From assembly GCA_937967455.1 (NCBI GenBank), contig CALCJK010000007.1, positions 62,001-126,000 of the forward strand: a stretch of 64,000 nucleotides of DNA, in the 5' to 3' direction. The position numbers and the translations under genes were made by a program. Position 1 is the first letter of the stretch, and each line of letters begins with the position of its first letter. The notes under the pieces are model-generated. The model ran no database searches, was not told the origin of the DNA, and saw nothing but the letters and a program-made list of their open reading frames with translations. This stretch comes from an uncultured bacterium. Lineage in GTDB: Bacteria; Bacteroidota; Ignavibacteria; UBA10030; BY39. Positions 1-64,000 of the stretch are shown here, piece by piece.

Positions 1-693
1 CAAGCAATATCTCGACTTGTTGAAAAGCTTCGTGACGACCGAATAGGTTTAATTGTATTTGCTGGAGATGCTTATCTGCAGTTGCCATTGACTCCTGATT
101 ACTCTGCAGTTAAACTTTTATTAGATGCAATTGATACGGATGTTGTTCCAATACAAGGAACCGCAATAGGTTCTGCAATTCGTTTAGCTATAAAAACATT
201 CCCACAAGATAATAAAAAACACAAAGTTTTAGTCATAATCACTGATGGAGAAAACCACGAAGACGACGCAATTGGTGAAGCAAAAAATGCATCATCACAA
301 GGTCTTATAGTTCATACCATAGGTATTGGTTCACCATTAGGTTCGCCTATACCAATTTATCAAAACAATCAATTAGTTGGTTATAAAAAAGACAAACAAG
401 GAAATATAATAATCACAAAGCTTGATGAATCAGCACTTCAACAGATTGCAGTTGCAGGTAATGGAAAATATTTCCAGGTTTCTTCACAACAAAGAGAACT
501 AGATAATATACTTACAGAAATTGCCTCATTAGAAAAAAATGAATATTCTGCAAAAATTTTCACTGAGTATGATGATCAGTTCCAATATTTTCTAATCTTA
601 TCAATAATTTTAATTTCAATTGAGTTCTTCATCTCTGAAAAAAGGAACAAATGGTTGTCAAATTTAAATCTTTTTGGGAAGAATAAAATATGA
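1..693 (+). CDS. batB: BatB-type VWA-domain membrane protein (5' end outside window)
   Basis: The reading frame is open from base 1, so the gene starts upstream; the TTG at 82 is internal. The residues before it (RIGLIVFAGDAYLQ) match the core of BatA/BatB von Willebrand A domains. A TDGE motif near the middle supplies late metal-site residues of the VWA fold, while the DxSxS part of the MIDAS lies outside the window. A single hydrophobic segment near the C-terminus (FQYFLILSIILISIEFF) anchors the domain to the inner membrane. The gene overlaps batC by 4 bases (ATGA) and heads batC-D-E, which favours BatB over BatA because BatB normally sits next to BatC. Bat proteins are known as Bacteroides aerotolerance factors, but their biochemical role is not settled. 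Confidence 0.85.
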   Translation, partial: QAISRLVEKLRDDRIGLIVFAGDAYLQLPLTPDYSAVKLLLDAIDTDVVPIQGTAIGSAIRLAIKTFPQDNKKHKVLVIITDGENHEDDAIGEAKNASSQGLIVHTIGIGSPLGSPIPIYQNNQLVGYKKDKQGNIIITKLDESALQQIAVAGNGKYFQVSSQQRELDNILTEIASLEKNEYSAKIFTEYDDQFQYFLILSIILISIEFFISEKRNKWLSNLNLFGKNKI

Positions 694-1334
694 AAATGAT
701 TCTAATTTTGATACTATCAACAACCAGTATTTTTGCACAATCGGAACGCTCTTTGATCAATTCTGGCAACAAAAAATTTAAAGATAAAAAATATATAGAA
801 TCAGAAATTGACTATAGAAAAGCTTTAGAAAAAAATAAAGAATCTTTTTATGGAACTTTTAATCTGGGTGATGCACTCTATAAACAAGAAAAGTACTCAG
901 AAGCAACTGAAGAATTTAAAAGAGCTATCGCAAAAACTTCAGACAAAGAACACAAAGCCAGATCATATCACAATTTAGGCAACTCTCTTCTGAAAGCTCA
1001 AAAAATCCCTGAGAGCATTGAAGCTTATAAAAATGCACTTAAGCTAAATCCTAATGATATAGATACTAAATACAACTTGGAATTTGCTAAATTACTATTA
1101 CAACAACAACAAAATCAGAAGCAGGAACAACAAAAGCAAGATCAAAAAGAACAGGATAAACAAAAAGAAAATCAACAGAACCAGACTCAAAAAAGCGATC
1201 AACAACAGCAACAAAAAATCTCTAAAGAAGATGCCGAAAGAATTCTTGAAGCTCTAAAGAATGAAGAAAAAGATGTTCAAAAGAAATTAAAGAAAAAATC
1301 ACCTGCAAAAATTTTTATCGAAAAAGATTGGTGA
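690..1334 (+). CDS. batC: BatC-type TPR protein with Gln-rich tail
   Basis: This 214-residue protein begins with a short signal peptide (about residues 1-16, ending FAQ). About three TPR repeats follow (residues 20-135) with typical Y-x-G-x-F/NLG signatures. After them comes a low-complexity stretch of Gln, Lys and Glu (about 138-175), then a helix with EDAERILEALKNEEKD, which I recognise as the conserved end of BatC proteins. It probably acts in the periplasm as a protein-protein adaptor of the Bat complex. The start overlaps the batB stop and the end overlaps the region just before batD, so translation is likely coupled. The Gln-rich linker is coded by CAA/CAG runs and could vary in length between strains (inference). 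Confidence 0.85.
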   Translation: MKMILILILSTTSIFAQSERSLINSGNKKFKDKKYIESEIDYRKALEKNKESFYGTFNLGDALYKQEKYSEATEEFKRAIAKTSDKEHKARSYHNLGNSLLKAQKIPESIEAYKNALKLNPNDIDTKYNLEFAKLLLQQQQNQKQEQQKQDQKEQDKQKENQQNQTQKSDQQQQQKISKEDAERILEALKNEEKDVQKKLKKKSPAKIFIEKDW

Positions 1335-1339
1335 TAATT

Positions 1340-3151
1340 ATGAAACAATTAACATTATACATTTTTTTATTATTCATTATTTTAAATAATTCACTTGGCC
1401 AGGAAGTAAATTTTACTGCATCAACTTCGAGTGAAAAAGTTAATATGGGCGAACAATTTGAAGTTACTTATACAATAAATGCAAGTGGTAAAAATTTTAA
1501 AGCACCTAATTTTGATGACTTTATAGTATTATCCGGTCCTAATCAATCTCAAAGTATTCAGATAATAAATGGGAGATTATCTCAAACGATATCATTTTCA
1601 TATATTTTACAACCTCGCAGCGAGGGTAAGTTCATAATTCCTCCAGCCAGTATTGAGGTTGATGGTAAGAAAATTCAAAGCAACTCCATAACAATAGAAG
1701 TCTTAAAAGGTACAACAAAACCCCAAACAAAAAATCAACAAAAGTCCATAGAGGACGAGAATCTAACAAAACAGATTGGGCAAAATTTATTCATACGAGC
1801 ATCTGTTGATAAAAACGAGTTATATCAGGGCGAACAACTAACTATAACTTATAAACTCTATACTAGATTAAATATTGTAAATTCAGCGATAAGTAAAGTG
1901 CCATCATTTACCGGATTCTGGGCACAGGACATAGAATTAGATAGAAACCAGAATTATACAATTGAAACAATTGATGGTATACAATATAAAAGTATTCCAA
2001 TTAAAAAAACAGCACTTTTCCCTCAGAGAAGCGGTATATTAGAAATCGAACCAATGGAAGCTAGTTTTGTTGTACAAATTCAACTCAGAAAAAGAACAGG
2101 CGATTGGTTTGATCAATTTTTTAATGATCCTTTCTTTGGGAATACTGTGAATAAAGAATATACAACTAGAAGTAACAGTTTAAAAATTAAAGTTAAACCC
2201 CTCCCGGAGAACCCACCTACTTCATTCAACGGTGCCGTTGGAAAATATAATTTAGATGTATGGTTAGACAAAAATGAAACCAAAGCTAACGAACCTGTTA
2301 CTCTAAAAATTAAAATTACTGGAAAAGGCAATTTGAAATTATTAGAGCCAATCAAGCTTAATTTTCCTGTAGATTTTGAAAGTTACGAACCAAAAACATC
2401 AGATAATATAAATCAAAAATCAAGTACAATATCAGGAAGCAGAACATTTGAGTATTTGCTCATACCTCGCCGACAAGGTAATTATACCATTCCAGCGATT
2501 AACTTTACTTTTTTCGATGTCGAACTTAAAAAATATCAAACTCTCACAACACCAGAAATGAAATTAGTAGTAACAAAGGGTGCTGAAGTAGTTGGTGGTC
2601 CAATAACTGGTTTAACAAAAGAAGAAATAAAATTAATAGGACAGGATATAAGATTTATTAAAAGCGGAAGGAGTAAGTTTGTTAAACATGGAGCAAAATT
2701 CTTTGGTTCTACAAAATTTTTCTTAATATTTCTTAGCCCATTTATAATACTTACTCTATTTTTTCTGATTATTTACAAATATGAAGCCAACTTAAAGGAT
2801 ATTGTTGGTTACAAAAATCGAAAAGCTACAAAGATTGCAAAGAAACGTCTGAATTTTGCCAGGAAATTATTGAATACCGAAAATAAGGAAAAATTTTATG
2901 AAGAAGTATCTAAAACTATCTGGACTTATATAAGTGATAAATTAGGTATTCAATTAGCTGAATTAAACAAAGAAAATGTAACTTCAACCTTGAAAGATAA
3001 AAAAGTTAAAGAAGAAACAATTCACCGATTATTAAAAATATTAGAAGAATGTGAATATTCAAGATTTACCCCATTAGGTGATTCTACAAATATGAAAAGT
3101 ATTTACGAAGAAGCTGTAAAAATTGTAATTGATATTGAGGAAGAGTTATGA
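1340..3151 (+). CDS. batD: BatD-type oxygen-tolerance protein
   Basis: The open frame begins with a TTG at 1328, but the ATG at 1340 gives a clean signal peptide (MKQLTLYIFLLFIILNNSLG) and is preferred. The long extracytoplasmic part (about residues 20-455) is rich in beta-strand sequence of the BatD family, with several Ig-like segments ending in patterns such as PQRSGILEIEP and PRRQGNYTIPA. One transmembrane helix (about 457-480) follows, then a cytoplasmic helical tail of about 120 residues. It is 603 residues long, normal for the family. It sits between batC and batE and overlaps batE by 4 bases. BatD is thought to be membrane-anchored with the other Bat proteins; a direct activity is unknown. 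Confidence 0.88.
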   Translation: MKQLTLYIFLLFIILNNSLGQEVNFTASTSSEKVNMGEQFEVTYTINASGKNFKAPNFDDFIVLSGPNQSQSIQIINGRLSQTISFSYILQPRSEGKFIIPPASIEVDGKKIQSNSITIEVLKGTTKPQTKNQQKSIEDENLTKQIGQNLFIRASVDKNELYQGEQLTITYKLYTRLNIVNSAISKVPSFTGFWAQDIELDRNQNYTIETIDGIQYKSIPIKKTALFPQRSGILEIEPMEASFVVQIQLRKRTGDWFDQFFNDPFFGNTVNKEYTTRSNSLKIKVKPLPENPPTSFNGAVGKYNLDVWLDKNETKANEPVTLKIKITGKGNLKLLEPIKLNFPVDFESYEPKTSDNINQKSSTISGSRTFEYLLIPRRQGNYTIPAINFTFFDVELKKYQTLTTPEMKLVVTKGAEVVGGPITGLTKEEIKLIGQDIRFIKSGRSKFVKHGAKFFGSTKFFLIFLSPFIILTLFFLIIYKYEANLKDIVGYKNRKATKIAKKRLNFARKLLNTENKEKFYEEVSKTIWTYISDKLGIQLAELNKENVTSTLKDKKVKEETIHRLLKILEECEYSRFTPLGDSTNMKSIYEEAVKIVIDIEEEL

Positions 3152-3897
3152 AAAAGCTATTATTGATTTTAATACTTTTTTATACATCATCTAAATGCGA
3201 TGAAGTGCATCAGCAGTTTGAAATGGCTAATGAACTTTATCGTAAAGGTGAATACCAAAATGCTCTGCACATATATGAACAAATCATGAAAAATGGTTAT
3301 ATAAGTGAAGATTTATATTACAATATAGGTAACGCTTACTTTAAACTGGATAACATTCCAGCAGCTATTTTATATTTTGAACGAGCAAAACGCTTATCCC
3401 CGAACGATGATGATATTGATTTTAATTTAAAAATTGCTAATTTAAAAGTTGTAGATAAGATAGATCCATTGCCCAGAATTTTTTTTATAAATTGGTGGTA
3501 CTCTGTATCAAACCTTAACAATTCAGAGAACTGGGCAACAACAGCAATCCTATTTTCCTGGATATTTGTTGGATTATTAATTTTGTTTAGAATAAATAAA
3601 ATTTTAATTATCAAGAAAATAAGTTTTATAACTGGAATATTTTCGCTCATTTTGATGATATTTTTTTTGTTATTTGCATATACACAGTATTGGTATGAAA
3701 CTGATAACACAACTGGTATAATTTTTTCAAGCAATTCCCTGGTAAAAAGTTCGCCAGATGAAGCTGGAACTGATCTCTTTGTTATTCATGAAGGGGTAAA
3801 AGTTGAGATACTTGATGCTGTTAACAATTGGAGAAAAATAAAACTGGCAGATGGTAAAGTCGGCTGGATCCCTGCTGAGGATATTGAAATAATCTAA
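3148..3897 (+). CDS. batE: BatE-type protein: TPR, two membrane helices, SH3-like domain
   Basis: The protein has 249 residues. A signal peptide (about 1-17) is followed by TPR repeats (about 20-95, with YNIGNAYFKLDNIPAAILYFERA) and two membrane helices (about 131-148 and 158-182). A C-terminal bacterial SH3-like domain (about 191-249) carries the typical VGWI motif near its end. This order, and the position as last gene of the bat cluster, is the BatE pattern. The start codon overlaps the batD stop (ATGA). The SH3 domain suggests contact with peptidoglycan or a protein partner in the periplasm (family knowledge, not shown here). Confidence 0.85.
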   Translation: MKKLLLILILFYTSSKCDEVHQQFEMANELYRKGEYQNALHIYEQIMKNGYISEDLYYNIGNAYFKLDNIPAAILYFERAKRLSPNDDDIDFNLKIANLKVVDKIDPLPRIFFINWWYSVSNLNNSENWATTAILFSWIFVGLLILFRINKILIIKKISFITGIFSLILMIFFLLFAYTQYWYETDNTTGIIFSSNSLVKSSPDEAGTDLFVIHEGVKVEILDAVNNWRKIKLADGKVGWIPAEDIEII

Positions 3898-3949
3898 TTT
3901 GTATTTTTCCCTTCTTTTATGCATCTTTTTATCAAAGATATATAATTTA

Positions 3950-5920
3950 ATGAAAATTCTTAATGTCAAAAGTATTCAATCTCAATTAATTTTATATTTC
4001 ACAATTGCTATTATTATTCCGGCAATAATAACCAGCATAGTGGGAGTGAAAATTATAAATGATCAGGTAATTCAGCAGGCAGAAAATAAAGTTTTATCTG
4101 ATTTAAATTCCGCAAGAGAGGTTTATCAAAATTCAATCCAGCACATTACAAACATTACCAGAATGATTGCAGTGCGCAGCTTAATTATTAAAGCATTGGA
4201 AAATCGAGATATAAATTTTTTAAAGCAAGATTTCAATAAAATATTAAAAAGAGAAAAACTTGATATATTAACAATTCTTGATGAAAATGGTAACGTAATT
4301 TGTCGAGGTAGTAACCCGAATATCTTTGGTGATAATTTACAATCGAATCTAATCATAAAAAATTGTATCATAAAAAAGCAAATTATATCAGGTACTGTAG
4401 TATCATCAATAGAAGAAATTAGGAAGGATTCACCGGAATTAGCAGAACGTGCAATAATGAAAATTATCCCAACACCAAAAGCAATATCACGTACAGATAC
4501 TGTTGAAACCTCAGGAATGTTTTTAAAAGCAGCAGTACCAATATTCAATGAGTCTAATAAATTTATTGGTATTCTTTTAGGTGGTGTTTTGATAAACCGA
4601 AATTATGAGATTGTGGATAAAATAAAAAAATTAATGTATGAACAAGCTACATATAAAGGAAAAGAGCTCAGTACCGCAACGATATTTTTAAAGGACTTGA
4701 GAATTTCTACAAATGTAAAAAACGAAGATGGAAGTCGTGCAATTGCTACACAGGTATCAGAAGATGTTTACAGGACTGTAATCGAGAAAGGCGAGAGATG
4801 GATTGGTGATGCTTTTGTTGTCAACACATGGTACATTGGCGCTTACGAACCAATTAGCGATATTAACGGCCAGATTGTCGGTATCTTATATGTTGGTACC
4901 TTAAAATTACCATTTGATCACTTATTACGCAACTCTTTGCTAACATTCCTCGGCATTGCATTTATTGGAATAATCATAGTTGTGATTGTCTCATTTCGTT
5001 TATCCAAGAAAATTTCTGCACCTTTAAAAAAATTAGAAATAATAGCGGATGAATTAGCTAATGGAAACTATAATCTTGATTTCCAATGCAATGGGCCAAT
5101 AGAGATAGAACACCTTGCCGGCTCCTTTAAAAATATGGCAATGGAGTTACAAAAAGAAAAATCGAAGCTTGAAGAATGGGCATCTACTCTTGAGAAAAAA
5201 GTTCAAGAAAGAACCGATGAAATTAAGAAAATTCACTCACAATTATTTCGTTCAGAAAAACTTGCTTCATTAGGTAAACTCGCCGCTGGTGTAGCTCATG
5301 AGATTAACAATCCACTTACTGGAATTTTAACAAACGCAAGTTTAATGCTTGAAGACCTTGATCAAGCTGATCCAAAAAGAGAAGATGTTGAAATAATAGT
5401 TAAGGAAACAATTCGTTGCAGAGAAATAGTTAAACGACTGTTAGATTTTGCCAAACAAACTCAACCACAAAAAAAATTAACCAACATTAACACTTCAATA
5501 GAAAATATCATTCTATTAATTCGAAACCAAGCATCATTTAGAAACATACAAATTGAAAAAAATCTGGATCCTAATATTCCTGAGATAATGGTGGACCCGG
5601 ATCAAATTCAGCAGGTATTCATTAATATCATTATCAACGCTGCCGAAGCTATGAATAAAGGTGGAAAACTTTCGATTGAAACAAAACTAGATAAAAATTC
5701 CAATTACATAACCATAATATTTAAAGATACAGGACCTGGAATACCTGATGAATTAAAAGAAAAAATATTTGATCCATTCTTTACAACAAAGGAAAGTGGT
5801 ACAGGTCTTGGCTTATCAATTAGTCATGGTATTATTGAACAACATGGTGGAACCATTGATCTGGACTCAAAAGCGAACGAAGGAACAACTTTTATTATAA
5901 ATCTCCCAATTAAGCACTAA
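3950..5920 (+). CDS. Cache-HAMP sensor histidine kinase
   Basis: The frame is open from a TTG at 3899, but the ATG at 3950 puts a normal membrane helix at the N-terminus, giving 656 residues. Order: TM1 (about 12-33), a large periplasmic Cache-type sensor domain (about 37-320), TM2 (about 327-349), HAMP (about 352-400), a short coiled coil, HisKA (about 430-497) with the phospho-acceptor His450 in [12 protein letters not shown], and an HATPase_c domain with the N box (IINAAEAM), G1 box (DTGPGIP) and G2 box (GTGLGLSIS). The kinase class is the one usually paired with NtrC-like regulators. The regulator gene starts 8 bases downstream, so the two almost certainly form a pair. The signal is unknown; Cache domains commonly bind small organic ligands. 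Confidence 0.92.
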
Positions 5921-5928
5921 AACCCGAC

Positions 5929-7317
5929 ATGATTGCGAATATTTTAATAATAGATGATGAATTAGTAGTATGTAAAAGTTGTGAAAAAATATTTCTTAGA
6001 GCTGGACACAACGTTAAGTTTTCAACTTCCGGCAAACAGGCACTTGCGTTATTAGAAAATGAAAAATTTGATATTGTATTTTGCGATCTCAAGATGTTGG
6101 ACATGGGTGGACTGGAAGTATTACAAACTATAAAACAAAAATATCCGGATATCATTGTTATAATGATTACTGGTTATGCTACTATTGCTTCTGCAGTCGA
6201 GACAATGCGCTCAGGAGCATTCGATTTCCTGCCTAAACCATTTACTCCAAATGAGATAATGGCTGTTCTGGAACGCGCACTTGAACGTAAAAAACTAATG
6301 CAAACCATAACAGATGAACTGAAGTACGAACCTTCATACGGTTTTGAAGGATTGATAGGCAAAAGTGAAAAAATGCTGGAAGTTTATAAACTAATTCAAA
6401 AAGTTGCACCAACCGACTGTACGGTCTTAATTATTGGAGAAAGCGGTACAGGAAAAGATCTTACAGCAAAAGCAATACACGAAAACAGCAAAAGAAAAAA
6501 CGAAAAATTCTTTGCTATCGACATTTCTACTTTATCCAGCACTTTATTAGAAAGTGAATTATTCGGTCATAAAAAAGGTGCATTTACAGGTGCTGTATCA
6601 GATAAACAGGGCATTTTTGAAGTTGCTGACCAAGGCACAATTTTCCTTGACGAAATTGGCAATTTATCACTCGAAGTCCAATCAAGACTTCTCAGAATAT
6701 TACAATTTAAGGAGTTTATGCCAGTTGGTAGCACAACCGTAAAAAAAGCTGATGTACGTCTCATTTTTGCAACCAATCAAAATCTCAAAAAGCTAGTTGT
6801 TGAAGGAAAATTCCGAGAGGATTTATATTACAGATTAAATGTTTTTCCAATCAAATTACCACCATTAAGAGAAAGAAAAGAAGATATTCCTGAGCTTGTA
6901 ACTTACTTCTTGAAAAAATACTGCTCATCGATAAACAAATCAATACCCATAATTACACCTGATGCCTTAGAAATTCTAACAAATTATCACTGGCCAGGAA
7001 ATGTACGTGAGCTTGAACATACAATAGAGCGGTTATCAATTTTGGTAGAAGGCAATGAAATTAAGCCAATACATATCTCCACAGCATTATTCAAATCCGA
7101 CATTCAAATTGGTTCTGTAATCCCAAAAACAACCGAAGAACTCAAACAGATAAAAAAACAAATTCGTGAAGCTTCAATTCAAGAATTAGAAAAAATGTTT
7201 GTAATCGAAGCTTTAAAAAGAAACGATTGGAATGTTACCAAAGCAGCAAGAGATGTGAATATGCAGCGTTCTAATTTTCAAGCACTTATGCGAAAATACA
7301 GAATAAAACGAATTTGA
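5929..7317 (+). CDS. NtrC-family sigma54-dependent response regulator
   Basis: This 462-residue regulator has three standard parts. A receiver domain (1-118) has Asp53 as phosphorylation site. An AAA+ ATPase domain (about 142-370) shows Walker A (GESGTGKD, 170-177), the sigma54-contact loop GAFTGA (217-222), a Walker B motif ending LDEIG (about 240), and R-fingers in the usual place (FREDLYYRL). A Fis-type helix-turn-helix closes the protein (about 415-462, NVTKAARDVNMQRSNF). It should activate transcription only from sigma54 promoters. One such promoter lies 148 bases after its stop codon, in front of the two-receiver gene, which makes that gene the first target to suspect. It follows the histidine kinase directly in one operon. 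Confidence 0.95.
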   Translation: MIANILIIDDELVVCKSCEKIFLRAGHNVKFSTSGKQALALLENEKFDIVFCDLKMLDMGGLEVLQTIKQKYPDIIVIMITGYATIASAVETMRSGAFDFLPKPFTPNEIMAVLERALERKKLMQTITDELKYEPSYGFEGLIGKSEKMLEVYKLIQKVAPTDCTVLIIGESGTGKDLTAKAIHENSKRKNEKFFAIDISTLSSTLLESELFGHKKGAFTGAVSDKQGIFEVADQGTIFLDEIGNLSLEVQSRLLRILQFKEFMPVGSTTVKKADVRLIFATNQNLKKLVVEGKFREDLYYRLNVFPIKLPPLRERKEDIPELVTYFLKKYCSSINKSIPIITPDALEILTNYHWPGNVRELEHTIERLSILVEGNEIKPIHISTALFKSDIQIGSVIPKTTEELKQIKKQIREASIQELEKMFVIEALKRNDWNVTKAARDVNMQRSNFQALMRKYRIKRI

Positions 7318-7321
7318 TGAA

Positions 7322-7341
7322 GTGCATATTTATTTTTGCAC
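7322..7341 (+). promoter_or_regulatory. Short inverted repeat upstream of the sigma54 promoter
   Basis: GTGCA and TGCAC are separated by 10 bases, about 125 bases upstream of the sigma54 -24 element. The distance suits an enhancer for an NtrC-type activator, and dyads of this kind are typical of Fis-type helix-turn-helix sites. The arms are only 5 bases long, so a chance dyad or a weak terminator of the upstream gene is equally possible. Confidence 0.25.
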
Positions 7342-7464
7342 CTGTATAATTTTTATTTCTCACATTATTTAAAAAATTCCAAAATTTTACCCTTCTTAAC
7401 TCAATACAAGCCAAAATCTATTACCACTCACCTTTAAAATTCACCTAAATTTATTAAATATTTT

Positions 7465-7481
7465 CTGGCACTATTTATGCT
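7465..7481 (+). promoter_or_regulatory. Sigma54 (-24/-12) promoter
   Basis: The sequence CTGGCACTATTTATGCT matches the sigma54 consensus TGGCAC-N5-TTGCW, with the invariant GG and GC exactly 10 bases apart (GG at 7466-7467, GC at 7479-7480). The -12 part reads ATGCT rather than TTGCT. It lies 51 bases before the start codon of the two-receiver protein. It directly follows a gene for a sigma54 activator, which strengthens the call. Confidence 0.8.
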
Positions 7482-7531
7482 CATATTATTGTAAAAAATA
7501 AAATGAAAAATTAACAAAAAGGAATAAGAAA

Positions 7532-8692
7532 ATGATCACCGAAAAAATTTTAGTAGTTGATGATGAAGAAACCGTTTGCCAGAGTATTAAAAAAATCCTT
7601 ACAAGAAGAGGTTATACTGTAGATAACGCACTCTCAGCTGAAGAAGCAATTAAAAAAATAAATGAGTTCAGTTATGATTTAGTCATAACTGATTTAATGA
7701 TGCCAAAAACAAATGGTATTGAATTAATTCAGATCATAAAAGGAAATTATCCTGAACTGGATGTTGTAATGATCACTGGATACGCCTCAATCGAATCTGC
7801 AGTAAAAGCCACAAAACTTGGAGCTATAAACTACATTCCAAAACCATTCACACCAGACGAGCTTACAAAAATAACAGATAATATACTTTCCCAGAGAAAA
7901 GTAAAATTACATTCTAAAAAAGATGTTTCTAAGGAAAATATTTCAGACGAGAAAATTGATGTCGATTTACCATTTAGTGAAAAGGAACTAACTAAAGCCA
8001 CATCGAGTGAATATGTATCCTCCCTGACTCATAGTGATATTCCACTAGCAAGCAAAACTGCATTAAAAGCCTATTGTAATTTGGGAAAAAGAGAATGTCG
8101 CCGACTTGTACTTGAGGGCAGAGAATGTATTGGTGAATGTCCTATCACAAAAAAAGAAAAAGCACAAGCAAAAAGAACATCCAAAAAAGCTTTCAATTAT
8201 GACGAAATACTAGATGTAGACCTTCCTTTTAATGCAAAAGAGTTAGAAAAATTTATGGACTCAGACTATATTAACTGTATGTCGAGATCAGATATACCAC
8301 TTGCAGGTTTATATGGAAGAACCAAAGAAAATACACACAACGCTCTTGTAGTCGATGATGAACCAATAGTTTGTCATAGCGTCCGAAGAATCCTTGCAAA
8401 AAACAATATAACCGTTACTGAGGCTTTTGATGTAGATGTAGCACTACAAAAAATGAAACTTGGTAAATATGATCTCGTGATTTTAGATTTAAAAATGCCC
8501 AAGAAGAGCGGTTTAGAAGTTTTACAAACAATAAAATCCAATTGGCCAAATTTACCTGTTATATTGATATCCGGATATGCAACTATCGAAAATGCTATCG
8601 AAGCGATAAAACTCGGTGCCTACGATGTAGTCCCAAAACCATTTACACCTGAAGAACTTTCTAAAAAGGCTGAAGAAATATTAGCCTCCTAA
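7532..8692 (+). CDS. Dual-receiver protein with Cys-cluster linker
   Basis: The protein has 386 residues. Receiver 1 (about 1-120, phospho-acceptor Asp54) and receiver 2 (about 270-386, phospho-acceptor Asp319) both have the Asp-Asp pair, the K-P-F motif and the Thr/Ser switch positions of active receivers. The linker between them is unusual. A roughly 32-residue motif beginning DVDLPF and ending SDIPLA occurs twice (143-174 and 228-259) and brackets four cysteines, C182, C189, C199 and C203 (C-x6-C-x9-C-x3-C). There is no output domain, so it may act as a phosphate relay, a sink, or a protein-binding switch; the cysteines could bind a metal or Fe-S cluster or sense redox state (inference). 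A sigma54 promoter lies upstream. The ribosome site AAAAAGGA precedes the ATG by 8 bases. Confidence 0.88.
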   Translation: MITEKILVVDDEETVCQSIKKILTRRGYTVDNALSAEEAIKKINEFSYDLVITDLMMPKTNGIELIQIIKGNYPELDVVMITGYASIESAVKATKLGAINYIPKPFTPDELTKITDNILSQRKVKLHSKKDVSKENISDEKIDVDLPFSEKELTKATSSEYVSSLTHSDIPLASKTALKAYCNLGKRECRRLVLEGRECIGECPITKKEKAQAKRTSKKAFNYDEILDVDLPFNAKELEKFMDSDYINCMSRSDIPLAGLYGRTKENTHNALVVDDEPIVCHSVRRILAKNNITVTEAFDVDVALQKMKLGKYDLVILDLKMPKKSGLEVLQTIKSNWPNLPVILISGYATIENAIEAIKLGAYDVVPKPFTPEELSKKAEEILAS

Positions 8693-8710
8693 GTTAAATT
8701 CATCAGCTTA

Positions 8711-8745
8711 GGGGTTGGTTACCGTTGTTAACCAACCCCTTTTTT
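8711..8745 (+). terminator. Rho-independent terminator after the dual-receiver gene
   Basis: Arms of 11 bases (8711-8721 and 8729-8739, GGGGTTGGTTA with its exact complement) close a 7-base loop and are followed by six T. It starts 18 bases after the stop codon and separates the signalling block from the polysaccharide locus. Confidence 0.92.
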
Positions 8746-8757
8746 ATTTAAAAATTA

Positions 8758-8786
8758 TTGATTTTTTCAATATATTTTTGTATAAT
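8758..8786 (+). promoter_or_regulatory. Sigma70-type promoter of the polysaccharide locus
   Basis: TTGATT (8758-8763) and a perfect TATAAT (8781-8786) are separated by 17 bases. Transcription would begin near 8793, leaving a leader of about 27 bases before the first gene. It lies just after a terminator, so it is the natural start of the long gene run that follows. Confidence 0.75.
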
Positions 8787-8819
8787 TTATAAAATTTTAT
8801 AAAGAACCTGGAAGATTTA

Positions 8820-9293
8820 ATGTTTAAGAGTGGTATAATTCAAGGTGTTTTAATCAAGGAGCTTTTACCTCACTCCGATTCACGCGGTTGGTTAATAGAA
8901 ACATTTCGTCAGGACGAAATTGATGATAAATTCTTCCCTGTTATGTCATACATATCAATGACATATCCGGGAATAGCTCGAGGACCTCACGAACACATTG
9001 AACAAAGCGACTTTTTTTGTTTTATAGGACCTTCAACATTTAAATTATATCTATGGGATAATCGTAAAGATTCACCAACTTATATGAATAAAATGACAAT
9101 TATCGCTGGTGAGAATTCCCCAAAATCTGTAATTGTTCCTCCTGGAGTTGTACATGGCTACAAAAATATTGGAGATAAACCCGGTTTTGTTGCAAATTAT
9201 CCAAATCGACTATTTATGGGAAGAGGCAAAAAAGATAAAGTAGATGAGATACGCCATGAAATCGATCCCAACACAATCTTCACACTCGACTAA
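8820..9293 (+). CDS. dTDP-4-dehydrorhamnose 3,5-epimerase-like cupin
   Basis: This 157-residue protein is of the RmlC cupin family. It opens with a 3,5-epimerase-like start (GVLIKELLPHSDSRGWLIE) and keeps the RGPHEH and PPGVVHGYKN signatures around the sugar-nucleotide pocket. It is shorter than canonical RmlC (about 180) and its central strand (FFCFIGPSTFKLYLWD) departs from the usual one. The exact reaction is therefore open: it may be a 3,5-epimerase or a related keto-sugar isomerase. The next gene makes dTDP-4-keto-6-deoxyglucose, its likely substrate. No rmlA or rmlD is present in the window. A GGAAG ribosome site precedes the ATG. Confidence 0.75.
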   Translation: MFKSGIIQGVLIKELLPHSDSRGWLIETFRQDEIDDKFFPVMSYISMTYPGIARGPHEHIEQSDFFCFIGPSTFKLYLWDNRKDSPTYMNKMTIIAGENSPKSVIVPPGVVHGYKNIGDKPGFVANYPNRLFMGRGKKDKVDEIRHEIDPNTIFTLD

Positions 9294-9300
9294 AATATAA

Positions 9301-10323
9301 ATGAACGACAATATGAAAATTTTAATAACTGGAGGTGCTGGTTTCATAGGTAGTAATTTTATACACTATGTTATTCAAAAATACCCAGATTATGAGATAA
9401 TCAACTTAGACAAACTCACATACGCAGGAAATCTTGAAAATCTTAAAGAAATTGAAAACAACCCAAACTATCATTTTATTAAAGGCGATATCTGCGATAG
9501 AAAACTAGTCACATCTATTGTAGAAAATTTTAAAATACAAGTGATTATAAATTTCGCTGCTGAATCCCATGTTGATAGAAGTATAATGGGAGCCGATGTT
9601 TTTATTCAGACAAACGTAGTTGGCACACAAACCTTACTTGAAGTTGCAAGAGAAAAAAAGATTGAAAAGTTTGTACAAATCTCAACTGATGAAGTTTATG
9701 GCTCACTTGATGCTAATGGGAAATTTAAAGAAGATACTCCACTCCATCCAAACAGTCCATACTCTGCCAGTAAAGCTAGCGCTGATCTTCTTGCCTTAGC
9801 ATATCATCACACATTTGGAACTCCAGTAATTATAACAAGGTGCTCAAATAACTATGGACCTTATCAGTTCCCAGAAAAATTAATACCTCTAATGATTATT
9901 AATGCGTTAAACAACAAACCCCTTCCTATCTATGGAGATGGAAGAAACATACGAGATTGGATATTTGTCAAAGACCATTGTGAAGCCATTTTAACAGTTT
10001 TGGAAAACGGCAAAATTGGGGAAATTTATAACATCGGTGCTGAAAATGAGAAAACTAATATTGAAATAGTAAAACTGATTTTAAAAGAACTTAACAAAGA
10101 TGAATCATTAATAACATTTGTTAAGGATAGACCGGGGCACGATAAACGCTATGCAATTGATGCTAATAAGATAAAAACACAACTTGGTTGGAAACCAAAA
10201 CATACTTTTGAGACTGCATTAAAAGCAACAATCAATTGGTATCTGGAGAACAAATCATGGTGGAACAAAATAATTTCAGGGGAATATCTCAAATATTACA
10301 AAAAATGGTATGGGGAGCGTTAA
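9301..10323 (+). CDS. rfbB: dTDP-glucose 4,6-dehydratase
   Basis: This is a 340-residue extended SDR enzyme. The NAD-binding GGAGFIGSNF motif is at the N-terminus, and the catalytic STDEVYG (Thr-Asp-Glu) and YSASK (Tyr-x3-Lys) motifs are at the expected places, followed by RCSNNYGPYQ and GRNIRDWIFV. These identify RmlB/RfbB, which converts dTDP-glucose to dTDP-4-keto-6-deoxyglucose. ATGs at 9301 and 9313 are both possible starts; the second lies nearer the nucleotide-binding strand and may be the real one. It follows the cupin gene by 7 bases and supplies the deoxysugar branch of the locus. Confidence 0.95.
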   Translation: MNDNMKILITGGAGFIGSNFIHYVIQKYPDYEIINLDKLTYAGNLENLKEIENNPNYHFIKGDICDRKLVTSIVENFKIQVIINFAAESHVDRSIMGADVFIQTNVVGTQTLLEVAREKKIEKFVQISTDEVYGSLDANGKFKEDTPLHPNSPYSASKASADLLALAYHHTFGTPVIITRCSNNYGPYQFPEKLIPLMIINALNNKPLPIYGDGRNIRDWIFVKDHCEAILTVLENGKIGEIYNIGAENEKTNIEIVKLILKELNKDESLITFVKDRPGHDKRYAIDANKIKTQLGWKPKHTFETALKATINWYLENKSWWNKIISGEYLKYYKKWYGER

Positions 10324-10392
10324 ATAAAGCCACAGAATATTATTTACTGGATTGATGAAAAATAAAACCTATCACAATTATATGGGCTTAAA

Positions 10393-11775
10393 ATGAAATT
10401 TAAAATTATTCTCATCTATATATTAATAATGGCAACATCAGCTTTTACTCAAGTTGATTTGAAAGAAAAAATTACCAGTTCATTATCTGGAACAATAAGC
10501 GTTACTATTAGTGGAAATTTTATAGTCAATGGTACTTTTTCAGCGTCTCCCAATGAAAGAGTTGATCAATTTATCACAAGAATGTTCACAGTTGGAAAAG
10601 CTCAAATGGTTGGAATGGTTAATCCACAGGATCCACAATATGAGGAAAAACTCTCTGCATTGCTGAGAGAAATAGAAAAATATCCAAACAGAGATATTAC
10701 ATTAAAAAGGATTAACGGTGATATAATTAAAATTGATTTATTAAAATTCCGTTTAACTGGTAACTTTGATTATAATCCATATTTAAAAAACGATGACGTA
10801 CTAATTTTCCCAAAATATGATGAATTAAAAGACTTTATCAGGATCGAAGGTGCTGTTAATAATCCAAATCGTTTTCAATATATGGAAGGTGACAAGGTAA
10901 ATGATGCAATTATTCTTGCACAGGGTTTAGACCCCGCTTATGAAAATGTCAATGAAATGGAAATTTACAGATTAACATACGACGGTGATATTGATACGAT
11001 AATTAAACTACCTCTTAATTTGGATTATAAATTAAATAGAGGTGATAGAATCAGAATAATTGGCAAAACACCACAAAGAAGAGATTATACTGCATATATT
11101 GCAGGTGAAGTTTACCAACCGGGTACAATAATTTTGCCCAAAAACGGCTTGGTACTCAAAGACGCATTGAAACAAGTCGGTGGAGTTAGAGAAACAGCAG
11201 ATTTGTCCAGAACAGAATTAATTCGGGGTGCTAATGCATTTCGCTCAATTTTCTTCTCAGAAGAGTATGAAGAGTTAATGATGAGAAGAATGGCAAACAT
11301 TAAAACAGAAGATTCTTTAAATTTTATCATTGATAACAAATTACGTTTTTCCCGTGGTGTTGCAGCATATGATTTCACAAAACTAAAATCCGAAATAGTT
11401 GATCCAGATACAGTAATTGTAAATGATGGAGATTATATTTTTGTTCCAAAAATCATAGATATGGTATACGTTTTTGGTCAAGTAAATAACTTTGGTTATG
11501 TTAAGTATATACCAGGGAAAAATTATAAATATTACATTGAACAAGCAGGTGGATTAGGACTAACAGCAAAAAATGAGGTTTACATCATAAAGTCTAAATC
11601 TCGCGCATGGTTACTGGCTAACGAAAAAAATAATGTTGAAATCGAACCCGGTGATTTTATATGGATTCCAAAAAAGCCAATTCGAGATTTCGATTATTAT
11701 ATAGAACGAGTAGGATTTATTGGTAGCATCGTAACAGGAATAATGACTACATTAATATTGTTACTAAAAAAGTAA
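10393..11775 (+). CDS. SLBB-domain polysaccharide export protein
   Basis: The 460-residue protein has a signal peptide (about 1-20, ending AFTQ) and no lipobox cysteine, unlike Wza. At least three SLBB-like units can be seen, each with a G-x-V-x-x-P-G/N-x pattern and an AGG-like end: about residues 153-180 (GAVNNPNRFQYMEG), 238-264 (AGEVYQPGTI) and 360-390 (FGQVNNFGYV). The C-terminus carries one membrane helix followed by KK. It is probably the outer-membrane or trans-envelope export channel for the polysaccharide, working with the Wzz-like gene 20 bases downstream. The N-terminal export-signature domain is weak, so its fold there is uncertain. Confidence 0.8.
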   Translation: MKFKIILIYILIMATSAFTQVDLKEKITSSLSGTISVTISGNFIVNGTFSASPNERVDQFITRMFTVGKAQMVGMVNPQDPQYEEKLSALLREIEKYPNRDITLKRINGDIIKIDLLKFRLTGNFDYNPYLKNDDVLIFPKYDELKDFIRIEGAVNNPNRFQYMEGDKVNDAIILAQGLDPAYENVNEMEIYRLTYDGDIDTIIKLPLNLDYKLNRGDRIRIIGKTPQRRDYTAYIAGEVYQPGTIILPKNGLVLKDALKQVGGVRETADLSRTELIRGANAFRSIFFSEEYEELMMRRMANIKTEDSLNFIIDNKLRFSRGVAAYDFTKLKSEIVDPDTVIVNDGDYIFVPKIIDMVYVFGQVNNFGYVKYIPGKNYKYYIEQAGGLGLTAKNEVYIIKSKSRAWLLANEKNNVEIEPGDFIWIPKKPIRDFDYYIERVGFIGSIVTGIMTTLILLLKK

Positions 11776-11795
11776 AAAACAAGTAGGATTAAATT

Positions 11796-13013
11796 ATGAC
11801 AAACCAGAATGAGACTACGATAGGACAAACATTTATAGAATTTTTATCAATATTAGTAAAGTATAGAAAATTTCTTGCCATATTCGTTTTTATAATTACA
11901 TTAGGTACTTCAATATATGCAATACTAGCTCCAAAATGGTATAAGGCTACAGTCTCTGTTTTTCCAGCTGAAAAAACAGACTTCATATCTACTTTAACTG
12001 GAATTTCAGGTATAGCTCGAAATCTTTCTGCTTCTCGCGGATTATCAGCATTAACAGGTAGCCCTACAGAGTTAGATAAATACATTGCTATTTTAAAAAG
12101 TGCAACTGTAACTGATGATATAATTAAAAATTTTAACTTAAGGGAAGAATACAATATGGAAGATGATTACTATGAAGATGTTGTAAGGGAATGGCAAAAA
12201 AAACTTGATTTAAATATAGAGGATGAGGGTAATTTAACAATTTCAGTGTACAGTAGAGATCCAAAAAAAGCAGCTGATATAGCTAATTATCTTGTCGAAA
12301 GATTGAACCAGGTAAATACCCAGCTTAGTGTTACAAATGCAAAATCAAACCGCGAATTTATAGAAAAAAGATATAAACAAAACTTAGAGGATATATCTAA
12401 TCTTGAAAATACAATGAAAGAATTTCAACAAAAATATGGTGTCATTGCAGTTCCTGAACAAATCGAAGCTACAATTAAATCAATGTCCGAAATTTATCTT
12501 GAAATGTATAAAACCGAAATACAATTCAATGTTATCAAACAAAACTATGGAGAAGAACACCCATTAACCAAAAGTGCAAAAATCAATCTTGATGAATTAA
12601 GGAAAAAAATAAATCAACTAAATATTGGTTCAGATTTATCACAAAAAGATTCAAAACTGCTTATACCATTCAAGGAAGCTCCAAAACTTGCAAACGAATA
12701 TCTAAAAATTTACAGAAATCTTGAAATCCAATATAAAATTTTAGAATTCATTCAACCACTATATGAACAAGCTAAAGTCGAAGAAGTCAGAAACACACCA
12801 AGTGTACTTATTCTCGATAAAGCAGGTCCACCTGAAAAAAAAGCTAAACCAAGAGTTAGAATTTATTTCTTACTTGGATTGGTCGGTTCTATAATTTCAG
12901 GATTATTTATTGTTTTTACCTATGAGATGTTTGAAAAATTGAAAAAAAATGATTATCAAAAGTTTGAGTATTTAACAGGTTGGATGAAGTTTAGACGAAA
13001 GAATCAAATTTAG
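11796..13013 (+). CDS. Wzz/Wzc-type chain-length determinant (no kinase domain)
   Basis: This 405-residue protein has the Wzz topology: an N-terminal membrane helix (about 24-45), a long periplasmic segment with coiled-coil heptads (about 160-300), and a C-terminal helix (about 350-372) preceded by a Pro-rich motif (AGPPEKKAKPRV). No Walker motifs or tyrosine-rich tail follow, so it lacks the kinase half of Wzc. It likely sets polymer length in a Wzy-dependent pathway together with the SLBB protein before it and the polymerase after it. Confidence 0.85.
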   Translation: MTNQNETTIGQTFIEFLSILVKYRKFLAIFVFIITLGTSIYAILAPKWYKATVSVFPAEKTDFISTLTGISGIARNLSASRGLSALTGSPTELDKYIAILKSATVTDDIIKNFNLREEYNMEDDYYEDVVREWQKKLDLNIEDEGNLTISVYSRDPKKAADIANYLVERLNQVNTQLSVTNAKSNREFIEKRYKQNLEDISNLENTMKEFQQKYGVIAVPEQIEATIKSMSEIYLEMYKTEIQFNVIKQNYGEEHPLTKSAKINLDELRKKINQLNIGSDLSQKDSKLLIPFKEAPKLANEYLKIYRNLEIQYKILEFIQPLYEQAKVEEVRNTPSVLILDKAGPPEKKAKPRVRIYFLLGLVGSIISGLFIVFTYEMFEKLKKNDYQKFEYLTGWMKFRRKNQI

Positions 13014-13016
13014 TAT

Positions 13017-14195
13017 ATGAAAATTCTATTAGTCAATAATTATGGTTACCCTCGAGGGGGGGCTGAGACCATATTCCTAAATACGGGCGAATTATTAAAA
13101 TCCAAGGGACATCAGGTTATACTATTTTCAAGATTCGTTAACGCAAATCAAAATAACAAAATAAATTTCTCAATAAAAGATAGCCAATTTTTTTTTAACC
13201 GATTTTACTCATTTGCAGCAAAAAGAAAAATCAGTGAGATCATAGAATCTTCAAATCCAGACATTATACACCTGAATAATATAATCGGTGGAATAACCTT
13301 TTCCATATTACCAGAAATTAAAAAAAGGAAAATTCCAGTTCTAATGACTATTCACGATTTTAGAATGCTCTGCCCAGTTGGAATTTTCATTAATGGTAAT
13401 AAAATAATCTGTGAAAAATGCAAAGTTAGAAAATACTACAACTGCATTTTAAACAAATGTAATCCCAATGGATTATTAAAAAATATTATGATCGCATCTG
13501 AGAGTTATCTTAGAGATCTTTTTTTACCACATGAAAAATATGTCGACAAATACATATTTGTAAGTAACTTTACAAAAAAAAAATTCTTAGAATATCATCC
13601 CAATTTGAATTCAAAATCTGAAGTGCTTTATAATTTTACAACGACATTCAATAAAGAAATAAAAAGGGGAAACTATTTCCTTTTTTTAGGTAGGCTTGAT
13701 AGAGAAAAAGGATTAAAAACATTAATTTCAGTATTTAAAGAATTAACTCAGCATAAATTAATTATTCTTGGTGGGGGCGAATTGGAAAATGAAATAAAAA
13801 ATCTTGATTCACCAAATATTAAATTCTTAGGTTTTAAAAAAGGAAAAGAATTAGAAGATTTAATCATCAATTCACATTTTGTAATTATTCCCTCTGAATG
13901 TTTCGAAACTCTATCAATGGCAGGTGTTGAAGCACTATCTATGAGTAAACCAATTATTGTATCAAACTTAGGTGGATTAATGGAATTAGTAGATAATGAA
14001 AATAATGGTTTCTTATTTGAAGCTGGAAGTATAGAATCATTAAAAAAAGCTATCCAGAAGTCTACTAACCTTCCCGATGAAGAATATTATAAACTTTCAA
14101 AAAATGCTTTTAATTTCGCACTGATAAATTTTAACCCAGATAATTTCTACAATAGGTTAATAATTATTTACCGAACATTGTTGAATTATGGTTGA
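13017..14195 (+). CDS. GT4-family glycosyltransferase
   Basis: The protein has 392 residues and a GT-B fold. The N-terminal domain starts with the donor-fold motif GYPRGGAETIF. It has a Cys-rich insert with two CxxC-like pairs (about residues 135-160, C-E-K-C and nearby Cys). The C-terminal nucleotide-sugar domain has FLGRLDREKG and the E-x7-E motif ending EALSMSKP. It transfers a sugar in retaining fashion to a lipid-linked acceptor; the sugar cannot be read from sequence. The cysteines are common in this GT4 subgroup. It lies 3 bases after the Wzz-like gene and overlaps the flippase by 8 bases. Confidence 0.88.
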   Translation: MKILLVNNYGYPRGGAETIFLNTGELLKSKGHQVILFSRFVNANQNNKINFSIKDSQFFFNRFYSFAAKRKISEIIESSNPDIIHLNNIIGGITFSILPEIKKRKIPVLMTIHDFRMLCPVGIFINGNKIICEKCKVRKYYNCILNKCNPNGLLKNIMIASESYLRDLFLPHEKYVDKYIFVSNFTKKKFLEYHPNLNSKSEVLYNFTTTFNKEIKRGNYFLFLGRLDREKGLKTLISVFKELTQHKLIILGGGELENEIKNLDSPNIKFLGFKKGKELEDLIINSHFVIIPSECFETLSMAGVEALSMSKPIIVSNLGGLMELVDNENNGFLFEAGSIESLKKAIQKSTNLPDEEYYKLSKNAFNFALINFNPDNFYNRLIIIYRTLLNYG

Positions 14196-15633
14196 ATTAT
14201 CCAAAATCAAAAAAAATACTTTTTATACTGTAATTACAATATCATCCAGACTTATTGCAAATGTTCTCCTTTTCTGGCTACTTGCAAGATATTTTGGCCC
14301 TGAATTATTTGGACAATTTACATTTGCTCACACATTATCTACAATTTTTATTGTTTTCGCTGATTTTGGATTGGATATCATTTTAACCACAAAACTTGCA
14401 GCTGATAAAGGCAATGATTCTAAAATATTCGAAAAATTACTTGGATTAAAAGTTATTTTTTTAATTTTAGCAACATCCCTGATGCTTCTGACTAGTACAA
14501 CTTTTAATTTAAACAACGAAACTACCAAACTCGTTATAATATTTAGCATATATTTGATTTTTACATCTTCAAACAATTTTTTCGCAGGTGTTTTTAAAGG
14601 TAATGAAAAGTTTATTCTCGAAACCCGTGTTTCTATTCTCTCTAATTCTTTTCTAGTTGTATCTACAATATTTTTATTAATTTTTAATCGAAGCATCATT
14701 GAAATAGCTTTTGCTTTTGCCTTTTCAAGAATTATTGGAACAATATATAGTATACTTAACTTATATAAAACTGATTATAAACTTACATTTAAATTTGACC
14801 TGTCAGGATTTAAGTTACTTGGAGGGAAAGTTTTAATTTTCGGCTTTCATTTGATTTTCTCTTTCTTATTTTTTCAAATAGATACACTTCTGCTTGCAAA
14901 ACTTAAAGGAGCTTATTCAGTAGGCATATATCAAGCTGTATTCAAACTTGTAATGTTACCGTTGGTTATTCCAGATATCCTGATCAATTCCCTATTACCA
15001 ACTTTATCAAGATATTATACAGAAAATAAAGAGGAATGGATCAAATTAGGCTCACTGATGGGAAAAATTCTCTTTATACTAGCTTTACCATTTTCTACAA
15101 TTATGATTTTTTATTCTGAATCAATTATTGAGTTTGCCTATGGATTAAATGGATACCAAGACGCAGTGGATGTTTTAAAGGTTTTTGGTATAATTATTCT
15201 TATTCGATTTGTGCTTGAACCATTTGCGCTAATGTTAACTACTTCAGATAGGCAGTTTATAAGACTTATAACAGTATTAATTGCAACTATTTTAAGTATA
15301 TCATTGAATTATTTAATAATTCCTAAATACGGCGTATTAGGTGCAAGCTTCGTATCTTTAGTTGTGAATTTATTTGTTGGATTAATATATTTTCTTTCTT
15401 TAAAAGGAAATTTCAGTTTCTGGCTTTTTAGCATTAGGCAAGGCATAGCAATAATTATTGTTTTTAGTGTTGGTTACATTTTTTTTAAATTCATATACTT
15501 GCCTACTATCGTAGAATTACCCATAATCCTTGCAATATACACTATAATAGGTTACAAATATTATTTAAATAAAGATGAAAAAAATATTTTCCTTTATGTT
15601 CTAGGAAAATTAAATATAGTTAATCAAAAATGA
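14188..15633 (+). CDS. Wzx-like oligosaccharide flippase
   Basis: This 481-residue polytopic membrane protein has about 12-14 hydrophobic helices and the polysaccharide-transporter signature near the N-terminus (ARYFGPELFGQFTFA). It would flip the lipid-linked repeat unit to the periplasm. It overlaps the glycosyltransferase before it and the polymerase-like gene after it, as expected for a Wzx in a Wzx/Wzy locus. A second, distant flippase lies at 26848-28299. Confidence 0.85.
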   Translation: MVELSKIKKNTFYTVITISSRLIANVLLFWLLARYFGPELFGQFTFAHTLSTIFIVFADFGLDIILTTKLAADKGNDSKIFEKLLGLKVIFLILATSLMLLTSTTFNLNNETTKLVIIFSIYLIFTSSNNFFAGVFKGNEKFILETRVSILSNSFLVVSTIFLLIFNRSIIEIAFAFAFSRIIGTIYSILNLYKTDYKLTFKFDLSGFKLLGGKVLIFGFHLIFSFLFFQIDTLLLAKLKGAYSVGIYQAVFKLVMLPLVIPDILINSLLPTLSRYYTENKEEWIKLGSLMGKILFILALPFSTIMIFYSESIIEFAYGLNGYQDAVDVLKVFGIIILIRFVLEPFALMLTTSDRQFIRLITVLIATILSISLNYLIIPKYGVLGASFVSLVVNLFVGLIYFLSLKGNFSFWLFSIRQGIAIIIVFSVGYIFFKFIYLPTIVELPIILAIYTIIGYKYYLNKDEKNIFLYVLGKLNIVNQK

Positions 15634-16901
15634 ATTTTACATTCTTAATTTTTTTATTTTTGCTTTTATTCCTACTATTCACTTTTCTTATAAAGAGAAG
15701 TGATTACCTTTCTCCAGCCAGATTATTTAGTTTAGTTTGGATAGTTGTTTTGGGATTATGCACTTTAAAACTGAGTCGATACCAATACGGTTGGAGCTGG
15801 TATAGTTGGACTGTAATAACAATCACTATAATCTCATTCTTGCTTGGGTCTTACGTTGTTTATACTTTAAATTTTGGAAAAAATACTTATTCAATTGATA
15901 CGATAAGAAAACTACATTCGTATTATTACAAATTAGATACTAACACTCTTTTGAAAGTAACAATTCTCCTTTTTTTAACTTACGTTATCTCATATTTTAT
16001 TATATATTCTGTTAGGGGTTTCCTACCAGCATTTTCTACAAGACCAGAATTAAATCGTGCTACATGGGGTTTATTTGGAATTGGATTGTTTATTCATCTG
16101 GCTCCTGTAATAATTTTTTTGTCTTTGGTTTACATCTTGTGCTACAAAGGATTAAGCAAAAAAATAATCTTTTATTTAATGCTTTTAATTACCATCATCT
16201 CATTCATATTTTTACAACAAAGATTCAGCATAGTGATTGGGATCATACTGGTAATTAATTATTTATACTACGGAACCAAAAAAATAAATTTTAAAAATGT
16301 TTTCCTTTTTATAATTTCTATTACAATCATAATTTATGGTATATCCGCATTCAGAGAAGGTAAATTATTTATTCATTACATGCATTTTCTATCAAAAATG
16401 AAATACTCACCTGATTATGCCCTCTTTACAGAACCATATATGTACTTGGTTATGAATGTAGAAAATTTTGCTTATGCTGTTGAAAAAATAGAATATCATA
16501 CCTACGGAGTTTATTCATTCGATTTTTTAATAGCCCTTTCTGGATTGAAACATCTATTGAAAGAATATTATATGATTACTGATTTCCCTGCATTAAGAAC
16601 TTTTATGTATAATACTTACACTATGTTCTTTGTTTATTATCGTGATTTCGGATTATTGGGTTCATTTATTTTCCCATTTATATTAGGTTTCACCATCTCA
16701 CATTTTTATTATAAGATGAAATATTACCCGAATTTCCACACAATATCACTGTATGGAACTTTTGTTATTGGAATAATTTTTTCTTATTTTATCCCGTTAT
16801 TTAGCTGGCTACATTTTGTTTTCAATATTTTTGTTATTTATTTCATTTCAAAATATTTACAACGAAAATCAGAATTTATTACTACTCAGAGTTCGTTATG
16901 A
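15630..16901 (+). CDS. Wzy-like O-antigen/exopolysaccharide polymerase
   Basis: The 423-residue protein has about 10-12 membrane helices and a larger periplasmic loop in the second half, with motifs of the oligosaccharide repeat-unit polymerase group (for example STRPELNRATWG and YRDFGLLGSF). These proteins diverge quickly, so the call rests on topology, the position between Wzx and glycosyltransferases, and the RDFG-type motif. It overlaps both neighbours by 4 bases (ATGA type). Confidence 0.72.
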   Translation: MNFTFLIFLFLLLFLLFTFLIKRSDYLSPARLFSLVWIVVLGLCTLKLSRYQYGWSWYSWTVITITIISFLLGSYVVYTLNFGKNTYSIDTIRKLHSYYYKLDTNTLLKVTILLFLTYVISYFIIYSVRGFLPAFSTRPELNRATWGLFGIGLFIHLAPVIIFLSLVYILCYKGLSKKIIFYLMLLITIISFIFLQQRFSIVIGIILVINYLYYGTKKINFKNVFLFIISITIIIYGISAFREGKLFIHYMHFLSKMKYSPDYALFTEPYMYLVMNVENFAYAVEKIEYHTYGVYSFDFLIALSGLKHLLKEYYMITDFPALRTFMYNTYTMFFVYYRDFGLLGSFIFPFILGFTISHFYYKMKYYPNFHTISLYGTFVIGIIFSYFIPLFSWLHFVFNIFVIYFISKYLQRKSEFITTQSSL

Positions 16902-18040
16902 AAATAGGAATAGATGGTAGAGTCCTTGAAAAAGAAATGACTGGAATTGGGAGATATTTAATTAATATTCTTAACGAGCTCCCAAATCATGATTTTCATA
17001 ATTCATATTATATATTCACCAATCAACCACAAATTTTTATAAAAAATGGATATTTCAAAAGTATAATTAGCCGCTATCCATTTAGCAAATCAAAGTTATT
17101 CACTCCTTTCTGGTTGAATTATGCTATTCCAAAATTAATTCGTAAACACAATATTGACATATTAATTGGACCAAATATTTTTGTCCCAAACACTAAAGTA
17201 AAAGGAACTAAATATATTTCAATTATCCATGATATTATTCCGTTAACTCATCCCCAATTTTTCCCATTATCATATAGAATATTTTTCAAAACCTTATTAC
17301 CAATATCAATTAAAAATTCAGATATTATTATTACTAATTCGAATACATCAAAGAAAGAAATTATTGATTATTTTCATGTTCCTGATTGGAAAGTGGAATT
17401 CATCTACAGCACTTATTCTAATAACTTTAAACCTTTAAACGAATCTGAAAAGAAAGAATTAGGAAATGAATTAAAAATAAATTTACCAGATAAATTCTTA
17501 CTTTATGTTGGTAATATTGAAGCAAGAAAAAATATTGATTTATTAATTATACTTAGTGATCTCATTCATGAGCATAAACTAAATTTAAAAATCATTCTTG
17601 CTGGTAAACCCGGATATGGTTTCCCTCGACTTATAAAAGAAATTGAAAAACGAAAAGATAGAATTATTTATTTTAATAAAGTTAACGAACGAGAACTTTT
17701 ATTTCTATATAACACTGCTTATGCTTTCATTTTCCCATCTTTTGCAGAGGGATTTGGTATACCACCATTAGAAGCTATGAGTTGTGGATTACCAGTTTTA
17801 GCTTCTAACTGTGATGCATTAAAAGAAATCTTAGGAGAAAACGCCATTTTGCATTCACCTCACGATTATAACAGCTTTTTATTAAGCATTAAAAACTTAT
17901 TAAATGACCATAATTTTTATAATTCAATGAAACAAAAATCTTTAAAGCATATAAATAATTTTAAAAAAGAAAATATTGCTATAAAATTTATTGATATAAT
18001 TGAAAAGGTTTTTAATAATAGATATAAAAACCAAGAATGA
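16898..18040 (+). CDS. GT4-family glycosyltransferase (mannosyltransferase-like)
   Basis: The protein has 380 residues. It begins with the GIDGRVLEKEMTGIGRY motif typical of GT4 enzymes of the WbaZ/mannosyltransferase type. YVGNIEARKN opens the C-terminal domain, and FAEGFGIPPLEAMSCGLPV carries the nucleotide-binding E-x7-E. It should add a sugar to the growing lipid-linked unit in the cytoplasm. The start overlaps the polymerase-like gene and the end overlaps the following GT2 gene by 4 bases. Confidence 0.9.
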   Translation: MKIGIDGRVLEKEMTGIGRYLINILNELPNHDFHNSYYIFTNQPQIFIKNGYFKSIISRYPFSKSKLFTPFWLNYAIPKLIRKHNIDILIGPNIFVPNTKVKGTKYISIIHDIIPLTHPQFFPLSYRIFFKTLLPISIKNSDIIITNSNTSKKEIIDYFHVPDWKVEFIYSTYSNNFKPLNESEKKELGNELKINLPDKFLLYVGNIEARKNIDLLIILSDLIHEHKLNLKIILAGKPGYGFPRLIKEIEKRKDRIIYFNKVNERELLFLYNTAYAFIFPSFAEGFGIPPLEAMSCGLPVLASNCDALKEILGENAILHSPHDYNSFLLSIKNLLNDHNFYNSMKQKSLKHINNFKKENIAIKFIDIIEKVFNNRYKNQE

Positions 18041-19209
18041 TTGACGATATTTTAATACTAAGTTTCTGGGTTCTAATATTTTTAATTATTAACTCATTTT
18101 TAATTTACTTTATTTTAATCTGGCTATTTTCCAAATTAAGCAAACAAAGCAAATCTCCTTACAAATCCTCTTCTTCAGTACCTGTTTCAATAATTATCTC
18201 TGCCTATAATGAAGAAAAGGTTATCGAAAAGAGAATTAAAAATATTCTTGAACAAGATTATGATTTAAATAAGATCGAGATATTAGTAGGATCAGACAAT
18301 TCAAATGATAGAACAAACGAGATATTAATCAAATTAAAAGAGGAGATTCCGCAACTTAAAGTATTTATTTTCAATTATCGTCAAGGGAAAGCTGGAGTAC
18401 TCAATATTTTATCAACAAAAGCTACGAATGACATATTAATTTTAACAGATGCAAACACAGAATTTGATCCGAACGCAATAAAAAACCTAGTTAAGCATTT
18501 TGATGATCCAACAATAGGAGGTGTATGTGGACGGTTGATTCTTAATGAGGAAGTATTTCATCGACAAAAAGGTATCGAAGAAAAAAAATACTGGGAGTAT
18601 GAAACTCTCATAAAAATAGCTGAGGGTAAATTGGGAATTTTAATTGGTGCCAATGGTGGAATATTGGCAATTCGTAAAAAATTATTTGATCCTATCCCAC
18701 TCAAAAAACCAGTCACAGATGATTTCTTTATCTCACTTTCTATCTTAAAAAAAGGATACAAATTTATTTATGAAAAAGATGCAATAGCTTATGAAGAAAT
18801 AGCAAAAGATATTTTAACTGAATTTAATAGAAAAGTCAGGTTTTCTGCAACAAATATACAAACAATAACTTTCTTCAAATCACTCCTTCTAAATAAAAAT
18901 ATCTTAATATCATATGCCTTTTGGTCCCATAAAATCATCAGATGGTTTTTACCTATAATATTAATTTTGATTTTAATAATTAATATTATTTTAATTGATA
19001 AAAGTATTGTTTATCTTTATACATTCTATATGCAGTTATTTTTTTATTTAGCAGGTATAATTGGTTATTTATTCAATAAACTTAAGATTCGAGTTGGATT
19101 CTTATCTCTTATTACTTACTTTTTAATAACAAATATTGCTCTGCTAATAGGAATGATAAAATTTTTCTTAAATAAACACTCAGCAATATGGCAATCAACA
19201 CCAAGATAA
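18037..19209 (+). CDS. Membrane-bound GT2 glycosyltransferase
   Basis: This 390-residue protein has an N-terminal membrane helix (about 5-33). A GT-A domain follows with SAYNEEKVIE, the DxD-like TDANTEFD, and a TDD acceptor-site motif (about 230). Two or three C-terminal membrane helices come last (about 295-380). The layout is that of processive or lipid-acceptor GT2 enzymes of the cellulose-synthase-like type, although the QxxRW motif is replaced by RKVRFSA. It sits inside the polysaccharide operon with 1-4 base junctions. Confidence 0.85.
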   Translation: MIDDILILSFWVLIFLIINSFLIYFILIWLFSKLSKQSKSPYKSSSSVPVSIIISAYNEEKVIEKRIKNILEQDYDLNKIEILVGSDNSNDRTNEILIKLKEEIPQLKVFIFNYRQGKAGVLNILSTKATNDILILTDANTEFDPNAIKNLVKHFDDPTIGGVCGRLILNEEVFHRQKGIEEKKYWEYETLIKIAEGKLGILIGANGGILAIRKKLFDPIPLKKPVTDDFFISLSILKKGYKFIYEKDAIAYEEIAKDILTEFNRKVRFSATNIQTITFFKSLLLNKNILISYAFWSHKIIRWFLPIILILILIINIILIDKSIVYLYTFYMQLFFYLAGIIGYLFNKLKIRVGFLSLITYFLITNIALLIGMIKFFLNKHSAIWQSTPR

Positions 19210-19210
19210 T

Positions 19211-20602
19211 ATGACAAAATCAATCGAGAAAATACTTTTATTAACAATCGATTTCATTACTATTAATCTTGCATATATTCTATACTTCTATTTTCGTGTG
19301 GAAAGCGGTTGGTTTCAATTAATATTGAAACCAGAATTTATACTTCCAATGTTTGTAATATATTTCTACTGGTGTTTCATTTTCTTATTTGTTGGGATGT
19401 ACAGAACCTGGTTTGCTGCATCTCGTTTTGATGAGATGACAACATTATTCAAAACCTCTATTTGGGGTGTCTTAATATTATTTTTTCTGATCTTCATTGA
19501 TGATATTTCTTATCAACAAAGCTCTGCTCAACGATATTTAATATTTATATATTGGATAATATTTCTAATCTGCGTTGGTGGAGGTAGACTCTTAATAAGG
19601 AGTTTTCAAAGAAATTTACTACTCAATGGAATCGGAAGAAGAAAAACCGTCATTATTGGATACAATAATAAAGCTATAAATGTGAAAAATGAAATAGATA
19701 AAGCAAAAGCTCTGGGTCTTGATATTGTTGGATTTGTTGTCTTGAATGGTTATTCGGATAAAAACAGAAATGAAGAAATTCTTGGATCGATAAAAGATAT
19801 TGAAAATATTATAAATAAATATAATGTTAAGGAAGTAATAATTGCACTCGACAATCATGAACACGATCAGATGCTAGAAGTCATTACAAAATGCGACTTT
19901 AAAGATCTTACAATCAAAATATTACCTGATTTATACGAAATAATAAGCGGACAAGCCAGAACCAATCAGATTTATGGAATACCACTAATTGAAATTAATC
20001 CACAATTGATGCCAGAATGGGAAAGAAAGATCAAAAGGATTATAGATATTATAATTTCTTTATTATTTTTAACTTTTACACTTCCACTATCTTTAATTAT
20101 TGCGTTTGCAATCAAGCTTGATTCACGCGGTCCAGTTTTCTATCTTCAGGAAAGGGTAGGCAAAGATGAGAAGGTTTTCAAAATAATCAAATTCCGATCT
20201 ATGATTAAAAATGCAGAAGAAGAATCAGGTCCCACCTGGGCAAGTAAAAATGATCCAAGAGTTACAAGAGTAGGAAAAATTTTAAGACGCTTAAGGTTAG
20301 ATGAAATTCCACAATTTATAAATGTTTTATTAGGACATATGAGCTTAGTAGGTCCAAGACCTGAAAGACCCTATTTTGTAGAAGAATTATCAAAACAAAT
20401 TCCTCTTTATAAACGCAGATTAAGAGTTAAACCTGGTATTACAGGTTGGGCTCAGGTCAAACATAAATACGATGAAAGCATAGAAGATGTAAAGAAAAAA
20501 TTGCAATACGACATTTTCTATATTGAAAATATGTCGCTCAGAATGGATTTAAAAATTTTACTTCATACAATAGCTGTAGTTTTACTTGGTAAAGGACATT
20601 AA
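19211..20602 (+). CDS. Polyprenyl-phosphate glycosyl-1-phosphate transferase (initiating enzyme)
   Basis: The protein has 463 residues. Four or five N-terminal membrane helices are followed by a CoA-binding-like Rossmann domain (about 140-245), a re-entrant helix (about 275-300) and the catalytic domain. The last shows FKIIKFRSM, RLDEIPQFINVLLG, MSLVGPRPE and RVKPGITGWAQV. These are the defining motifs of the WbaP/PssA-type superfamily. It starts synthesis by placing the first sugar-1-phosphate on undecaprenyl phosphate at the inner membrane. All key residues (the Asp-Glu pair and the SLVGPRP loop) are present, unlike the fused homologue at 22477-24438. Confidence 0.93.
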   Translation: MTKSIEKILLLTIDFITINLAYILYFYFRVESGWFQLILKPEFILPMFVIYFYWCFIFLFVGMYRTWFAASRFDEMTTLFKTSIWGVLILFFLIFIDDISYQQSSAQRYLIFIYWIIFLICVGGGRLLIRSFQRNLLLNGIGRRKTVIIGYNNKAINVKNEIDKAKALGLDIVGFVVLNGYSDKNRNEEILGSIKDIENIINKYNVKEVIIALDNHEHDQMLEVITKCDFKDLTIKILPDLYEIISGQARTNQIYGIPLIEINPQLMPEWERKIKRIIDIIISLLFLTFTLPLSLIIAFAIKLDSRGPVFYLQERVGKDEKVFKIIKFRSMIKNAEEESGPTWASKNDPRVTRVGKILRRLRLDEIPQFINVLLGHMSLVGPRPERPYFVEELSKQIPLYKRRLRVKPGITGWAQVKHKYDESIEDVKKKLQYDIFYIENMSLRMDLKILLHTIAVVLLGKGH

Positions 20603-20639
20603 AAATATTTTATAAACAATAACTATGGAAGAAAAATTT

Positions 20640-21740
20640 ATGAATCTTCAAATGGTAGATTTAGTAAACCAATACAAAAGAATAAAACCAGAAATAGATA
20701 ATGCAATAAGTGCAGTTTTAGAATCTGGGCAGTTTATTCTTGGAAAAACCGTTAGCGAATTCGAAAATAATGTTGCTAAATATTTGGGTGTTAAACACGC
20801 AATAGGTTGCGCTTCAGGTACTGATGCTCTATTAGTTGCATTAATGGCTCTGGATATAAAAGAGGAAGATGAAGTAATTACAACTTCATTCACATTTGTG
20901 GCAACTGTAGAGACAATTGTGCTTTTAGGAGCAAAACCAGTTTATGTAGATATTGAACCAGACACATTTAATATTGACCCGACAAAAATTGAAAAAGCAA
21001 TTACAAAAAAAACAAAAGCGATTATACCAGTTCATTTATATGGACATTCTGTAGATATGGACCCAATCTTAGAAATTGCAAAAAAATATAACCTTTATAT
21101 TATCGAAGATAGCGCCCAAGCAATGGGAGCTGAATATAAAGGTAAAAAAGTTGCATCTATTGGCGATATTGGATGTATCAGCTTTTTCCCAAGCAAAAAT
21201 TTAGGCGCATATGGTGATGCTGGAATGGTAACCACCAATAATGATCAAATAGCAGAAAAATTAAGAATGATTATAGTTCACGGTTCAAAAACTCGCTATT
21301 ACCATGAATTACTCGGAGTTAACAGTCGACTCGACGCCATCCAAGCAGCAATCCTGAATGTTAAATTAAAGTACCTTGATGAATGGAATAAACTGCGCAA
21401 TGATTTCGCACAAATATATAATCAACTCTTGAATAAGGAATTTATTAGCACACCAATTATCAAACCATATGCAAAACATATATTTCACCAATACACAATT
21501 CGAGTTAAGAATCGGGACAAATTATCAGAATATTTAAAAAATAAAAATATACCACATGCAATTTATTATCCAATACCTTTACATCGTCAAACTGCTTACA
21601 AAGATCTTACTTCAACAGATTTAACATTACCAGAAACTGAAAAAGCTGCGAAAGAAGTTATTTCACTACCGATGCACACAGAATTAACTTTCGATATGCA
21701 AAAATATATATCTGACGCAATTAACTCATTTTTTCAATAA
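20640..21740 (+). CDS. DegT/DnrJ-type sugar aminotransferase
   Basis: A PLP-dependent enzyme of the DegT/DnrJ/EryC1 family, 366 residues from the ATG at 20640. That start has a GGAAG-like site 8-12 bases before it, whereas the ATG at 20625 has none. Motifs include the SGTDALLVAL substrate loop, EDSAQAMGAEYKG (the Asp that holds the pyridine nitrogen) and SFFPSKNLGAYGDAG with the Schiff-base lysine. It would aminate a keto-sugar nucleotide, plausibly the dTDP-4-keto-6-deoxy sugar made by RfbB or a 3-keto isomer from the cupin enzyme (inference). Confidence 0.92.
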   Translation: MNLQMVDLVNQYKRIKPEIDNAISAVLESGQFILGKTVSEFENNVAKYLGVKHAIGCASGTDALLVALMALDIKEEDEVITTSFTFVATVETIVLLGAKPVYVDIEPDTFNIDPTKIEKAITKKTKAIIPVHLYGHSVDMDPILEIAKKYNLYIIEDSAQAMGAEYKGKKVASIGDIGCISFFPSKNLGAYGDAGMVTTNNDQIAEKLRMIIVHGSKTRYYHELLGVNSRLDAIQAAILNVKLKYLDEWNKLRNDFAQIYNQLLNKEFISTPIIKPYAKHIFHQYTIRVKNRDKLSEYLKNKNIPHAIYYPIPLHRQTAYKDLTSTDLTLPETEKAAKEVISLPMHTELTFDMQKYISDAINSFFQ

Positions 21741-21754
21741 CTCGGATTAATATA

Positions 21755-22471
21755 ATGGCAAAAACACTTGTAGTTACACCAACATATAATGAAGCTGAAA
21801 ACATCAAGAGATTAATAGAGTCGGTACTTTCACAAGGAGATGAAATTGAAATGCTGGTAATTGATGATAACTCTCCAGATGGGACTGCTTCGATCATAAA
21901 AGAAATTATGAAATCAAACCCACGAGTTCATCTTATTGAAAGGCCGGGGAAAATGGGATTAGGAACTGCATATGTGGAAGGATTCAAGTATGCATTAAAA
22001 CGTAATTTTGAGTTTATTATAGAAATGGATGCAGATTTTTCGCATGACCCCAAAGAAATACCAAATTTATTAAAGAAGGCAGAAAATTATGATTTAGTAC
22101 TTGGCTCCAGGTATGTTGACGGAATTAGAATTTTAAATTGGCCTATTAGTAGATTATTTCTATCATACGGAGCCAGTTTATACACAAGATGGATAACTGG
22201 CTTACCGGTTAAAGATACAACAGGTGGTTTTAAATGTTTTCGAAGAAAAGTGCTTGAATCAATAGATCTGGATAAAATAAAATCAAATGGCTATGCTTTC
22301 CAGATTGAGATGAACTTCAAAGCCTGGAAAAAAGGATTCAAAATAACAGAACATCCTATAATCTTCGCAGATAGAACCTATGGAACCTCAAAAATGTCTA
22401 AAAAAATTGTATATGAAGCTATATTTTTAGTTTGGAAACTTAAATTTCAAAGTTTATTTAGAAAAATATAG
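21755..22471 (+). CDS. Polyprenol-phosphate mannose synthase-like GT2
   Basis: This 238-residue GT-A enzyme is close to Dpm1: VTPTYNEAENI at the start, VIDDNSPDGT, MDADFSHDP with the metal-binding Asp residues, GSRYVDG and DTTGGFKCFRR. There is no membrane helix, as in the soluble bacterial form. It makes polyprenyl-phosphate-linked mannose or glucose, a donor for periplasmic glycosylation. In this group such enzymes could also serve protein O-glycosylation. It lies 14 bases after the aminotransferase. Confidence 0.9.
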   Translation: MAKTLVVTPTYNEAENIKRLIESVLSQGDEIEMLVIDDNSPDGTASIIKEIMKSNPRVHLIERPGKMGLGTAYVEGFKYALKRNFEFIIEMDADFSHDPKEIPNLLKKAENYDLVLGSRYVDGIRILNWPISRLFLSYGASLYTRWITGLPVKDTTGGFKCFRRKVLESIDLDKIKSNGYAFQIEMNFKAWKKGFKITEHPIIFADRTYGTSKMSKKIVYEAIFLVWKLKFQSLFRKI

Positions 22472-22476
22472 ATTCA

Positions 22477-24438
22477 ATGCAACTCTCTATTATCATAGTA
22501 AATTTCAATGTAAGAACATTTCTTGAAAATGCTCTATATTCCATTCAAAGAGCCACCCAAGATATCGAGCATGAGATTATAGTTGTCGACAATGCATCCG
22601 ATGATGGTAGCATAGAAACTATTAAATCAAAATTTCCAGAAGTGAAACTCATTGAGAACAAAACAAACCTTGGCTTTGCAAAAGCAAATAATATAGGTTT
22701 AAAGTTTGCGTGCGGTAAATATATAGTATTACTAAATCCTGATACTATCGTTCAGGAAGACACTTTCATTTCATTGATAAAATTTTTAGACAGACATCCA
22801 GAAATTGGTATGGCTGGCTGTAAAATATTAAATCCCGATGGCACATTACAACTCGCATGTCGTAGAAGTATACCAACACCCTGGTCTGCATTTACAAAAT
22901 TTTCAGGATTAAGTAATTTATTTCCAAAATCAAAAATATTTGGCAAATATAATTTAACATACTTAAATCCAGACCAAACATATGAAGTGGAGGCAATCAG
23001 TGGCTCTTTTATGTTTTTACGAAGAGAAGTTTATGAACAGGTTGGTGGGTTAGACGAAAGTTATTTTATGTATGGCGAAGATCTGGATTGGTGTTTTAGA
23101 ATTCGCAAAATGGGATGGAAAATTTATTACTATCACCAGACCCAAATAATTCACTTCAAAGGTGAAAGTACAAAACAAAGCGATCTTAACGATTTACAAT
23201 TGTTTTACAATGCCATGCATATATTCGTCCAAAAAAATTTGAAGAAATCACTAGCATTGCATTTCTTTTTACATTTAGGAATTATTTTACATTCAATTGG
23301 AGCATTTGCACTTCGATTTCTTAAGAAATCAGTATTCTTTATAATGGATTGGGTCTTTATTTTATTATCACTTGCTATTTCATTTTATCTAAGATTCGGA
23401 CGAATATCATTACCTGATTATGCTATAATTCCTATTCTTATAATTCCAGGTGCTATAACGACATCTGTAATTTATTTTTTGGGTGGATATACAAAAAACA
23501 AATACTCAATCCCACGAACCACATCTGCAATTATATTAAGTTATTTGATTATATCTTCATTAACATTTTTCTTTAAAGAATTTGCTTTCAGCAGAATTGT
23601 AGTATTGTATTCTCTAATAGTATCTCTCATCTTATTAATTTCCTGGAGGATATTTATCAAAATTTTATTAAGATACAGCAAATCTGCACGTGGAGGGATT
23701 TTTGGTAGAAAAACATTAATTGTTGGAACAAGTGAGATTGCGCAACAGCTCAGCAAAAAATTAAGAAATCTGATTACGGACGGATATGATGTGGTAGGAT
23801 ATGTCGATGTTACAAGAAAAAATGTTGGAAATTCGATGAACGGAGTTAAAATTGTTGGAAGTATTGATAATATAAATAAAATCATAATTGATAATAAAAT
23901 CAGCGATGTGATATTTTCTACTGATTGCCTTTCTTATAAAGAAATTTTCAATGTAATCTCTAAAGCAAAAAACCTGGGTGTAAACTTCAGAATGCTACCG
24001 AGCAATTTAGAAGTTATAATAGGCAAAACACATATTGATAATCTGATTCATATTCCATTAGTAGATATAAATTACAGGCTAGAATCTAAAGGATATCAAA
24101 TAATAAAACGAGCTTTTGATATTTTATTTGGAATTTTGATGATTCTAATATTTGCACCTACAAAACGAGGATTTAAGGAAAAAATTTCTTATAATTTATT
24201 CTGGAAAGTTCTTCTTGGAAAGTATAGTTTAGTAGGTTTACCGTTAAATTTCACTATAAAGAACTCTCCAAAAGTTAGCTTTATAAAACCTGGCATAACA
24301 GGTATCGCACAGCTGGATATAAGAGAAAACTTATCAGATGAAGAAGTTGAAAATTACATAATATATTATTCAAAGAATTATTCACCACTACTTGATTTAG
24401 AAATATTAATAAAATGGTTAAATAACAAATTGAGGTAA
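22477..24438 (+). CDS. GT2 glycosyltransferase fused to degenerate glycosylphosphotransferase-like region
   Basis: The protein has 653 residues in two halves. The N-terminal half (1 to about 265) is a complete rhamnosyltransferase-like GT2 domain: [32 protein letters not shown] and [15 protein letters not shown]. The second half has four membrane helices (about 285-400), a Rossmann CoA-binding-like domain (about 410-530) and a shortened glycosylphosphotransferase-like tail (about 545-653). The tail keeps YSLVGLP and [11 protein letters not shown] but lacks the KFRSM and LDEIPQ segments that hold the catalytic Asp-Glu in the intact enzyme at 19211. The tail is therefore probably not catalytic and may serve as a membrane anchor or scaffold (inference). 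It sits at the end of the polysaccharide gene run. Confidence 0.85.
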
Positions 24439-24440
24439 TT

Positions 24441-25391
24441 ATGGCTAAAACAATATTGGATTTTGAAAAACCAATTATTGAATTAGAACAAAAAATAGAG
24501 GAAATGAAAAAATTGGGAGAGAGTATTGATTTAAAAAATGAGATTAAAAATCTTGAAAACAAATTAGAAGAAATGCGAAAAAACATCTACAAAAATTTGA
24601 CACGCTGGCAAAGAGTACAAATTGCCCGCCATCCTGAAAGACCTTATACACTTGATTATATTCAAATGATGACTACCGAATTTGTAGAGTTGCATGGTGA
24701 TAGAAATTTCAGGGACGACAAAGCTGTTGTTGGTGGTTTCGCCTTATTAGGTGAAGAACCTGTTATGATCATTGGAACGCAAAAAGGGCGTGACACCAAA
24801 CAAAATCTTTATCGAAATTTTGGTATGCCAAATCCAGAAGGATATCGAAAAGGATTAAGATTGATGAAATTAGCAGCTAAGTTCAAAAGACCTGTAATAA
24901 CAATGCTTGATACACCAGGAGCCTTTCCAGGTATAGAAGCAGAAGAAAGAGGACAAGCAGAAGCAATTTCACGAAATATTTATGAGATGACTCAACTCCC
25001 CACACCAATAATTGTGACAATAATTGGAGAAGGTGCTTCAGGTGGCGCGTTAGGATTAGGCGTTGGCGATCGAGTCTTAATGCAAGAAAATTGTTGGTTC
25101 TCAGTTATTGCCCCAGAATCCTGTTCAAGTATTTTATGGAGAAGTTGGGATTATAAAGAGCAAGCAGCAGAAGCACTTAAACTCACAGCACAAGATTTAC
25201 TTGAACAAAAAATTATCGACAGGATAATCCCAGAACCCTTCGGCGGCGCACACAGAGATCCACAACAAGCTGCTCGAACTCTGAAGGATATACTCCTGGA
25301 AGAGTTAAAAAAACTAAAAAAGATTCCAATTCCAAAACTTATAGAAAAAAGAATCGAAAAATATTCTAAAATGGGAGATTGGGAAGAATAA
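24441..25391 (+). CDS. accA: Acetyl-CoA carboxylase carboxyltransferase alpha subunit
   Basis: The protein has 316 residues, the normal length for AccA. An N-terminal helical part (coiled, about 1-50) precedes the crotonase-fold domain with [34 protein letters not shown] and [17 protein letters not shown], which form the acyl-CoA and biotin sites. It works with AccD (not in the window) to carboxylate acetyl-CoA for fatty acid synthesis. It lies 2 bases after the GT2 fusion gene and abuts the thioesterase gene. Confidence 0.97.
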
Positions 25392-25808
25392 ATGGGATTA
25401 TCAAATATCATAAATATCCGAGTTCGCTATGCAGAAACTGATCAAATGAAAGTTGTATACTATGCTAACTACTTTGTCTATTTTGAAAGTGGACGGAGTG
25501 AACTCTTGCGCTCAATAGGACTTCCCTACTCAGAACTGGAAAAGCTTGGCTATATTCTACCAGTAATTGAAGCATATGCAAAATATTATAAATCTGCTTC
25601 ATACGACGACATTTTAGAAATTAAAACTATTTTAGAAAAAAATAACTATATTAAAATTAAGTTATCGTACGAGGTACGAACTCATTCAAATGGCGAATTA
25701 ATTGCAGAGGGATACACAATTCACGGGTTCATAGATTCAAAGACTAAAAAACCAAAGCGTGCACCAGAGATCTTTATTAAAGCAATTGAAAAATACTCAG
25801 AAAGATAA
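25392..25808 (+). CDS. YbgC-like acyl-CoA thioesterase (hotdog fold)
   Basis: This 138-residue protein has the 4-hydroxybenzoyl-CoA thioesterase motif RYAETDQMKVVYYANY near the N-terminus, including the Asp that activates water. The long central helix beginning FVYFESGRSELLRSIG is also present. Members hydrolyse acyl-CoA or acyl-ACP thioesters, often near lipid or Tol-Pal genes. It begins directly after the accA stop codon, a fit with lipid metabolism. Confidence 0.9.
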   Translation: MGLSNIINIRVRYAETDQMKVVYYANYFVYFESGRSELLRSIGLPYSELEKLGYILPVIEAYAKYYKSASYDDILEIKTILEKNNYIKIKLSYEVRTHSNGELIAEGYTIHGFIDSKTKKPKRAPEIFIKAIEKYSER

Positions 25809-25811
25809 AAA

Positions 25812-25988
25812 ATGTTTCCTAAAGAACTTATCGATTTACTAATTTGTCCAAAATGCGGTGAAAAAGTAAAATATTTTGAAGAAGAAAATTACCTATACTG
25901 TGATGCCTGTGGAAAAAAGTACAATATAATTGATGACATTCCAATAATGACTATCGACGAGGAGGAAAATGGATCCAATATTAAATGA
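25812..25988 (+). CDS. Small Trm112-like zinc-ribbon protein
   Basis: A 58-residue gene from the ATG at 25812 to the TGA at 25986-25988. It reads MFPKELIDLLICPKCG and then a second Cys pair (CDACGKKY) with the IIDDIPIM end that marks the Trm112/YcaR family. The two CxxC pairs (C12, C15 and C30, C33) form one zinc-ribbon-like site. Family members are small partners of methyltransferases or other enzymes. It starts 3 bases after the thioesterase stop and its end overlaps nadC by 20 bases. The AGGAGG ribosome site for nadC lies within its coding sequence, so the overlap is used. Confidence 0.85.
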   Translation: MFPKELIDLLICPKCGEKVKYFEEENYLYCDACGKKYNIIDDIPIMTIDEEENGSNIK

Positions 25989-26832
25989 TTCAAGGATATC
26001 ACGCATAATCCAGGAAGCACTAATAGAAGATATAGGTTTAGGTGATATTACAACTGAAGCGATAATAACAAACGAAATAAGCGGAGTAGCCGAGATTATC
26101 TTAAAGCAAAATGCAATCATTGCTGGATTAGATATTGCTGAACTAGTTTTCAGATTTATTGATCCAGAAATAATTTTTGTAAAATTTCATAATGATGGAG
26201 AATTTCTACCAGGGAACACTATAGTTGGAAAAATTGAAGGAAATTTAACAAGTATTCTAAAAGGGGAAAGAACCGCCCTCAATTTTATGCAAAGAATGAG
26301 TGGAATTGCTACAATTACCCGTCAATTTGTAAATCTAATTAAAGATACAAATGCAAAAATTACTGATACTCGAAAAACTGCACCTGGACTTAGATTAATT
26401 GATAAACTTGCTGTTAAAATAGGAGGTGGTACAAACCATCGCTTTGGACTGGACGATATGATATTAATCAAGGATAATCATATTGCTGCTGCAGGTGGAA
26501 TCTCGAACGCTCTTAATAAATGTCTGGATTACTTAAAAAATTCAAAGATGAAAATCAAAGTTGAAATTGAGACTAAAAACATAGAAGAAGTAAAAGAGGT
26601 TTTAAAAATTGGAAATATTGATAGAATTATGCTCGATAACTTCAAAATCGAGCAAATGGCAGAAGCGGTAAAACTTATTGATAAAAAATTTGAAGTTGAA
26701 GCATCAGGGAATATTAATTTAGAAAATGTACTTCGAGTAGCACAAACAGGTGTAGATTTTATCTCTATTGGCTACCTGACTCACTCCCCAAAAGCAGTTG
26801 ATATATCTATGGAAATTGTGAGAACACGCTAA
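25969..26832 (+). CDS. nadC: Quinolinate phosphoribosyltransferase
   Basis: The 287-residue enzyme is the normal length for NadC. Visible motifs are EDIGLGDITTEAI at the N-terminus, GERTALNFMQRMSGIAT, DTRKTAPGLR, KIGGGTNHRFGLDDMILIKDNH and EASGNI near the end. These give the quinolinate and PRPP site of the NAD de novo pathway. An AGGAGG site ends 3 bases before the ATG and lies inside the preceding small gene. No nadA or nadB is visible in the window. Confidence 0.97.
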   Translation: MDPILNDSRISRIIQEALIEDIGLGDITTEAIITNEISGVAEIILKQNAIIAGLDIAELVFRFIDPEIIFVKFHNDGEFLPGNTIVGKIEGNLTSILKGERTALNFMQRMSGIATITRQFVNLIKDTNAKITDTRKTAPGLRLIDKLAVKIGGGTNHRFGLDDMILIKDNHIAAAGGISNALNKCLDYLKNSKMKIKVEIETKNIEEVKEVLKIGNIDRIMLDNFKIEQMAEAVKLIDKKFEVEASGNINLENVLRVAQTGVDFISIGYLTHSPKAVDISMEIVRTR

Positions 26833-26847
26833 CAAATCGTAATAATA

Positions 26848-28299
26848 ATGTTTGATAAAATTAAGCAAATAAGTAAAGATACTTTAATTTACGGGACAAG
26901 TACGATTATTGGTAGATTATTAAACTTTATTCTGGTCCCAATTTACACTAATTTCCTTTCACCTCAGGATTATGGAATTACAGCTTATTTATATTCTTTA
27001 ATTGCATTTCTGAACGTGATTTACAATTATGGAATGGAAACTGCATATTTAAAGTACTCATCAACACTGGAAATAGGCAATAAAAAACAGAACTTCAGTG
27101 TACCTTTCCTCTCAATAACTATCACATCAATAATTTTCTCAGGCTTAATTATAATATTTTCTGAAAATATAACAATACTAATTGATATCAATTCGAACTT
27201 AAAAACTATTATTACTTACTCTGCATTAATTCTATTAACTGATGCAATGGCAATAATTCCATTTGCATTACTCAGACAGGAGAAGAAAGCATGGAATTTT
27301 GCAACATTAAAATTCATTAATATCTTCATCAACGTTTGTTTTAACATAATATTCTTAATATTTCTTCGCAAAGGAATCGAAGGAATTTTCTTAAGCAGTT
27401 TATTAGCTTCAACAATAACCCTGATTCTCTTAATTCCAACAATATTAAAACATTTTACAATAAAGTTTTCACCAATTTTATATACAAATTTACTCAAATT
27501 CGGTTTACCATCTTTACCAGCCGGTCTTGCCGCTATGATGCTTCAGGTAATTGATCGTCCTATATTACGTCTTCTCACCAACGATCAAACAGTTGGTATT
27601 TATCAGGCTAACTATCGACTCGGAATTTTCATGATGTTAGTAGTTTCAATGTTCGATTATGCCTGGAAACCGTTCTTTTTTTCACAATCAAAAGAAGAAA
27701 ATGCTAAAATTCTTTTTGCAAGAATAGCTTCTTACTTTTTACTGCTAATGTGTTTTGTTTTAATCTTCTTCACTCTATTTATTAACGATATAGTAGCAAT
27801 TAAAATGTTTAACCGATTTATAATTCATCCAGATTATTGGTCGGGACTACATATTGTTCCCATCATACTTGCAGCATACTTATTCAACGGTTTAGCATTA
27901 ATTTTCTCTTCAGGAATATATATCCAAAAAAAAACATATTTCTTACCAATTACAACAATAACAAGTGCTTTATTTAACATTGTTTGTAATTTTTTGTTAA
28001 TACCAATTCTCGGAATCACAGGTGCTGCATTAGCTACACTAATCAGCTACTTTGTGATGGCTCTGTTAAACCTCTTTTTTTCTCAGAGGATTTATAAAAT
28101 TCAATATGAATATTCAAGATTTTTCAAATCAATTTTTGTTACAACTTTTTTAGTTTTAATATATAGCATTTTCCAACAACATTTAAGTTCTTTTCCAATC
28201 AAATTATTAATTCTTATTACATTTCCTATCCTTTTATACATCATGAAGTACTTTGAAAAAGAAGAACTAAATTATCTTAAAAGTTTTTTAAGTAATTAA
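26848..28299 (+). CDS. Second polysaccharide flippase-like membrane protein
   Basis: This 483-residue protein has about 12-14 membrane helices and the polysaccharide-transport start TIIGRLLNFILVPIYTNFLSP, followed by the DYGITAYLYS motif. It belongs to the MATE-like/MOP flippase superfamily. It is not close to the Wzx-like protein at 14188, so it probably moves a different lipid-linked glycan, possibly one used for protein glycosylation or lipopolysaccharide (inference). The gap after nadC is 15 bases, so it may share that transcript. Confidence 0.88.
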   Translation: MFDKIKQISKDTLIYGTSTIIGRLLNFILVPIYTNFLSPQDYGITAYLYSLIAFLNVIYNYGMETAYLKYSSTLEIGNKKQNFSVPFLSITITSIIFSGLIIIFSENITILIDINSNLKTIITYSALILLTDAMAIIPFALLRQEKKAWNFATLKFINIFINVCFNIIFLIFLRKGIEGIFLSSLLASTITLILLIPTILKHFTIKFSPILYTNLLKFGLPSLPAGLAAMMLQVIDRPILRLLTNDQTVGIYQANYRLGIFMMLVVSMFDYAWKPFFFSQSKEENAKILFARIASYFLLLMCFVLIFFTLFINDIVAIKMFNRFIIHPDYWSGLHIVPIILAAYLFNGLALIFSSGIYIQKKTYFLPITTITSALFNIVCNFLLIPILGITGAALATLISYFVMALLNLFFSQRIYKIQYEYSRFFKSIFVTTFLVLIYSIFQQHLSSFPIKLLILITFPILLYIMKYFEKEELNYLKSFLSN

Positions 28300-28364
28300 A
28301 CATTTATTTAGTTTATCATTCCAATTTTTATTATATTATTTAAAGAAAATTAATATTTAATCAT

Positions 28365-29432
28365 ATGTTTGAAAAATTAGATAAAATAAAAAAGAGATTT
28401 GAAGAGCTAACACATTTACTAAGCGATAACGAGATTATTAACAATCAGGAAAAATATCGCCAATTAAACAAAGAATATAGCGACTTATCTGAAATAGTTA
28501 AGGTGTACGATTCTTATTTAAAATCGAAAGAAGAGCTAAGTGGCATTGATGAATTATTAGATAACCCTACCGATAACGAGATAAAAGAATTTGCTAAAAC
28601 TGAAAAAGAAGAATTAGAGAAAAAAATAGAAATATTAGAAGAAGAACTTAAATCTCTTTTAATACCCAAAGATCCAAATGATTCCAGAAATTGTATTTTA
28701 GAAATTAGAGCAGGAACAGGCGGTGATGAAGCAGGACTTTTTGCTGGCGACTTATATAGGATGTATACAAAATACGCTGAAAAAAATGGTTGGAAGGTTG
28801 AATTAATTGACTTTAATGAAGGATCAAAAGGTGGGTTTAAAGAAATAGTAATGAGAATAAGTGGTGAAAACGCTTACGGTAAGTTAAAGTATGAAAGTGG
28901 AGTTCATAGAGTGCAGAGAGTACCTGAAACTGAAGCACAGGGTCGAATTCATACTTCAGCTGCAACTGTTGCAGTTTTGCCAGAGGTTGAAGATGTGGAA
29001 GTTGAAATAAATCCAGCAGATTTAGAATTTGATACATATAGATCTGGAGGTAAGGGTGGTCAAAATGTTAACAAGGTAGAAACTGCTGTAAGAATCACAC
29101 ATAAACCCTCAGGAATTGTGGTTGCCTGTCAGCAAGAGCGCTCACAGTTAAAAAACCGTGAATTAGCAATGAAAATGCTAAGAGCAAAGCTGTATGAATT
29201 AAAAATAAAAGAACAAGAAAACGAAATAACTGAGAAAAGACGTTTAATGGTAAAATCTGGAGATAGAAGCGAAAAAATCAGAACATACAATTTCCCACAA
29301 AACAGAGTTACTGATCATCGTATTGGACTAACACTTTATAACTTGAGTGAGTTTATAGATGGTAAGATTGATGAGATGATCGAACAACTACAACTTGCAG
29401 AGAAAACAGAAAAATTAGCAAACGCAGATTAA
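28365..29432 (+). CDS. prfA: Peptide chain release factor 1
   Basis: The 355-residue protein has an N-terminal helical domain, the RF1-type recognition segment ([14 protein letters not shown], so the PxT tripeptide is PET) and the universal GGQ loop ([10 protein letters not shown]). PxT rather than SPF shows RF1, which reads UAA and UAG, rather than RF2. The C-terminal domain ends in KLANAD. It is the last gene before the bidirectional terminator. Confidence 0.97.
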
Positions 29433-29469
29433 CAGGATTATTAATAATTTAAAACTAAATTAAAAAAAT

Positions 29470-29509
29470 AAGAGCCGATTCACAATAGAACCGGCTCTTA
29501 TTTTTTTTT
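29470..29509. terminator. Bidirectional terminator between prfA and the surface-protein region
   Basis: Arms AAGAGCCG (29470-29477) and CGGCTCTT (29492-29499) can be extended inward by three more pairs past one mismatch. Nine T follow on the plus side (29501-29509), and seven A precede it (29463-29469), which gives a T run on the minus strand. It serves both converging gene runs. Confidence 0.92.
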
Positions 29510-29525
29510 CACTTCTTATTTGATA

Positions 29526-32500
29526 CTATTTCAACATTACTATCTTCTTTACACTTGTAAATGAACCACTATTCATACGAACAAAGTAAATTCCACTTGG
29601 TACCAAATTATTTGACTCATTAGTACCGTTCCATTCGATTGTATGATATCCTGCTGATTTAACTTCGCTTAGTAGTGTTTTTACTTTTCGGCCAAGAATA
29701 TCATAAACAACAACATCAACTTGCGCAGCTTTTGGTACAGCAATCTCAAATTTTGTTGTTGGATTAAACGGATTCGGATAGTTCTGACTTAAAGAAAATT
29801 CTAATGGTAATGCTTCACCATTTTCAATCTTAAGTTGTAGCATTGTTAGATCAGAATTACTAATCTTTATACTGCCTTCACCTTTAAGAGGTGTAATATC
29901 CTTTTCATTAGAAGGATCTACAAGAGCAAAGTTTTTCCCATAAGCATTTGTAACATTCCATTCTATAGTAATTGGATATTCGACACTTTGTAGAATAATA
30001 TTTCGTTCCAGTGTTCCTTCAATATTTTTTGGATAAGTTTCAAGTATCCTATGAGAAGCAAATCTTACATCAAATAAAGTTGAAGGTGGAAGTGGTGGCA
30101 TTTCATAATAACTCAGGTCAATATTTCCATCTGCATCAAGTCCGAAATAAAGTATCTGACTATTACCATTCTTATCTGTAATTTTGATTGTATTAAAATT
30201 CTCAACATTTGCTAAATAACGAGCTTGCTCTTTTAAGAATAGTGATCCGCTCGTCAGGGTTAATGTTCCTGCTTGATTAACTTTGACCCAATATGCTTTA
30301 GTTGGCTGAATAGTGTTAGTTATAACATAACCATTATTATAGGCATAGAACGAACTAGCTATATTTCCAGGAGGATCGGCTGTAACAGACGATGTAGAAA
30401 TTTGCTGTGTAATTGATCCAATAAGATTCCAACCCGGTGTTACATCAATGATTAATTGATTCAATCTATTACCGAACATCCTTTGTGCAGTAGTTGCAGG
30501 GAATTTTAACCAATATCCAATACCTGGAAGGAGTGAATCTCTCTGTACATAACCATTTGAAAAGGCAAATGCATTTGAAATTGCTGTAGGATACAATGTT
30601 GTTTTTGAAGAATCTCCTGGTATAAATGGTATGGACACAAGATTCCAGCCCTGATTAAATGTATACACATTACCGGGATTAATATCAGGATCTTTTCTTG
30701 GTGTAATTTTATATTTTGCATTTCCGACAAACACAATACCTGTTAATGGCACGATACGATCCCCAACATAGAGAATTTCTTTATTTAACAATGTATCAGC
30801 CGGGAAATTAGAGTATTTTGTTTTCCCTTCTCTACGAATCAGTACATTACCGGAACCATCATTTACTAAAAATTCCCAGGGACTTGCGAATGTGGGTGAT
30901 ACATTTGTTACATTCACTGAATCGAATCTTACAAGCATACCTTCCCATTTTTCTGCGGATGGTGTGCCATCTGGAACACCTGTTTGAAATGTAGAGGTTG
31001 GTAAACTCACTGGTTCTGGAATAGGGCGATTAGTTGCAAGGATTTCTATTGGATCTCTAACATTATCAATTCTTGTTGTTGTTGCTCCACCAAAGCTAAT
31101 ATATTCATAAACTCTACCAGTTACCCGCACACTATCACCGCGTTTTGCAACAGCCAGAGTTGATTCTGGACCAACAACCCAGATACCACTCCATGGAGCA
31201 TTTCCACTTTGTATATACCAGCATGTTGTACCTTCACCTTCGCCCGGACCACCTACTCCACTAATTGTTAGATCACTTGTGTCAGCGGTAATAACACCAC
31301 TAACAGTAATACTATCAGCGCCATAATATGGAGAAATACCGTTTGCATATGGAGTATATTGGATATCCTGAATTGTCAATGGGGGATTTTTAACTGTAAA
31401 GAAGAAAAATCCCTTCGATGTATCTGAATACAACATTGGATGTGCATTTGCATAAATTGAAACATAATTTTGACCAGTTAATTCTTCGTGTGAAAATGCT
31501 TTAAAGAAATATTTTATATTAGTTCCAGCTGATTTTGGAGTAATAGTATAAGTTGCAATGGCAGTATCAGCCATTGATGGTTTCGACATTTTAAATGACT
31601 TAAATGCGGCATTGTTAGTACTGGTATAAATCAAAACACTATCAATTGGATATCCATTTTGTAATCTAATAGCTGTTACTTCAATCTTAATTGTATCCGA
31701 AGGAGTAACGAAAACTGGATATCTCCTATGAGATTGTAATCTTGGTAAATCTACTCCATAAACGATATCCCCAGGCCAAACTGGTGCTATGCGATATCCC
31801 CTTGGATTTTCAGTTCCTGCCACAGATTGCATTATGCCTCTAATTGTATCAATTCTGGAACCAACTGGTGGAACCGAAAACTGATAAGTTGTATCTTGCC
31901 TGCCAGGTACCGTTGTAAAGTATCTTGAAGCATCGTAAGTACCTATCACATCGCCATTATCATTGACCATATCAAATGTCCCACGTTCAGGATTGATAAT
32001 TGATCTAACAGTCCAATTATATAATTCAACATAATGCCATTCCCATTGTTCACCCGTTGAATATTTTATTTTACCACCAGGATAGGTCCCATGATAAAAT
32101 GGATTTGGTTCATCGGATGGAAATTTTTTCCTTTCCGGTAAAGGATAGCCCGATGCAATTATTTCAAAGTTATTAGGACTAATACTTGTTGGTAATGGTG
32201 CAAATTGAGTTGTTGTGTTCATAACGCTGCCTTGACCAGGATATAAAGGAAAATCCCAATTAAATCCATCAACTCTAACCACGTCACCTACTTCCAAATT
32301 AAACATAGCTTGATAATATTGTGAATCTGCAGCAGTGAAAGGATCACTTCCACTTCCTATTGGAGCTCTCAATACAACACAATGCCATGGTCCATTAAAT
32401 TCCTCCGGATCACTATAATATCCTGTATCTGCAAGTACAAGTGTATAGCCAAAAGCAGTGTAGTTAAAAACTTTTACAGGCACAACAACCACACCAACTA

Positions 32501-32816
32501 TGGTATAAATTGAGTCGCTATTGGTCTGGGCTGTATTACCATTCTTTGGATAGATAAAATTACCAGCTTGCAAATAATACTTACTCGGGTCTGTTAATTG
32601 AATACTATCGGCTTTTGCTAAGGAATCAGGATGATTATACTGTAATTCCTTAATAGTTTTAAACGGAAAATTTGTAGGACCAGGATTTTTATTAATCACC
32701 CTGTGTTTCTTGAAAATATCTTGTGCTTGAGAATTATTATTGAAACTTCCAAAAATTAGAAAAAAGATAAAACTCAATAGTACAATTTTTGTACTCGTGA
32801 TAACCATTTTTCTCAT
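29526..32816 (-). CDS. Large T9SS-secreted protein with OB-like and paired WNLVS/GWNLIGS modules
   Basis: The protein has 1096 residues. A signal peptide (about 1-31) is followed by beta-rich regions resembling the OB-like domains of secreted nucleases (segments with VGDVVRVDGF, GTYDASRYF and GDSVRVTGRV). I see no catalytic motif. A two-part module (about 720-870) starts NQGWNLVSIPF and ends in a GWNLIGSI half; the same pair occurs in the protein at 43974. A copy of the FG-ELPP-FDVRF module follows (about 885-985). The last about 85 residues are a type A T9SS sorting domain (NYPNPFNPTTKFE, GIYFVRM, KKIVMLK). The protein should be exported across the outer membrane and anchored or released. 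The start has an AAGGAG site. Confidence 0.85.
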   Translation of the reverse strand: MRKMVITSTKIVLLSFIFFLIFGSFNNNSQAQDIFKKHRVINKNPGPTNFPFKTIKELQYNHPDSLAKADSIQLTDPSKYYLQAGNFIYPKNGNTAQTNSDSIYTIVGVVVVPVKVFNYTAFGYTLVLADTGYYSDPEEFNGPWHCVVLRAPIGSGSDPFTAADSQYYQAMFNLEVGDVVRVDGFNWDFPLYPGQGSVMNTTTQFAPLPTSISPNNFEIIASGYPLPERKKFPSDEPNPFYHGTYPGGKIKYSTGEQWEWHYVELYNWTVRSIINPERGTFDMVNDNGDVIGTYDASRYFTTVPGRQDTTYQFSVPPVGSRIDTIRGIMQSVAGTENPRGYRIAPVWPGDIVYGVDLPRLQSHRRYPVFVTPSDTIKIEVTAIRLQNGYPIDSVLIYTSTNNAAFKSFKMSKPSMADTAIATYTITPKSAGTNIKYFFKAFSHEELTGQNYVSIYANAHPMLYSDTSKGFFFFTVKNPPLTIQDIQYTPYANGISPYYGADSITVSGVITADTSDLTISGVGGPGEGEGTTCWYIQSGNAPWSGIWVVGPESTLAVAKRGDSVRVTGRVYEYISFGGATTTRIDNVRDPIEILATNRPIPEPVSLPTSTFQTGVPDGTPSAEKWEGMLVRFDSVNVTNVSPTFASPWEFLVNDGSGNVLIRREGKTKYSNFPADTLLNKEILYVGDRIVPLTGIVFVGNAKYKITPRKDPDINPGNVYTFNQGWNLVSIPFIPGDSSKTTLYPTAISNAFAFSNGYVQRDSLLPGIGYWLKFPATTAQRMFGNRLNQLIIDVTPGWNLIGSITQQISTSSVTADPPGNIASSFYAYNNGYVITNTIQPTKAYWVKVNQAGTLTLTSGSLFLKEQARYLANVENFNTIKITDKNGNSQILYFGLDADGNIDLSYYEMPPLPPSTLFDVRFASHRILETYPKNIEGTLERNIILQSVEYPITIEWNVTNAYGKNFALVDPSNEKDITPLKGEGSIKISNSDLTMLQLKIENGEALPLEFSLSQNYPNPFNPTTKFEIAVPKAAQVDVVVYDILGRKVKTLLSEVKSAGYHTIEWNGTNESNNLVPSGIYFVRMNSGSFTSVKKIVMLK

Positions 32817-32892
32817 AACATACTCCTTTTTAAATTAATTTTGAAGTGGTTTGTTTATCTAATATACAAAATATTGAATGGAAAAAAAAGTA

Positions 32893-35016
32893 TTACTTAA
32901 TTAAAAACATTGCGTTTGTTCGCTTATAATTTGGCGTTATTAGATAGTAAAAATAAACTCCAGAGGATTTGTTAAAAGATGAGAATTCAACTTCATAATA
33001 ACCTTCATCATATTCATTGTCGGTGAGCGTTTCAATGTAGCGTCCAAGCACATCAAAAACTTTAATTTGTACACGAGTTGGTTCGAACAACTCAAATCCA
33101 ATGTAAGTGATTTCATTAAAAGGATTTGGATAGTTTTGGTAGAGTATAGGTTTTGGAATTTCAACAGGAGGAGAAGGTGGCAGAGGTTCATCGCCTCCAA
33201 GATTATAAGTCTTGAGTATCGTTCCAAACGCTCCAAATACAAGACCATTTTCAATATTCAACAATTCAACATCATAGATATTGTTGTTTGTATATGTTTT
33301 GGAAATAAACCATCTTCTTCCGCCGTTAGTAGTTTTTATAAGATAACCGTCACTACCAGCAATTAAGCCAGTTGAATCATCAATAAATTTAACTGAGTAA
33401 TAGTTTGCTTTTTTGGGTGGGCTTGGTTGAAGAGCCTGAATAGCGAGAGAATCAATTTTTAAACAATCCCCACCACAATCTGTTTTAAGTATTGTTTTAT
33501 TCGAACCTACAAACCAACCTATATCCTCATTCAAGAAGAAAACATCAAATAATTCATTTTTAAATAATGTTTCAATTTTTTGCCAACTTGTTCCACCATC
33601 AATGGTTTTATATATCAAACCAAATTTTCCTACAATCCATCCAATATTGTCGTTAATAAAAAAAATTGCATTAAGATCTGTTGTATCTTGAAAAGGTTGA
33701 ACTGCCCAGCTAAAACCATCGTCAAGTGATTTAAGAATTGTTCCTTTTGTTCCAACTGCCCAAAAAGTCTGCCCCAGTGAAAATACAGATTTTAGGTCAC
33801 GAGTTGTTGTGCCATGATTTACCGTGATCCAGCTATTTCCATTGTCATTCGATTTTATAATTGTGCCTTTTTCACCCACTACACAGATTGTGTTAGGTTG
33901 AGAGAGTTTATTTATAGCAATGGAGTATAGAAAATTTTTAACTCCGCTATTGATATCTGACCAGAATTCACCACCGTCGTATGTTTTCAGAACGGTACCA
34001 TTCTCACCCACACAGAAGCCCAATGAACCATTAACAAAAGCAGCATCATAGATACTTCTTCTTGTACCATAACCAATCATTTCCCAATTAGATCCAGCAT
34101 CTTCTGTTTTATATAGATTGATAAATTCACCAACGATCCAACCGTAAATCTTTGAGTAGAACGAAATTGATCGAAGTGTTCCTTTATATTCAATTGTATC
34201 TGCAGACCAGGTAAATCCAGAATTAGAAGTTTTAAGCAATAGACCATTTAATGTTACAGCAAATCCAGCATTAACTGAATTAAAAAAAACATCAGAAACC
34301 AAATAATTGCGAATTTGACTAAACCAGTTTTTACCACCATTCGTAGTTTTAAGAAGTACTAGATTTCCACCTATCCAACCGGTTGTATCATTAATAAAAA
34401 AAACCGTTTTTAAATTTTCTCGGGTACCGGCGAACAAAGTATCCCACTTTACACCAGAATTTGTAGTTTTAAATATTGTCCCATAATCTCCTACAATAAA
34501 ACCTAAATTCTGAGATAGAAAATGAATTTTGTTTAAATTATAAATCGCCAAATTTGGTGATCTGCTCCAGGAATTGCCACCATCAGTGGTTTTTAGTATC
34601 ACACCATTATTGCCAGTAGCATATCCATAATTTTCATTAATTAAAAATACATCATTTAACCTATCAGCTACACCACTTTTGACAAATTTTGCAGTCTCTG
34701 AACCAAGAACTTTTTTTACAATAACACCAGAATCTCCAACAGCTATAATATTGTTTCCTTTAACATATACTGCTCGTAAGGTAGATTTTGATCTATCAAT
34801 TTCAGAAGTTATAATCCAGCTCTCACCACCATCTATAGTTTCAATAATTGAACAATTAGCACCTACAGCAACTGCATTTTGATTTGAGACCGCAAAAACA
34901 TCGTAAATTGCATTCCCTTGTGGAATAGGATTTTTCCATTCCCAATTTACTTGAGAATAACCATTTAAATTTACAATAAGAAAAGTTATTATATGAATAA
35001 CACTTTTAAATTTCAT
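32893..35016 (-). CDS. T9SS-secreted Ycf48-like repeat protein
   Basis: This 707-residue protein has a signal peptide (about 1-21, ending GYSQ) followed by about 13 beta-propeller-type repeats of roughly 40-45 residues, each with a GWIVGxxG-type turn and a KTTDGGxSW motif. This is the BNR/Ycf48-like pattern. A Cys pair (DCGGDC, near residue 510) is unusual among the repeats. It ends in a type A sorting domain (NYPNPFNEITYIG, GVYFYYLI). The gene starts 8 bases after its paralogue at 35025 ends. The role is unknown; such propellers commonly bind proteins or glycans on the cell surface. Confidence 0.85.
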   Translation of the reverse strand: MKFKSVIHIITFLIVNLNGYSQVNWEWKNPIPQGNAIYDVFAVSNQNAVAVGANCSIIETIDGGESWIITSEIDRSKSTLRAVYVKGNNIIAVGDSGVIVKKVLGSETAKFVKSGVADRLNDVFLINENYGYATGNNGVILKTTDGGNSWSRSPNLAIYNLNKIHFLSQNLGFIVGDYGTIFKTTNSGVKWDTLFAGTRENLKTVFFINDTTGWIGGNLVLLKTTNGGKNWFSQIRNYLVSDVFFNSVNAGFAVTLNGLLLKTSNSGFTWSADTIEYKGTLRSISFYSKIYGWIVGEFINLYKTEDAGSNWEMIGYGTRRSIYDAAFVNGSLGFCVGENGTVLKTYDGGEFWSDINSGVKNFLYSIAINKLSQPNTICVVGEKGTIIKSNDNGNSWITVNHGTTTRDLKSVFSLGQTFWAVGTKGTILKSLDDGFSWAVQPFQDTTDLNAIFFINDNIGWIVGKFGLIYKTIDGGTSWQKIETLFKNELFDVFFLNEDIGWFVGSNKTILKTDCGGDCLKIDSLAIQALQPSPPKKANYYSVKFIDDSTGLIAGSDGYLIKTTNGGRRWFISKTYTNNNIYDVELLNIENGLVFGAFGTILKTYNLGGDEPLPPSPPVEIPKPILYQNYPNPFNEITYIGFELFEPTRVQIKVFDVLGRYIETLTDNEYDEGYYEVEFSSFNKSSGVYFYYLITPNYKRTNAMFLIK

Positions 35017-35024
35017 TCTATAAC

Positions 35025-37259
35025 TTACTTTAATAACAGCATTTTTCTAACAATCTTAAATTTGCCCAGATCATCAGTAATTCTACAGAAATACACTCCT
35101 GATGGCAAATTTGTTCCATCGAAATATACAGCGTTTCGACCCTGGAAAAAGAGTTCTTCCTTAGCCAACACAGCAACTTCCTGACCGATTGTGTTGTAAA
35201 CCTTGATTGTTACAATACTTTTTTCAGGCAAATCGAATTCTATGGTTGTAACTGGATTAAATGGATTAGGATAATTATTTGAAAAAATCTCATTTTCAAT
35301 AATCGGTTTATTCTTGCTCAATACCAAGCCACTGCCATATCTTAAAGTTACACCTTGCAGGCCGACTGCCCATACATTTGATGTATCAATTGCATATATA
35401 CCATTTAAATTTGTTCTTACTGGCGAGGGAAGATTTAACCAATTTAAGCCACCATTAGTTGTGGAAAGGAAAATACCATTTGCACCTACTATCCAACCTG
35501 TTAATGAATCAACAAACGCTACAGATTTTAATTCTTTCTTTACACCTGAATACTGCCCAAACCAGGTGTTACCACCATTTGTAGTTTTTAAAATAGTGCC
35601 ACTATTCCCGACAATCCAACCATATTTATCATCTACAAATTGTATTGAATTTAACTTAGAGTAGGTTCCAGAATATTTAATATTCCATGTATTGCCAGCA
35701 TCTGTAGTTCTAAGTATTGCACCTCGAGCACCAATTACACATCCAGTAGTATTATTAACAAATCCAATATCATACAGATTGTTTCTGAAGTTTGTTTTAA
35801 TTCTATACCAAAAATTACCGCCGTTTGTTGTTTTAAGCACAATACCACTTGATCCAACTGCAAATCCAAGATCAGGATTTACAAAATAAACTTTCTTTAA
35901 CAGACTTGTTGTACCATAATATGTATTAATCCAGGACGTCCCTCCGTCAGTTGATTTTTTAACAAGTCCGCGTTTGCCTACAACTACTATATTCATAGAA
36001 TCTATCATAAACAAGGAATTCACCTTTTGACCGATAAGAGCATATTGTAAAATCCAGTTTAATCCACCATCAGTGGTTTTATATGCTATTCCATCTTTAC
36101 CAAGTGCCCAACCATTTCTTTGATCGGAAAAATGTACAGAATAGAGGTTATCATAGTGACCTTTAGAAATTTTTATCCAGGTATCTCCACCATCTGTGGT
36201 TTTAAGAACCAAACCCTTAGCTCCACCAGCCCAGCCGTTAACTGAGTCGATAAAATAAATAGCGTCAAGCCATTCGGTTGTACCTGAATTCTGCTGGTAC
36301 CAGCTCAATCCTTTATCTAATGTTCTAATAATAGTTCCGCTCGAACCGCATGCCCAACCTCTTGCAGAGTCAATAAAATGTACATCTTCTAACCAGGAAA
36401 GTGTAGGTGAGAATGCTGAGCTCCAGGAACTACCACCGTTTGTTGTAATTCTTATAGTACCACCCTTACCTACTGCAACAGCACGATAAGGTGTAAGTAC
36501 CTTAACATCCATCAAAGTTTGTGAGGTACCAGAGTTCTGTTGTGTCCAGAGTGTTCCACCATTTGTGGTAGCGAATATTTTACCCGAATCCCCAACTGCA
36601 AAACCAAGATTTGAATTTATAAAATCAATACCGAATAATCTCACTGGTGAAAGCACAAATTGAGTTGACCAGCTGTTTCCACCATCACTTGTCCTATAAA
36701 CCATACCAGCATATCCAGCAGCCCAACCATTATTTTCGTCTAAAAATTTTAATCTAAAGAGTGGAATACCACTTCTAACAATTAGTTTATTCCAGTTGTT
36801 TCCGCCATCTGTTGTTTTAAGGAGTATTCCTCCTAATCCAGTAGCAAATCCTGTATTGTCATTCACAAATGTTATATCGTATAATGTAGAATTAGTTAGC
36901 CCGATACCAAATTTTAAATCCCATAGTTGTCCATTATCTGAGGATCTAAGAATAGAAGACATTGGTGTCGAGAGGAAAACATTTCCATTTGGTGTTGCAC
37001 ATAATCCATATATTGTATTATTTGTCGGGAACGGATTTTGGAATGCCCAGAATTTTTCTGATGAATCATAAAATATAATTAGTTCTTCAAATTCTGTTAG
37101 ATTCGCTGGATGGTTGTCGAAAATCGACGAATCTATATTTTCATATATTTCATCGTCATCATCGACTTCTAAGCTATCAATACCCTGTGCAAAAAGTTGA
37201 TTAACGATTAAGGTAAATAATACTATAAAAGATATATATTTAAATATTAATGTTTTCAT
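35025..37259 (-). CDS. T9SS-secreted Ycf48-like repeat protein (paralogue)
   Basis: The protein has 744 residues. A signal peptide (about 1-25) and an acidic linker (about 28-50, DDDDEIYENID) precede about 13 Ycf48-like repeats with GWAAGxxG turns and KTTDGGxxW motifs. A type A sorting domain closes it (NYPNPFNPVTTIEF, GVYFCRI, RKMLLLK). It is clearly paralogous to the next gene and probably arose by tandem duplication. It begins 15 bases after the usher-like gene, so it belongs to the same transcript as the chaperone-usher genes. It could be a surface partner of the pilus or an independent cargo (inference). Confidence 0.85.
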   Translation of the reverse strand: MKTLIFKYISFIVLFTLIVNQLFAQGIDSLEVDDDDEIYENIDSSIFDNHPANLTEFEELIIFYDSSEKFWAFQNPFPTNNTIYGLCATPNGNVFLSTPMSSILRSSDNGQLWDLKFGIGLTNSTLYDITFVNDNTGFATGLGGILLKTTDGGNNWNKLIVRSGIPLFRLKFLDENNGWAAGYAGMVYRTSDGGNSWSTQFVLSPVRLFGIDFINSNLGFAVGDSGKIFATTNGGTLWTQQNSGTSQTLMDVKVLTPYRAVAVGKGGTIRITTNGGSSWSSAFSPTLSWLEDVHFIDSARGWACGSSGTIIRTLDKGLSWYQQNSGTTEWLDAIYFIDSVNGWAGGAKGLVLKTTDGGDTWIKISKGHYDNLYSVHFSDQRNGWALGKDGIAYKTTDGGLNWILQYALIGQKVNSLFMIDSMNIVVVGKRGLVKKSTDGGTSWINTYYGTTSLLKKVYFVNPDLGFAVGSSGIVLKTTNGGNFWYRIKTNFRNNLYDIGFVNNTTGCVIGARGAILRTTDAGNTWNIKYSGTYSKLNSIQFVDDKYGWIVGNSGTILKTTNGGNTWFGQYSGVKKELKSVAFVDSLTGWIVGANGIFLSTTNGGLNWLNLPSPVRTNLNGIYAIDTSNVWAVGLQGVTLRYGSGLVLSKNKPIIENEIFSNNYPNPFNPVTTIEFDLPEKSIVTIKVYNTIGQEVAVLAKEELFFQGRNAVYFDGTNLPSGVYFCRITDDLGKFKIVRKMLLLK

Positions 37260-37274
37260 AACTCACTCCATAAA

Positions 37275-39917
37275 TTATTTTGGTTTTAATATAAAGCTTG
37301 TAGATACAAAACCTTCTTCCGGCTTTCCAGTTATTTCAAGTTCCTGTCTATCAGGTTCTGATATCAAATCAAATGCTCGGAGCGATTCTTCATCCACAAA
37401 TACTTGATAAATACCAGGTGGTACAGTTGGAAACTCAAACTCTCCTTGCGAATTAGTCACGGTAATTTTTCTAATTTTACCTGCTTTAGATAACTTTATA
37501 GTAACACCACCTACAGGATTTCCAGATTCATCAACCACAACTCCATTGATTATACCACCAGTAACAATTGGTATATCAATTCTTTTTAATTTATTAGGTT
37601 CAGATTTTATAGTTATACCTTCGTATAATGGAACTAAAAGAGGATCATCTAAATCAATAGTTCTAACTTTTAAAATATAATCACGGTATAATTCACCTGA
37701 TATTAGATAATTATAATCACTATATTTTCTAGAATATGGAACTCCAAATCCGGCCTTCAGCTGACCAGAAATACGAATATCTTTGAGATATTGTTCACCT
37801 TTATCTTTAATTCCATTTCTATTTAGATCAATAAATGCGGAATTTAAGAAATAACCTCTTTTCCTTTGTGTAATTCTGTTAAAAAGTAAATCGAATGTCT
37901 GTGTTGAACCAATCACTTCACCGCGGATACTTGCAGAATAAGTATTACCGAAATTTCCTTTAATCATTGAAAGCGCAGCGCTAAAATAACTGGGATTGAA
38001 AGTTAAATTGAGAAACGCAAAAATATCATTAGTAATGAAATTTTTTTCTGTAACGAGATTCAAGGCAAGTGATGAAATAAATGAAATAGTTATTCCAATC
38101 TGTACCGTTTTTAATCGGTTAACAACATGATCAAACCTGGCGCCAGCAAATATATTTGAAAAGACAGTTGGATTTGTAGATACATTCAACAAACTTTCGA
38201 TATATTTTGTTTTAAATGTTTTATCTATATCTCTATATTCTTCTTCATCTGTATCTTCATTATAGAATAGTTCTCTTATTAAATACGTTGTACTGGATAA
38301 ATATCTTGAAAATGAATAGTTAACTGATAGGCCTTTAAAAATACTTCCGAATCCAAATCTTAAGAATTGTTCATCACCTTTTTCCAGAAGGTTTTGGTCA
38401 AAGTTAGCATTCAAATAATTTGCAGTAATAGTTGTTGTAAATGGATAATGTATACTTGCACCATACGAATTTGTAATATTTCTTGGATTCAATATTTTAT
38501 TTTTGTTGTGTATAGAATACCTTACATTAAATATTTTCTGATCGTGTGTTTGCCAGTTTAAATTTGCTCTTCCCAGCACAAAAGGTGAGAATTCAGCATT
38601 GGCATACAAGTTATTATATAGCCGAACCGTTGTATAAGTATAGGGGAATATTTTATCTTTTAGATTTTCTCTGTTAAGATATTCAACACCTGCTCCTAAA
38701 GTGATGTGTTGTGTTGCACCATATCTTAAATCTCCAGATGAATAGACAGGATAATTTTTTATTCGAAGAACGCCACCTGATAATCTATAATCTAATTCGC
38801 CCGGAGGAATCATTGTATATGGAATAATCATATAGCTAGTTTTTAATTGTTCTTGGCCGTACCAGTCATAAAATCTTTCGGTAATTTCATTGTATCCGAA
38901 ATATAGTGTCATAGGTGTTTCGATAGCGGTATCTCTTTCAGTAAAAGTATAAACAGGCGGAATTCCTCTTCCAGTCAGATAATATTCACTTAAAGCATTA
39001 ACATTAGATTTTACAACATAAGAACTGAAAACACTTCTCCTCTCAGGAGGTATATTTGTAATATCGATACCAAATAAATTTCCTCCAACAAAAGATCTTT
39101 TATATATATCACCAAATGTAATTTGTTGTAAATATCGATTATCGAAGAAAGGATATTTTATCGAGCCTTGAACATCTCTTTCTTTAATTTTTTTATTTAA
39201 TGCACCACGAATTGAACCTTCAAAATCACCCCATAAAAATTGCCCACCAAGTAAAAGGTTATATCGTGTATAGATATCTTTATTTTGAAGTTTATATGAA
39301 TTTATATTGTAATTTAATTTACCCAGGTTTAATGGTAGCGGTTTTCGACCGATATATAAATCGGAAACAATAATTTCTCTCTCGACCTGTCTGCGATAGT
39401 TCCTTTGGCGCTGTCTTTGCTGAATGAATGGAAATGGAGATTTACTTTTCAGCACCACCTCCAACCTGTTTTCATCAAACTTTATATTCCACTTAAACAG
39501 GTCCCTAAATATTCGCTCATGAATAAAAACTTTTTCTTTAATTCTGTAATAATCGACACTTCTGAAATTGATAAAATTATTTTTATACCTTGCTTGATTG
39601 GTTTCAAAATTAATATCAAAAGTTGAATCCTTTGAAACTATAAACCCCTGTAAATAATTTTTATCAAAATTCAACTCGTATTTTAATCTTAGAAAATCAA
39701 AGATGTCGGTAATTGGTAAATAGACATCTTTATCCCTCTTTAGTATTGTTATCTCAATTCGTCCAATTCTTGTTTCAAAAAAATCAACAATAAGTGTATC
39801 AATATTTTTAGTTGATACTTGTGAATACGCACTATCAATCTTTATAAAAAAGAATATTGCACAAATAAGAGATAACCCTGATAATATTTTTTGATACCCC
39901 TTCCCATTGAATATCAT
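37275..39917 (-). CDS. Outer-membrane usher-like protein
   Basis: The protein has 880 residues. A signal peptide (about 1-33) is followed by an N-terminal periplasmic domain (about 40-155) that includes a copper-amine-oxidase-N-like half (LPITDIFDFLRLKYELNF). A long run of amphipathic strands with alternating aromatic residues (about 190-680) fits a large outer-membrane beta-barrel. A turn with DLNRNGIKDKGE comes next, and a carboxypeptidase-regulatory-like beta sandwich ends the protein (about 790-860, GVVVDESGNPVGGVTI). This is the layout of divergent ushers. No TonB box or plug domain is visible. It overlaps the chaperone gene by one base (TAATG), strong support for co-function. Confidence 0.75.
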   Translation of the reverse strand: MIFNGKGYQKILSGLSLICAIFFFIKIDSAYSQVSTKNIDTLIVDFFETRIGRIEITILKRDKDVYLPITDIFDFLRLKYELNFDKNYLQGFIVSKDSTFDINFETNQARYKNNFINFRSVDYYRIKEKVFIHERIFRDLFKWNIKFDENRLEVVLKSKSPFPFIQQRQRQRNYRRQVEREIIVSDLYIGRKPLPLNLGKLNYNINSYKLQNKDIYTRYNLLLGGQFLWGDFEGSIRGALNKKIKERDVQGSIKYPFFDNRYLQQITFGDIYKRSFVGGNLFGIDITNIPPERRSVFSSYVVKSNVNALSEYYLTGRGIPPVYTFTERDTAIETPMTLYFGYNEITERFYDWYGQEQLKTSYMIIPYTMIPPGELDYRLSGGVLRIKNYPVYSSGDLRYGATQHITLGAGVEYLNRENLKDKIFPYTYTTVRLYNNLYANAEFSPFVLGRANLNWQTHDQKIFNVRYSIHNKNKILNPRNITNSYGASIHYPFTTTITANYLNANFDQNLLEKGDEQFLRFGFGSIFKGLSVNYSFSRYLSSTTYLIRELFYNEDTDEEEYRDIDKTFKTKYIESLLNVSTNPTVFSNIFAGARFDHVVNRLKTVQIGITISFISSLALNLVTEKNFITNDIFAFLNLTFNPSYFSAALSMIKGNFGNTYSASIRGEVIGSTQTFDLLFNRITQRKRGYFLNSAFIDLNRNGIKDKGEQYLKDIRISGQLKAGFGVPYSRKYSDYNYLISGELYRDYILKVRTIDLDDPLLVPLYEGITIKSEPNKLKRIDIPIVTGGIINGVVVDESGNPVGGVTIKLSKAGKIRKITVTNSQGEFEFPTVPPGIYQVFVDEESLRAFDLISEPDRQELEITGKPEEGFVSTSFILKPK

Positions 39918-40744
39918 TATTGAATCCTAAAATTATATTTCCAGCTCTTTGGTTCTGTTTTAATTACAAATTTAGCTGCATCGTCATATCGTTTTGGTTC
40001 GGCTATCACATTCAATATATAATCTCCATGTGTTAAATCTTTGATATCCACAATAAAATCGCGCTTAATTTCTTTATAGACAACAAAATGTCGCCATTCT
40101 TTCTTGACTAATTTACCACTTTTATCAGTAATCATAAAATTAAACATACCCCAATAAGAACTATTTCCACCCCGAAACATATTGATTTTAAAATGAAGTT
40201 TACCATCTTTTATTTCAATAACTGGATTTCCCATTGTATCAAATGTTGTAGTTAATTTACCTTTACGATAATGAAAAGGGATAGATAGTTGTTGTTGTAT
40301 ATCAAATCCAATTCTTGCACCTGATGGATTCTCTTTTATTTTTAATTGTCTCCCAATTTGTTTGGAATTCACAATAACTCTTGCCCAGTATTCTCCATCG
40401 CTTATACCAGCAGGTGGACTTACCATAACGCGCACAATTTTCTTCTCATTTGGTTTTAGTACCATTTTTGTAGGATAAGTAGTTATCCATTCTGATGCAG
40501 ATTTATCATCACCCGATAATTTTTCGGGTGTTGCAATTACTAACCTGTTTGAATCATCAGTAGCTGTATAGCCATATTTTAATTCAAACCATACTTCTAT
40601 CTCATTGTTAGTAGAGTTAGAAATTTCCAAGGCTGCTGAGCGTTTTGGTTCATTTATAAACAATACTGTGGGGGATACTCTGACATATGAGTAAAGATTT
40701 ACTGTTAGTAAAAAGATAAAAAGTATTAATACTAATTTTTTCAT
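39917..40744 (-). CDS. PapD-like periplasmic chaperone
   Basis: This 275-residue protein has a signal peptide (about 1-18). Two Ig-like domains follow in the order of fimbrial chaperones: RVSPTVLFINEPKRSAALEISN with an N-terminal Arg and an Asn-rich turn, then VLKPNEKKIVRVMVSPP and DGEYWARVIV at the F-G region. The second domain (about 155-265) is beta-rich and ends WKYNFRIQ. It should bind the secreted subunit and pass it to the usher-like protein encoded next. It is more diverged than PapD, consistent with an alternative or archaic type. The start lies 107 bases after the subunit stop. Confidence 0.8.
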   Translation of the reverse strand: MKKLVLILFIFLLTVNLYSYVRVSPTVLFINEPKRSAALEISNSTNNEIEVWFELKYGYTATDDSNRLVIATPEKLSGDDKSASEWITTYPTKMVLKPNEKKIVRVMVSPPAGISDGEYWARVIVNSKQIGRQLKIKENPSGARIGFDIQQQLSIPFHYRKGKLTTTFDTMGNPVIEIKDGKLHFKINMFRGGNSSYWGMFNFMITDKSGKLVKKEWRHFVVYKEIKRDFIVDIKDLTHGDYILNVIAEPKRYDDAAKFVIKTEPKSWKYNFRIQ

Positions 40745-40792
40745 CTAATTTATAAAATTTTGCTAGTTATTAAGCGTTTATGATTACAAGAA

Positions 40793-40827
40793 CGGTGCTT
40801 TAACCATAAATATATGTTAAAGCACCG
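40793..40827 (-). other. Stem-loop between pilin-like and chaperone genes
   Basis: Arms CGGTGCTTTAAC (40793-40804) and its exact complement (40816-40827) form a perfect 12-base-pair stem with an 11-base loop. No T run follows on the minus strand, so it is not a standard terminator. Stem-loops after the subunit gene protect that part of the transcript in pap-like operons; the same job is plausible here. Confidence 0.8.
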
Positions 40828-40851
40828 CTCAATATTTTTAAGTTTTAAATA

Positions 40852-41421
40852 TTAGAAACTAGTAAATGATGCTGTTACAACCATTAATCCTTGGTAGTCA
40901 ACGCCAGGCATTACATCCATTGGGACAGTAATGATCATTTCTGGTGAGAATGAGAATGCATCAACACCAGCTGGGAGTTGGAATTCAAATGTTGGGATTG
41001 TCTTTGGTTGTGCATCTGCATCAAGTCCACCAACATATGCCCATGCTTTTGGATATTCTACAAATACTGCACCAGGACCATCATAGCTCAACAGTTTTGT
41101 TGGAAGATATTGGAAATTGATTAATACATTTGCGCCTGGAACTGCGGTGCAAACGAAATCAGTATAATCATCAGGATCCATTAATGCATCAGGCTGATTG
41201 TTCATATCAACATATTGCCATGCACCATCAGCAATATTTGGGAATACATGGTATGTTGAACCTTGACGTAATGTTGCAAATGCATAGCTACCTGGATCAA
41301 GGGTTAAACCACCTTCAATTGTAACTATCACTGGTGCATATGCTGTGGCAGTTGGGGTTTGAGCATTTACCATTAATGCTGCAAACAGCAATACTACTAA
41401 GGAAAACATTAAGCGTTTCAT
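40852..41421 (-). CDS. Small secreted pilin-like subunit (DUF4402-like)
   Basis: The protein has 189 residues. A signal peptide (about 1-20, ending VNAQ) is followed by an N-terminal strand of alternating hydrophobic residues (TATAYAPVIVTIEGG), which could act as a donor strand, and a beta-rich body. The C-terminal strand MVVTASFTSF has alternating hydrophobics and a terminal aromatic, the pattern recognised by PapD-like chaperones. The layout resembles DUF4402-type fimbrial subunits. It is the first gene of the chaperone-usher operon and has a strong promoter and a long leader. Only one subunit gene is seen, so the fibre may be a homopolymer (inference). Confidence 0.72.
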   Translation of the reverse strand: MKRLMFSLVVLLFAALMVNAQTPTATAYAPVIVTIEGGLTLDPGSYAFATLRQGSTYHVFPNIADGAWQYVDMNNQPDALMDPDDYTDFVCTAVPGANVLINFQYLPTKLLSYDGPGAVFVEYPKAWAYVGGLDADAQPKTIPTFEFQLPAGVDAFSFSPEMIITVPMDVMPGVDYQGLMVVTASFTSF

Positions 41422-41598
41422 TTTGTAACTCCTTTTTTGTTGTTAGTTTTTGTTAATTTTAGTTAATTAAGGGTTAATTAAATTTTTAATTAAACTTTTT
41501 TTTCATCAGAATACCGCTGATGCGCCGTCCGAGATGAAACCAGTTGTATAAACTTAATTCTGATTTCGACCTCCTTTCAAAGAACATTAGTTTTACAT
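41422..41598 (-). promoter_or_regulatory. Long folded leader of the pilin-like gene
   Basis: About 170 bases lie between the predicted start of transcription (about 41592) and the ATG. Arms 41505-41512 and 41557-41564 (ATCAGAAT/ATTCTGAT) close a domain of about 60 bases. The arm at 41505 also overlaps a local hairpin (41504-41509 with 41517-41522), so the two helices exclude each other. A small stem (AGTT/AACT, about 41542-41554) lies inside. An AT-rich linker and an AAAGGAG ribosome site follow. I cannot match it to a known riboswitch class. A 33-codon frame (ATG at 41587, stop at 41486) also fits this region but has no ribosome site. Confidence 0.5.
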
Positions 41599-41627
41599 AT
41601 TATAATATTTTTGAATTACAAAGTCAA
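41599..41627 (-). promoter_or_regulatory. Sigma70-type promoter of the chaperone-usher operon
   Basis: On the minus strand TTGACT (41622-41627) and a perfect TATAAT (41599-41604) are separated by exactly 17 bases. This is among the best promoter matches in the window and points at the pilin-like gene through the leader. Confidence 0.82.
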
Positions 41628-41643
41628 GTTTTAAAAATTAAAC

Positions 41644-41687
41644 ATGTCATTCTGAGCTTAGATTCTTCGCTTCGCTCAGAATGACAT
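41644..41687. repeat. Inverted repeat (TGTCATTCTGAG-type dispersed element)
   Basis: Arms of 14 bases (41644-41657 and 41674-41687, ATGTCATTCTGAGC with exact complement) close a 16-base loop with TTCTTCGCTTC. It directly follows the stop codon of the gene at 41696. I recognise the wording CATTCTGAGCGAAGCGAAGAATCT as a dispersed palindrome seen in many unrelated bacterial genomes. On the minus strand it is followed by a T-rich stretch and could end transcription. Confidence 0.8.
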
Positions 41688-41695
41688 TGTAAAAA

Positions 41696-43846
41696 TCACT
41701 TCATTAATACCATTTTCTTCATTAGCTGGGTAGTTGCACCGGTCTCAATTCCCTTAGCAACTAAACGATAGAAATAAATACCTGAAGACAAATTACTTGC
41801 ATCAAATGTAACAGATTCAGCACCATACATCATCTCTTCATTGTCTATCAATGTCGCTACTTCCTGTCCAATCATATTGTAAACCTTCAACGAAACAATA
41901 GCATCCTCAGGTAAATTGAATTCTATTGTTGTTGTCGGGTTGAATGGATTTGGATAGTTTTGATATAATACAAATGCTTCCGGAATTTCAGGTGCAACTG
42001 GCGGTGGAACTGCTATGGCTTTCAATGTACTTCTTCTTAAGAAAGGAACTTCAGATAATGTCTTTGTACCTGTTAATTCTAACTTCGTTCCAAAGCTAAC
42101 TGTATCTAGATCACCGCTAAATGAACCATTAATCGCAGCTACAACATCGTTCAAATTGCTATAATCAAATCCATCATCCTTTGTTGTCATCTTTGGATCT
42201 GCAAGTGCAACTATTTGATTTATAGTTAAACCATGCAATTCATTTCCAGGATTCCAGTAAATCAATTCGCCAAATCCATTAGGTGTATTTCCCTGTTGAC
42301 TTGCTGCAATATTGAATTTAAGCGCAACAAGGTTTGCTAGTAATACATTGTTAGCCTTTGAAGGTGGAGCTGCTTTGAGCAATTTTACCCATGGTTTTCC
42401 ACCAAATGTTTCAAGTGCTCCTGGTGATCCTGTATGTACATTACCTTTTTCCCACAATGTTTTCCACATATCCTTATATGTTAACATTTTCAATTTTCCA
42501 GTTCCTATTTCTATACCGGATGATGGGAAAATCTCGGCTGCAACATTACCATATGTTGGCATAGGTAGACGTGGTTGGTTCAATTTCCACAATGGTGATG
42601 TCACATCCACAGTATTCTTAACTGGTTTTGCTGCTGGTAACCACCAGTATTTTGCCTTTACCTGCTTACCTTTTGCACCATATGCATGAATATTTATTAT
42701 ATCACCATTTTCTAATTCATCTGTAAATGTATAATCAAACTTCTTGTTCTTTCCATCAATTGCACCAGCAAGTGTATAATCAACACCAGCAGTGAGTGTT
42801 ACACCATTTTTCTTAACAACATGTGGGAACGCTGGCAATATTGCCGCACCTTCAAAATGTAATTGATTATATCCATCGGCAGGTACTGTTAACTCCAACT
42901 CAAATTCAACTTTATCAGGTTTACGTTTAATAATCTTTTGTAACTTACCACCAGTTGTAGTAACAAGTTCTGTATGTGTAAATGATCTAAAACTACCTGG
43001 ATCACCACCAGTTCCAGTTAATGTTATAATCGTAGTCCAGCTACCAGCATTGTGTTTTAATGTAACAGTTGCATTTTTTGGACCAGGTGAAGTTGGATTT
43101 AAAGTTATCGTCAAATCGTATGATTCAGAAGGCAGTATTGTTAAAGGTCCAGTCGTGCTTAATTCATATTCTGTATTTGTTGTTGTAATTGAACTTATCT
43201 CTAAGTCACCGTTCCCGGTATTTTGAATTGTGAATGTTTTTGATACTGGAGAACCGATAAACACCGTACCATAAGCCCAGCTTAATGGATCTACAACAAT
43301 AACTGGTTTTTTTTCTGTACGTACAATTCTAATTTCTAATCCAGCATTTAAATCCTCACTGGCAGGGATTTCATATTCATATGTATAAAGCATATTTACG
43401 AATACTTCTGGCTCGCCAGCGGGAAATTCCATCTTTAATGTTCCTGATGTTAAATTCAGGTCAGAAGGCCAAGAGATTAAAATAGAACGGGCTGGGACCT
43501 CATATGTTGGTTTTACAAAAAACTTCCAAATAGTTTGATCGCCACCTGTTGTTGAACGGAAATCTTTTCTTGAACCTTTACCAATATTTTCACCACTAAT
43601 ACTTAGAAACCGAGTATCAAATGGTCCTTCTCCAGGTGGGCTTGGAGGGAGTTCAGCTTCACCCAATGCTGGATCAATATACAATGTAGCATCTGAATGT
43701 AAACCAAAATAAATAGTATCTGAGAGCAAACCATCCGTTACATAAATTGGCGCTTGAAACTGAGTTAACTGTCCATACAGTGATTGGCTGAGTATAAGGG
43801 AAAAGACCAAAACACCGAGGATTGTAAACCATTTTTGTTTTTTCAT
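41696..43846 (-). CDS. T9SS-secreted protein with ASPM/Hydin-like domain
   Basis: The frame is open from 43966, but the ATG at 43846 opens a proper signal peptide (MKKQKWFTILGVLVFSLIL) after a GTGAGG site, giving 716 residues. Order: the FG-ELPP-FDTRF module (about 30-150), an ASPM/SPD-2/Hydin-like Ig domain (about 195-285, PLSWAYGTVFIGSPVSKTF), a module of about 300 residues also found in the protein at 51836 (about 310-620), and a type A sorting domain (NYPNPFNPTTTIEF, MKKMVLMK). The shared module has no function I can name. It lies downstream of the gene at 43974, 127 bases apart. Confidence 0.83.
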   Translation of the reverse strand: MKKQKWFTILGVLVFSLILSQSLYGQLTQFQAPIYVTDGLLSDTIYFGLHSDATLYIDPALGEAELPPSPPGEGPFDTRFLSISGENIGKGSRKDFRSTTGGDQTIWKFFVKPTYEVPARSILISWPSDLNLTSGTLKMEFPAGEPEVFVNMLYTYEYEIPASEDLNAGLEIRIVRTEKKPVIVVDPLSWAYGTVFIGSPVSKTFTIQNTGNGDLEISSITTTNTEYELSTTGPLTILPSESYDLTITLNPTSPGPKNATVTLKHNAGSWTTIITLTGTGGDPGSFRSFTHTELVTTTGGKLQKIIKRKPDKVEFELELTVPADGYNQLHFEGAAILPAFPHVVKKNGVTLTAGVDYTLAGAIDGKNKKFDYTFTDELENGDIINIHAYGAKGKQVKAKYWWLPAAKPVKNTVDVTSPLWKLNQPRLPMPTYGNVAAEIFPSSGIEIGTGKLKMLTYKDMWKTLWEKGNVHTGSPGALETFGGKPWVKLLKAAPPSKANNVLLANLVALKFNIAASQQGNTPNGFGELIYWNPGNELHGLTINQIVALADPKMTTKDDGFDYSNLNDVVAAINGSFSGDLDTVSFGTKLELTGTKTLSEVPFLRRSTLKAIAVPPPVAPEIPEAFVLYQNYPNPFNPTTTIEFNLPEDAIVSLKVYNMIGQEVATLIDNEEMMYGAESVTFDASNLSSGIYFYRLVAKGIETGATTQLMKKMVLMK

Positions 43847-43936
43847 GATAACCTCACTTATTTGTTTTTTAATTGGGTTAATTATTTGATTTAATTTAAC
43901 AGATTTCATTTTATAAAGCAAATTATTATTTAGGTA

Positions 43937-43963
43937 CTGCTGGAAGGAGCAACCCTCCAGCAG
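43937..43963 (-). other. Stem-loop downstream of the 1298-residue protein gene
   Basis: In minus-strand RNA the arms pair over 11 positions with one G-U pair and a UUGCU loop. The pairing is complete only in the minus-strand transcript. It starts 10 bases after the stop codon and has no T run, so it may be a 3' end stabiliser or a factor-assisted terminator. Confidence 0.65.
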
Positions 43964-43973
43964 CACAATAAAA

Positions 43974-46900
43974 TTACTTCATCATTATTGCTTTCTTTAC
44001 AGAGGAGAACCCATCACTTGTCATCTTTACAAAGTATACACCGCTTGGGACTAGTTCACCTCTTGAATTGGTACCGTTCCACTCAATTGAATGATATCCA
44101 GCACTCTTTACTCCATCAAACAAAGTAGCAACTTTGCTTCCAAGAATGTCGTACACTGCAATTTCAACACGAGATGTTTTTGGTACAGCAAATTCAAACT
44201 TGGTTGATGGGTTGAATGGGTTAGGATAGTTCTGGCTGAGGTTGAACTCAACAGGAACATTGTCCATAGTACCAACTTTCAAAGCAATATTCGATACATT
44301 TGGATTATCTATCTTCAAAGCACCCTTATCAGAATTCATAACATAGGTCTTTTCACCAACCTGTATTGCAAAACTCTTTGTCCTGCTCACAAGTTGATAC
44401 TCTACTGTAACTGGGAAGGATGCAGAATTAATTCTTATATTGTATTCTGCATTCTTATCTGCTGGATAAGCTTCAAGCATTCTCTGAGAAGCATAGCGGA
44501 CATCAAACATACCTTCTGGTGCACTTGGTGGTAATTCAAAGAAGTCAACCGGGAATTTACCATCATTTTCACCAAAGTATAATGTTTGTTTATTTCCAGC
44601 TTTATCAGTAATGATTAATTTATTGAATGCAGAAATATCTGGCATCTGGTATTCAGCATTGCGCTTTGCTGTTGCAGAAATAACAAGATTACCAGCACTA
44701 CCAGCTTTTATCCAGTATGCTTTACCTGGTTGAATTATATTGGATACCACATAACCACCACTGTATGCATAGAAAGGAGAACCAGCACCACCAGGTACAG
44801 TAACACTAGAAGCTGCAACAGCTGTGCTAATTGAACCAATCATATTCCATCCAGCCTGAACTGGAATATTGAGGTTATTTATACCGGAACCATAAATTTC
44901 AACTGTTTGAGCAGCATTGAATTTTAACCAGTAACCAGGTCCAGGACCAAGCGTACTTTCAACCACATATCCTGTTCCGGGTACATACTTAAATGCATTA
45001 GAAACAGATGTTGGGAATAGAGAAGATTTCGGACCAGTTATCTGCACCGGTACGGAGACCATATTCCAGAGATTATCCACTGAGAATGTTCCACCAGGAA
45101 CCGAAGGCACACATACTGCGCGCATTACAAACCTACCTTCGACATTACCACCAGGTTCACCAATTAGAACATTTCTGGTTGGCTGCCATAGAGCTGTAGG
45201 ATCTTCTTCCCACACTTTTGCACTATCTTCTGTAAAGTAACTTGTAATTGCTCTATGATTATCAGGTATCCATGGAATACTTGGTTCATAATAATCCCAA
45301 CCTGCTGGGAATACACTCCTACGTGAAAATTGTATTCCAGCCCAGAAATCCTGTCCTTCAGCAAATTGAATTCCATCACCATCACCTACTGGTAGCGACA
45401 TCCATCTACCATTTGTGGTTATATAATCATCACCTGAGAATTTCTTTCTCCAGAGTATCGGACCGGGACTTGAATCTGTACCTGCAGCCCAAACATATAG
45501 TATAATTGAATCTGGATAAGTAACGCCCTGATATGAGTTAGAATAAATTGCATCCAGATTCATTAGCTTAATATCAGTTGGTGCAGTATAGCGAACTGCT
45601 GCACAGATTGCTGAATCTTGATGGTCACGACCCCAGAATGAATCAGCTAAATCGTTGGAGTCATCATAAGTGATCGTGAAGGCGTAAGCTGGATATGCTC
45701 GCCCATAGAAAATTGTACTATCATTTAACCTTACCATATCTTCAGGTAAATCTACCCAAATTCTATAGAAATATGTTCCTCTTTCCGTTACAGGGAAGGA
45801 CAATACGACAGAGTCAAATTGTGCATAAGAGAGACCACCTCGACCTACTGGTGTCTGAGTTGCCCCACGAACTGACCACCTTAATGTATAAGGACCATGT
45901 GCATAACTACCAATATTTCTTACCTTTACTTGAACCTGTATATTTGGCATAGGTGGAGCTTTAGGCGCAATTGTATTCAGTTGTTTCACTTCCCATATCG
46001 CAAGATCATATTCTTTCGCAATATCTATTGTCTTTGTTCCAAGATCATTATCAGCATCTTCATCACCAGCATAAAATGCTTTTACATAAACTTTGAAATC
46101 TCCGCTTGCTGTTGGAGATACAGTTTGTGTAAATCTCAGTGTAGCAAATTTCCCATTCCAGGTTATACCTGTGAAGGTTTCAGAGGTGCCATCACCAGAG
46201 TGTGCAGGTTCGGAACCAACTTTGTATGTTAATGGTACACTTGATGGATTTGCCTCTACTCCACCATTGAAAATGGTTACAATAACTGTTTCTGGTACTC
46301 CAATTGCATGTATACCAGTATAGTTTTTAAGATCAACACCAACAACGGCAATGTCTTTTTGTGGCTTGTAATCTGTATTAACCTTTAAGAACTTCAAAGT
46401 AGTTAGCGAAACTGGACGACCATCACCAAATGCCGCGGCACCAGGTATATTATCTTCCATAAATGCAAGATATAACCAGTTACTGTCGTTAATAACTGGA
46501 TTAATTGTTGATACCGCCACATATCTTTCATCAAGGTCGGTTGTTTTGGTAACATTCTTTACATCAGCCCATGTTAAGCCACCATCATCAGTGTATGTAT
46601 AGATAACATCACTATAATGCCAACCGCCACTTGGTGTTGATTGATATACACCTTCTAAAAATGCATCGCAAGCTAAAAATAATCTTGTTTCAGTTGAGTT
46701 TTTACCAAGTGCAGGATATGTAAATGGCCATGCATGGTTTACTTGAGAACTATCATTAGGTAATGTTCTCATCATTAGTGGGAAATTATTGCTATCAATT
46801 GCCACAAAGGTAGCCTGTGAATTTGCATTGAATAACTCAATACGATTTGATCTATAGTAGAAATTACCATCATCTGCAGCGGGTATTGTTGTATATGCAA

Positions 46901-47870
46901 TGTAAAGTGTGTCACCTAAGTAAATTGCATCTAAGCCACCCCAATATATCGCCTTCTGACCTGCTACTGCTCCTGCGACAACTTGTGGTGTACTCCATGT
47001 TTGACCGTTATTCGTTGATTCAACATAAAAAACCGTGTCAGTAGTTGCACCTGCACCAATTCTGTGCCAGGCAAGTGCAACCTTACCTGATGGACCAACC
47101 GCTAGAGCATAACGACCACCAGCTGCATCAATTGTATCAATAGGAGCCCAGTTTGAGAAATTACCGAGGACATCATATGTTACAACTCCCAAATCATCTG
47201 CAGTTGAACGGCTTGCTGCCATAATTGTATTACCATTTGAAGAAACTGCAATGTGTGGCCATATTGGTTCATCAGTTGGATTTGGATCCCATGGATCTGG
47301 CGTAAAACCTTCTGTAAATTGTCTACCACCCTCAGATGCATCAAAATAAAGGTAACTTGCAAGTGAACCATCACCATCCGGATCAGCATGGTTAGCAATA
47401 ACTGCTGGATAGCCAGGAATGCCAATATATGGGTTTAATGTCATTGACGGGAAACCAGATCGCACAGATGGTACGGTTGCTGGAGCTGAAGTCCATGTTG
47501 CCCCACCATTTGAACTAAAATTATATCTTGTACGTCTAGTTGGACTAGTATTATTTGGATCTGTGGATATCATCATAATCGCATGTACTTTACTTGGATC
47601 AGTGGGATTCATTTCCAGATAATCAATCGATCCACCATTACTTTGATAGTCGTAATAACCAGAAATATTTGTTGAAACGCCAGCGGCATTGGCAGGAGCA
47701 ATATAAGGTGGAGGTTCCTGCTTATTGTTAGAAATTGGAAATTTCCCTTGTTCCTTGGGCATTAATTTAGGATTTTCTGGCAATACTTTTGTGTTCAGAG
47801 CTTGTTGTGCTGCCACAAAATTACCTAAAATAAACGCCAGAACAATTGAAACGATTACTATTCTCTTCAT
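43974..47870 (-). CDS. Large T9SS-secreted BNR/sialidase-like repeat protein
   Basis: The protein has 1298 residues. A signal peptide (about 1-22, ending VAAQ) is followed by a six-bladed-propeller-like region with Asp-box type motifs (SSNGGATW, STNNGQTW, TDDGGLTW; about 60-480), as in exo-sialidase-like folds but without visible catalytic Arg triad or Tyr-Glu pair. Next come CARDB-like Ig domains (about 500-720), a jelly-roll-like part, the paired WNLVS/GWNLIGS module (about 930-1065), an FG-ELPP-FDVRY module (about 1080-1190) and a type A sorting domain (NYPNPFNPSTKFEF, KKAIMMK). It resembles the protein at 29526 over its last 370 residues. It is probably a surface binding protein. Confidence 0.85.
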   Translation of the reverse strand: MKRIVIVSIVLAFILGNFVAAQQALNTKVLPENPKLMPKEQGKFPISNNKQEPPPYIAPANAAGVSTNISGYYDYQSNGGSIDYLEMNPTDPSKVHAIMMISTDPNNTSPTRRTRYNFSSNGGATWTSAPATVPSVRSGFPSMTLNPYIGIPGYPAVIANHADPDGDGSLASYLYFDASEGGRQFTEGFTPDPWDPNPTDEPIWPHIAVSSNGNTIMAASRSTADDLGVVTYDVLGNFSNWAPIDTIDAAGGRYALAVGPSGKVALAWHRIGAGATTDTVFYVESTNNGQTWSTPQVVAGAVAGQKAIYWGGLDAIYLGDTLYIAYTTIPAADDGNFYYRSNRIELFNANSQATFVAIDSNNFPLMMRTLPNDSSQVNHAWPFTYPALGKNSTETRLFLACDAFLEGVYQSTPSGGWHYSDVIYTYTDDGGLTWADVKNVTKTTDLDERYVAVSTINPVINDSNWLYLAFMEDNIPGAAAFGDGRPVSLTTLKFLKVNTDYKPQKDIAVVGVDLKNYTGIHAIGVPETVIVTIFNGGVEANPSSVPLTYKVGSEPAHSGDGTSETFTGITWNGKFATLRFTQTVSPTASGDFKVYVKAFYAGDEDADNDLGTKTIDIAKEYDLAIWEVKQLNTIAPKAPPMPNIQVQVKVRNIGSYAHGPYTLRWSVRGATQTPVGRGGLSYAQFDSVVLSFPVTERGTYFYRIWVDLPEDMVRLNDSTIFYGRAYPAYAFTITYDDSNDLADSFWGRDHQDSAICAAVRYTAPTDIKLMNLDAIYSNSYQGVTYPDSIILYVWAAGTDSSPGPILWRKKFSGDDYITTNGRWMSLPVGDGDGIQFAEGQDFWAGIQFSRRSVFPAGWDYYEPSIPWIPDNHRAITSYFTEDSAKVWEEDPTALWQPTRNVLIGEPGGNVEGRFVMRAVCVPSVPGGTFSVDNLWNMVSVPVQITGPKSSLFPTSVSNAFKYVPGTGYVVESTLGPGPGYWLKFNAAQTVEIYGSGINNLNIPVQAGWNMIGSISTAVAASSVTVPGGAGSPFYAYSGGYVVSNIIQPGKAYWIKAGSAGNLVISATAKRNAEYQMPDISAFNKLIITDKAGNKQTLYFGENDGKFPVDFFELPPSAPEGMFDVRYASQRMLEAYPADKNAEYNIRINSASFPVTVEYQLVSRTKSFAIQVGEKTYVMNSDKGALKIDNPNVSNIALKVGTMDNVPVEFNLSQNYPNPFNPSTKFEFAVPKTSRVEIAVYDILGSKVATLFDGVKSAGYHSIEWNGTNSRGELVPSGVYFVKMTSDGFSSVKKAIMMK

Positions 47871-47914
47871 AGTAACTCCTTTAATTTGTTTTGAGTTAAT
47901 TGTTTGATTATTTA

Positions 47915-50725
47915 TTATTTGATTAATAATGCTTTTTGAACCTTAATTATCTTTTTTGAATCTATTTTATTATCAACAGTTAAACGCACATAATAAACAC
48001 CACTAGGAACATTTCTACCATTTTCATCCGTTCCGTTCCAGGTAGTACCGTATGTACCAGGAATCAAATATTGATTATATAAAGTATTAACCTTCTCACC
48101 AAGTAAATTGTATACACTAAGATCAACATTCGCGCCATCCATAACACTAAATCTAATATTTGTCGATGGATTGAAAGGATTAGGATAACACGGATATAAA
48201 ACATAATTATCTGGGATTGCATCGCTCTCAATTCTAATCCTTAAAGGTCTAGCACCCCATTTAATAATTAATAAAGTTTTTATATTTTCATTGTTAATGA
48301 TCACTGATGACTGCAAGTCCATTCTCAAATTAACTGTATATCCACCAATCTCATCTCTCATTTTCATACTATCACAGATATTGAATATAAAATCTTTATT
48401 CCATTTTGCAGTGATAGGATATGTTCCAATTCCAATTTGCAATCTAACACGATAAGTATCTATTTGAGTAAAACTATTAAATGGTAAATAATTTAATCTC
48501 ACACCTTCTCCCAATATGCCTTGTCTGCGTGGTGGACTAATCCATCTTACATCGAAGAAATCTGGAATCGCAGGTGGAAGTTCATATTCTCCAAGTTGAA
48601 TATCAATACCGTGAGTTGCTTCTGGGTGTACTCCGAACTTAAGAGTATCCCATCCCCCTGATGTCTCAAAAACAATCAAAGATGTTAACCAGGAAGCTGG
48701 TTCATCTCCATATGTTCTAAACTTAAACACATCAGAATATGGTCCAATACCTGCTTTGTTTTTTGCTTTTACCCGCCAGAAATATCTTGTTATCTGGTTT
48801 AGTGGACCAATTTGTCTCTGTGTATCTACAATATTCGTATCAAGCAATATTCTATTAGCAGGTGAAAATATTGAATCTTTTGCAACTTCAAGAATATATA
48901 CTTCTGCATAATCAGCAGGATGCCATTTAAGTACTGGATTTAATGAAATATTTGGAGCCCCGTTCTGTGGATAGAAAAGAATTGGTGCTGCAGGTGATGG
49001 ATATGGTGCTGTTGTAAAATTCCATATATCTGAGTATTCACCATAACCCTTTGTATTCCAACCTCTAACTCTCCAGTAATACTTAATTCCAGATTCCAAT
49101 GGTCCTATAGATTTGCTGGTGGCAGAATATGAACTATCTTCGTATAAAGGATCTGTAAATGTAATTAGCGTATCTACCTGGTAGTGATATTTGGTAGCTC
49201 TTTCTGCAGGATTCCAGATTAATGTAGGATTTAAAAGTACACCAGTAGAGTTATTTGCCGGGGAATTAAGTTGTATCTGATCAGGAGGAGTAAGGATTGT
49301 TTTAAATGACCAGACATCTGAGTATGTCCCAGCTCCTGCATAATTTTTCCCGCGAACTCTCCAGTAATATATTTTATACGATATCAGAGTAGGTAATTGA
49401 TGCGATGTTGTTGTAATATTATTATTGCTGTACACAATATTAGAAAAGTTAGGATCTAAAGCTACCGCCAATTCATATGCTGAAGCATATAGCGTTGTAC
49501 TCCAGGATAAAACAGGATTTAATGAAACATTCGAATCATTATTTGCAGGTGAATTTAAAATTGGTTTATCCGGAAGTGGAATTATGGTTTTAAATTTCCA
49601 TGTATTACTGAATGGACTTATACCGGAATTATTTTTTGCTCTAACCCTCCAGTAGTATGTAGTCCAATTATTCAAATTTACTACTTTTATTGTATCAGTT
49701 AATGTAGAATCATTGACCACAAAAGAGGTAAAATTCTGATCGGTTGACAGCTGTAGATGATATGTTATTGCAAACTCTGATTGTTTCCAGCGTAATGTTG
49801 GATTTATAGAAATTCCAGTATCATTATCAGCCGGGAATAAAAGCACTGGAGCTGCTGGAGGTGGTGGCGAAGTTGTAAAATTATATACTTCAGATGTTGA
49901 GCTACCAAAACTATTTACAGATTTAACTCTCCAGTAATATTTTGTATTATAATCCAAGCTAAAGCTTTTAGTATTTCTCGAACTTAATGGAAATTGTAAT
50001 AGATTGTTAGAATCTTTTTTAACAATATTTGTGAAATTTTGATCTAATGCAATTTCGATTATATATTTAGTGGCTCCGAATGAACCATACCACTCAAGTG
50101 TCACATTTGGCGTTAAATTAACAGAATTGTTTGCAGGCTTGTATAGTGGTGTTGCAACTGGTGCTGAATTTGGTGGAGTTTTAAGCCCATAAGACCAGAT
50201 ACGCATTGCTGTAATTTCCCACCAAAATGCTGTTCTCAAAACACTTAAATCCATTCTTCTTGCAGTAGTAATAGAAGTACCAATTTTTATACTATCAAAT
50301 GCCTCTGACAAACCTGCAGGCCAGGTAAATATAATTGAGTCGCCAGCCACAAGCCCAGGTTGTAAACTTAACCTAAATGTATCTCTTTGAGTTGGTCCTA
50401 TCGATTGTTTGATATCGAACAGTGTACCTTCCCCCATACATTTAATAACTCGGTTATCAGTAAATCTTACATCAAAAATGTCTGATGGGGGTTTTGGTGG
50501 TAACTCAAATTCCAGCACTTTTGTACCATTATAGAATGTTAGAGTATCATCATCAATACAATAAGTTGCATTTGGATGCATTCCAAAAACAAGTTCTGCA
50601 GAACCACCATTCAAACCAACTGCCTTTAATGGTATTGCAAAATTTGCTGTTTGACTATTTGCAATTTGATTCATTATTAAAACCAAAAGGCACATTAATA
50701 TAATTTTACTTATGCTGAACTTCAC
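47915..50725 (-). CDS. T9SS-secreted protein with five FN3 repeats
   Basis: The protein has 936 residues starting from a GTG at 50725. The signal peptide is about 1-24. An FG-ELPP-FDVRF module (about 30-140) is followed by five fibronectin type III repeats of about 97 residues (about 185-680), each with a PANN/PADN-x-x-x-LNPxLxW start and a YYWRVxxxN core. A second FG-ELPP-FDVRW module (about 690-800) and a type A sorting domain (PCYPNPFNPSTNI) end the protein. The sorting motif has PCYPNP in place of QNYPNP. The FN3 units probably act as spacers or ligand-binding parts on the surface. No strong ribosome site precedes the GTG. Confidence 0.85.
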   Translation of the reverse strand: MKFSISKIILMCLLVLIMNQIANSQTANFAIPLKAVGLNGGSAELVFGMHPNATYCIDDDTLTFYNGTKVLEFELPPKPPSDIFDVRFTDNRVIKCMGEGTLFDIKQSIGPTQRDTFRLSLQPGLVAGDSIIFTWPAGLSEAFDSIKIGTSITTARRMDLSVLRTAFWWEITAMRIWSYGLKTPPNSAPVATPLYKPANNSVNLTPNVTLEWYGSFGATKYIIEIALDQNFTNIVKKDSNNLLQFPLSSRNTKSFSLDYNTKYYWRVKSVNSFGSSTSEVYNFTTSPPPPAAPVLLFPADNDTGISINPTLRWKQSEFAITYHLQLSTDQNFTSFVVNDSTLTDTIKVVNLNNWTTYYWRVRAKNNSGISPFSNTWKFKTIIPLPDKPILNSPANNDSNVSLNPVLSWSTTLYASAYELAVALDPNFSNIVYSNNNITTTSHQLPTLISYKIYYWRVRGKNYAGAGTYSDVWSFKTILTPPDQIQLNSPANNSTGVLLNPTLIWNPAERATKYHYQVDTLITFTDPLYEDSSYSATSKSIGPLESGIKYYWRVRGWNTKGYGEYSDIWNFTTAPYPSPAAPILFYPQNGAPNISLNPVLKWHPADYAEVYILEVAKDSIFSPANRILLDTNIVDTQRQIGPLNQITRYFWRVKAKNKAGIGPYSDVFKFRTYGDEPASWLTSLIVFETSGGWDTLKFGVHPEATHGIDIQLGEYELPPAIPDFFDVRWISPPRRQGILGEGVRLNYLPFNSFTQIDTYRVRLQIGIGTYPITAKWNKDFIFNICDSMKMRDEIGGYTVNLRMDLQSSVIINNENIKTLLIIKWGARPLRIRIESDAIPDNYVLYPCYPNPFNPSTNIRFSVMDGANVDLSVYNLLGEKVNTLYNQYLIPGTYGTTWNGTDENGRNVPSGVYYVRLTVDNKIDSKKIIKVQKALLIK

Positions 50726-50773
50726 CGAATAATTATTTATTTGATACTTTCTATTTTGTAGATTTTTATTTAC

Positions 50774-50806
50774 TATCTCTCCTGCTATATTAAAGCAGGA
50801 GAGATA
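50774..50806 (-). other. Stem-loop downstream of the 285-residue T9SS gene
   Basis: A perfect 13-base-pair stem (50774-50786 with 50794-50806) closes a 7-base loop, 11 bases after the stop codon of the gene at 50818. No T run follows on the minus strand. Confidence 0.75.
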
Positions 50807-50817
50807 AAGAAAAATAT

Positions 50818-51675
50818 TTATTTCATTAATAATAACTTTAATGTCTGGGTATAAGAAGCACCATTCTCATCAGTTGCATTCATTCTGCAATAATAAATAC
50901 CACTTGAGACAGGAGAATTTTGATAATTTACACCATTCCATTCAATACTATATACTCCTGGTTTCATATTTTCAGAAACAAGTGTATTAATTTTTCTTCC
51001 TAAAACATCAAATATTGTTACATCTACATTCGATTGAGTAGGAACTGAGAACTTAATTTTGGTAGATGGGTTAAACGGATTTGGGTAGTTTTGAAATAGT
51101 TCAAAACTTGTTGGAATTTCATTTTCAATATTTATACCATTTATAACTTTGGTTGCAATTATTCTAACTGAATTAACAAGATCATCTGATATTTCAATAG
51201 AAGTTTGTGTAAGCATATCAACCACATCCGATCCTGCTCTAAGTGTAGCTGCTGAGTAAAACTGGTTTAAGTTTGCTGGCCAGGAAAATGTAACAGGGTA
51301 CCCCGGATCACCTGGTTGAAACTTAACAACAATAGTATCTTTAATTGCAGCGGTTGTTGACCACTCTCTCAAATCCAATTCCATTCCCTCACCCATACAC
51401 TTAGCATCGCCAGTTCTGGAATCAACAAATCTTACTTCAAATACTCCAGATGGTGGAAATGGTGGTAGCTCCGCTTCACCAAGCTCTGCGTCAATACAAT
51501 AAGTTGCGTTCCTGTGTCCACCAAAATAAATGTCTTTAGTATTAGCATTCCCTGCATTGGATACAGTCAATGGAACTTTAAACGATACTTCATCCAATAT
51601 TATCTGTGCAGGTGCCGATACAAAAATTGCTAAACTCATCAACACAATTGCTACACTAACTATTTTCAACTTCAT
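50818..51675 (-). CDS. Minimal T9SS-secreted protein: one FG-ELPP module plus sorting domain
   Basis: The protein has 285 residues. A signal peptide (about 1-24) is followed by a single FG-ELPP-FEVRF module (about 30-165) with DIYFGGHRNATYCID, GEAELPPFPPSG and CMGEG motifs, a short linker, and a type A sorting domain (NYPNPFNPSTKIKF, GIYYCRM, KLLLMK). It shows that the module can stand alone as cargo. Its two cysteines (ATYCID and KCMGEG) also occur in the N-terminal copy of the FN3 protein, so they may form a disulfide. The leader has an AGGAG site. Confidence 0.85.
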   Translation of the reverse strand: MKLKIVSVAIVLMSLAIFVSAPAQIILDEVSFKVPLTVSNAGNANTKDIYFGGHRNATYCIDAELGEAELPPFPPSGVFEVRFVDSRTGDAKCMGEGMELDLREWSTTAAIKDTIVVKFQPGDPGYPVTFSWPANLNQFYSAATLRAGSDVVDMLTQTSIEISDDLVNSVRIIATKVINGINIENEIPTSFELFQNYPNPFNPSTKIKFSVPTQSNVDVTIFDVLGRKINTLVSENMKPGVYSIEWNGVNYQNSPVSSGIYYCRMNATDENGASYTQTLKLLLMK

Positions 51676-51753
51676 TTAAATTCTCCTAATTTGTTGTTTA
51701 TTGTTATAATCTTTAATTAAGTTAATTAAACATATTGATTTACTTTTATTAGC

Positions 51754-51825
51754 TGTTCGTTCAACCAGCAAGGTTAAACGAACAATAAATTTAGAGGAGG
51801 GACGGAGTTATTCACTCCGCCCTTC
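51754..51825 (-). other. Two stem-loops downstream of the 1628-residue protein gene
   Basis: In minus-strand RNA the first (51797-51825) has a 12-position stem with one G-U pair and one mismatch and the loop GAAUA. The second (51754-51784) has a 13-position stem with one G-U pair and the loop UUGCU, the same loop as the hairpin at 43937. The G-U pairs show that the minus strand is the working transcript. There is no T run. Confidence 0.65.
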
Positions 51826-51835
51826 TCTGTAAAAA

Positions 51836-54800
51836 TTACTTCATCAGGACCATCTTCTTAACTTGTGTGAACTTCTGTACACTCTCACCAACACCTTCAG
51901 CAGTTATTTGATAGAAGTAAATACCTGATGCAAGTTTACCAGCATCAAATTCTACTTCGTTCATACCTTCTGTGAAGAGTTCTTTGTTTGCAAGAGTTGC
52001 AACTTCTTGACCAAGAACGTTGTAAACTTTCAAGGTCACTATTGCATCCTCAGGCAGTATGAACTGAATTGTGGTTGTTGGGTTGAATGGGTTAGGATAG
52101 TTCTGAGCAAGTTCGAAGACATCCGGTACATCCGCATACTTACGTTCAGTTGGGGTTATGCGTGCAATCAAACCACCCTCATCGATACGCAAGAATGAAA
52201 CTTCGGTTAGGTCTTTTACACCTTTCAGCACAGTAGCACTTCCAAAGCTAATTGTATCAACTGGTCCTGCAAATGCTTCGTTAAGCTTGCGGACTAACTG
52301 ATAATATAGATTTGGATCGCCAGTCTTTGAAGTCATAGCAGCGCTTACCTGTGCATAGATATCCTTTATCTTCATACCGTTGAATGGGATGAGTGCTGCC
52401 GTGGTGTCATCAAATACAAGCTCACCAAATCCAAGAGCAGTATGTTCAGTTGCACTTGCAGCGATAGCAAGCTTCAATGCAACAAGCTCTGCAAATAACT
52501 TGTTATTGTGCTTGCTAGGTGGTAATGTCTTTTGCTCCTTAACCAATGGTTTGCCATTCTCAAATAGATCGAAGAATTTTGGACCACCAGTATGGATACC
52601 TGTCTTATCTCTGAGTGACTTCTGTACATCTGTGTATTTTGCCATTAGCACCCAACCAAAGTCCTTTGGTGCTTCTGGATGTGGTGTACCAACAAGTAAA
52701 CCACCATCTGCTGTAAATCCACCATCAGCATAAACTTCCTGGATCAAGTTTGCATAAGTTGGCATTGGCAACTCGAGATACTCGAATCCAGGTGTAATAT
52801 TAACAGCAAAATGTTCTTTTGGATTTGCACCCCAGTAGTACTTCTTAATTTGCTGTGGTTTACCCTTCTTGCTATAACCTTTTACTATTACTGAACCACC
52901 ATCTGGAATAGTTGCACCGGTGAAATCAAACTTCTTCTTGGTGTCGCCACTGACTGATGTGAACGGTTCAGCAGTTAAACCACGATCAAATGCTACATCG
53001 TTCTTGAATTGAATATGCAGTTCAGTTTGATCGCTACCAGTGTTATTGGTTAATGTAAATTCCCAATAACCACCAATTGGTTTACGCTTTGCTGGTTTTG
53101 GTACCTTACCCTTTGCATCAACAGCAACGATATCTTCTGGTAGAAAGCTGCGGAACTTTGTGAAATCTAATACTGTGCTTAAGCCAAAGTTCATATCAGT
53201 AAGTACCATTCCGCTGGTGTTAATATCAATATCATATTGTCCGCTTGCTGGTGCAGTCACATATTTTCCTGCTGGTGGAACTGCTGCGAGAACATTAGCA
53301 CCAAAATCTGCAAGGAGGTTATACAATCCACCGCCTGCTGTTACGGTTGATCCAGACATTGGGCCTGTTAAGTTGACAGTGATACCATCCATTCCAGGTT
53401 CGGTCAAATCTTTCACACCGTTGTGATTGATGTCTTTATAAACAACACCAGAAATTTCTGCATACTTGAAGTTACCAAAGTCAACATCACCAACCACCTG
53501 TCCATCTGCGGTAATCTCAACAGTGTGAGAACCGCCTGTTGGATAAGTATTCTTCCAGCCAACTTGCAGATCTTCAGTCAAAGTGTAAGTACCTTCAACC
53601 AAATTTTCGAAAGCAAATAAACCACCACCAGCTGTGACAGTGGAGCCACTAATTGGACCTGTGAGGTTAATTGTCCAGCCATCAAGACCTGGTTCACCTG
53701 CATCCTTAACACCATCGGCATTCAGGTCATTCCACTTCATACCGGTGATCGATGCATTAGCCCAGTAGTTACCAAAATCTATATCTGTAACACTCTCACC
53801 AGGGGCAAGAGTTATTGAGTAACTTCCACCAACTGGGTATGTATTAACCCATCCAGGTTTCAAATCTTCTGTTACAACATAGTTACCATCAAATAATTCA
53901 GCAAATTCATATTTACCTTCGCTATCGGTAAGCTTGGAATCGGTAGCATCACCTGATAGGTTAATAGTCCAGCCTTCAAGTCCGACTTCACCAGGATCTT
54001 TCACACCATCCTGGTTTATATCATACCACTTCATACCAGCAATGCTGCTAGCTTCTGCAATTCCGAAGTCGTCAAATGCATATCCAATATCAGTTACATA
54101 TGGATCTGAACCGAAAGTAATCCTGAATCTTATTGGTATGGTTAATCCTGCTAAGTCAAATACTTTAAGTTGGGCATAATCCCAATCTGGCCAGTTGTAA
54201 TTTGTACCTGAGAATGCTGGTGGACCCCAGATAAGATCTCCACTCTCATTATTATACCAGTTTCTTCCATTTGGATCTTCAAATGTTCCTAATCTGATCC
54301 AGGTTACGCCTAAATCAGGTGTGTACTCTACAATAGTACCATCCCAATCTATTTCTGTTGAGAATTTATGCCAGAAGCTCAAAATTGGTTTCTGTACACC
54401 ACTGAAATCAAAGAATGGTGAATAAACGGCAGCTTTCCAGTTTACAAGGTAATCAGCATTAGCTGGACCTGTAAACCAGGCATTTGTACCGCTATGTGCA
54501 CCACCTAATTTTGTAGGATCGCCTAATATCCAATGATTAGTACCTTCAATAGCGCCAGATGTCCAGGTTATAGTTTTTGGTGTTTCAAAATCCTCAAAAT
54601 ATGGATAGGTGCTAACAACCTGAATATCCAGAACTTCCTGTGGCCTGCTATAGGTGTCATTCGAAGGTTTCTCATCACCAATTAATTCAGTTGTTGCAAT
54701 TAAGGTATATGTACCGGGTGCTGTTGGTGTCCAGGTAGCTGTAAAAGTATAATTAAGATATGTGTATGGTGGTACTGGATCTGTAGTTTCAACAACATTT

Positions 54801-56722
54801 AATAACTCCGTCATCCCATCCATTACCTTGAATCTTATTGGAATAGGATAAGTGTTTATAGAATTATTATATACTCTTACAATAATTGCAGTTGGATATC
54901 CTGGAGGAATACCACCCTCAAATGGTGCTAAGATTGCTTTAGCCTGTGCATCATAATTAAATGGAGTTGTAATAAATGCATCCGCACCAACATCAACCGG
55001 TGTCTTTGCGGATCGGAGTTCATCATCTATATCATATAAATATGTATAAGCTGTGGTTCCCATCTGATCTGCAGGAGATACATCACCAAGTGCTTCGGAA
55101 ATGTGTGCATCAGTATCACTTACAAATAATGGATCACCAAATACACTGTGTTCATCAAATCCGGTAATGAGTTGCCATTCTTCTAATGTTGCAGCCAGAT
55201 AAGCAGGACCTGATGGCCATGGATTTGGGCACTGTGCAAAAAATCCACCACGATTCTCGTAATACAAATTATAATCCATATCTACTACCAAAGCACCAGA
55301 AGCCGCTTCAGTAAACCAGAGATGTGAGCGGACAGAACCATCTCCGCGCTGCAAGGAGAATATATTGTTATATGCTTTTATATCATCATAATGTGCAGGA
55401 TCTGTATTTGAACCAAAGAAGTTACCGTCCCATATATATGCGGTGAATCCGACACCTTCACTGGCATCCATAACAACATGGAAAGTATTGTGATAAAACT
55501 CAATTTCAGAACCGATACCAGTTGCACCATAAGGCGGTCCTGTTGGATTTCCAATAATCATATCCATACCTCTACCACCAGAACCTGTTCCAAAATTGTG
55601 TATATCATAAATCATATTATTGTGCAGTGTCGCAGAAAGCTTATAATTTACGTTAGTGCCTGAACCACCAAAAATCATTACTATTGGTCTGGAAGCACCA
55701 GCTAAATTTACAATATTAGAAATTTTATTGTATGAGGCTTCGATATTTGCGGAACCGATACGGAAATTGAAAGCAACTGGTGTTCCACCAGCTGGTGAAG
55801 TAAATATACCGTTTATTTCGTTTTTGTAAATGGTAACGTTTTTAACATTTTCTGTCCATATAGCACTAAATTGTAAATGATCATTTATATTAGTTGAGTT
55901 ACCACCACCTAAGAAATTATTTGTTATAGTATAATTATTAGAGAAATTTACACCGTTTTGACCTCTAATAAATATTCCACCACCCCCGCGCATAATCAAG
56001 CAATTATCTATAACCATATTGGATTGTGGGCCTGGTGTACCAGTTATGGCATTATCAAAACGCACAACATCTAAACCACCCTGAGATAAATTACGGTAAC
56101 CAATAATATTTAAATTTTTAAATGTTAAGTTATTTGAATTTAATCTAACAATTATAGCATTAGCTCTTGGTGTAATGGTTGTGTCCATTTCAATGGTTAA
56201 ACTCCGGTCATTTCCACCGCTGTTTGAACCATCCCAGATAATATTTTTAGTTGTTTGGAAATGTAGACCATATCTAAATCCAGCTAAAGTCGCTCCACCG
56301 GAAAAATAAATATTTGCAACATTTCCAGGTGCAGGTTTAAATGTTACTGTATAATCATCCATCCCTGGAAAAGCTTTTATTGTTAATCCGGTGTCGGTGT
56401 AGCTTGGATCCGTGAAAAGGAATATTACATGGTTACTAATACCGTTACTATTCAGGTAAAGAACAGCATCATGTAAAGTTGGAAAGTTAGTTGGACCTGG
56501 AGATGTAGTACCAATTGTGTAAGTCCCAGCGAGAGGTTGTTTGTTGGGATTATGGAATACAGGATAAACTACATCGGAAGCTGATTGAATAATTTCTTGA
56601 TCAGAACCAGCTATTTCCTTTTGTATTGGAATTGATTGTGTGACTCTTTCCTTTTGTCCTACTGCGAAAACCAGTGAGGTAGAAAGAATCAACAGTAAAA
56701 ATAAATTAAGGATACGATTCAT
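51836..56722 (-). CDS. Very large T9SS-secreted beta-helix/SdrD-B-like protein
   Basis: The protein has 1628 residues. A signal peptide (about 1-21) is followed by a right-handed parallel beta-helix (about 75-590, with many N-x-I/FxNN turns), a CARDB-like segment (about 610-710), and a jelly-roll/cleaved-adhesin-like domain (about 720-900, FEDFETPKTITWTSG). Three SdrD-B-like repeats come next (about 905-1185, GMKWYDINQDGVKDPGE and relatives) with Asp/Asn-rich calcium-type loops. The about-300-residue module shared with the protein at 41696 follows (about 1190-1510), and a type A sorting domain ends it (NYPNPFNPTTTIQF, KKMVLMK). It is the largest cargo here and looks like a multi-domain adhesin. 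The ATG follows a perfect GGAGG site, and tandem promoters lie upstream. Confidence 0.86.
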   Translation of the reverse strand: MNRILNLFLLLILSTSLVFAVGQKERVTQSIPIQKEIAGSDQEIIQSASDVVYPVFHNPNKQPLAGTYTIGTTSPGPTNFPTLHDAVLYLNSNGISNHVIFLFTDPSYTDTGLTIKAFPGMDDYTVTFKPAPGNVANIYFSGGATLAGFRYGLHFQTTKNIIWDGSNSGGNDRSLTIEMDTTITPRANAIIVRLNSNNLTFKNLNIIGYRNLSQGGLDVVRFDNAITGTPGPQSNMVIDNCLIMRGGGGIFIRGQNGVNFSNNYTITNNFLGGGNSTNINDHLQFSAIWTENVKNVTIYKNEINGIFTSPAGGTPVAFNFRIGSANIEASYNKISNIVNLAGASRPIVMIFGGSGTNVNYKLSATLHNNMIYDIHNFGTGSGGRGMDMIIGNPTGPPYGATGIGSEIEFYHNTFHVVMDASEGVGFTAYIWDGNFFGSNTDPAHYDDIKAYNNIFSLQRGDGSVRSHLWFTEAASGALVVDMDYNLYYENRGGFFAQCPNPWPSGPAYLAATLEEWQLITGFDEHSVFGDPLFVSDTDAHISEALGDVSPADQMGTTAYTYLYDIDDELRSAKTPVDVGADAFITTPFNYDAQAKAILAPFEGGIPPGYPTAIIVRVYNNSINTYPIPIRFKVMDGMTELLNVVETTDPVPPYTYLNYTFTATWTPTAPGTYTLIATTELIGDEKPSNDTYSRPQEVLDIQVVSTYPYFEDFETPKTITWTSGAIEGTNHWILGDPTKLGGAHSGTNAWFTGPANADYLVNWKAAVYSPFFDFSGVQKPILSFWHKFSTEIDWDGTIVEYTPDLGVTWIRLGTFEDPNGRNWYNNESGDLIWGPPAFSGTNYNWPDWDYAQLKVFDLAGLTIPIRFRITFGSDPYVTDIGYAFDDFGIAEASSIAGMKWYDINQDGVKDPGEVGLEGWTINLSGDATDSKLTDSEGKYEFAELFDGNYVVTEDLKPGWVNTYPVGGSYSITLAPGESVTDIDFGNYWANASITGMKWNDLNADGVKDAGEPGLDGWTINLTGPISGSTVTAGGGLFAFENLVEGTYTLTEDLQVGWKNTYPTGGSHTVEITADGQVVGDVDFGNFKYAEISGVVYKDINHNGVKDLTEPGMDGITVNLTGPMSGSTVTAGGGLYNLLADFGANVLAAVPPAGKYVTAPASGQYDIDINTSGMVLTDMNFGLSTVLDFTKFRSFLPEDIVAVDAKGKVPKPAKRKPIGGYWEFTLTNNTGSDQTELHIQFKNDVAFDRGLTAEPFTSVSGDTKKKFDFTGATIPDGGSVIVKGYSKKGKPQQIKKYYWGANPKEHFAVNITPGFEYLELPMPTYANLIQEVYADGGFTADGGLLVGTPHPEAPKDFGWVLMAKYTDVQKSLRDKTGIHTGGPKFFDLFENGKPLVKEQKTLPPSKHNNKLFAELVALKLAIAASATEHTALGFGELVFDDTTAALIPFNGMKIKDIYAQVSAAMTSKTGDPNLYYQLVRKLNEAFAGPVDTISFGSATVLKGVKDLTEVSFLRIDEGGLIARITPTERKYADVPDVFELAQNYPNPFNPTTTIQFILPEDAIVTLKVYNVLGQEVATLANKELFTEGMNEVEFDAGKLASGIYFYQITAEGVGESVQKFTQVKKMVLMK

Positions 56723-57063
56723 AAATCCTCCTTTTGTTGTTTGTTGTTGTGAATTAATTGAAACATTTAATTATAGTTTGATTCATTCTAAAATTATATT
56801 GATTTGAATTGATTTCATTGATTGAGAGATATATCACCCCTTTCTGATATTTAATTTTTTGTTGGCAAGTTGTAGCAAGTTTCATTTTACTAAAAATTTT
56901 TATTATACATTTTAACTTATCAGCATTGCTTATACAGATCCTGCTACATAAAATCAAAAACAACTTTTAATATAATGTCAATAAATCGCTGAGCCTAAAT
57001 CTTCAATACTTCTTCATTAATCGGAGAGAAACAAAATTTCAATACTTTTAAAAAACCTGCTCA

Positions 57064-57092
57064 AATATAATACTTTATTTTATAAGTGTCAA
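57064..57092 (-). promoter_or_regulatory. Sigma70-type promoter (proximal)
   Basis: On the minus strand a perfect TTGACA (57087-57092) and TATATT (57064-57069) are 17 bases apart. The predicted start of transcription is near 57057, about 335 bases before the ATG at 56722. Confidence 0.72.
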
Positions 57093-57147
57093 GTTCTACT
57101 ACTTTTAACGCTTGAAGCTTACTTAATAATCCTAACAAATACACATA

Positions 57148-57176
57148 TAATATATACTTTTTTTACAAAAAGTCAA
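57148..57176 (-). promoter_or_regulatory. Sigma70-type promoter (distal)
   Basis: On the minus strand TTGACT (57171-57176) is followed by TATATT after 16 bases or TATTAT after 18 bases. The -10 match is less exact than in the proximal promoter. The pair would give a second, longer transcript of the same gene. Confidence 0.5.
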
Positions 57177-57251
57177 GTTTTTAATGTTAATAAATAGTAA
57201 AATTTTTTATCAAAAATATTTTTTTGAAAAATGCTTGGGAATTGGCTAAAA

Positions 57252-58310
57252 TCAGGCATTTTTAAGCAAATTCACCAGTACTATTGCTGTCATTGCTTCA
57301 GCTACAGGTATAATACGCGGACAGATACAGGGATCGTGCCTTCCTTTTATTGAAATTTCATATTCTTTTCCAGAAATATCAACAGTTGTTTGTTCCTTTC
57401 CAATCGAAGAAGTCGGTCTTACAGCAATTCTAAAAATAATATCTTCACCAGTTGATATACCACCTAAAACACCACCCGAATAATTTGTTTTAGTTTTTAT
57501 CCTTTTCAATTTCCGATCATAATAAAATTCATCATTTTGCTGACTTCCAAACATTGTTGTACACTTAAATCCTGTACCAATTTCAAAAGCTTTTACGGAA
57601 GGAATAGATAACATTGCATATGCAAGCATTGCATCAAGTTTATTGAATACTGGTTCACCAATTCCAGCCGGACAATTTTTAACAACAACTTCAACAATAC
57701 CACCGACAGAATCTTTTAGTTTCTGTACTTCAATTATTTTTTTTATAATTTTTTTAGCTGCATTTTTATCAGGACAACGAACTGGATTTTTTTCGATTTC
57801 ATTATAATCAATTTTTTTTGCTTCGATATTAAAAACTGATTTAGTGTAACCAATTATTTTTATATTTTTTTGTTCAAGGATTTTTTTTGCAATAGCACCA
57901 GCAGCAACTCTGGCAAGAGTTTCTCTACCAGAAGCTCTCCCACCACCACGATAATCATATATTCCATACTTCGCAAAATATGTAAAGTCGGCATGCCCAG
58001 GTCGAAATTTGTTTTTAAGATCCAGATAATCTTCCAAACGCTGATTGCGATTAAATACAATCATACAAATTGGTGTGCCAAGAGTTTTACCTTCAAAAAC
58101 ACCACTTAATATTTCAACTTTATCATCTTCAATACGCTGCGATGTTATAAAACTTTGTGCAGGTTTGCGCCTATCAAGTTCTCGCTGAATATCTTCCTCA
58201 CTCAAAGTTAAATTAGATGGAACACCATCAACAATTACACCTATTGCTTTGCCATGACTTTCACCAAAAGTAGTAATTTTAAAATTTTCACCAAATGTGT
58301 TACCGGTCAT
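57252..58310 (-). CDS. aroC: Chorismate synthase
   Basis: The 352-residue enzyme shows the three family signatures: GESHGKAIGVIVDGVPSN at the N-terminus, RPGHADFTYFAKYGIYDYRG with GGRASGRETLARVAAGAI in the middle, and GRHDPCICPRIIPVAEAM near the end. It turns EPSP into chorismate with reduced FMN as cofactor. It is the last gene of the shikimate operon and lies 9 bases after aroA. Confidence 0.97.
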   Translation of the reverse strand: MTGNTFGENFKITTFGESHGKAIGVIVDGVPSNLTLSEEDIQRELDRRKPAQSFITSQRIEDDKVEILSGVFEGKTLGTPICMIVFNRNQRLEDYLDLKNKFRPGHADFTYFAKYGIYDYRGGGRASGRETLARVAAGAIAKKILEQKNIKIIGYTKSVFNIEAKKIDYNEIEKNPVRCPDKNAAKKIIKKIIEVQKLKDSVGGIVEVVVKNCPAGIGEPVFNKLDAMLAYAMLSIPSVKAFEIGTGFKCTTMFGSQQNDEFYYDRKLKRIKTKTNYSGGVLGGISTGEDIIFRIAVRPTSSIGKEQTTVDISGKEYEISIKGRHDPCICPRIIPVAEAMTAIVLVNLLKNA

Positions 58311-58319
58311 ATTTTATTC

Positions 58320-59585
58320 CTAATTAACATATAATTTTTCAAACTTAACCCAGAATTCTGGAAAAGATTTTTTAACGCATTCTGAATTTTTTATTTTTAT
58401 ACCTTTTATTCTTAAACCAGCAATCGCAAAGCTCATTGCAATACGATGGTCATTATATGTTTCTACCTCTGCACCATGATATGAATTCGACGGTTCTATT
58501 ACAATTCCATCTGATAACTCAATAACCTTTGCACCAAGCTTCCTTAATTCATTCGAGATAGCTTTCAACCTGTCGGTTTCTTTGTATCGAATATGCTCTA
58601 CATTGTAAATTTTAGATTCACCATCAGCAAATAATGCAAGAATTGATAATACAGGTACAAGATCTGGAAACTCATTAGCATCAATTTTTAGAGCTTCAAT
58701 TTTTGTATCTTTGGCATTTACCCAAATACCATTTTCAATTTCCTCAATTTTACAATTCATTCTTTTAGCAATCTGTAAGAATTTTGAATCTGCCTGTTTA
58801 GAATTTGCTTTCAAGTTTATTAATCTAATTTCTCCATTCAAAATCATCGCAGCCAATATAAAATAAGCCGCCGACGAGTAATCTCCCTCTATTATATATT
58901 CAGTTGGTTTGTATTTAAGCTTATTATCCACAAAAAAGAAGGATTTTTCAAAATCCACTTTTACCCCAAAAGCATTCATAACATCAATAGTCAAATCAAT
59001 ATATGTTCTGGAGGAAATATCCTTGTTTATGAAAATACTTACTGGATTTTCAGCATAAGGTGAAGATAACAGAATTGAGGATAAAAACTGACTGCTAAGG
59101 CTGGAATCGATACCTGTAGTTCCACCTTTAAATTTTCTGCCTTTAATTTTTACAGGAGGGTATCCATTGGTTGTTTCGACATCAGCACCTAAATTAGAGA
59201 GTGCATTAGTAAGGTCAAATATTGGTCTCTCTAACATTCTTCTATCTCCTGTTAAGATAGTAATACCATCGGCGAGCGTTGCGAAGCTTGCAAGAAAACG
59301 CATTACAGTTCCAGCATTACCCGTAAAAATTTCATGATCTGGTGCTTTTAAGGAATATGAATTACCAAATATATTCAATGTATCATCATTTTGTGTTACT
59401 TTGACTCCAAAACTTCTTAGTGCTTCAATCATAATTTTGCAATCCTCAGCAGTTGGGAAATTTTTAATAACTGAAACACCATTTGCAAGAGCTGCAGCAA
59501 TCAATGCTCTATTAGCAATACTTTTTGAACCAGGTATTGATATTACTGTGGATATTTTTTCCAGTGGCTTTATCAATTTATCCAT
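58320..59585 (-). CDS. aroA: EPSP synthase (3-phosphoshikimate 1-carboxyvinyltransferase)
   Basis: This 421-residue enzyme has SIPGSKSIANRALI for shikimate-3-phosphate binding, GNAGTVMRFLASF for the PEP site, LSSQFLSSILL, and RYKETDRLKAI near the C-terminus. It joins PEP to shikimate 3-phosphate. The gene overlaps the end of aroDE by 8 bases. No aroK is seen in the window, so the phosphorylation step is encoded elsewhere. Confidence 0.96.
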   Translation of the reverse strand: MDKLIKPLEKISTVISIPGSKSIANRALIAAALANGVSVIKNFPTAEDCKIMIEALRSFGVKVTQNDDTLNIFGNSYSLKAPDHEIFTGNAGTVMRFLASFATLADGITILTGDRRMLERPIFDLTNALSNLGADVETTNGYPPVKIKGRKFKGGTTGIDSSLSSQFLSSILLSSPYAENPVSIFINKDISSRTYIDLTIDVMNAFGVKVDFEKSFFFVDNKLKYKPTEYIIEGDYSSAAYFILAAMILNGEIRLINLKANSKQADSKFLQIAKRMNCKIEEIENGIWVNAKDTKIEALKIDANEFPDLVPVLSILALFADGESKIYNVEHIRYKETDRLKAISNELRKLGAKVIELSDGIVIEPSNSYHGAEVETYNDHRIAMSFAIAGLRIKGIKIKNSECVKKSFPEFWVKFEKLYVN

Positions 59586-60984
59586 TTTTTATTGCTTGTC
59601 GAAAGAAAGCTTTTTGAAGGCTTGCCTGTTTTTTAAATATAGTCGAACCACTTATGATATCGCAACCTTTAGATTTCGCAAAGATCAAGAGTCGTGTAAT
59701 AGCTGGATTATAAACAAAATCAACCACAAGCATACCGGGTTTAAGAACGCTCTCTTCAACAGGTGAAGCGGTATAATCAGGCATCATACCTACCGATGTA
59801 GCGTTTATCAAAATCTGAAACTTGTGTTTTGATATATTACTGAACTTATCGTATTCACATTTGAAATGTTGTGCTAAATTTTTAGCCTGAAATTGATCCC
59901 TTCCAAAAATAACTACTCTGGCTTTTTTTTGCACTGCTGCATAAATAGCACTTCGTGCAGCACCACCCGTTCCTAAAACCGCAACAGTTTTTCTGGATAA
60001 ATTATCCGGTAACAAACTCAACATTGCCATTGCATCAGTATTATAACCATATAAACGATTATTCTTTTTGATGATTGTATTTACAGCACCAATTCGTTTT
60101 ACTTCATCGGAAGCTTCATCAATATATTTTACTGCAACTTCTTTGAATGGTTTTGTAATACTCAAACCAGTTATAATCGGTTTAAATTCCTTTATGAACT
60201 TATGAAAGTCATCTACAAGAAAATTTAGGTAAATAGCATTTAATTTGTAGCTCTTAAATGTGCGATTATGTGTATAAATTCCTTGACTATGCTTTACAGG
60301 ATTCCCTGCAAGTCCAAATATTTTTGTATCGGAGTTTATTTTTTTGTAATTATAAACATCCAGAAGTTGTTTAACAGGTATTTGTCCCTCTGCAGTTAGA
60401 AGTTCTGGCTTTAGAGCAGCATAAGTAATTGCAGAGCCAAACTTAGGAGCTAAAATCCTACTTATTTCACCTTTTTCGCCCATACAAAAAGCAACAAGCT
60501 TTATTGCATCTTTTTCATTCTTTTTTAAAAATTTAAAAACCTTGATGTTATCATTAATATCATTTGCATAGCAGGCAATTTTTATATAATTGGGCGAATA
60601 TGATTTTAATTTATTATATATTGATTGAAGTTCTGCTGGAGTTTGTTTAAAATTATGATATGATAAAATAACATTCGTCTTTTTTTCTTTAGCATATTTG
60701 ATCAATTTAATGATATTATCTGTTAGCATTTCAGCATCTATATCAATGAAATCAGCCTTTAAATCAACAGCTCTGGTAAGTAAACTAATAAATTCAGTTT
60801 CGTTTATTGATTTATCGCGCAGTGTAAATATTATTTTGGGTCGAGGTTGCGTAAGTATATTTTCGAGATCTAAATCTCGTGCCTTCTCTACTCTTAACTC
60901 AATAAAATCATAAACAGAATAGATTTTATCATATAATTTTAAAAACTTTTTGAAATTATCAACAATTATGCTAACGCAAATCAT
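59578..60984 (-). CDS. aroDE: Fused 3-dehydroquinate dehydratase (type I) and shikimate dehydrogenase
   Basis: The protein has 468 residues. The N-terminal half (1 to about 205) is a type I dehydroquinase with the catalytic Glu in FIELRVEKA, the His of LSYHNFKQ and the Schiff-base Lys of YIKIACYA. The C-terminal half (about 215-468) is shikimate dehydrogenase with NPVKHSQG, the catalytic Lys in SITKPFKEV, GAVNTI, NTDAMAM, and the NADP-binding GTGGAARSAI. Both sets of key residues are present, so both reactions should work. It joins two consecutive steps in one chain, as in plants and some bacteria. It overlaps aroB by 14 bases and aroA by 8. Confidence 0.95.
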   Translation of the reverse strand: MICVSIIVDNFKKFLKLYDKIYSVYDFIELRVEKARDLDLENILTQPRPKIIFTLRDKSINETEFISLLTRAVDLKADFIDIDAEMLTDNIIKLIKYAKEKKTNVILSYHNFKQTPAELQSIYNKLKSYSPNYIKIACYANDINDNIKVFKFLKKNEKDAIKLVAFCMGEKGEISRILAPKFGSAITYAALKPELLTAEGQIPVKQLLDVYNYKKINSDTKIFGLAGNPVKHSQGIYTHNRTFKSYKLNAIYLNFLVDDFHKFIKEFKPIITGLSITKPFKEVAVKYIDEASDEVKRIGAVNTIIKKNNRLYGYNTDAMAMLSLLPDNLSRKTVAVLGTGGAARSAIYAAVQKKARVVIFGRDQFQAKNLAQHFKCEYDKFSNISKHKFQILINATSVGMMPDYTASPVEESVLKPGMLVVDFVYNPAITRLLIFAKSKGCDIISGSTIFKKQASLQKAFFRQAIKNG

Positions 60985-62065
60985 AAAACATTAATAAAGT
61001 TTTAAGTTCATTTTCATTTAGCAGCACATTGATTTTGGCACTTCCGATTTTTTTTATGAGTGTAAAATTTACTCCGAAATCGTTGGATTTTTTATCTATC
61101 TGAATTGCCTTCAAGTAATCTTCCATCGTATAGTTTTTTGGTAAATCTGTTTCAAAACCGAATTTATTCAAAAGTGTTTTTAACCTATCAGAATCTTTCT
61201 TTGACAGAAGTCCAAGCCGTACAGAAAAATCAGCTTCAACAGCCATACCTCTTGCAACAGCATAACCATGCTGAATTTTGTAATTCGATAGAAGCTCAAT
61301 TGCATGACCAATTGTGTGTCCAAAATTTAAAATTCTTCTGTAAGATTTTTCCCGCTCATCTTTGCTAATCACCTTTGCTTTTAATTCACAACATCTAAAA
61401 ACAATTTCTGTTATAACATCCAGTTTAAGCTTCTTCAACAATCTGGATTTATTTTCTAAGATTTCAAACAACTCAGCATCGAGAACTGCACTGTACTTTA
61501 TCACTTCGGCTAAACCATTTAAATAATCAGAAAAGGAGAGAGTCTTAAGCACAGAAGTATCAATTAACACTTCCTTTGGTGGATAAAATGCACCAATTAA
61601 ATTTTTACCAGAAGGGTGGTTAATTCCGACTTTACCACCAACACTACTATCTACCTGTGCGAGTAAAGTTGTGGGAACCTGAATATACTCTATTCCTCTG
61701 AAAAGAGTAGTTGCAATAAATCCAGCCAGATCGCCCACAACTCCTCCACCCAGAGCAATTATCAAACTTGATCGATTTGCGCCAGAACTTATCAATCTGT
61801 CTTCCAGCAATTCTTTCATCTGGCGAGTTTTTGATTGTTCGCCAGCTTTAAACGAAATTAACTTTACATTTGCTCCAAAACTTTTCAAACTATCGGTTAA
61901 TTTATTCCCATAGAGATTTTTAACATTATTATCCGTAATTATAAATATTTTACGATCGGAATATTTTTTAAAAATATAATCTGCCAATTTTGCTATATTT
62001 AAACCAACTAATATATCATACGAATAAAATGCTTCAGTTGATGTTCTGATTCTAATTTTTTTCAT
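60971..62065 (-). CDS. aroB: 3-Dehydroquinate synthase
   Basis: The 364-residue enzyme has the NAD-binding GGGVVGDLAGFIATTLFRG motif, QVPTTLLAQVDSSVGGKVGI, GKNLIGAFYPP and the zinc-ligand motif NFGHTIGHAIE. It converts DAHP to 3-dehydroquinate. It is followed with overlap by the fused aroDE, and its start lies 3 bases after the peptidase gene, so all six genes from about 64 kb down may form one transcript. Confidence 0.97.
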   Translation of the reverse strand: MKKIRIRTSTEAFYSYDILVGLNIAKLADYIFKKYSDRKIFIITDNNVKNLYGNKLTDSLKSFGANVKLISFKAGEQSKTRQMKELLEDRLISSGANRSSLIIALGGGVVGDLAGFIATTLFRGIEYIQVPTTLLAQVDSSVGGKVGINHPSGKNLIGAFYPPKEVLIDTSVLKTLSFSDYLNGLAEVIKYSAVLDAELFEILENKSRLLKKLKLDVITEIVFRCCELKAKVISKDEREKSYRRILNFGHTIGHAIELLSNYKIQHGYAVARGMAVEADFSVRLGLLSKKDSDRLKTLLNKFGFETDLPKNYTMEDYLKAIQIDKKSNDFGVNFTLIKKIGSAKINVLLNENELKTLLMFYDLR

Positions 62066-62068
62066 AAA

Positions 62069-63496
62069 TTAATTCAAAGGATTTCCATCAGGGTCAAGTA
62101 ACTGCACTTTACCAAAATTTAAATCCTCAAGCGAATTTTTAATTAATTCGTAATCTCCCACCACAACAATGCTCATTTTTTCCGGATTCAAATACTTCTC
62201 ACTTACAGCACGCACATCTTTAATCGAAATATTTTTTATTCTGGATAAATATTCATCAAAATAATTTTCCGGCAGGTTATAAATTACAAGATTAGCTAAT
62301 TGAGTTGCAATCTGAGCAGGAGTTTCAAAAGACCGGGGGAAAGAAAGCAGGATGCTATTTTTTGCAAATTTTAATTCTTCCTCCGAAATATCACTTTCTT
62401 TCATTTTTTGTATTTCATTTAAAAGTTCTGAAACACAACTATCTGTTACGCTTGATTTAAATCCACCTCCAGCATTGAAAGTACCTAACTTTTTTCTATA
62501 TGTGAAGCCAGAGCGAGCACCATATGTATAACCTTTTTGTTCTCTTAAGTTCCAGTTAATCCGACTGTTAAAATTTCCACCTAATATCATATTCATTACT
62601 TCAAGTGCAAAATAATCGGGGTTGTTGCGTTCAACAGCCAAACATCCAACTCTAATCTGAGATTGAGGTGCGCCAGGTTTATCTACTATAAATATACCTG
62701 GTTTAAAATCTGCCTGGACATTTGGGATATCAGGGATTTTGAAATCAGAATTTTTCCAGTCCGCAAGTTGCTTTTCAAGCTGTTTTTTCAATTCATTTCG
62801 TTTAATATCACCAACAACAATTAGCACAGCACCTCGTGGTACAAAATACTTCTTATATAGTTCACGCAAATCATTCACGTCAATAGAACTCAAACTTGCC
62901 TCTGTGCCTTCCACAGGCTTACCATAAGGATGATCTGCAGCATAAACGACTTTTGAAAAAATTTTATTAGCAGTTACATCAGCTCTGTCCTTTTGTTGAA
63001 GCAATGATGTAATAACTTCATCTTTTACGCGATGGAATTCAGAATCTGGAAATATAGAATTTTGCAATATATCGGCTGTAATTGAAAGGGATCTTTCAAA
63101 GTGCTTTTTAAGTGTTAAGATCGAAATAAAACTGGCATCGTGAGATGTTGAGGCACTAAAACGAGTTCCCAGATATTCAAATTCATCAGCAATATCAAAT
63201 ATGCTACGACTTTTTGTTCCAGCATCAAGTAGTCGAACAAGCAGGTTAAATGCACCTGATTTATCAACGGGGTCGTATGCACTTCCAGCGCCAAAAACAA
63301 ACTGCATCTGAATTATCGGTAATTGATTATATTCCACTAATTTTACCTGCAAACCGTTTGATAATGCAAAAGACTGTATCTTTGGAAATTTGAAAATCGG
63401 TGTTTTGCCTTCCTTTGGTTTATTTGTACGATCTATTTGAGAAAATAAATTACTCATAAATAAAATCAACAGTAAAAAGTATTTTAAATATTTCAT
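62069..63496 (-). CDS. Secreted M16 peptidase-like protein without catalytic motif
   Basis: The protein has 475 residues. A signal peptide (about 1-19, ending LFSQ) is followed by two M16 domains. The place of the HxxEH zinc motif reads GAFNLLVRLLDAGT, so His and Glu are lost. The second domain keeps the substrate-side Arg/Tyr element (REQKGYTYGARSGF). This matches the non-catalytic partner of a two-protein M16B peptidase. The gene just upstream, 13 bases away, is the other member. It acts in the periplasm or at the surface. Confidence 0.9.
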   Translation of the reverse strand: MKYLKYFLLLILFMSNLFSQIDRTNKPKEGKTPIFKFPKIQSFALSNGLQVKLVEYNQLPIIQMQFVFGAGSAYDPVDKSGAFNLLVRLLDAGTKSRSIFDIADEFEYLGTRFSASTSHDASFISILTLKKHFERSLSITADILQNSIFPDSEFHRVKDEVITSLLQQKDRADVTANKIFSKVVYAADHPYGKPVEGTEASLSSIDVNDLRELYKKYFVPRGAVLIVVGDIKRNELKKQLEKQLADWKNSDFKIPDIPNVQADFKPGIFIVDKPGAPQSQIRVGCLAVERNNPDYFALEVMNMILGGNFNSRINWNLREQKGYTYGARSGFTYRKKLGTFNAGGGFKSSVTDSCVSELLNEIQKMKESDISEEELKFAKNSILLSFPRSFETPAQIATQLANLVIYNLPENYFDEYLSRIKNISIKDVRAVSEKYLNPEKMSIVVVGDYELIKNSLEDLNFGKVQLLDPDGNPLN

Positions 63497-63509
63497 TTTA
63501 TCAACTCCG

Positions 63510-64000
63510 CTATTGAGCTTTTAGTTCAGTTTTACCTTTAGGCACTACACTGAGCACAACCTTACCATTTTGTTTTAAATACAAATTTGCAACTCGTTTA
63601 ATATCACTCACAGTAACTTTTTTATAACGATTTAAATCTTCATTAAAATATCCTGGATCACCAACAAAAACATTATATCTGTTTAATTGATCAGTTCTAC
63701 CTCCAAATCCGCCAAGTGATTGCAACCTGTAAATAAAATTAGCTTCTGTTTCATTCTTCGAGAGTTCAAGCTCTTTTTCAGTTACACCTTCCAACTTGAT
63801 TTTTTCAAGCTCAGAATTAATTACATCTTCTATCTCTTTCAGTGATATTCCCTGTTTTGCTGTAGAGACAATACTAAACGAGCCTGAGATTTCAGCACTA
63901 TTATTATACGCAAATACATCCTGTGAAATTTTCTTTTCATAAACCAGCAATTTGTACAATCTGGAGTTCTTCCCTCTCGATAAAATACTTGCCAGCAGAT
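63510..64000 (-). CDS. M16 peptidase, C-terminal part (5' end outside window)
   Basis: The frame is open through base 64000, so the TTG at 63959 is not the start. The visible C-terminal 160 or so residues begin with the M16 motif ILSRGKNSRLYKLLVYEKK, followed by FGGRTDQLNRYNVFVGDP and ending KVVLSVVPKGKTELKAQ. The N-terminal half, where the HxxEH zinc site would be, lies outside. Paired with the inactive homologue downstream, it is probably the catalytic subunit (inference). Confidence 0.85.
   Translation of the reverse strand, partial: LLASILSRGKNSRLYKLLVYEKKISQDVFAYNNSAEISGSFSIVSTAKQGISLKEIEDVINSELEKIKLEGVTEKELELSKNETEANFIYRLQSLGGFGGRTDQLNRYNVFVGDPGYFNEDLNRYKKVTVSDIKRVANLYLKQNGKVVLSVVPKGKTELKAQ

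Follow-up and report, generated by a model that had tools for sequence, protein, structure and literature searches.

Chaperone-usher pathways are recognised by an operon of one or more subunits, a PapD-like chaperone and an usher, and include the classical (FimC-FimD, PapD-PapC), archaic (sigma, e.g. Csu of Acinetobacter) and alternative (alpha; EcpB-EcpC, CfaA) systems. In a survey of outer-membrane pore families, fimbrial ushers were listed for Proteobacteria, Spirochaetes, Cyanobacteria and Deinococcus-Thermus, but not for Bacteroidetes (PMC4827864); knowledge of how fimbriae are assembled in Bacteroidetes has been described as very poor (PMC5789003). We found no description of a DUF4402-type chaperone-usher system in the literature searched.

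We analysed a stretch of DNA of 64,000 nucleotides (the window). The original prediction placed a subunit, a chaperone and an outer-membrane barrel in canonical order, with a one-base overlap between the last two genes. The open reading frames were found on the minus strand in that order, which is also the gene order of the archaic pathway:

40852..41421, minus strand: subunit gene, 189 aa; pilin-like, predicted to be secreted, DUF4402-related
40790..40830, minus strand: 18-bp RNA hairpin between the subunit and chaperone genes; candidate attenuator or mRNA-protecting element
39917..40744, minus strand: chaperone gene, 275 aa; PapD-like, two-domain, predicted periplasmic, non-classical type (Pro91, Arg122)
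37275..39917, minus strand: usher gene, 880 aa; outer-membrane usher

The chaperone stop and usher start codons have one base in common (TAATG), and all three proteins begin with a hydrophobic signal-like stretch. Each gene is present in a single copy in the 99%-complete genome. The three-gene order is kept in homologues throughout the order and the phylum, indicating that these are real genes. The locus thus contains the subunit, PapD-like chaperone and usher genes that define operons of the pathway, and we consider it highly likely that it encodes such a pathway, one belonging to a separate branch of DUF4402 type.

The subunit has an N-terminal extension (a candidate donor strand) and a C-terminal strand with G-x-D-Y-x-G near its end, a layout that looks like that of archaic subunits. 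This is a pattern in the sequence; the subunit may be an incomplete Ig domain completed by a donor strand, as the pathway would require. DUF4402 (PF14352), for which a search had been proposed, did not match the window subunit directly. It was detected in 12 of 27 subunit homologues (best E 9.9e-11), and a profile of the window subunit's clade matched the DUF4402-positive homologues with E 2.4e-11 after removal of signal peptides, so that the family link stands at the level of the clade. The subunit is therefore probably a diverged DUF4402-family protein. Archaic subunits, by contrast, belong to SCPU (PF05229), which had no match in the window and appeared in one of the 27 homologues at E 0.04. 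With signal peptides removed, no profile match to known pilins was obtained; an apparent likeness to archaic subunits (E 2.4e-7) was a signal-peptide artefact and fell to 0.023 once the signals were cut.

The gap between the subunit and chaperone genes folds with -27.4 kcal/mol (z -5.6). The hairpin position is kept in 13/14 near loci and in 8/9 of the distant loci tested, and nearly every locus has a strong hairpin 3' of the major-subunit gene, often terminator-like. An Rfam scan of the window gave no match. The conserved hairpin fits excess production of the subunit: it would lower or uncouple expression of chaperone and usher, leaving the subunit in large excess.

The gene set very probably builds hair-like surface fibres on the principle of E. 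coli type 1 pili, although we infer the fibre itself. A capsule-like coat of the DUF4402 subunit, similar to F1 antigen, or short oligomers of it may be exported instead of a discrete pilus, but this is distinctly less probable. Single-subunit chaperone-usher systems making capsule-like coats exist (F1/Caf1), the locus has one subunit gene only, and no tip adhesin was recognisable in the genome. However, the predicted single subunit is a property of the window and its near relatives; other families of the clade carry two to four subunits, one of them apparently without the N-terminal extension, which points to a tip-plus-shaft architecture within the clade and argues against a coat.

Following the prediction of a PapD-like two-domain chaperone, we compared the AlphaFold2 model of the second protein (pLDDT 89.8) with known structures. 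PapD-like chaperones matched both of its domains, the two-Ig architecture being common to the classical system, and CsuC, FimC, SfaE and EcpB gave VIA Z 12-14. These Z scores alone are not proof of a chaperone because MSP/ASH Ig domains, a common fold, matched too. In profile comparisons with signal peptides removed, archaic chaperones were the nearest group (E 6.2e-9), while matches to alternative-pathway (E 1.1e-5) and FimC-type (E 1.7e-3) chaperones were weak. The superfamily-invariant proline, Pro91, was found in 22/22 chaperones, and position 122 was basic in all 22 (Arg in 19, Lys in 3). Using hhalign, Pro91 and Arg122 aligned to Pro60 and Arg89 of EcpB, which have been named characteristic residues (PMC4654587); the window chaperone thus has this pair in common with the alternative pathway. 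Arg122 occupies the place of the strand F1 arginine of archaic and alternative chaperones (CsuC/EcpB Arg89) and is the putative subunit-anchoring arginine of the non-classical type, as in the archaic pathway. In contrast, the classical Arg8/Lys112 anchors were not kept at the aligned sites of the window chaperone.

The WxL/WxLIP pairs of Gram-positive bacteria include an Ig protein that likewise has two domains and the same fold overall, and Pfam WxLIP_PGBD matched the window chaperone with E 3.6e-4; WxLIP structures were also its top Foldseek and VIA matches. It is nevertheless improbable that the protein is a WxLIP-like cell-wall adaptor and not a pilus chaperone. PapD-type chaperones came within about 1 Z unit of the WxLIP structures and had lower rmsd, and the gene sits between those for a pilin-like subunit and an usher, whereas WxLIP pairs have no usher and are sited at Gram-positive cell walls.

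The usher was modelled with AlphaFold2 (pLDDT 87.8). DSSP assigned 24 barrel strands to the model, in which a plug separates strand 6 from strand 7, as in classical ushers; a 24-strand barrel with a plug had been expected. The following regions were delimited:

39453..39803, minus strand: N-terminal periplasmic domain, usher residues 39-155; Cu_amine_oxidN1-like in some homologues
37908..39335, minus strand: barrel of 24 strands including the plug insert, usher residues 195-670
38826..39035, minus strand: plug between strands 6 and 7, usher residues 295-364
37281..37892, minus strand: C-terminal region, usher residues 676-879; DxNxNGxxDxGE motif and CarboxypepD_reg domain

The best 18 PDB matches of the model were FimD or PapC only (Foldseek E 1.5e-26 to 8e-13), making classical ushers its best solved-structure matches, and the next structural class followed at E 1e-9 or worse. 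With VIA, 3ohn_A gave Z 22.1 (rmsd 3.2, 356 residues) against Z 17 for TonB receptors. Whole-chain TM-scores against known ushers and chaperones were moderate, at about 0.4-0.6. Profile-profile comparison, which is independent of structure, linked the barrel and plug to classical (E 1.9e-13) and archaic (E 2.2e-11) ushers and weakly to alternative ushers (E 2.4e-3), while every decoy (reversed, shuffled, FhuA/FepA/LptD) stayed at E > 0.1. The barrel and plug are homologous to ushers. Neither outcome named beforehand as refuting the prediction was observed: the barrel has its plug and resembles ushers and not TonB-dependent receptors, and the chaperone matches PapD-like folds. That the barrel is instead a TonB-dependent receptor, an LptD-like protein or a porin, and the PapD-like protein a generic Ig adaptor, is extremely unlikely: generic barrels did reach VIA Z 15-17, and Bacteroidota TonB receptors often carry CarboxypepD_reg domains, but there the domain is N-terminal and here it is C-terminal, the TonB plug family had no match, Foldseek E values for these barrel classes were no better than about 1e-5, whereas ushers reached 1e-26, and the FhuA, FepA and LptD sequence profiles gave E 0.15-0.36. 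The three barrel identities were rejected on the Foldseek, VIA and sequence-profile results.

Outside the barrel, the model contains a folded N-terminal domain, and residues 676-879 form beta domains, with the structural alignment to FimD reaching residue 877. The predicted carboxypeptidase-regulatory-like C-terminal domain was confirmed (PF13620, E 1.1e-10). A copper-amine-oxidase-like N-terminus was borne out in part, PF07833 being detected in 6/22 homologues but not in the window protein. Neither the N-terminal nor the C-terminal domains gave a significant profile-profile match to known ushers, and they were not alignable with those of archaic ushers. The Pfam Usher model (PF00577) did not match the window usher and was found in 2/22 homologues (best E 0.01); this reflects the limited reach of the Pfam model and not a structural criterion of the pathway. 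Direct Pfam/NCBIfam searches with the three window proteins returned nothing beyond the C-terminal CarboxypepD_reg domain and weak matches to PapD_N/WxLIP, and PDB sequence searches (single and profile) found no usher or chaperone, only chance or C-terminal-domain matches.

In the usher tree, the DUF4402-type ushers formed a single group separate from every known usher (SH-aLRT 99), with archaic ushers on the opposite side of this branch. Together with the profile distances, this supports the earlier guess of a distinct clade. The subunits also differ from those of the alternative pathway, and, unlike archaic loci, the window locus lacks an SCPU tip gene downstream of the usher. Near-full-length ushers (E <= 1e-120) were found in 44/296 genomes across the phylum; a tally of 174/296 was rejected as inflated by matches to the CarboxypepD_reg domain alone. 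DUF4402, chaperone and usher occur together at many distant loci. Across the phylum the module consists of 1-4 DUF4402-type subunits, a chaperone and an usher, and it was also found on two proteobacterial plasmids, one of them from Polaromonas. Standard annotation does not recognise this branch, common in the Bacteroidota, and labels its ushers 'carboxypeptidase-like regulatory domain-containing protein'. As a conserved and testable module it would extend the chaperone-usher pathway to a dominant phylum, give DUF4402 a function, correct the usher label and supply an outgroup with which to work out the ancestral parts of the usher cycle.

In the proposed sequence of events, the subunit would be exported by Sec and fold on the periplasmic chaperone. 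The chaperone would provide its G1 strand while Arg122 held the subunit's C-terminal carboxylate in a non-classical anchor. The complex would dock at the N-terminal domain of the usher. Each subunit arriving at the pore would then displace the chaperone strand with its N-terminal extension by donor-strand exchange, and a thin, growing one-subunit homopolymer would pass through the 24-strand barrel once the plug had moved. Such a fibre may serve in adhesion or biofilm formation.

We lean towards a further major chaperone-usher branch beside the classical, archaic and alternative ones, widespread in Bacteroidota, that keeps the plugged barrel, performs recruiting and handover by unrelated or unrecognisably diverged N- and C-terminal domains, and in Ignavibacteria is tied genetically to type IX-secreted surface proteins. 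If true, the usher cycle could be tested with different parts. The flanks of the locus contain:

41599..41627, minus strand: weak promoter-like site, TTGACT-17-TATAAT, 5' of the subunit gene; such sites were no commoner than in shuffles
43974..47870, minus strand: T9SS-tailed protein, a conserved member of the upstream cassette
41696..43966, minus strand: T9SS-tailed protein with choice-of-anchor D domain
35025..37259, minus strand: YCF48-type propeller with T9SS tail
32893..35016, minus strand: second YCF48-type propeller with T9SS tail

A homologue of the choice-of-anchor D protein is the immediate upstream neighbour of the subunit gene in those loci of families f1 and f2 that have this flank, and a YCF48-type propeller gene such as that directly downstream of the window usher is kept in the loci of both families.

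The original prediction had placed three ORFs in the order subunit, chaperone, barrel, and we found all three there on the minus strand:

40852-41421, minus strand, pilin-like subunit (189 aa)
39917-40744, minus strand, PapD-like chaperone (275 aa)
37275-39917, minus strand, outer-membrane barrel, or usher (880 aa)

The predicted chaperone/barrel gene overlap was present as TAATG. Each gene is single-copy in the genome, and the barrel of the closest named relative, Ignavibacteriae bacterium BY39, is 87% identical. The system is a chaperone-usher pathway, on a separate branch.

The barrel was modelled from an alignment of 22 homologues (mean pLDDT 87.8). By DSSP, the model starts with a signal helix and an N-terminal domain (39-155). 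Its barrel is made of six strands (195-286) and, after an insert of six strands (295-364), eighteen more (374-670); beta domains at 676-879 form the C-terminus. The 24 strands and plug that had been expected were found, the plug lying between strands 6 and 7; both are shared with FimD, a 24-stranded barrel with a plug, an N-terminal periplasmic domain (NTD) and two C-terminal ones (CTDs) (PMC12122975). The 18 top Foldseek matches in the PDB were all FimD or PapC (E 1.5e-26 to 8e-13). VIA-align 2 superimposed the model on 3ohn_A with Z 22.1 (rmsd 3.2 over 356 residues), against Z 17 for the best TonB receptor; FhuA and FepA profiles gave E > 0.1, and a TonB-receptor identity was rejected.

Since predicted barrels look alike, homology was also tested from sequence alone. 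The profile of the 22 homologues matched profiles of five classical ushers (E 3.5e-14) and six archaic ushers (E 5e-12); for scale, known classical and alternative ushers match each other at E 2.7e-9. All decoys (reversed templates, 20 column shuffles each, FhuA, FepA and LptD) gave E > 0.1. When profiles were split by domain, the signal lay in barrel and plug (E 1.9e-13 with classical, 2.2e-11 with archaic ushers), and no homology to known ushers was detectable for the NTD (E >= 0.46) or the CTDs (E >= 0.003). The proposed copper-amine-oxidase-like N-terminus held for part of the family, Pfam Cu_amine_oxidN1 matching 6 of the 22 homologues. A DxNxNGxxDxGE motif in the C-terminal part occurs in none of the 14 known ushers compared.

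The chaperone model (pLDDT 89.8) has the predicted PapD-like fold, matching CsuC, SfaE, FimC, Caf1M, EcpB and also WxLIP with Z 12-14. With signal peptides cut, its profile was nearest to archaic chaperones (6.2e-9), then alternative (1.1e-5) and, weakly, classical ones (1.7e-3). hhalign placed Pro91 on EcpB precursor Pro80 and Arg122 on Arg109, mature Pro60 and Arg89 after the 20-residue signal. In the 22-sequence chaperone alignment Pro91 is invariant (22/22) and position 122 is Arg in 19 and Lys in 3. The proline is superfamily-invariant, and the arginine is the characteristic anchor of the subunit carboxylate in non-classical chaperones (PMC4654587). Both are shared with the non-classical EcpB. 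The anchor residues of classical chaperones are not kept. The top structural match of the chaperone (39917-40744) was the WxL-interacting protein of Gram-positives (9i1y, 9i25), a model-based hint that WxLIP and pilus chaperones may share ancestry.

Of 27 homologous subunits, 12 matched DUF4402 (PF14352), with a best E of 9.9e-11. The window's own subunit had no direct match, but its clade profile gave a link to the family: with signals cut, the clade matched the DUF4402-positive set at 2.4e-11 (reversed decoy, 0.48). The clade retains an N-terminal extension, which aligns with the alternating segment of that set, and its C-terminal strand has the same pattern. No significant match remained between window-type subunits and known pilins.

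The 107-nt subunit-chaperone gap holds an 18-bp hairpin (40790-40830) and folds at -27.4 kcal/mol (z -5.6). In the window's own family of loci (f1) and the next (f2), 13 of 14 gaps gave z <= -2.7, as did 8 of 9 in distant loci. Stem sequences differ between loci, and the stem is often followed by the kind of U-rich tail that is typical of intrinsic terminators. The hairpin is placed differently in families f4 and f6, after the first subunit (z <= -3.2 in 5 of 6 tested). Such a conserved stop or processing signal 3' of the major subunit gene would keep subunit levels above those of chaperone and usher. On our best reading, the chaperone would hold the subunit carboxylate by its non-classical anchor, and subunits would be secreted through a plug-gated barrel and joined by donor-strand exchange into a homopolymeric filament, with a possible role in adhesion or biofilm.

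We retrieved 27 neighbourhoods of homologous loci for comparison of gene order. In f1 and f2, two proteins with type IX secretion (T9SS) tails precede subunit, chaperone and barrel, and two YCF48-type T9SS-tailed propellers follow; a homologue of the protein directly before the subunit is present in every such locus with flank on that side. These immediate neighbours are co-conserved with the operon in both families, which suggests that T9SS cargo and fibre are functionally linked. The f4 and f6 loci lack this cassette, and two or three small subunits precede chaperone and barrel. Their second subunit appears, from sequence, to begin directly at the first strand without the N-terminal extension, as would be expected of a tip subunit. 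In the window, the operon lies within a longer series of minus-strand genes for T9SS-tailed surface proteins (29526-37259 and 41696-56722), with YCF48 propellers, choice-of-anchor D, fn3 and SdrD_B domains. An inverted repeat, TGTCATTCTGAGCGAAGCGAAGAATCTAAGCTCAGAATGACA (41640-41690, minus strand), lies ahead of the subunit gene. The genome holds one exact copy of its core and three copies with 2 mismatches.

Matches at E <= 1e-3 were found in 36 of 100 relatives, about 25 of them lying within the barrel, and near-full-length barrel matches (E <= 1e-120) in 44 of 296 phylum genomes. At 15 of 20 distant loci the barrel adjoins one to four DUF4402-type subunits, nearly always with a chaperone; two of the other five end at contig edges. 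Barrel and chaperone also occur on two proteobacterial plasmids. That of Polaromonas sp. JS666 is annotated, in order, DUF4402, hypothetical, DUF4402, 'fimbria/pilus periplasmic chaperone' and 'carboxypeptidase-like regulatory domain-containing protein'; in Pseudoalteromonas sp. Bsw20308 the small upstream gene has no DUF4402 match. In a tree of 58 ushers (unrooted, quick method, long branches), all 44 of the window kind lay beyond one branch (SH-aLRT 99) separating them from classical, archaic and alternative ushers, in agreement with the distinct clade proposed. A TCDB-based survey of the usher family lists no Bacteroidetes (PMC4827864). Our literature search returned no paper with the term 'DUF4402' and no account of such a system for chaperone-usher with Bacteroidetes or Bacteroidota; most subscription journals lay outside it, and an earlier description is possible.

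Some related loci are arranged differently. At L124 (G205:C1, 240-3896) two chaperone genes alternate with two DUF4402-type subunits, as though a separate chaperone served each subunit, followed by one usher of ~1500 aa. In family f33 (L117-L122, L129) one DUF4402 subunit lies next to the chaperone and is flanked by a gap on either side, usually with three more upstream, and the ushers carry long C-terminal extensions (total up to ~1550 aa). At L131 and L133 (G342, G258) usher-like barrels adjoin a ~520-aa protein, with no DUF4402 match and no adjacent chaperone match; these barrels sit on a very long tree branch (2.68) and may have another role.
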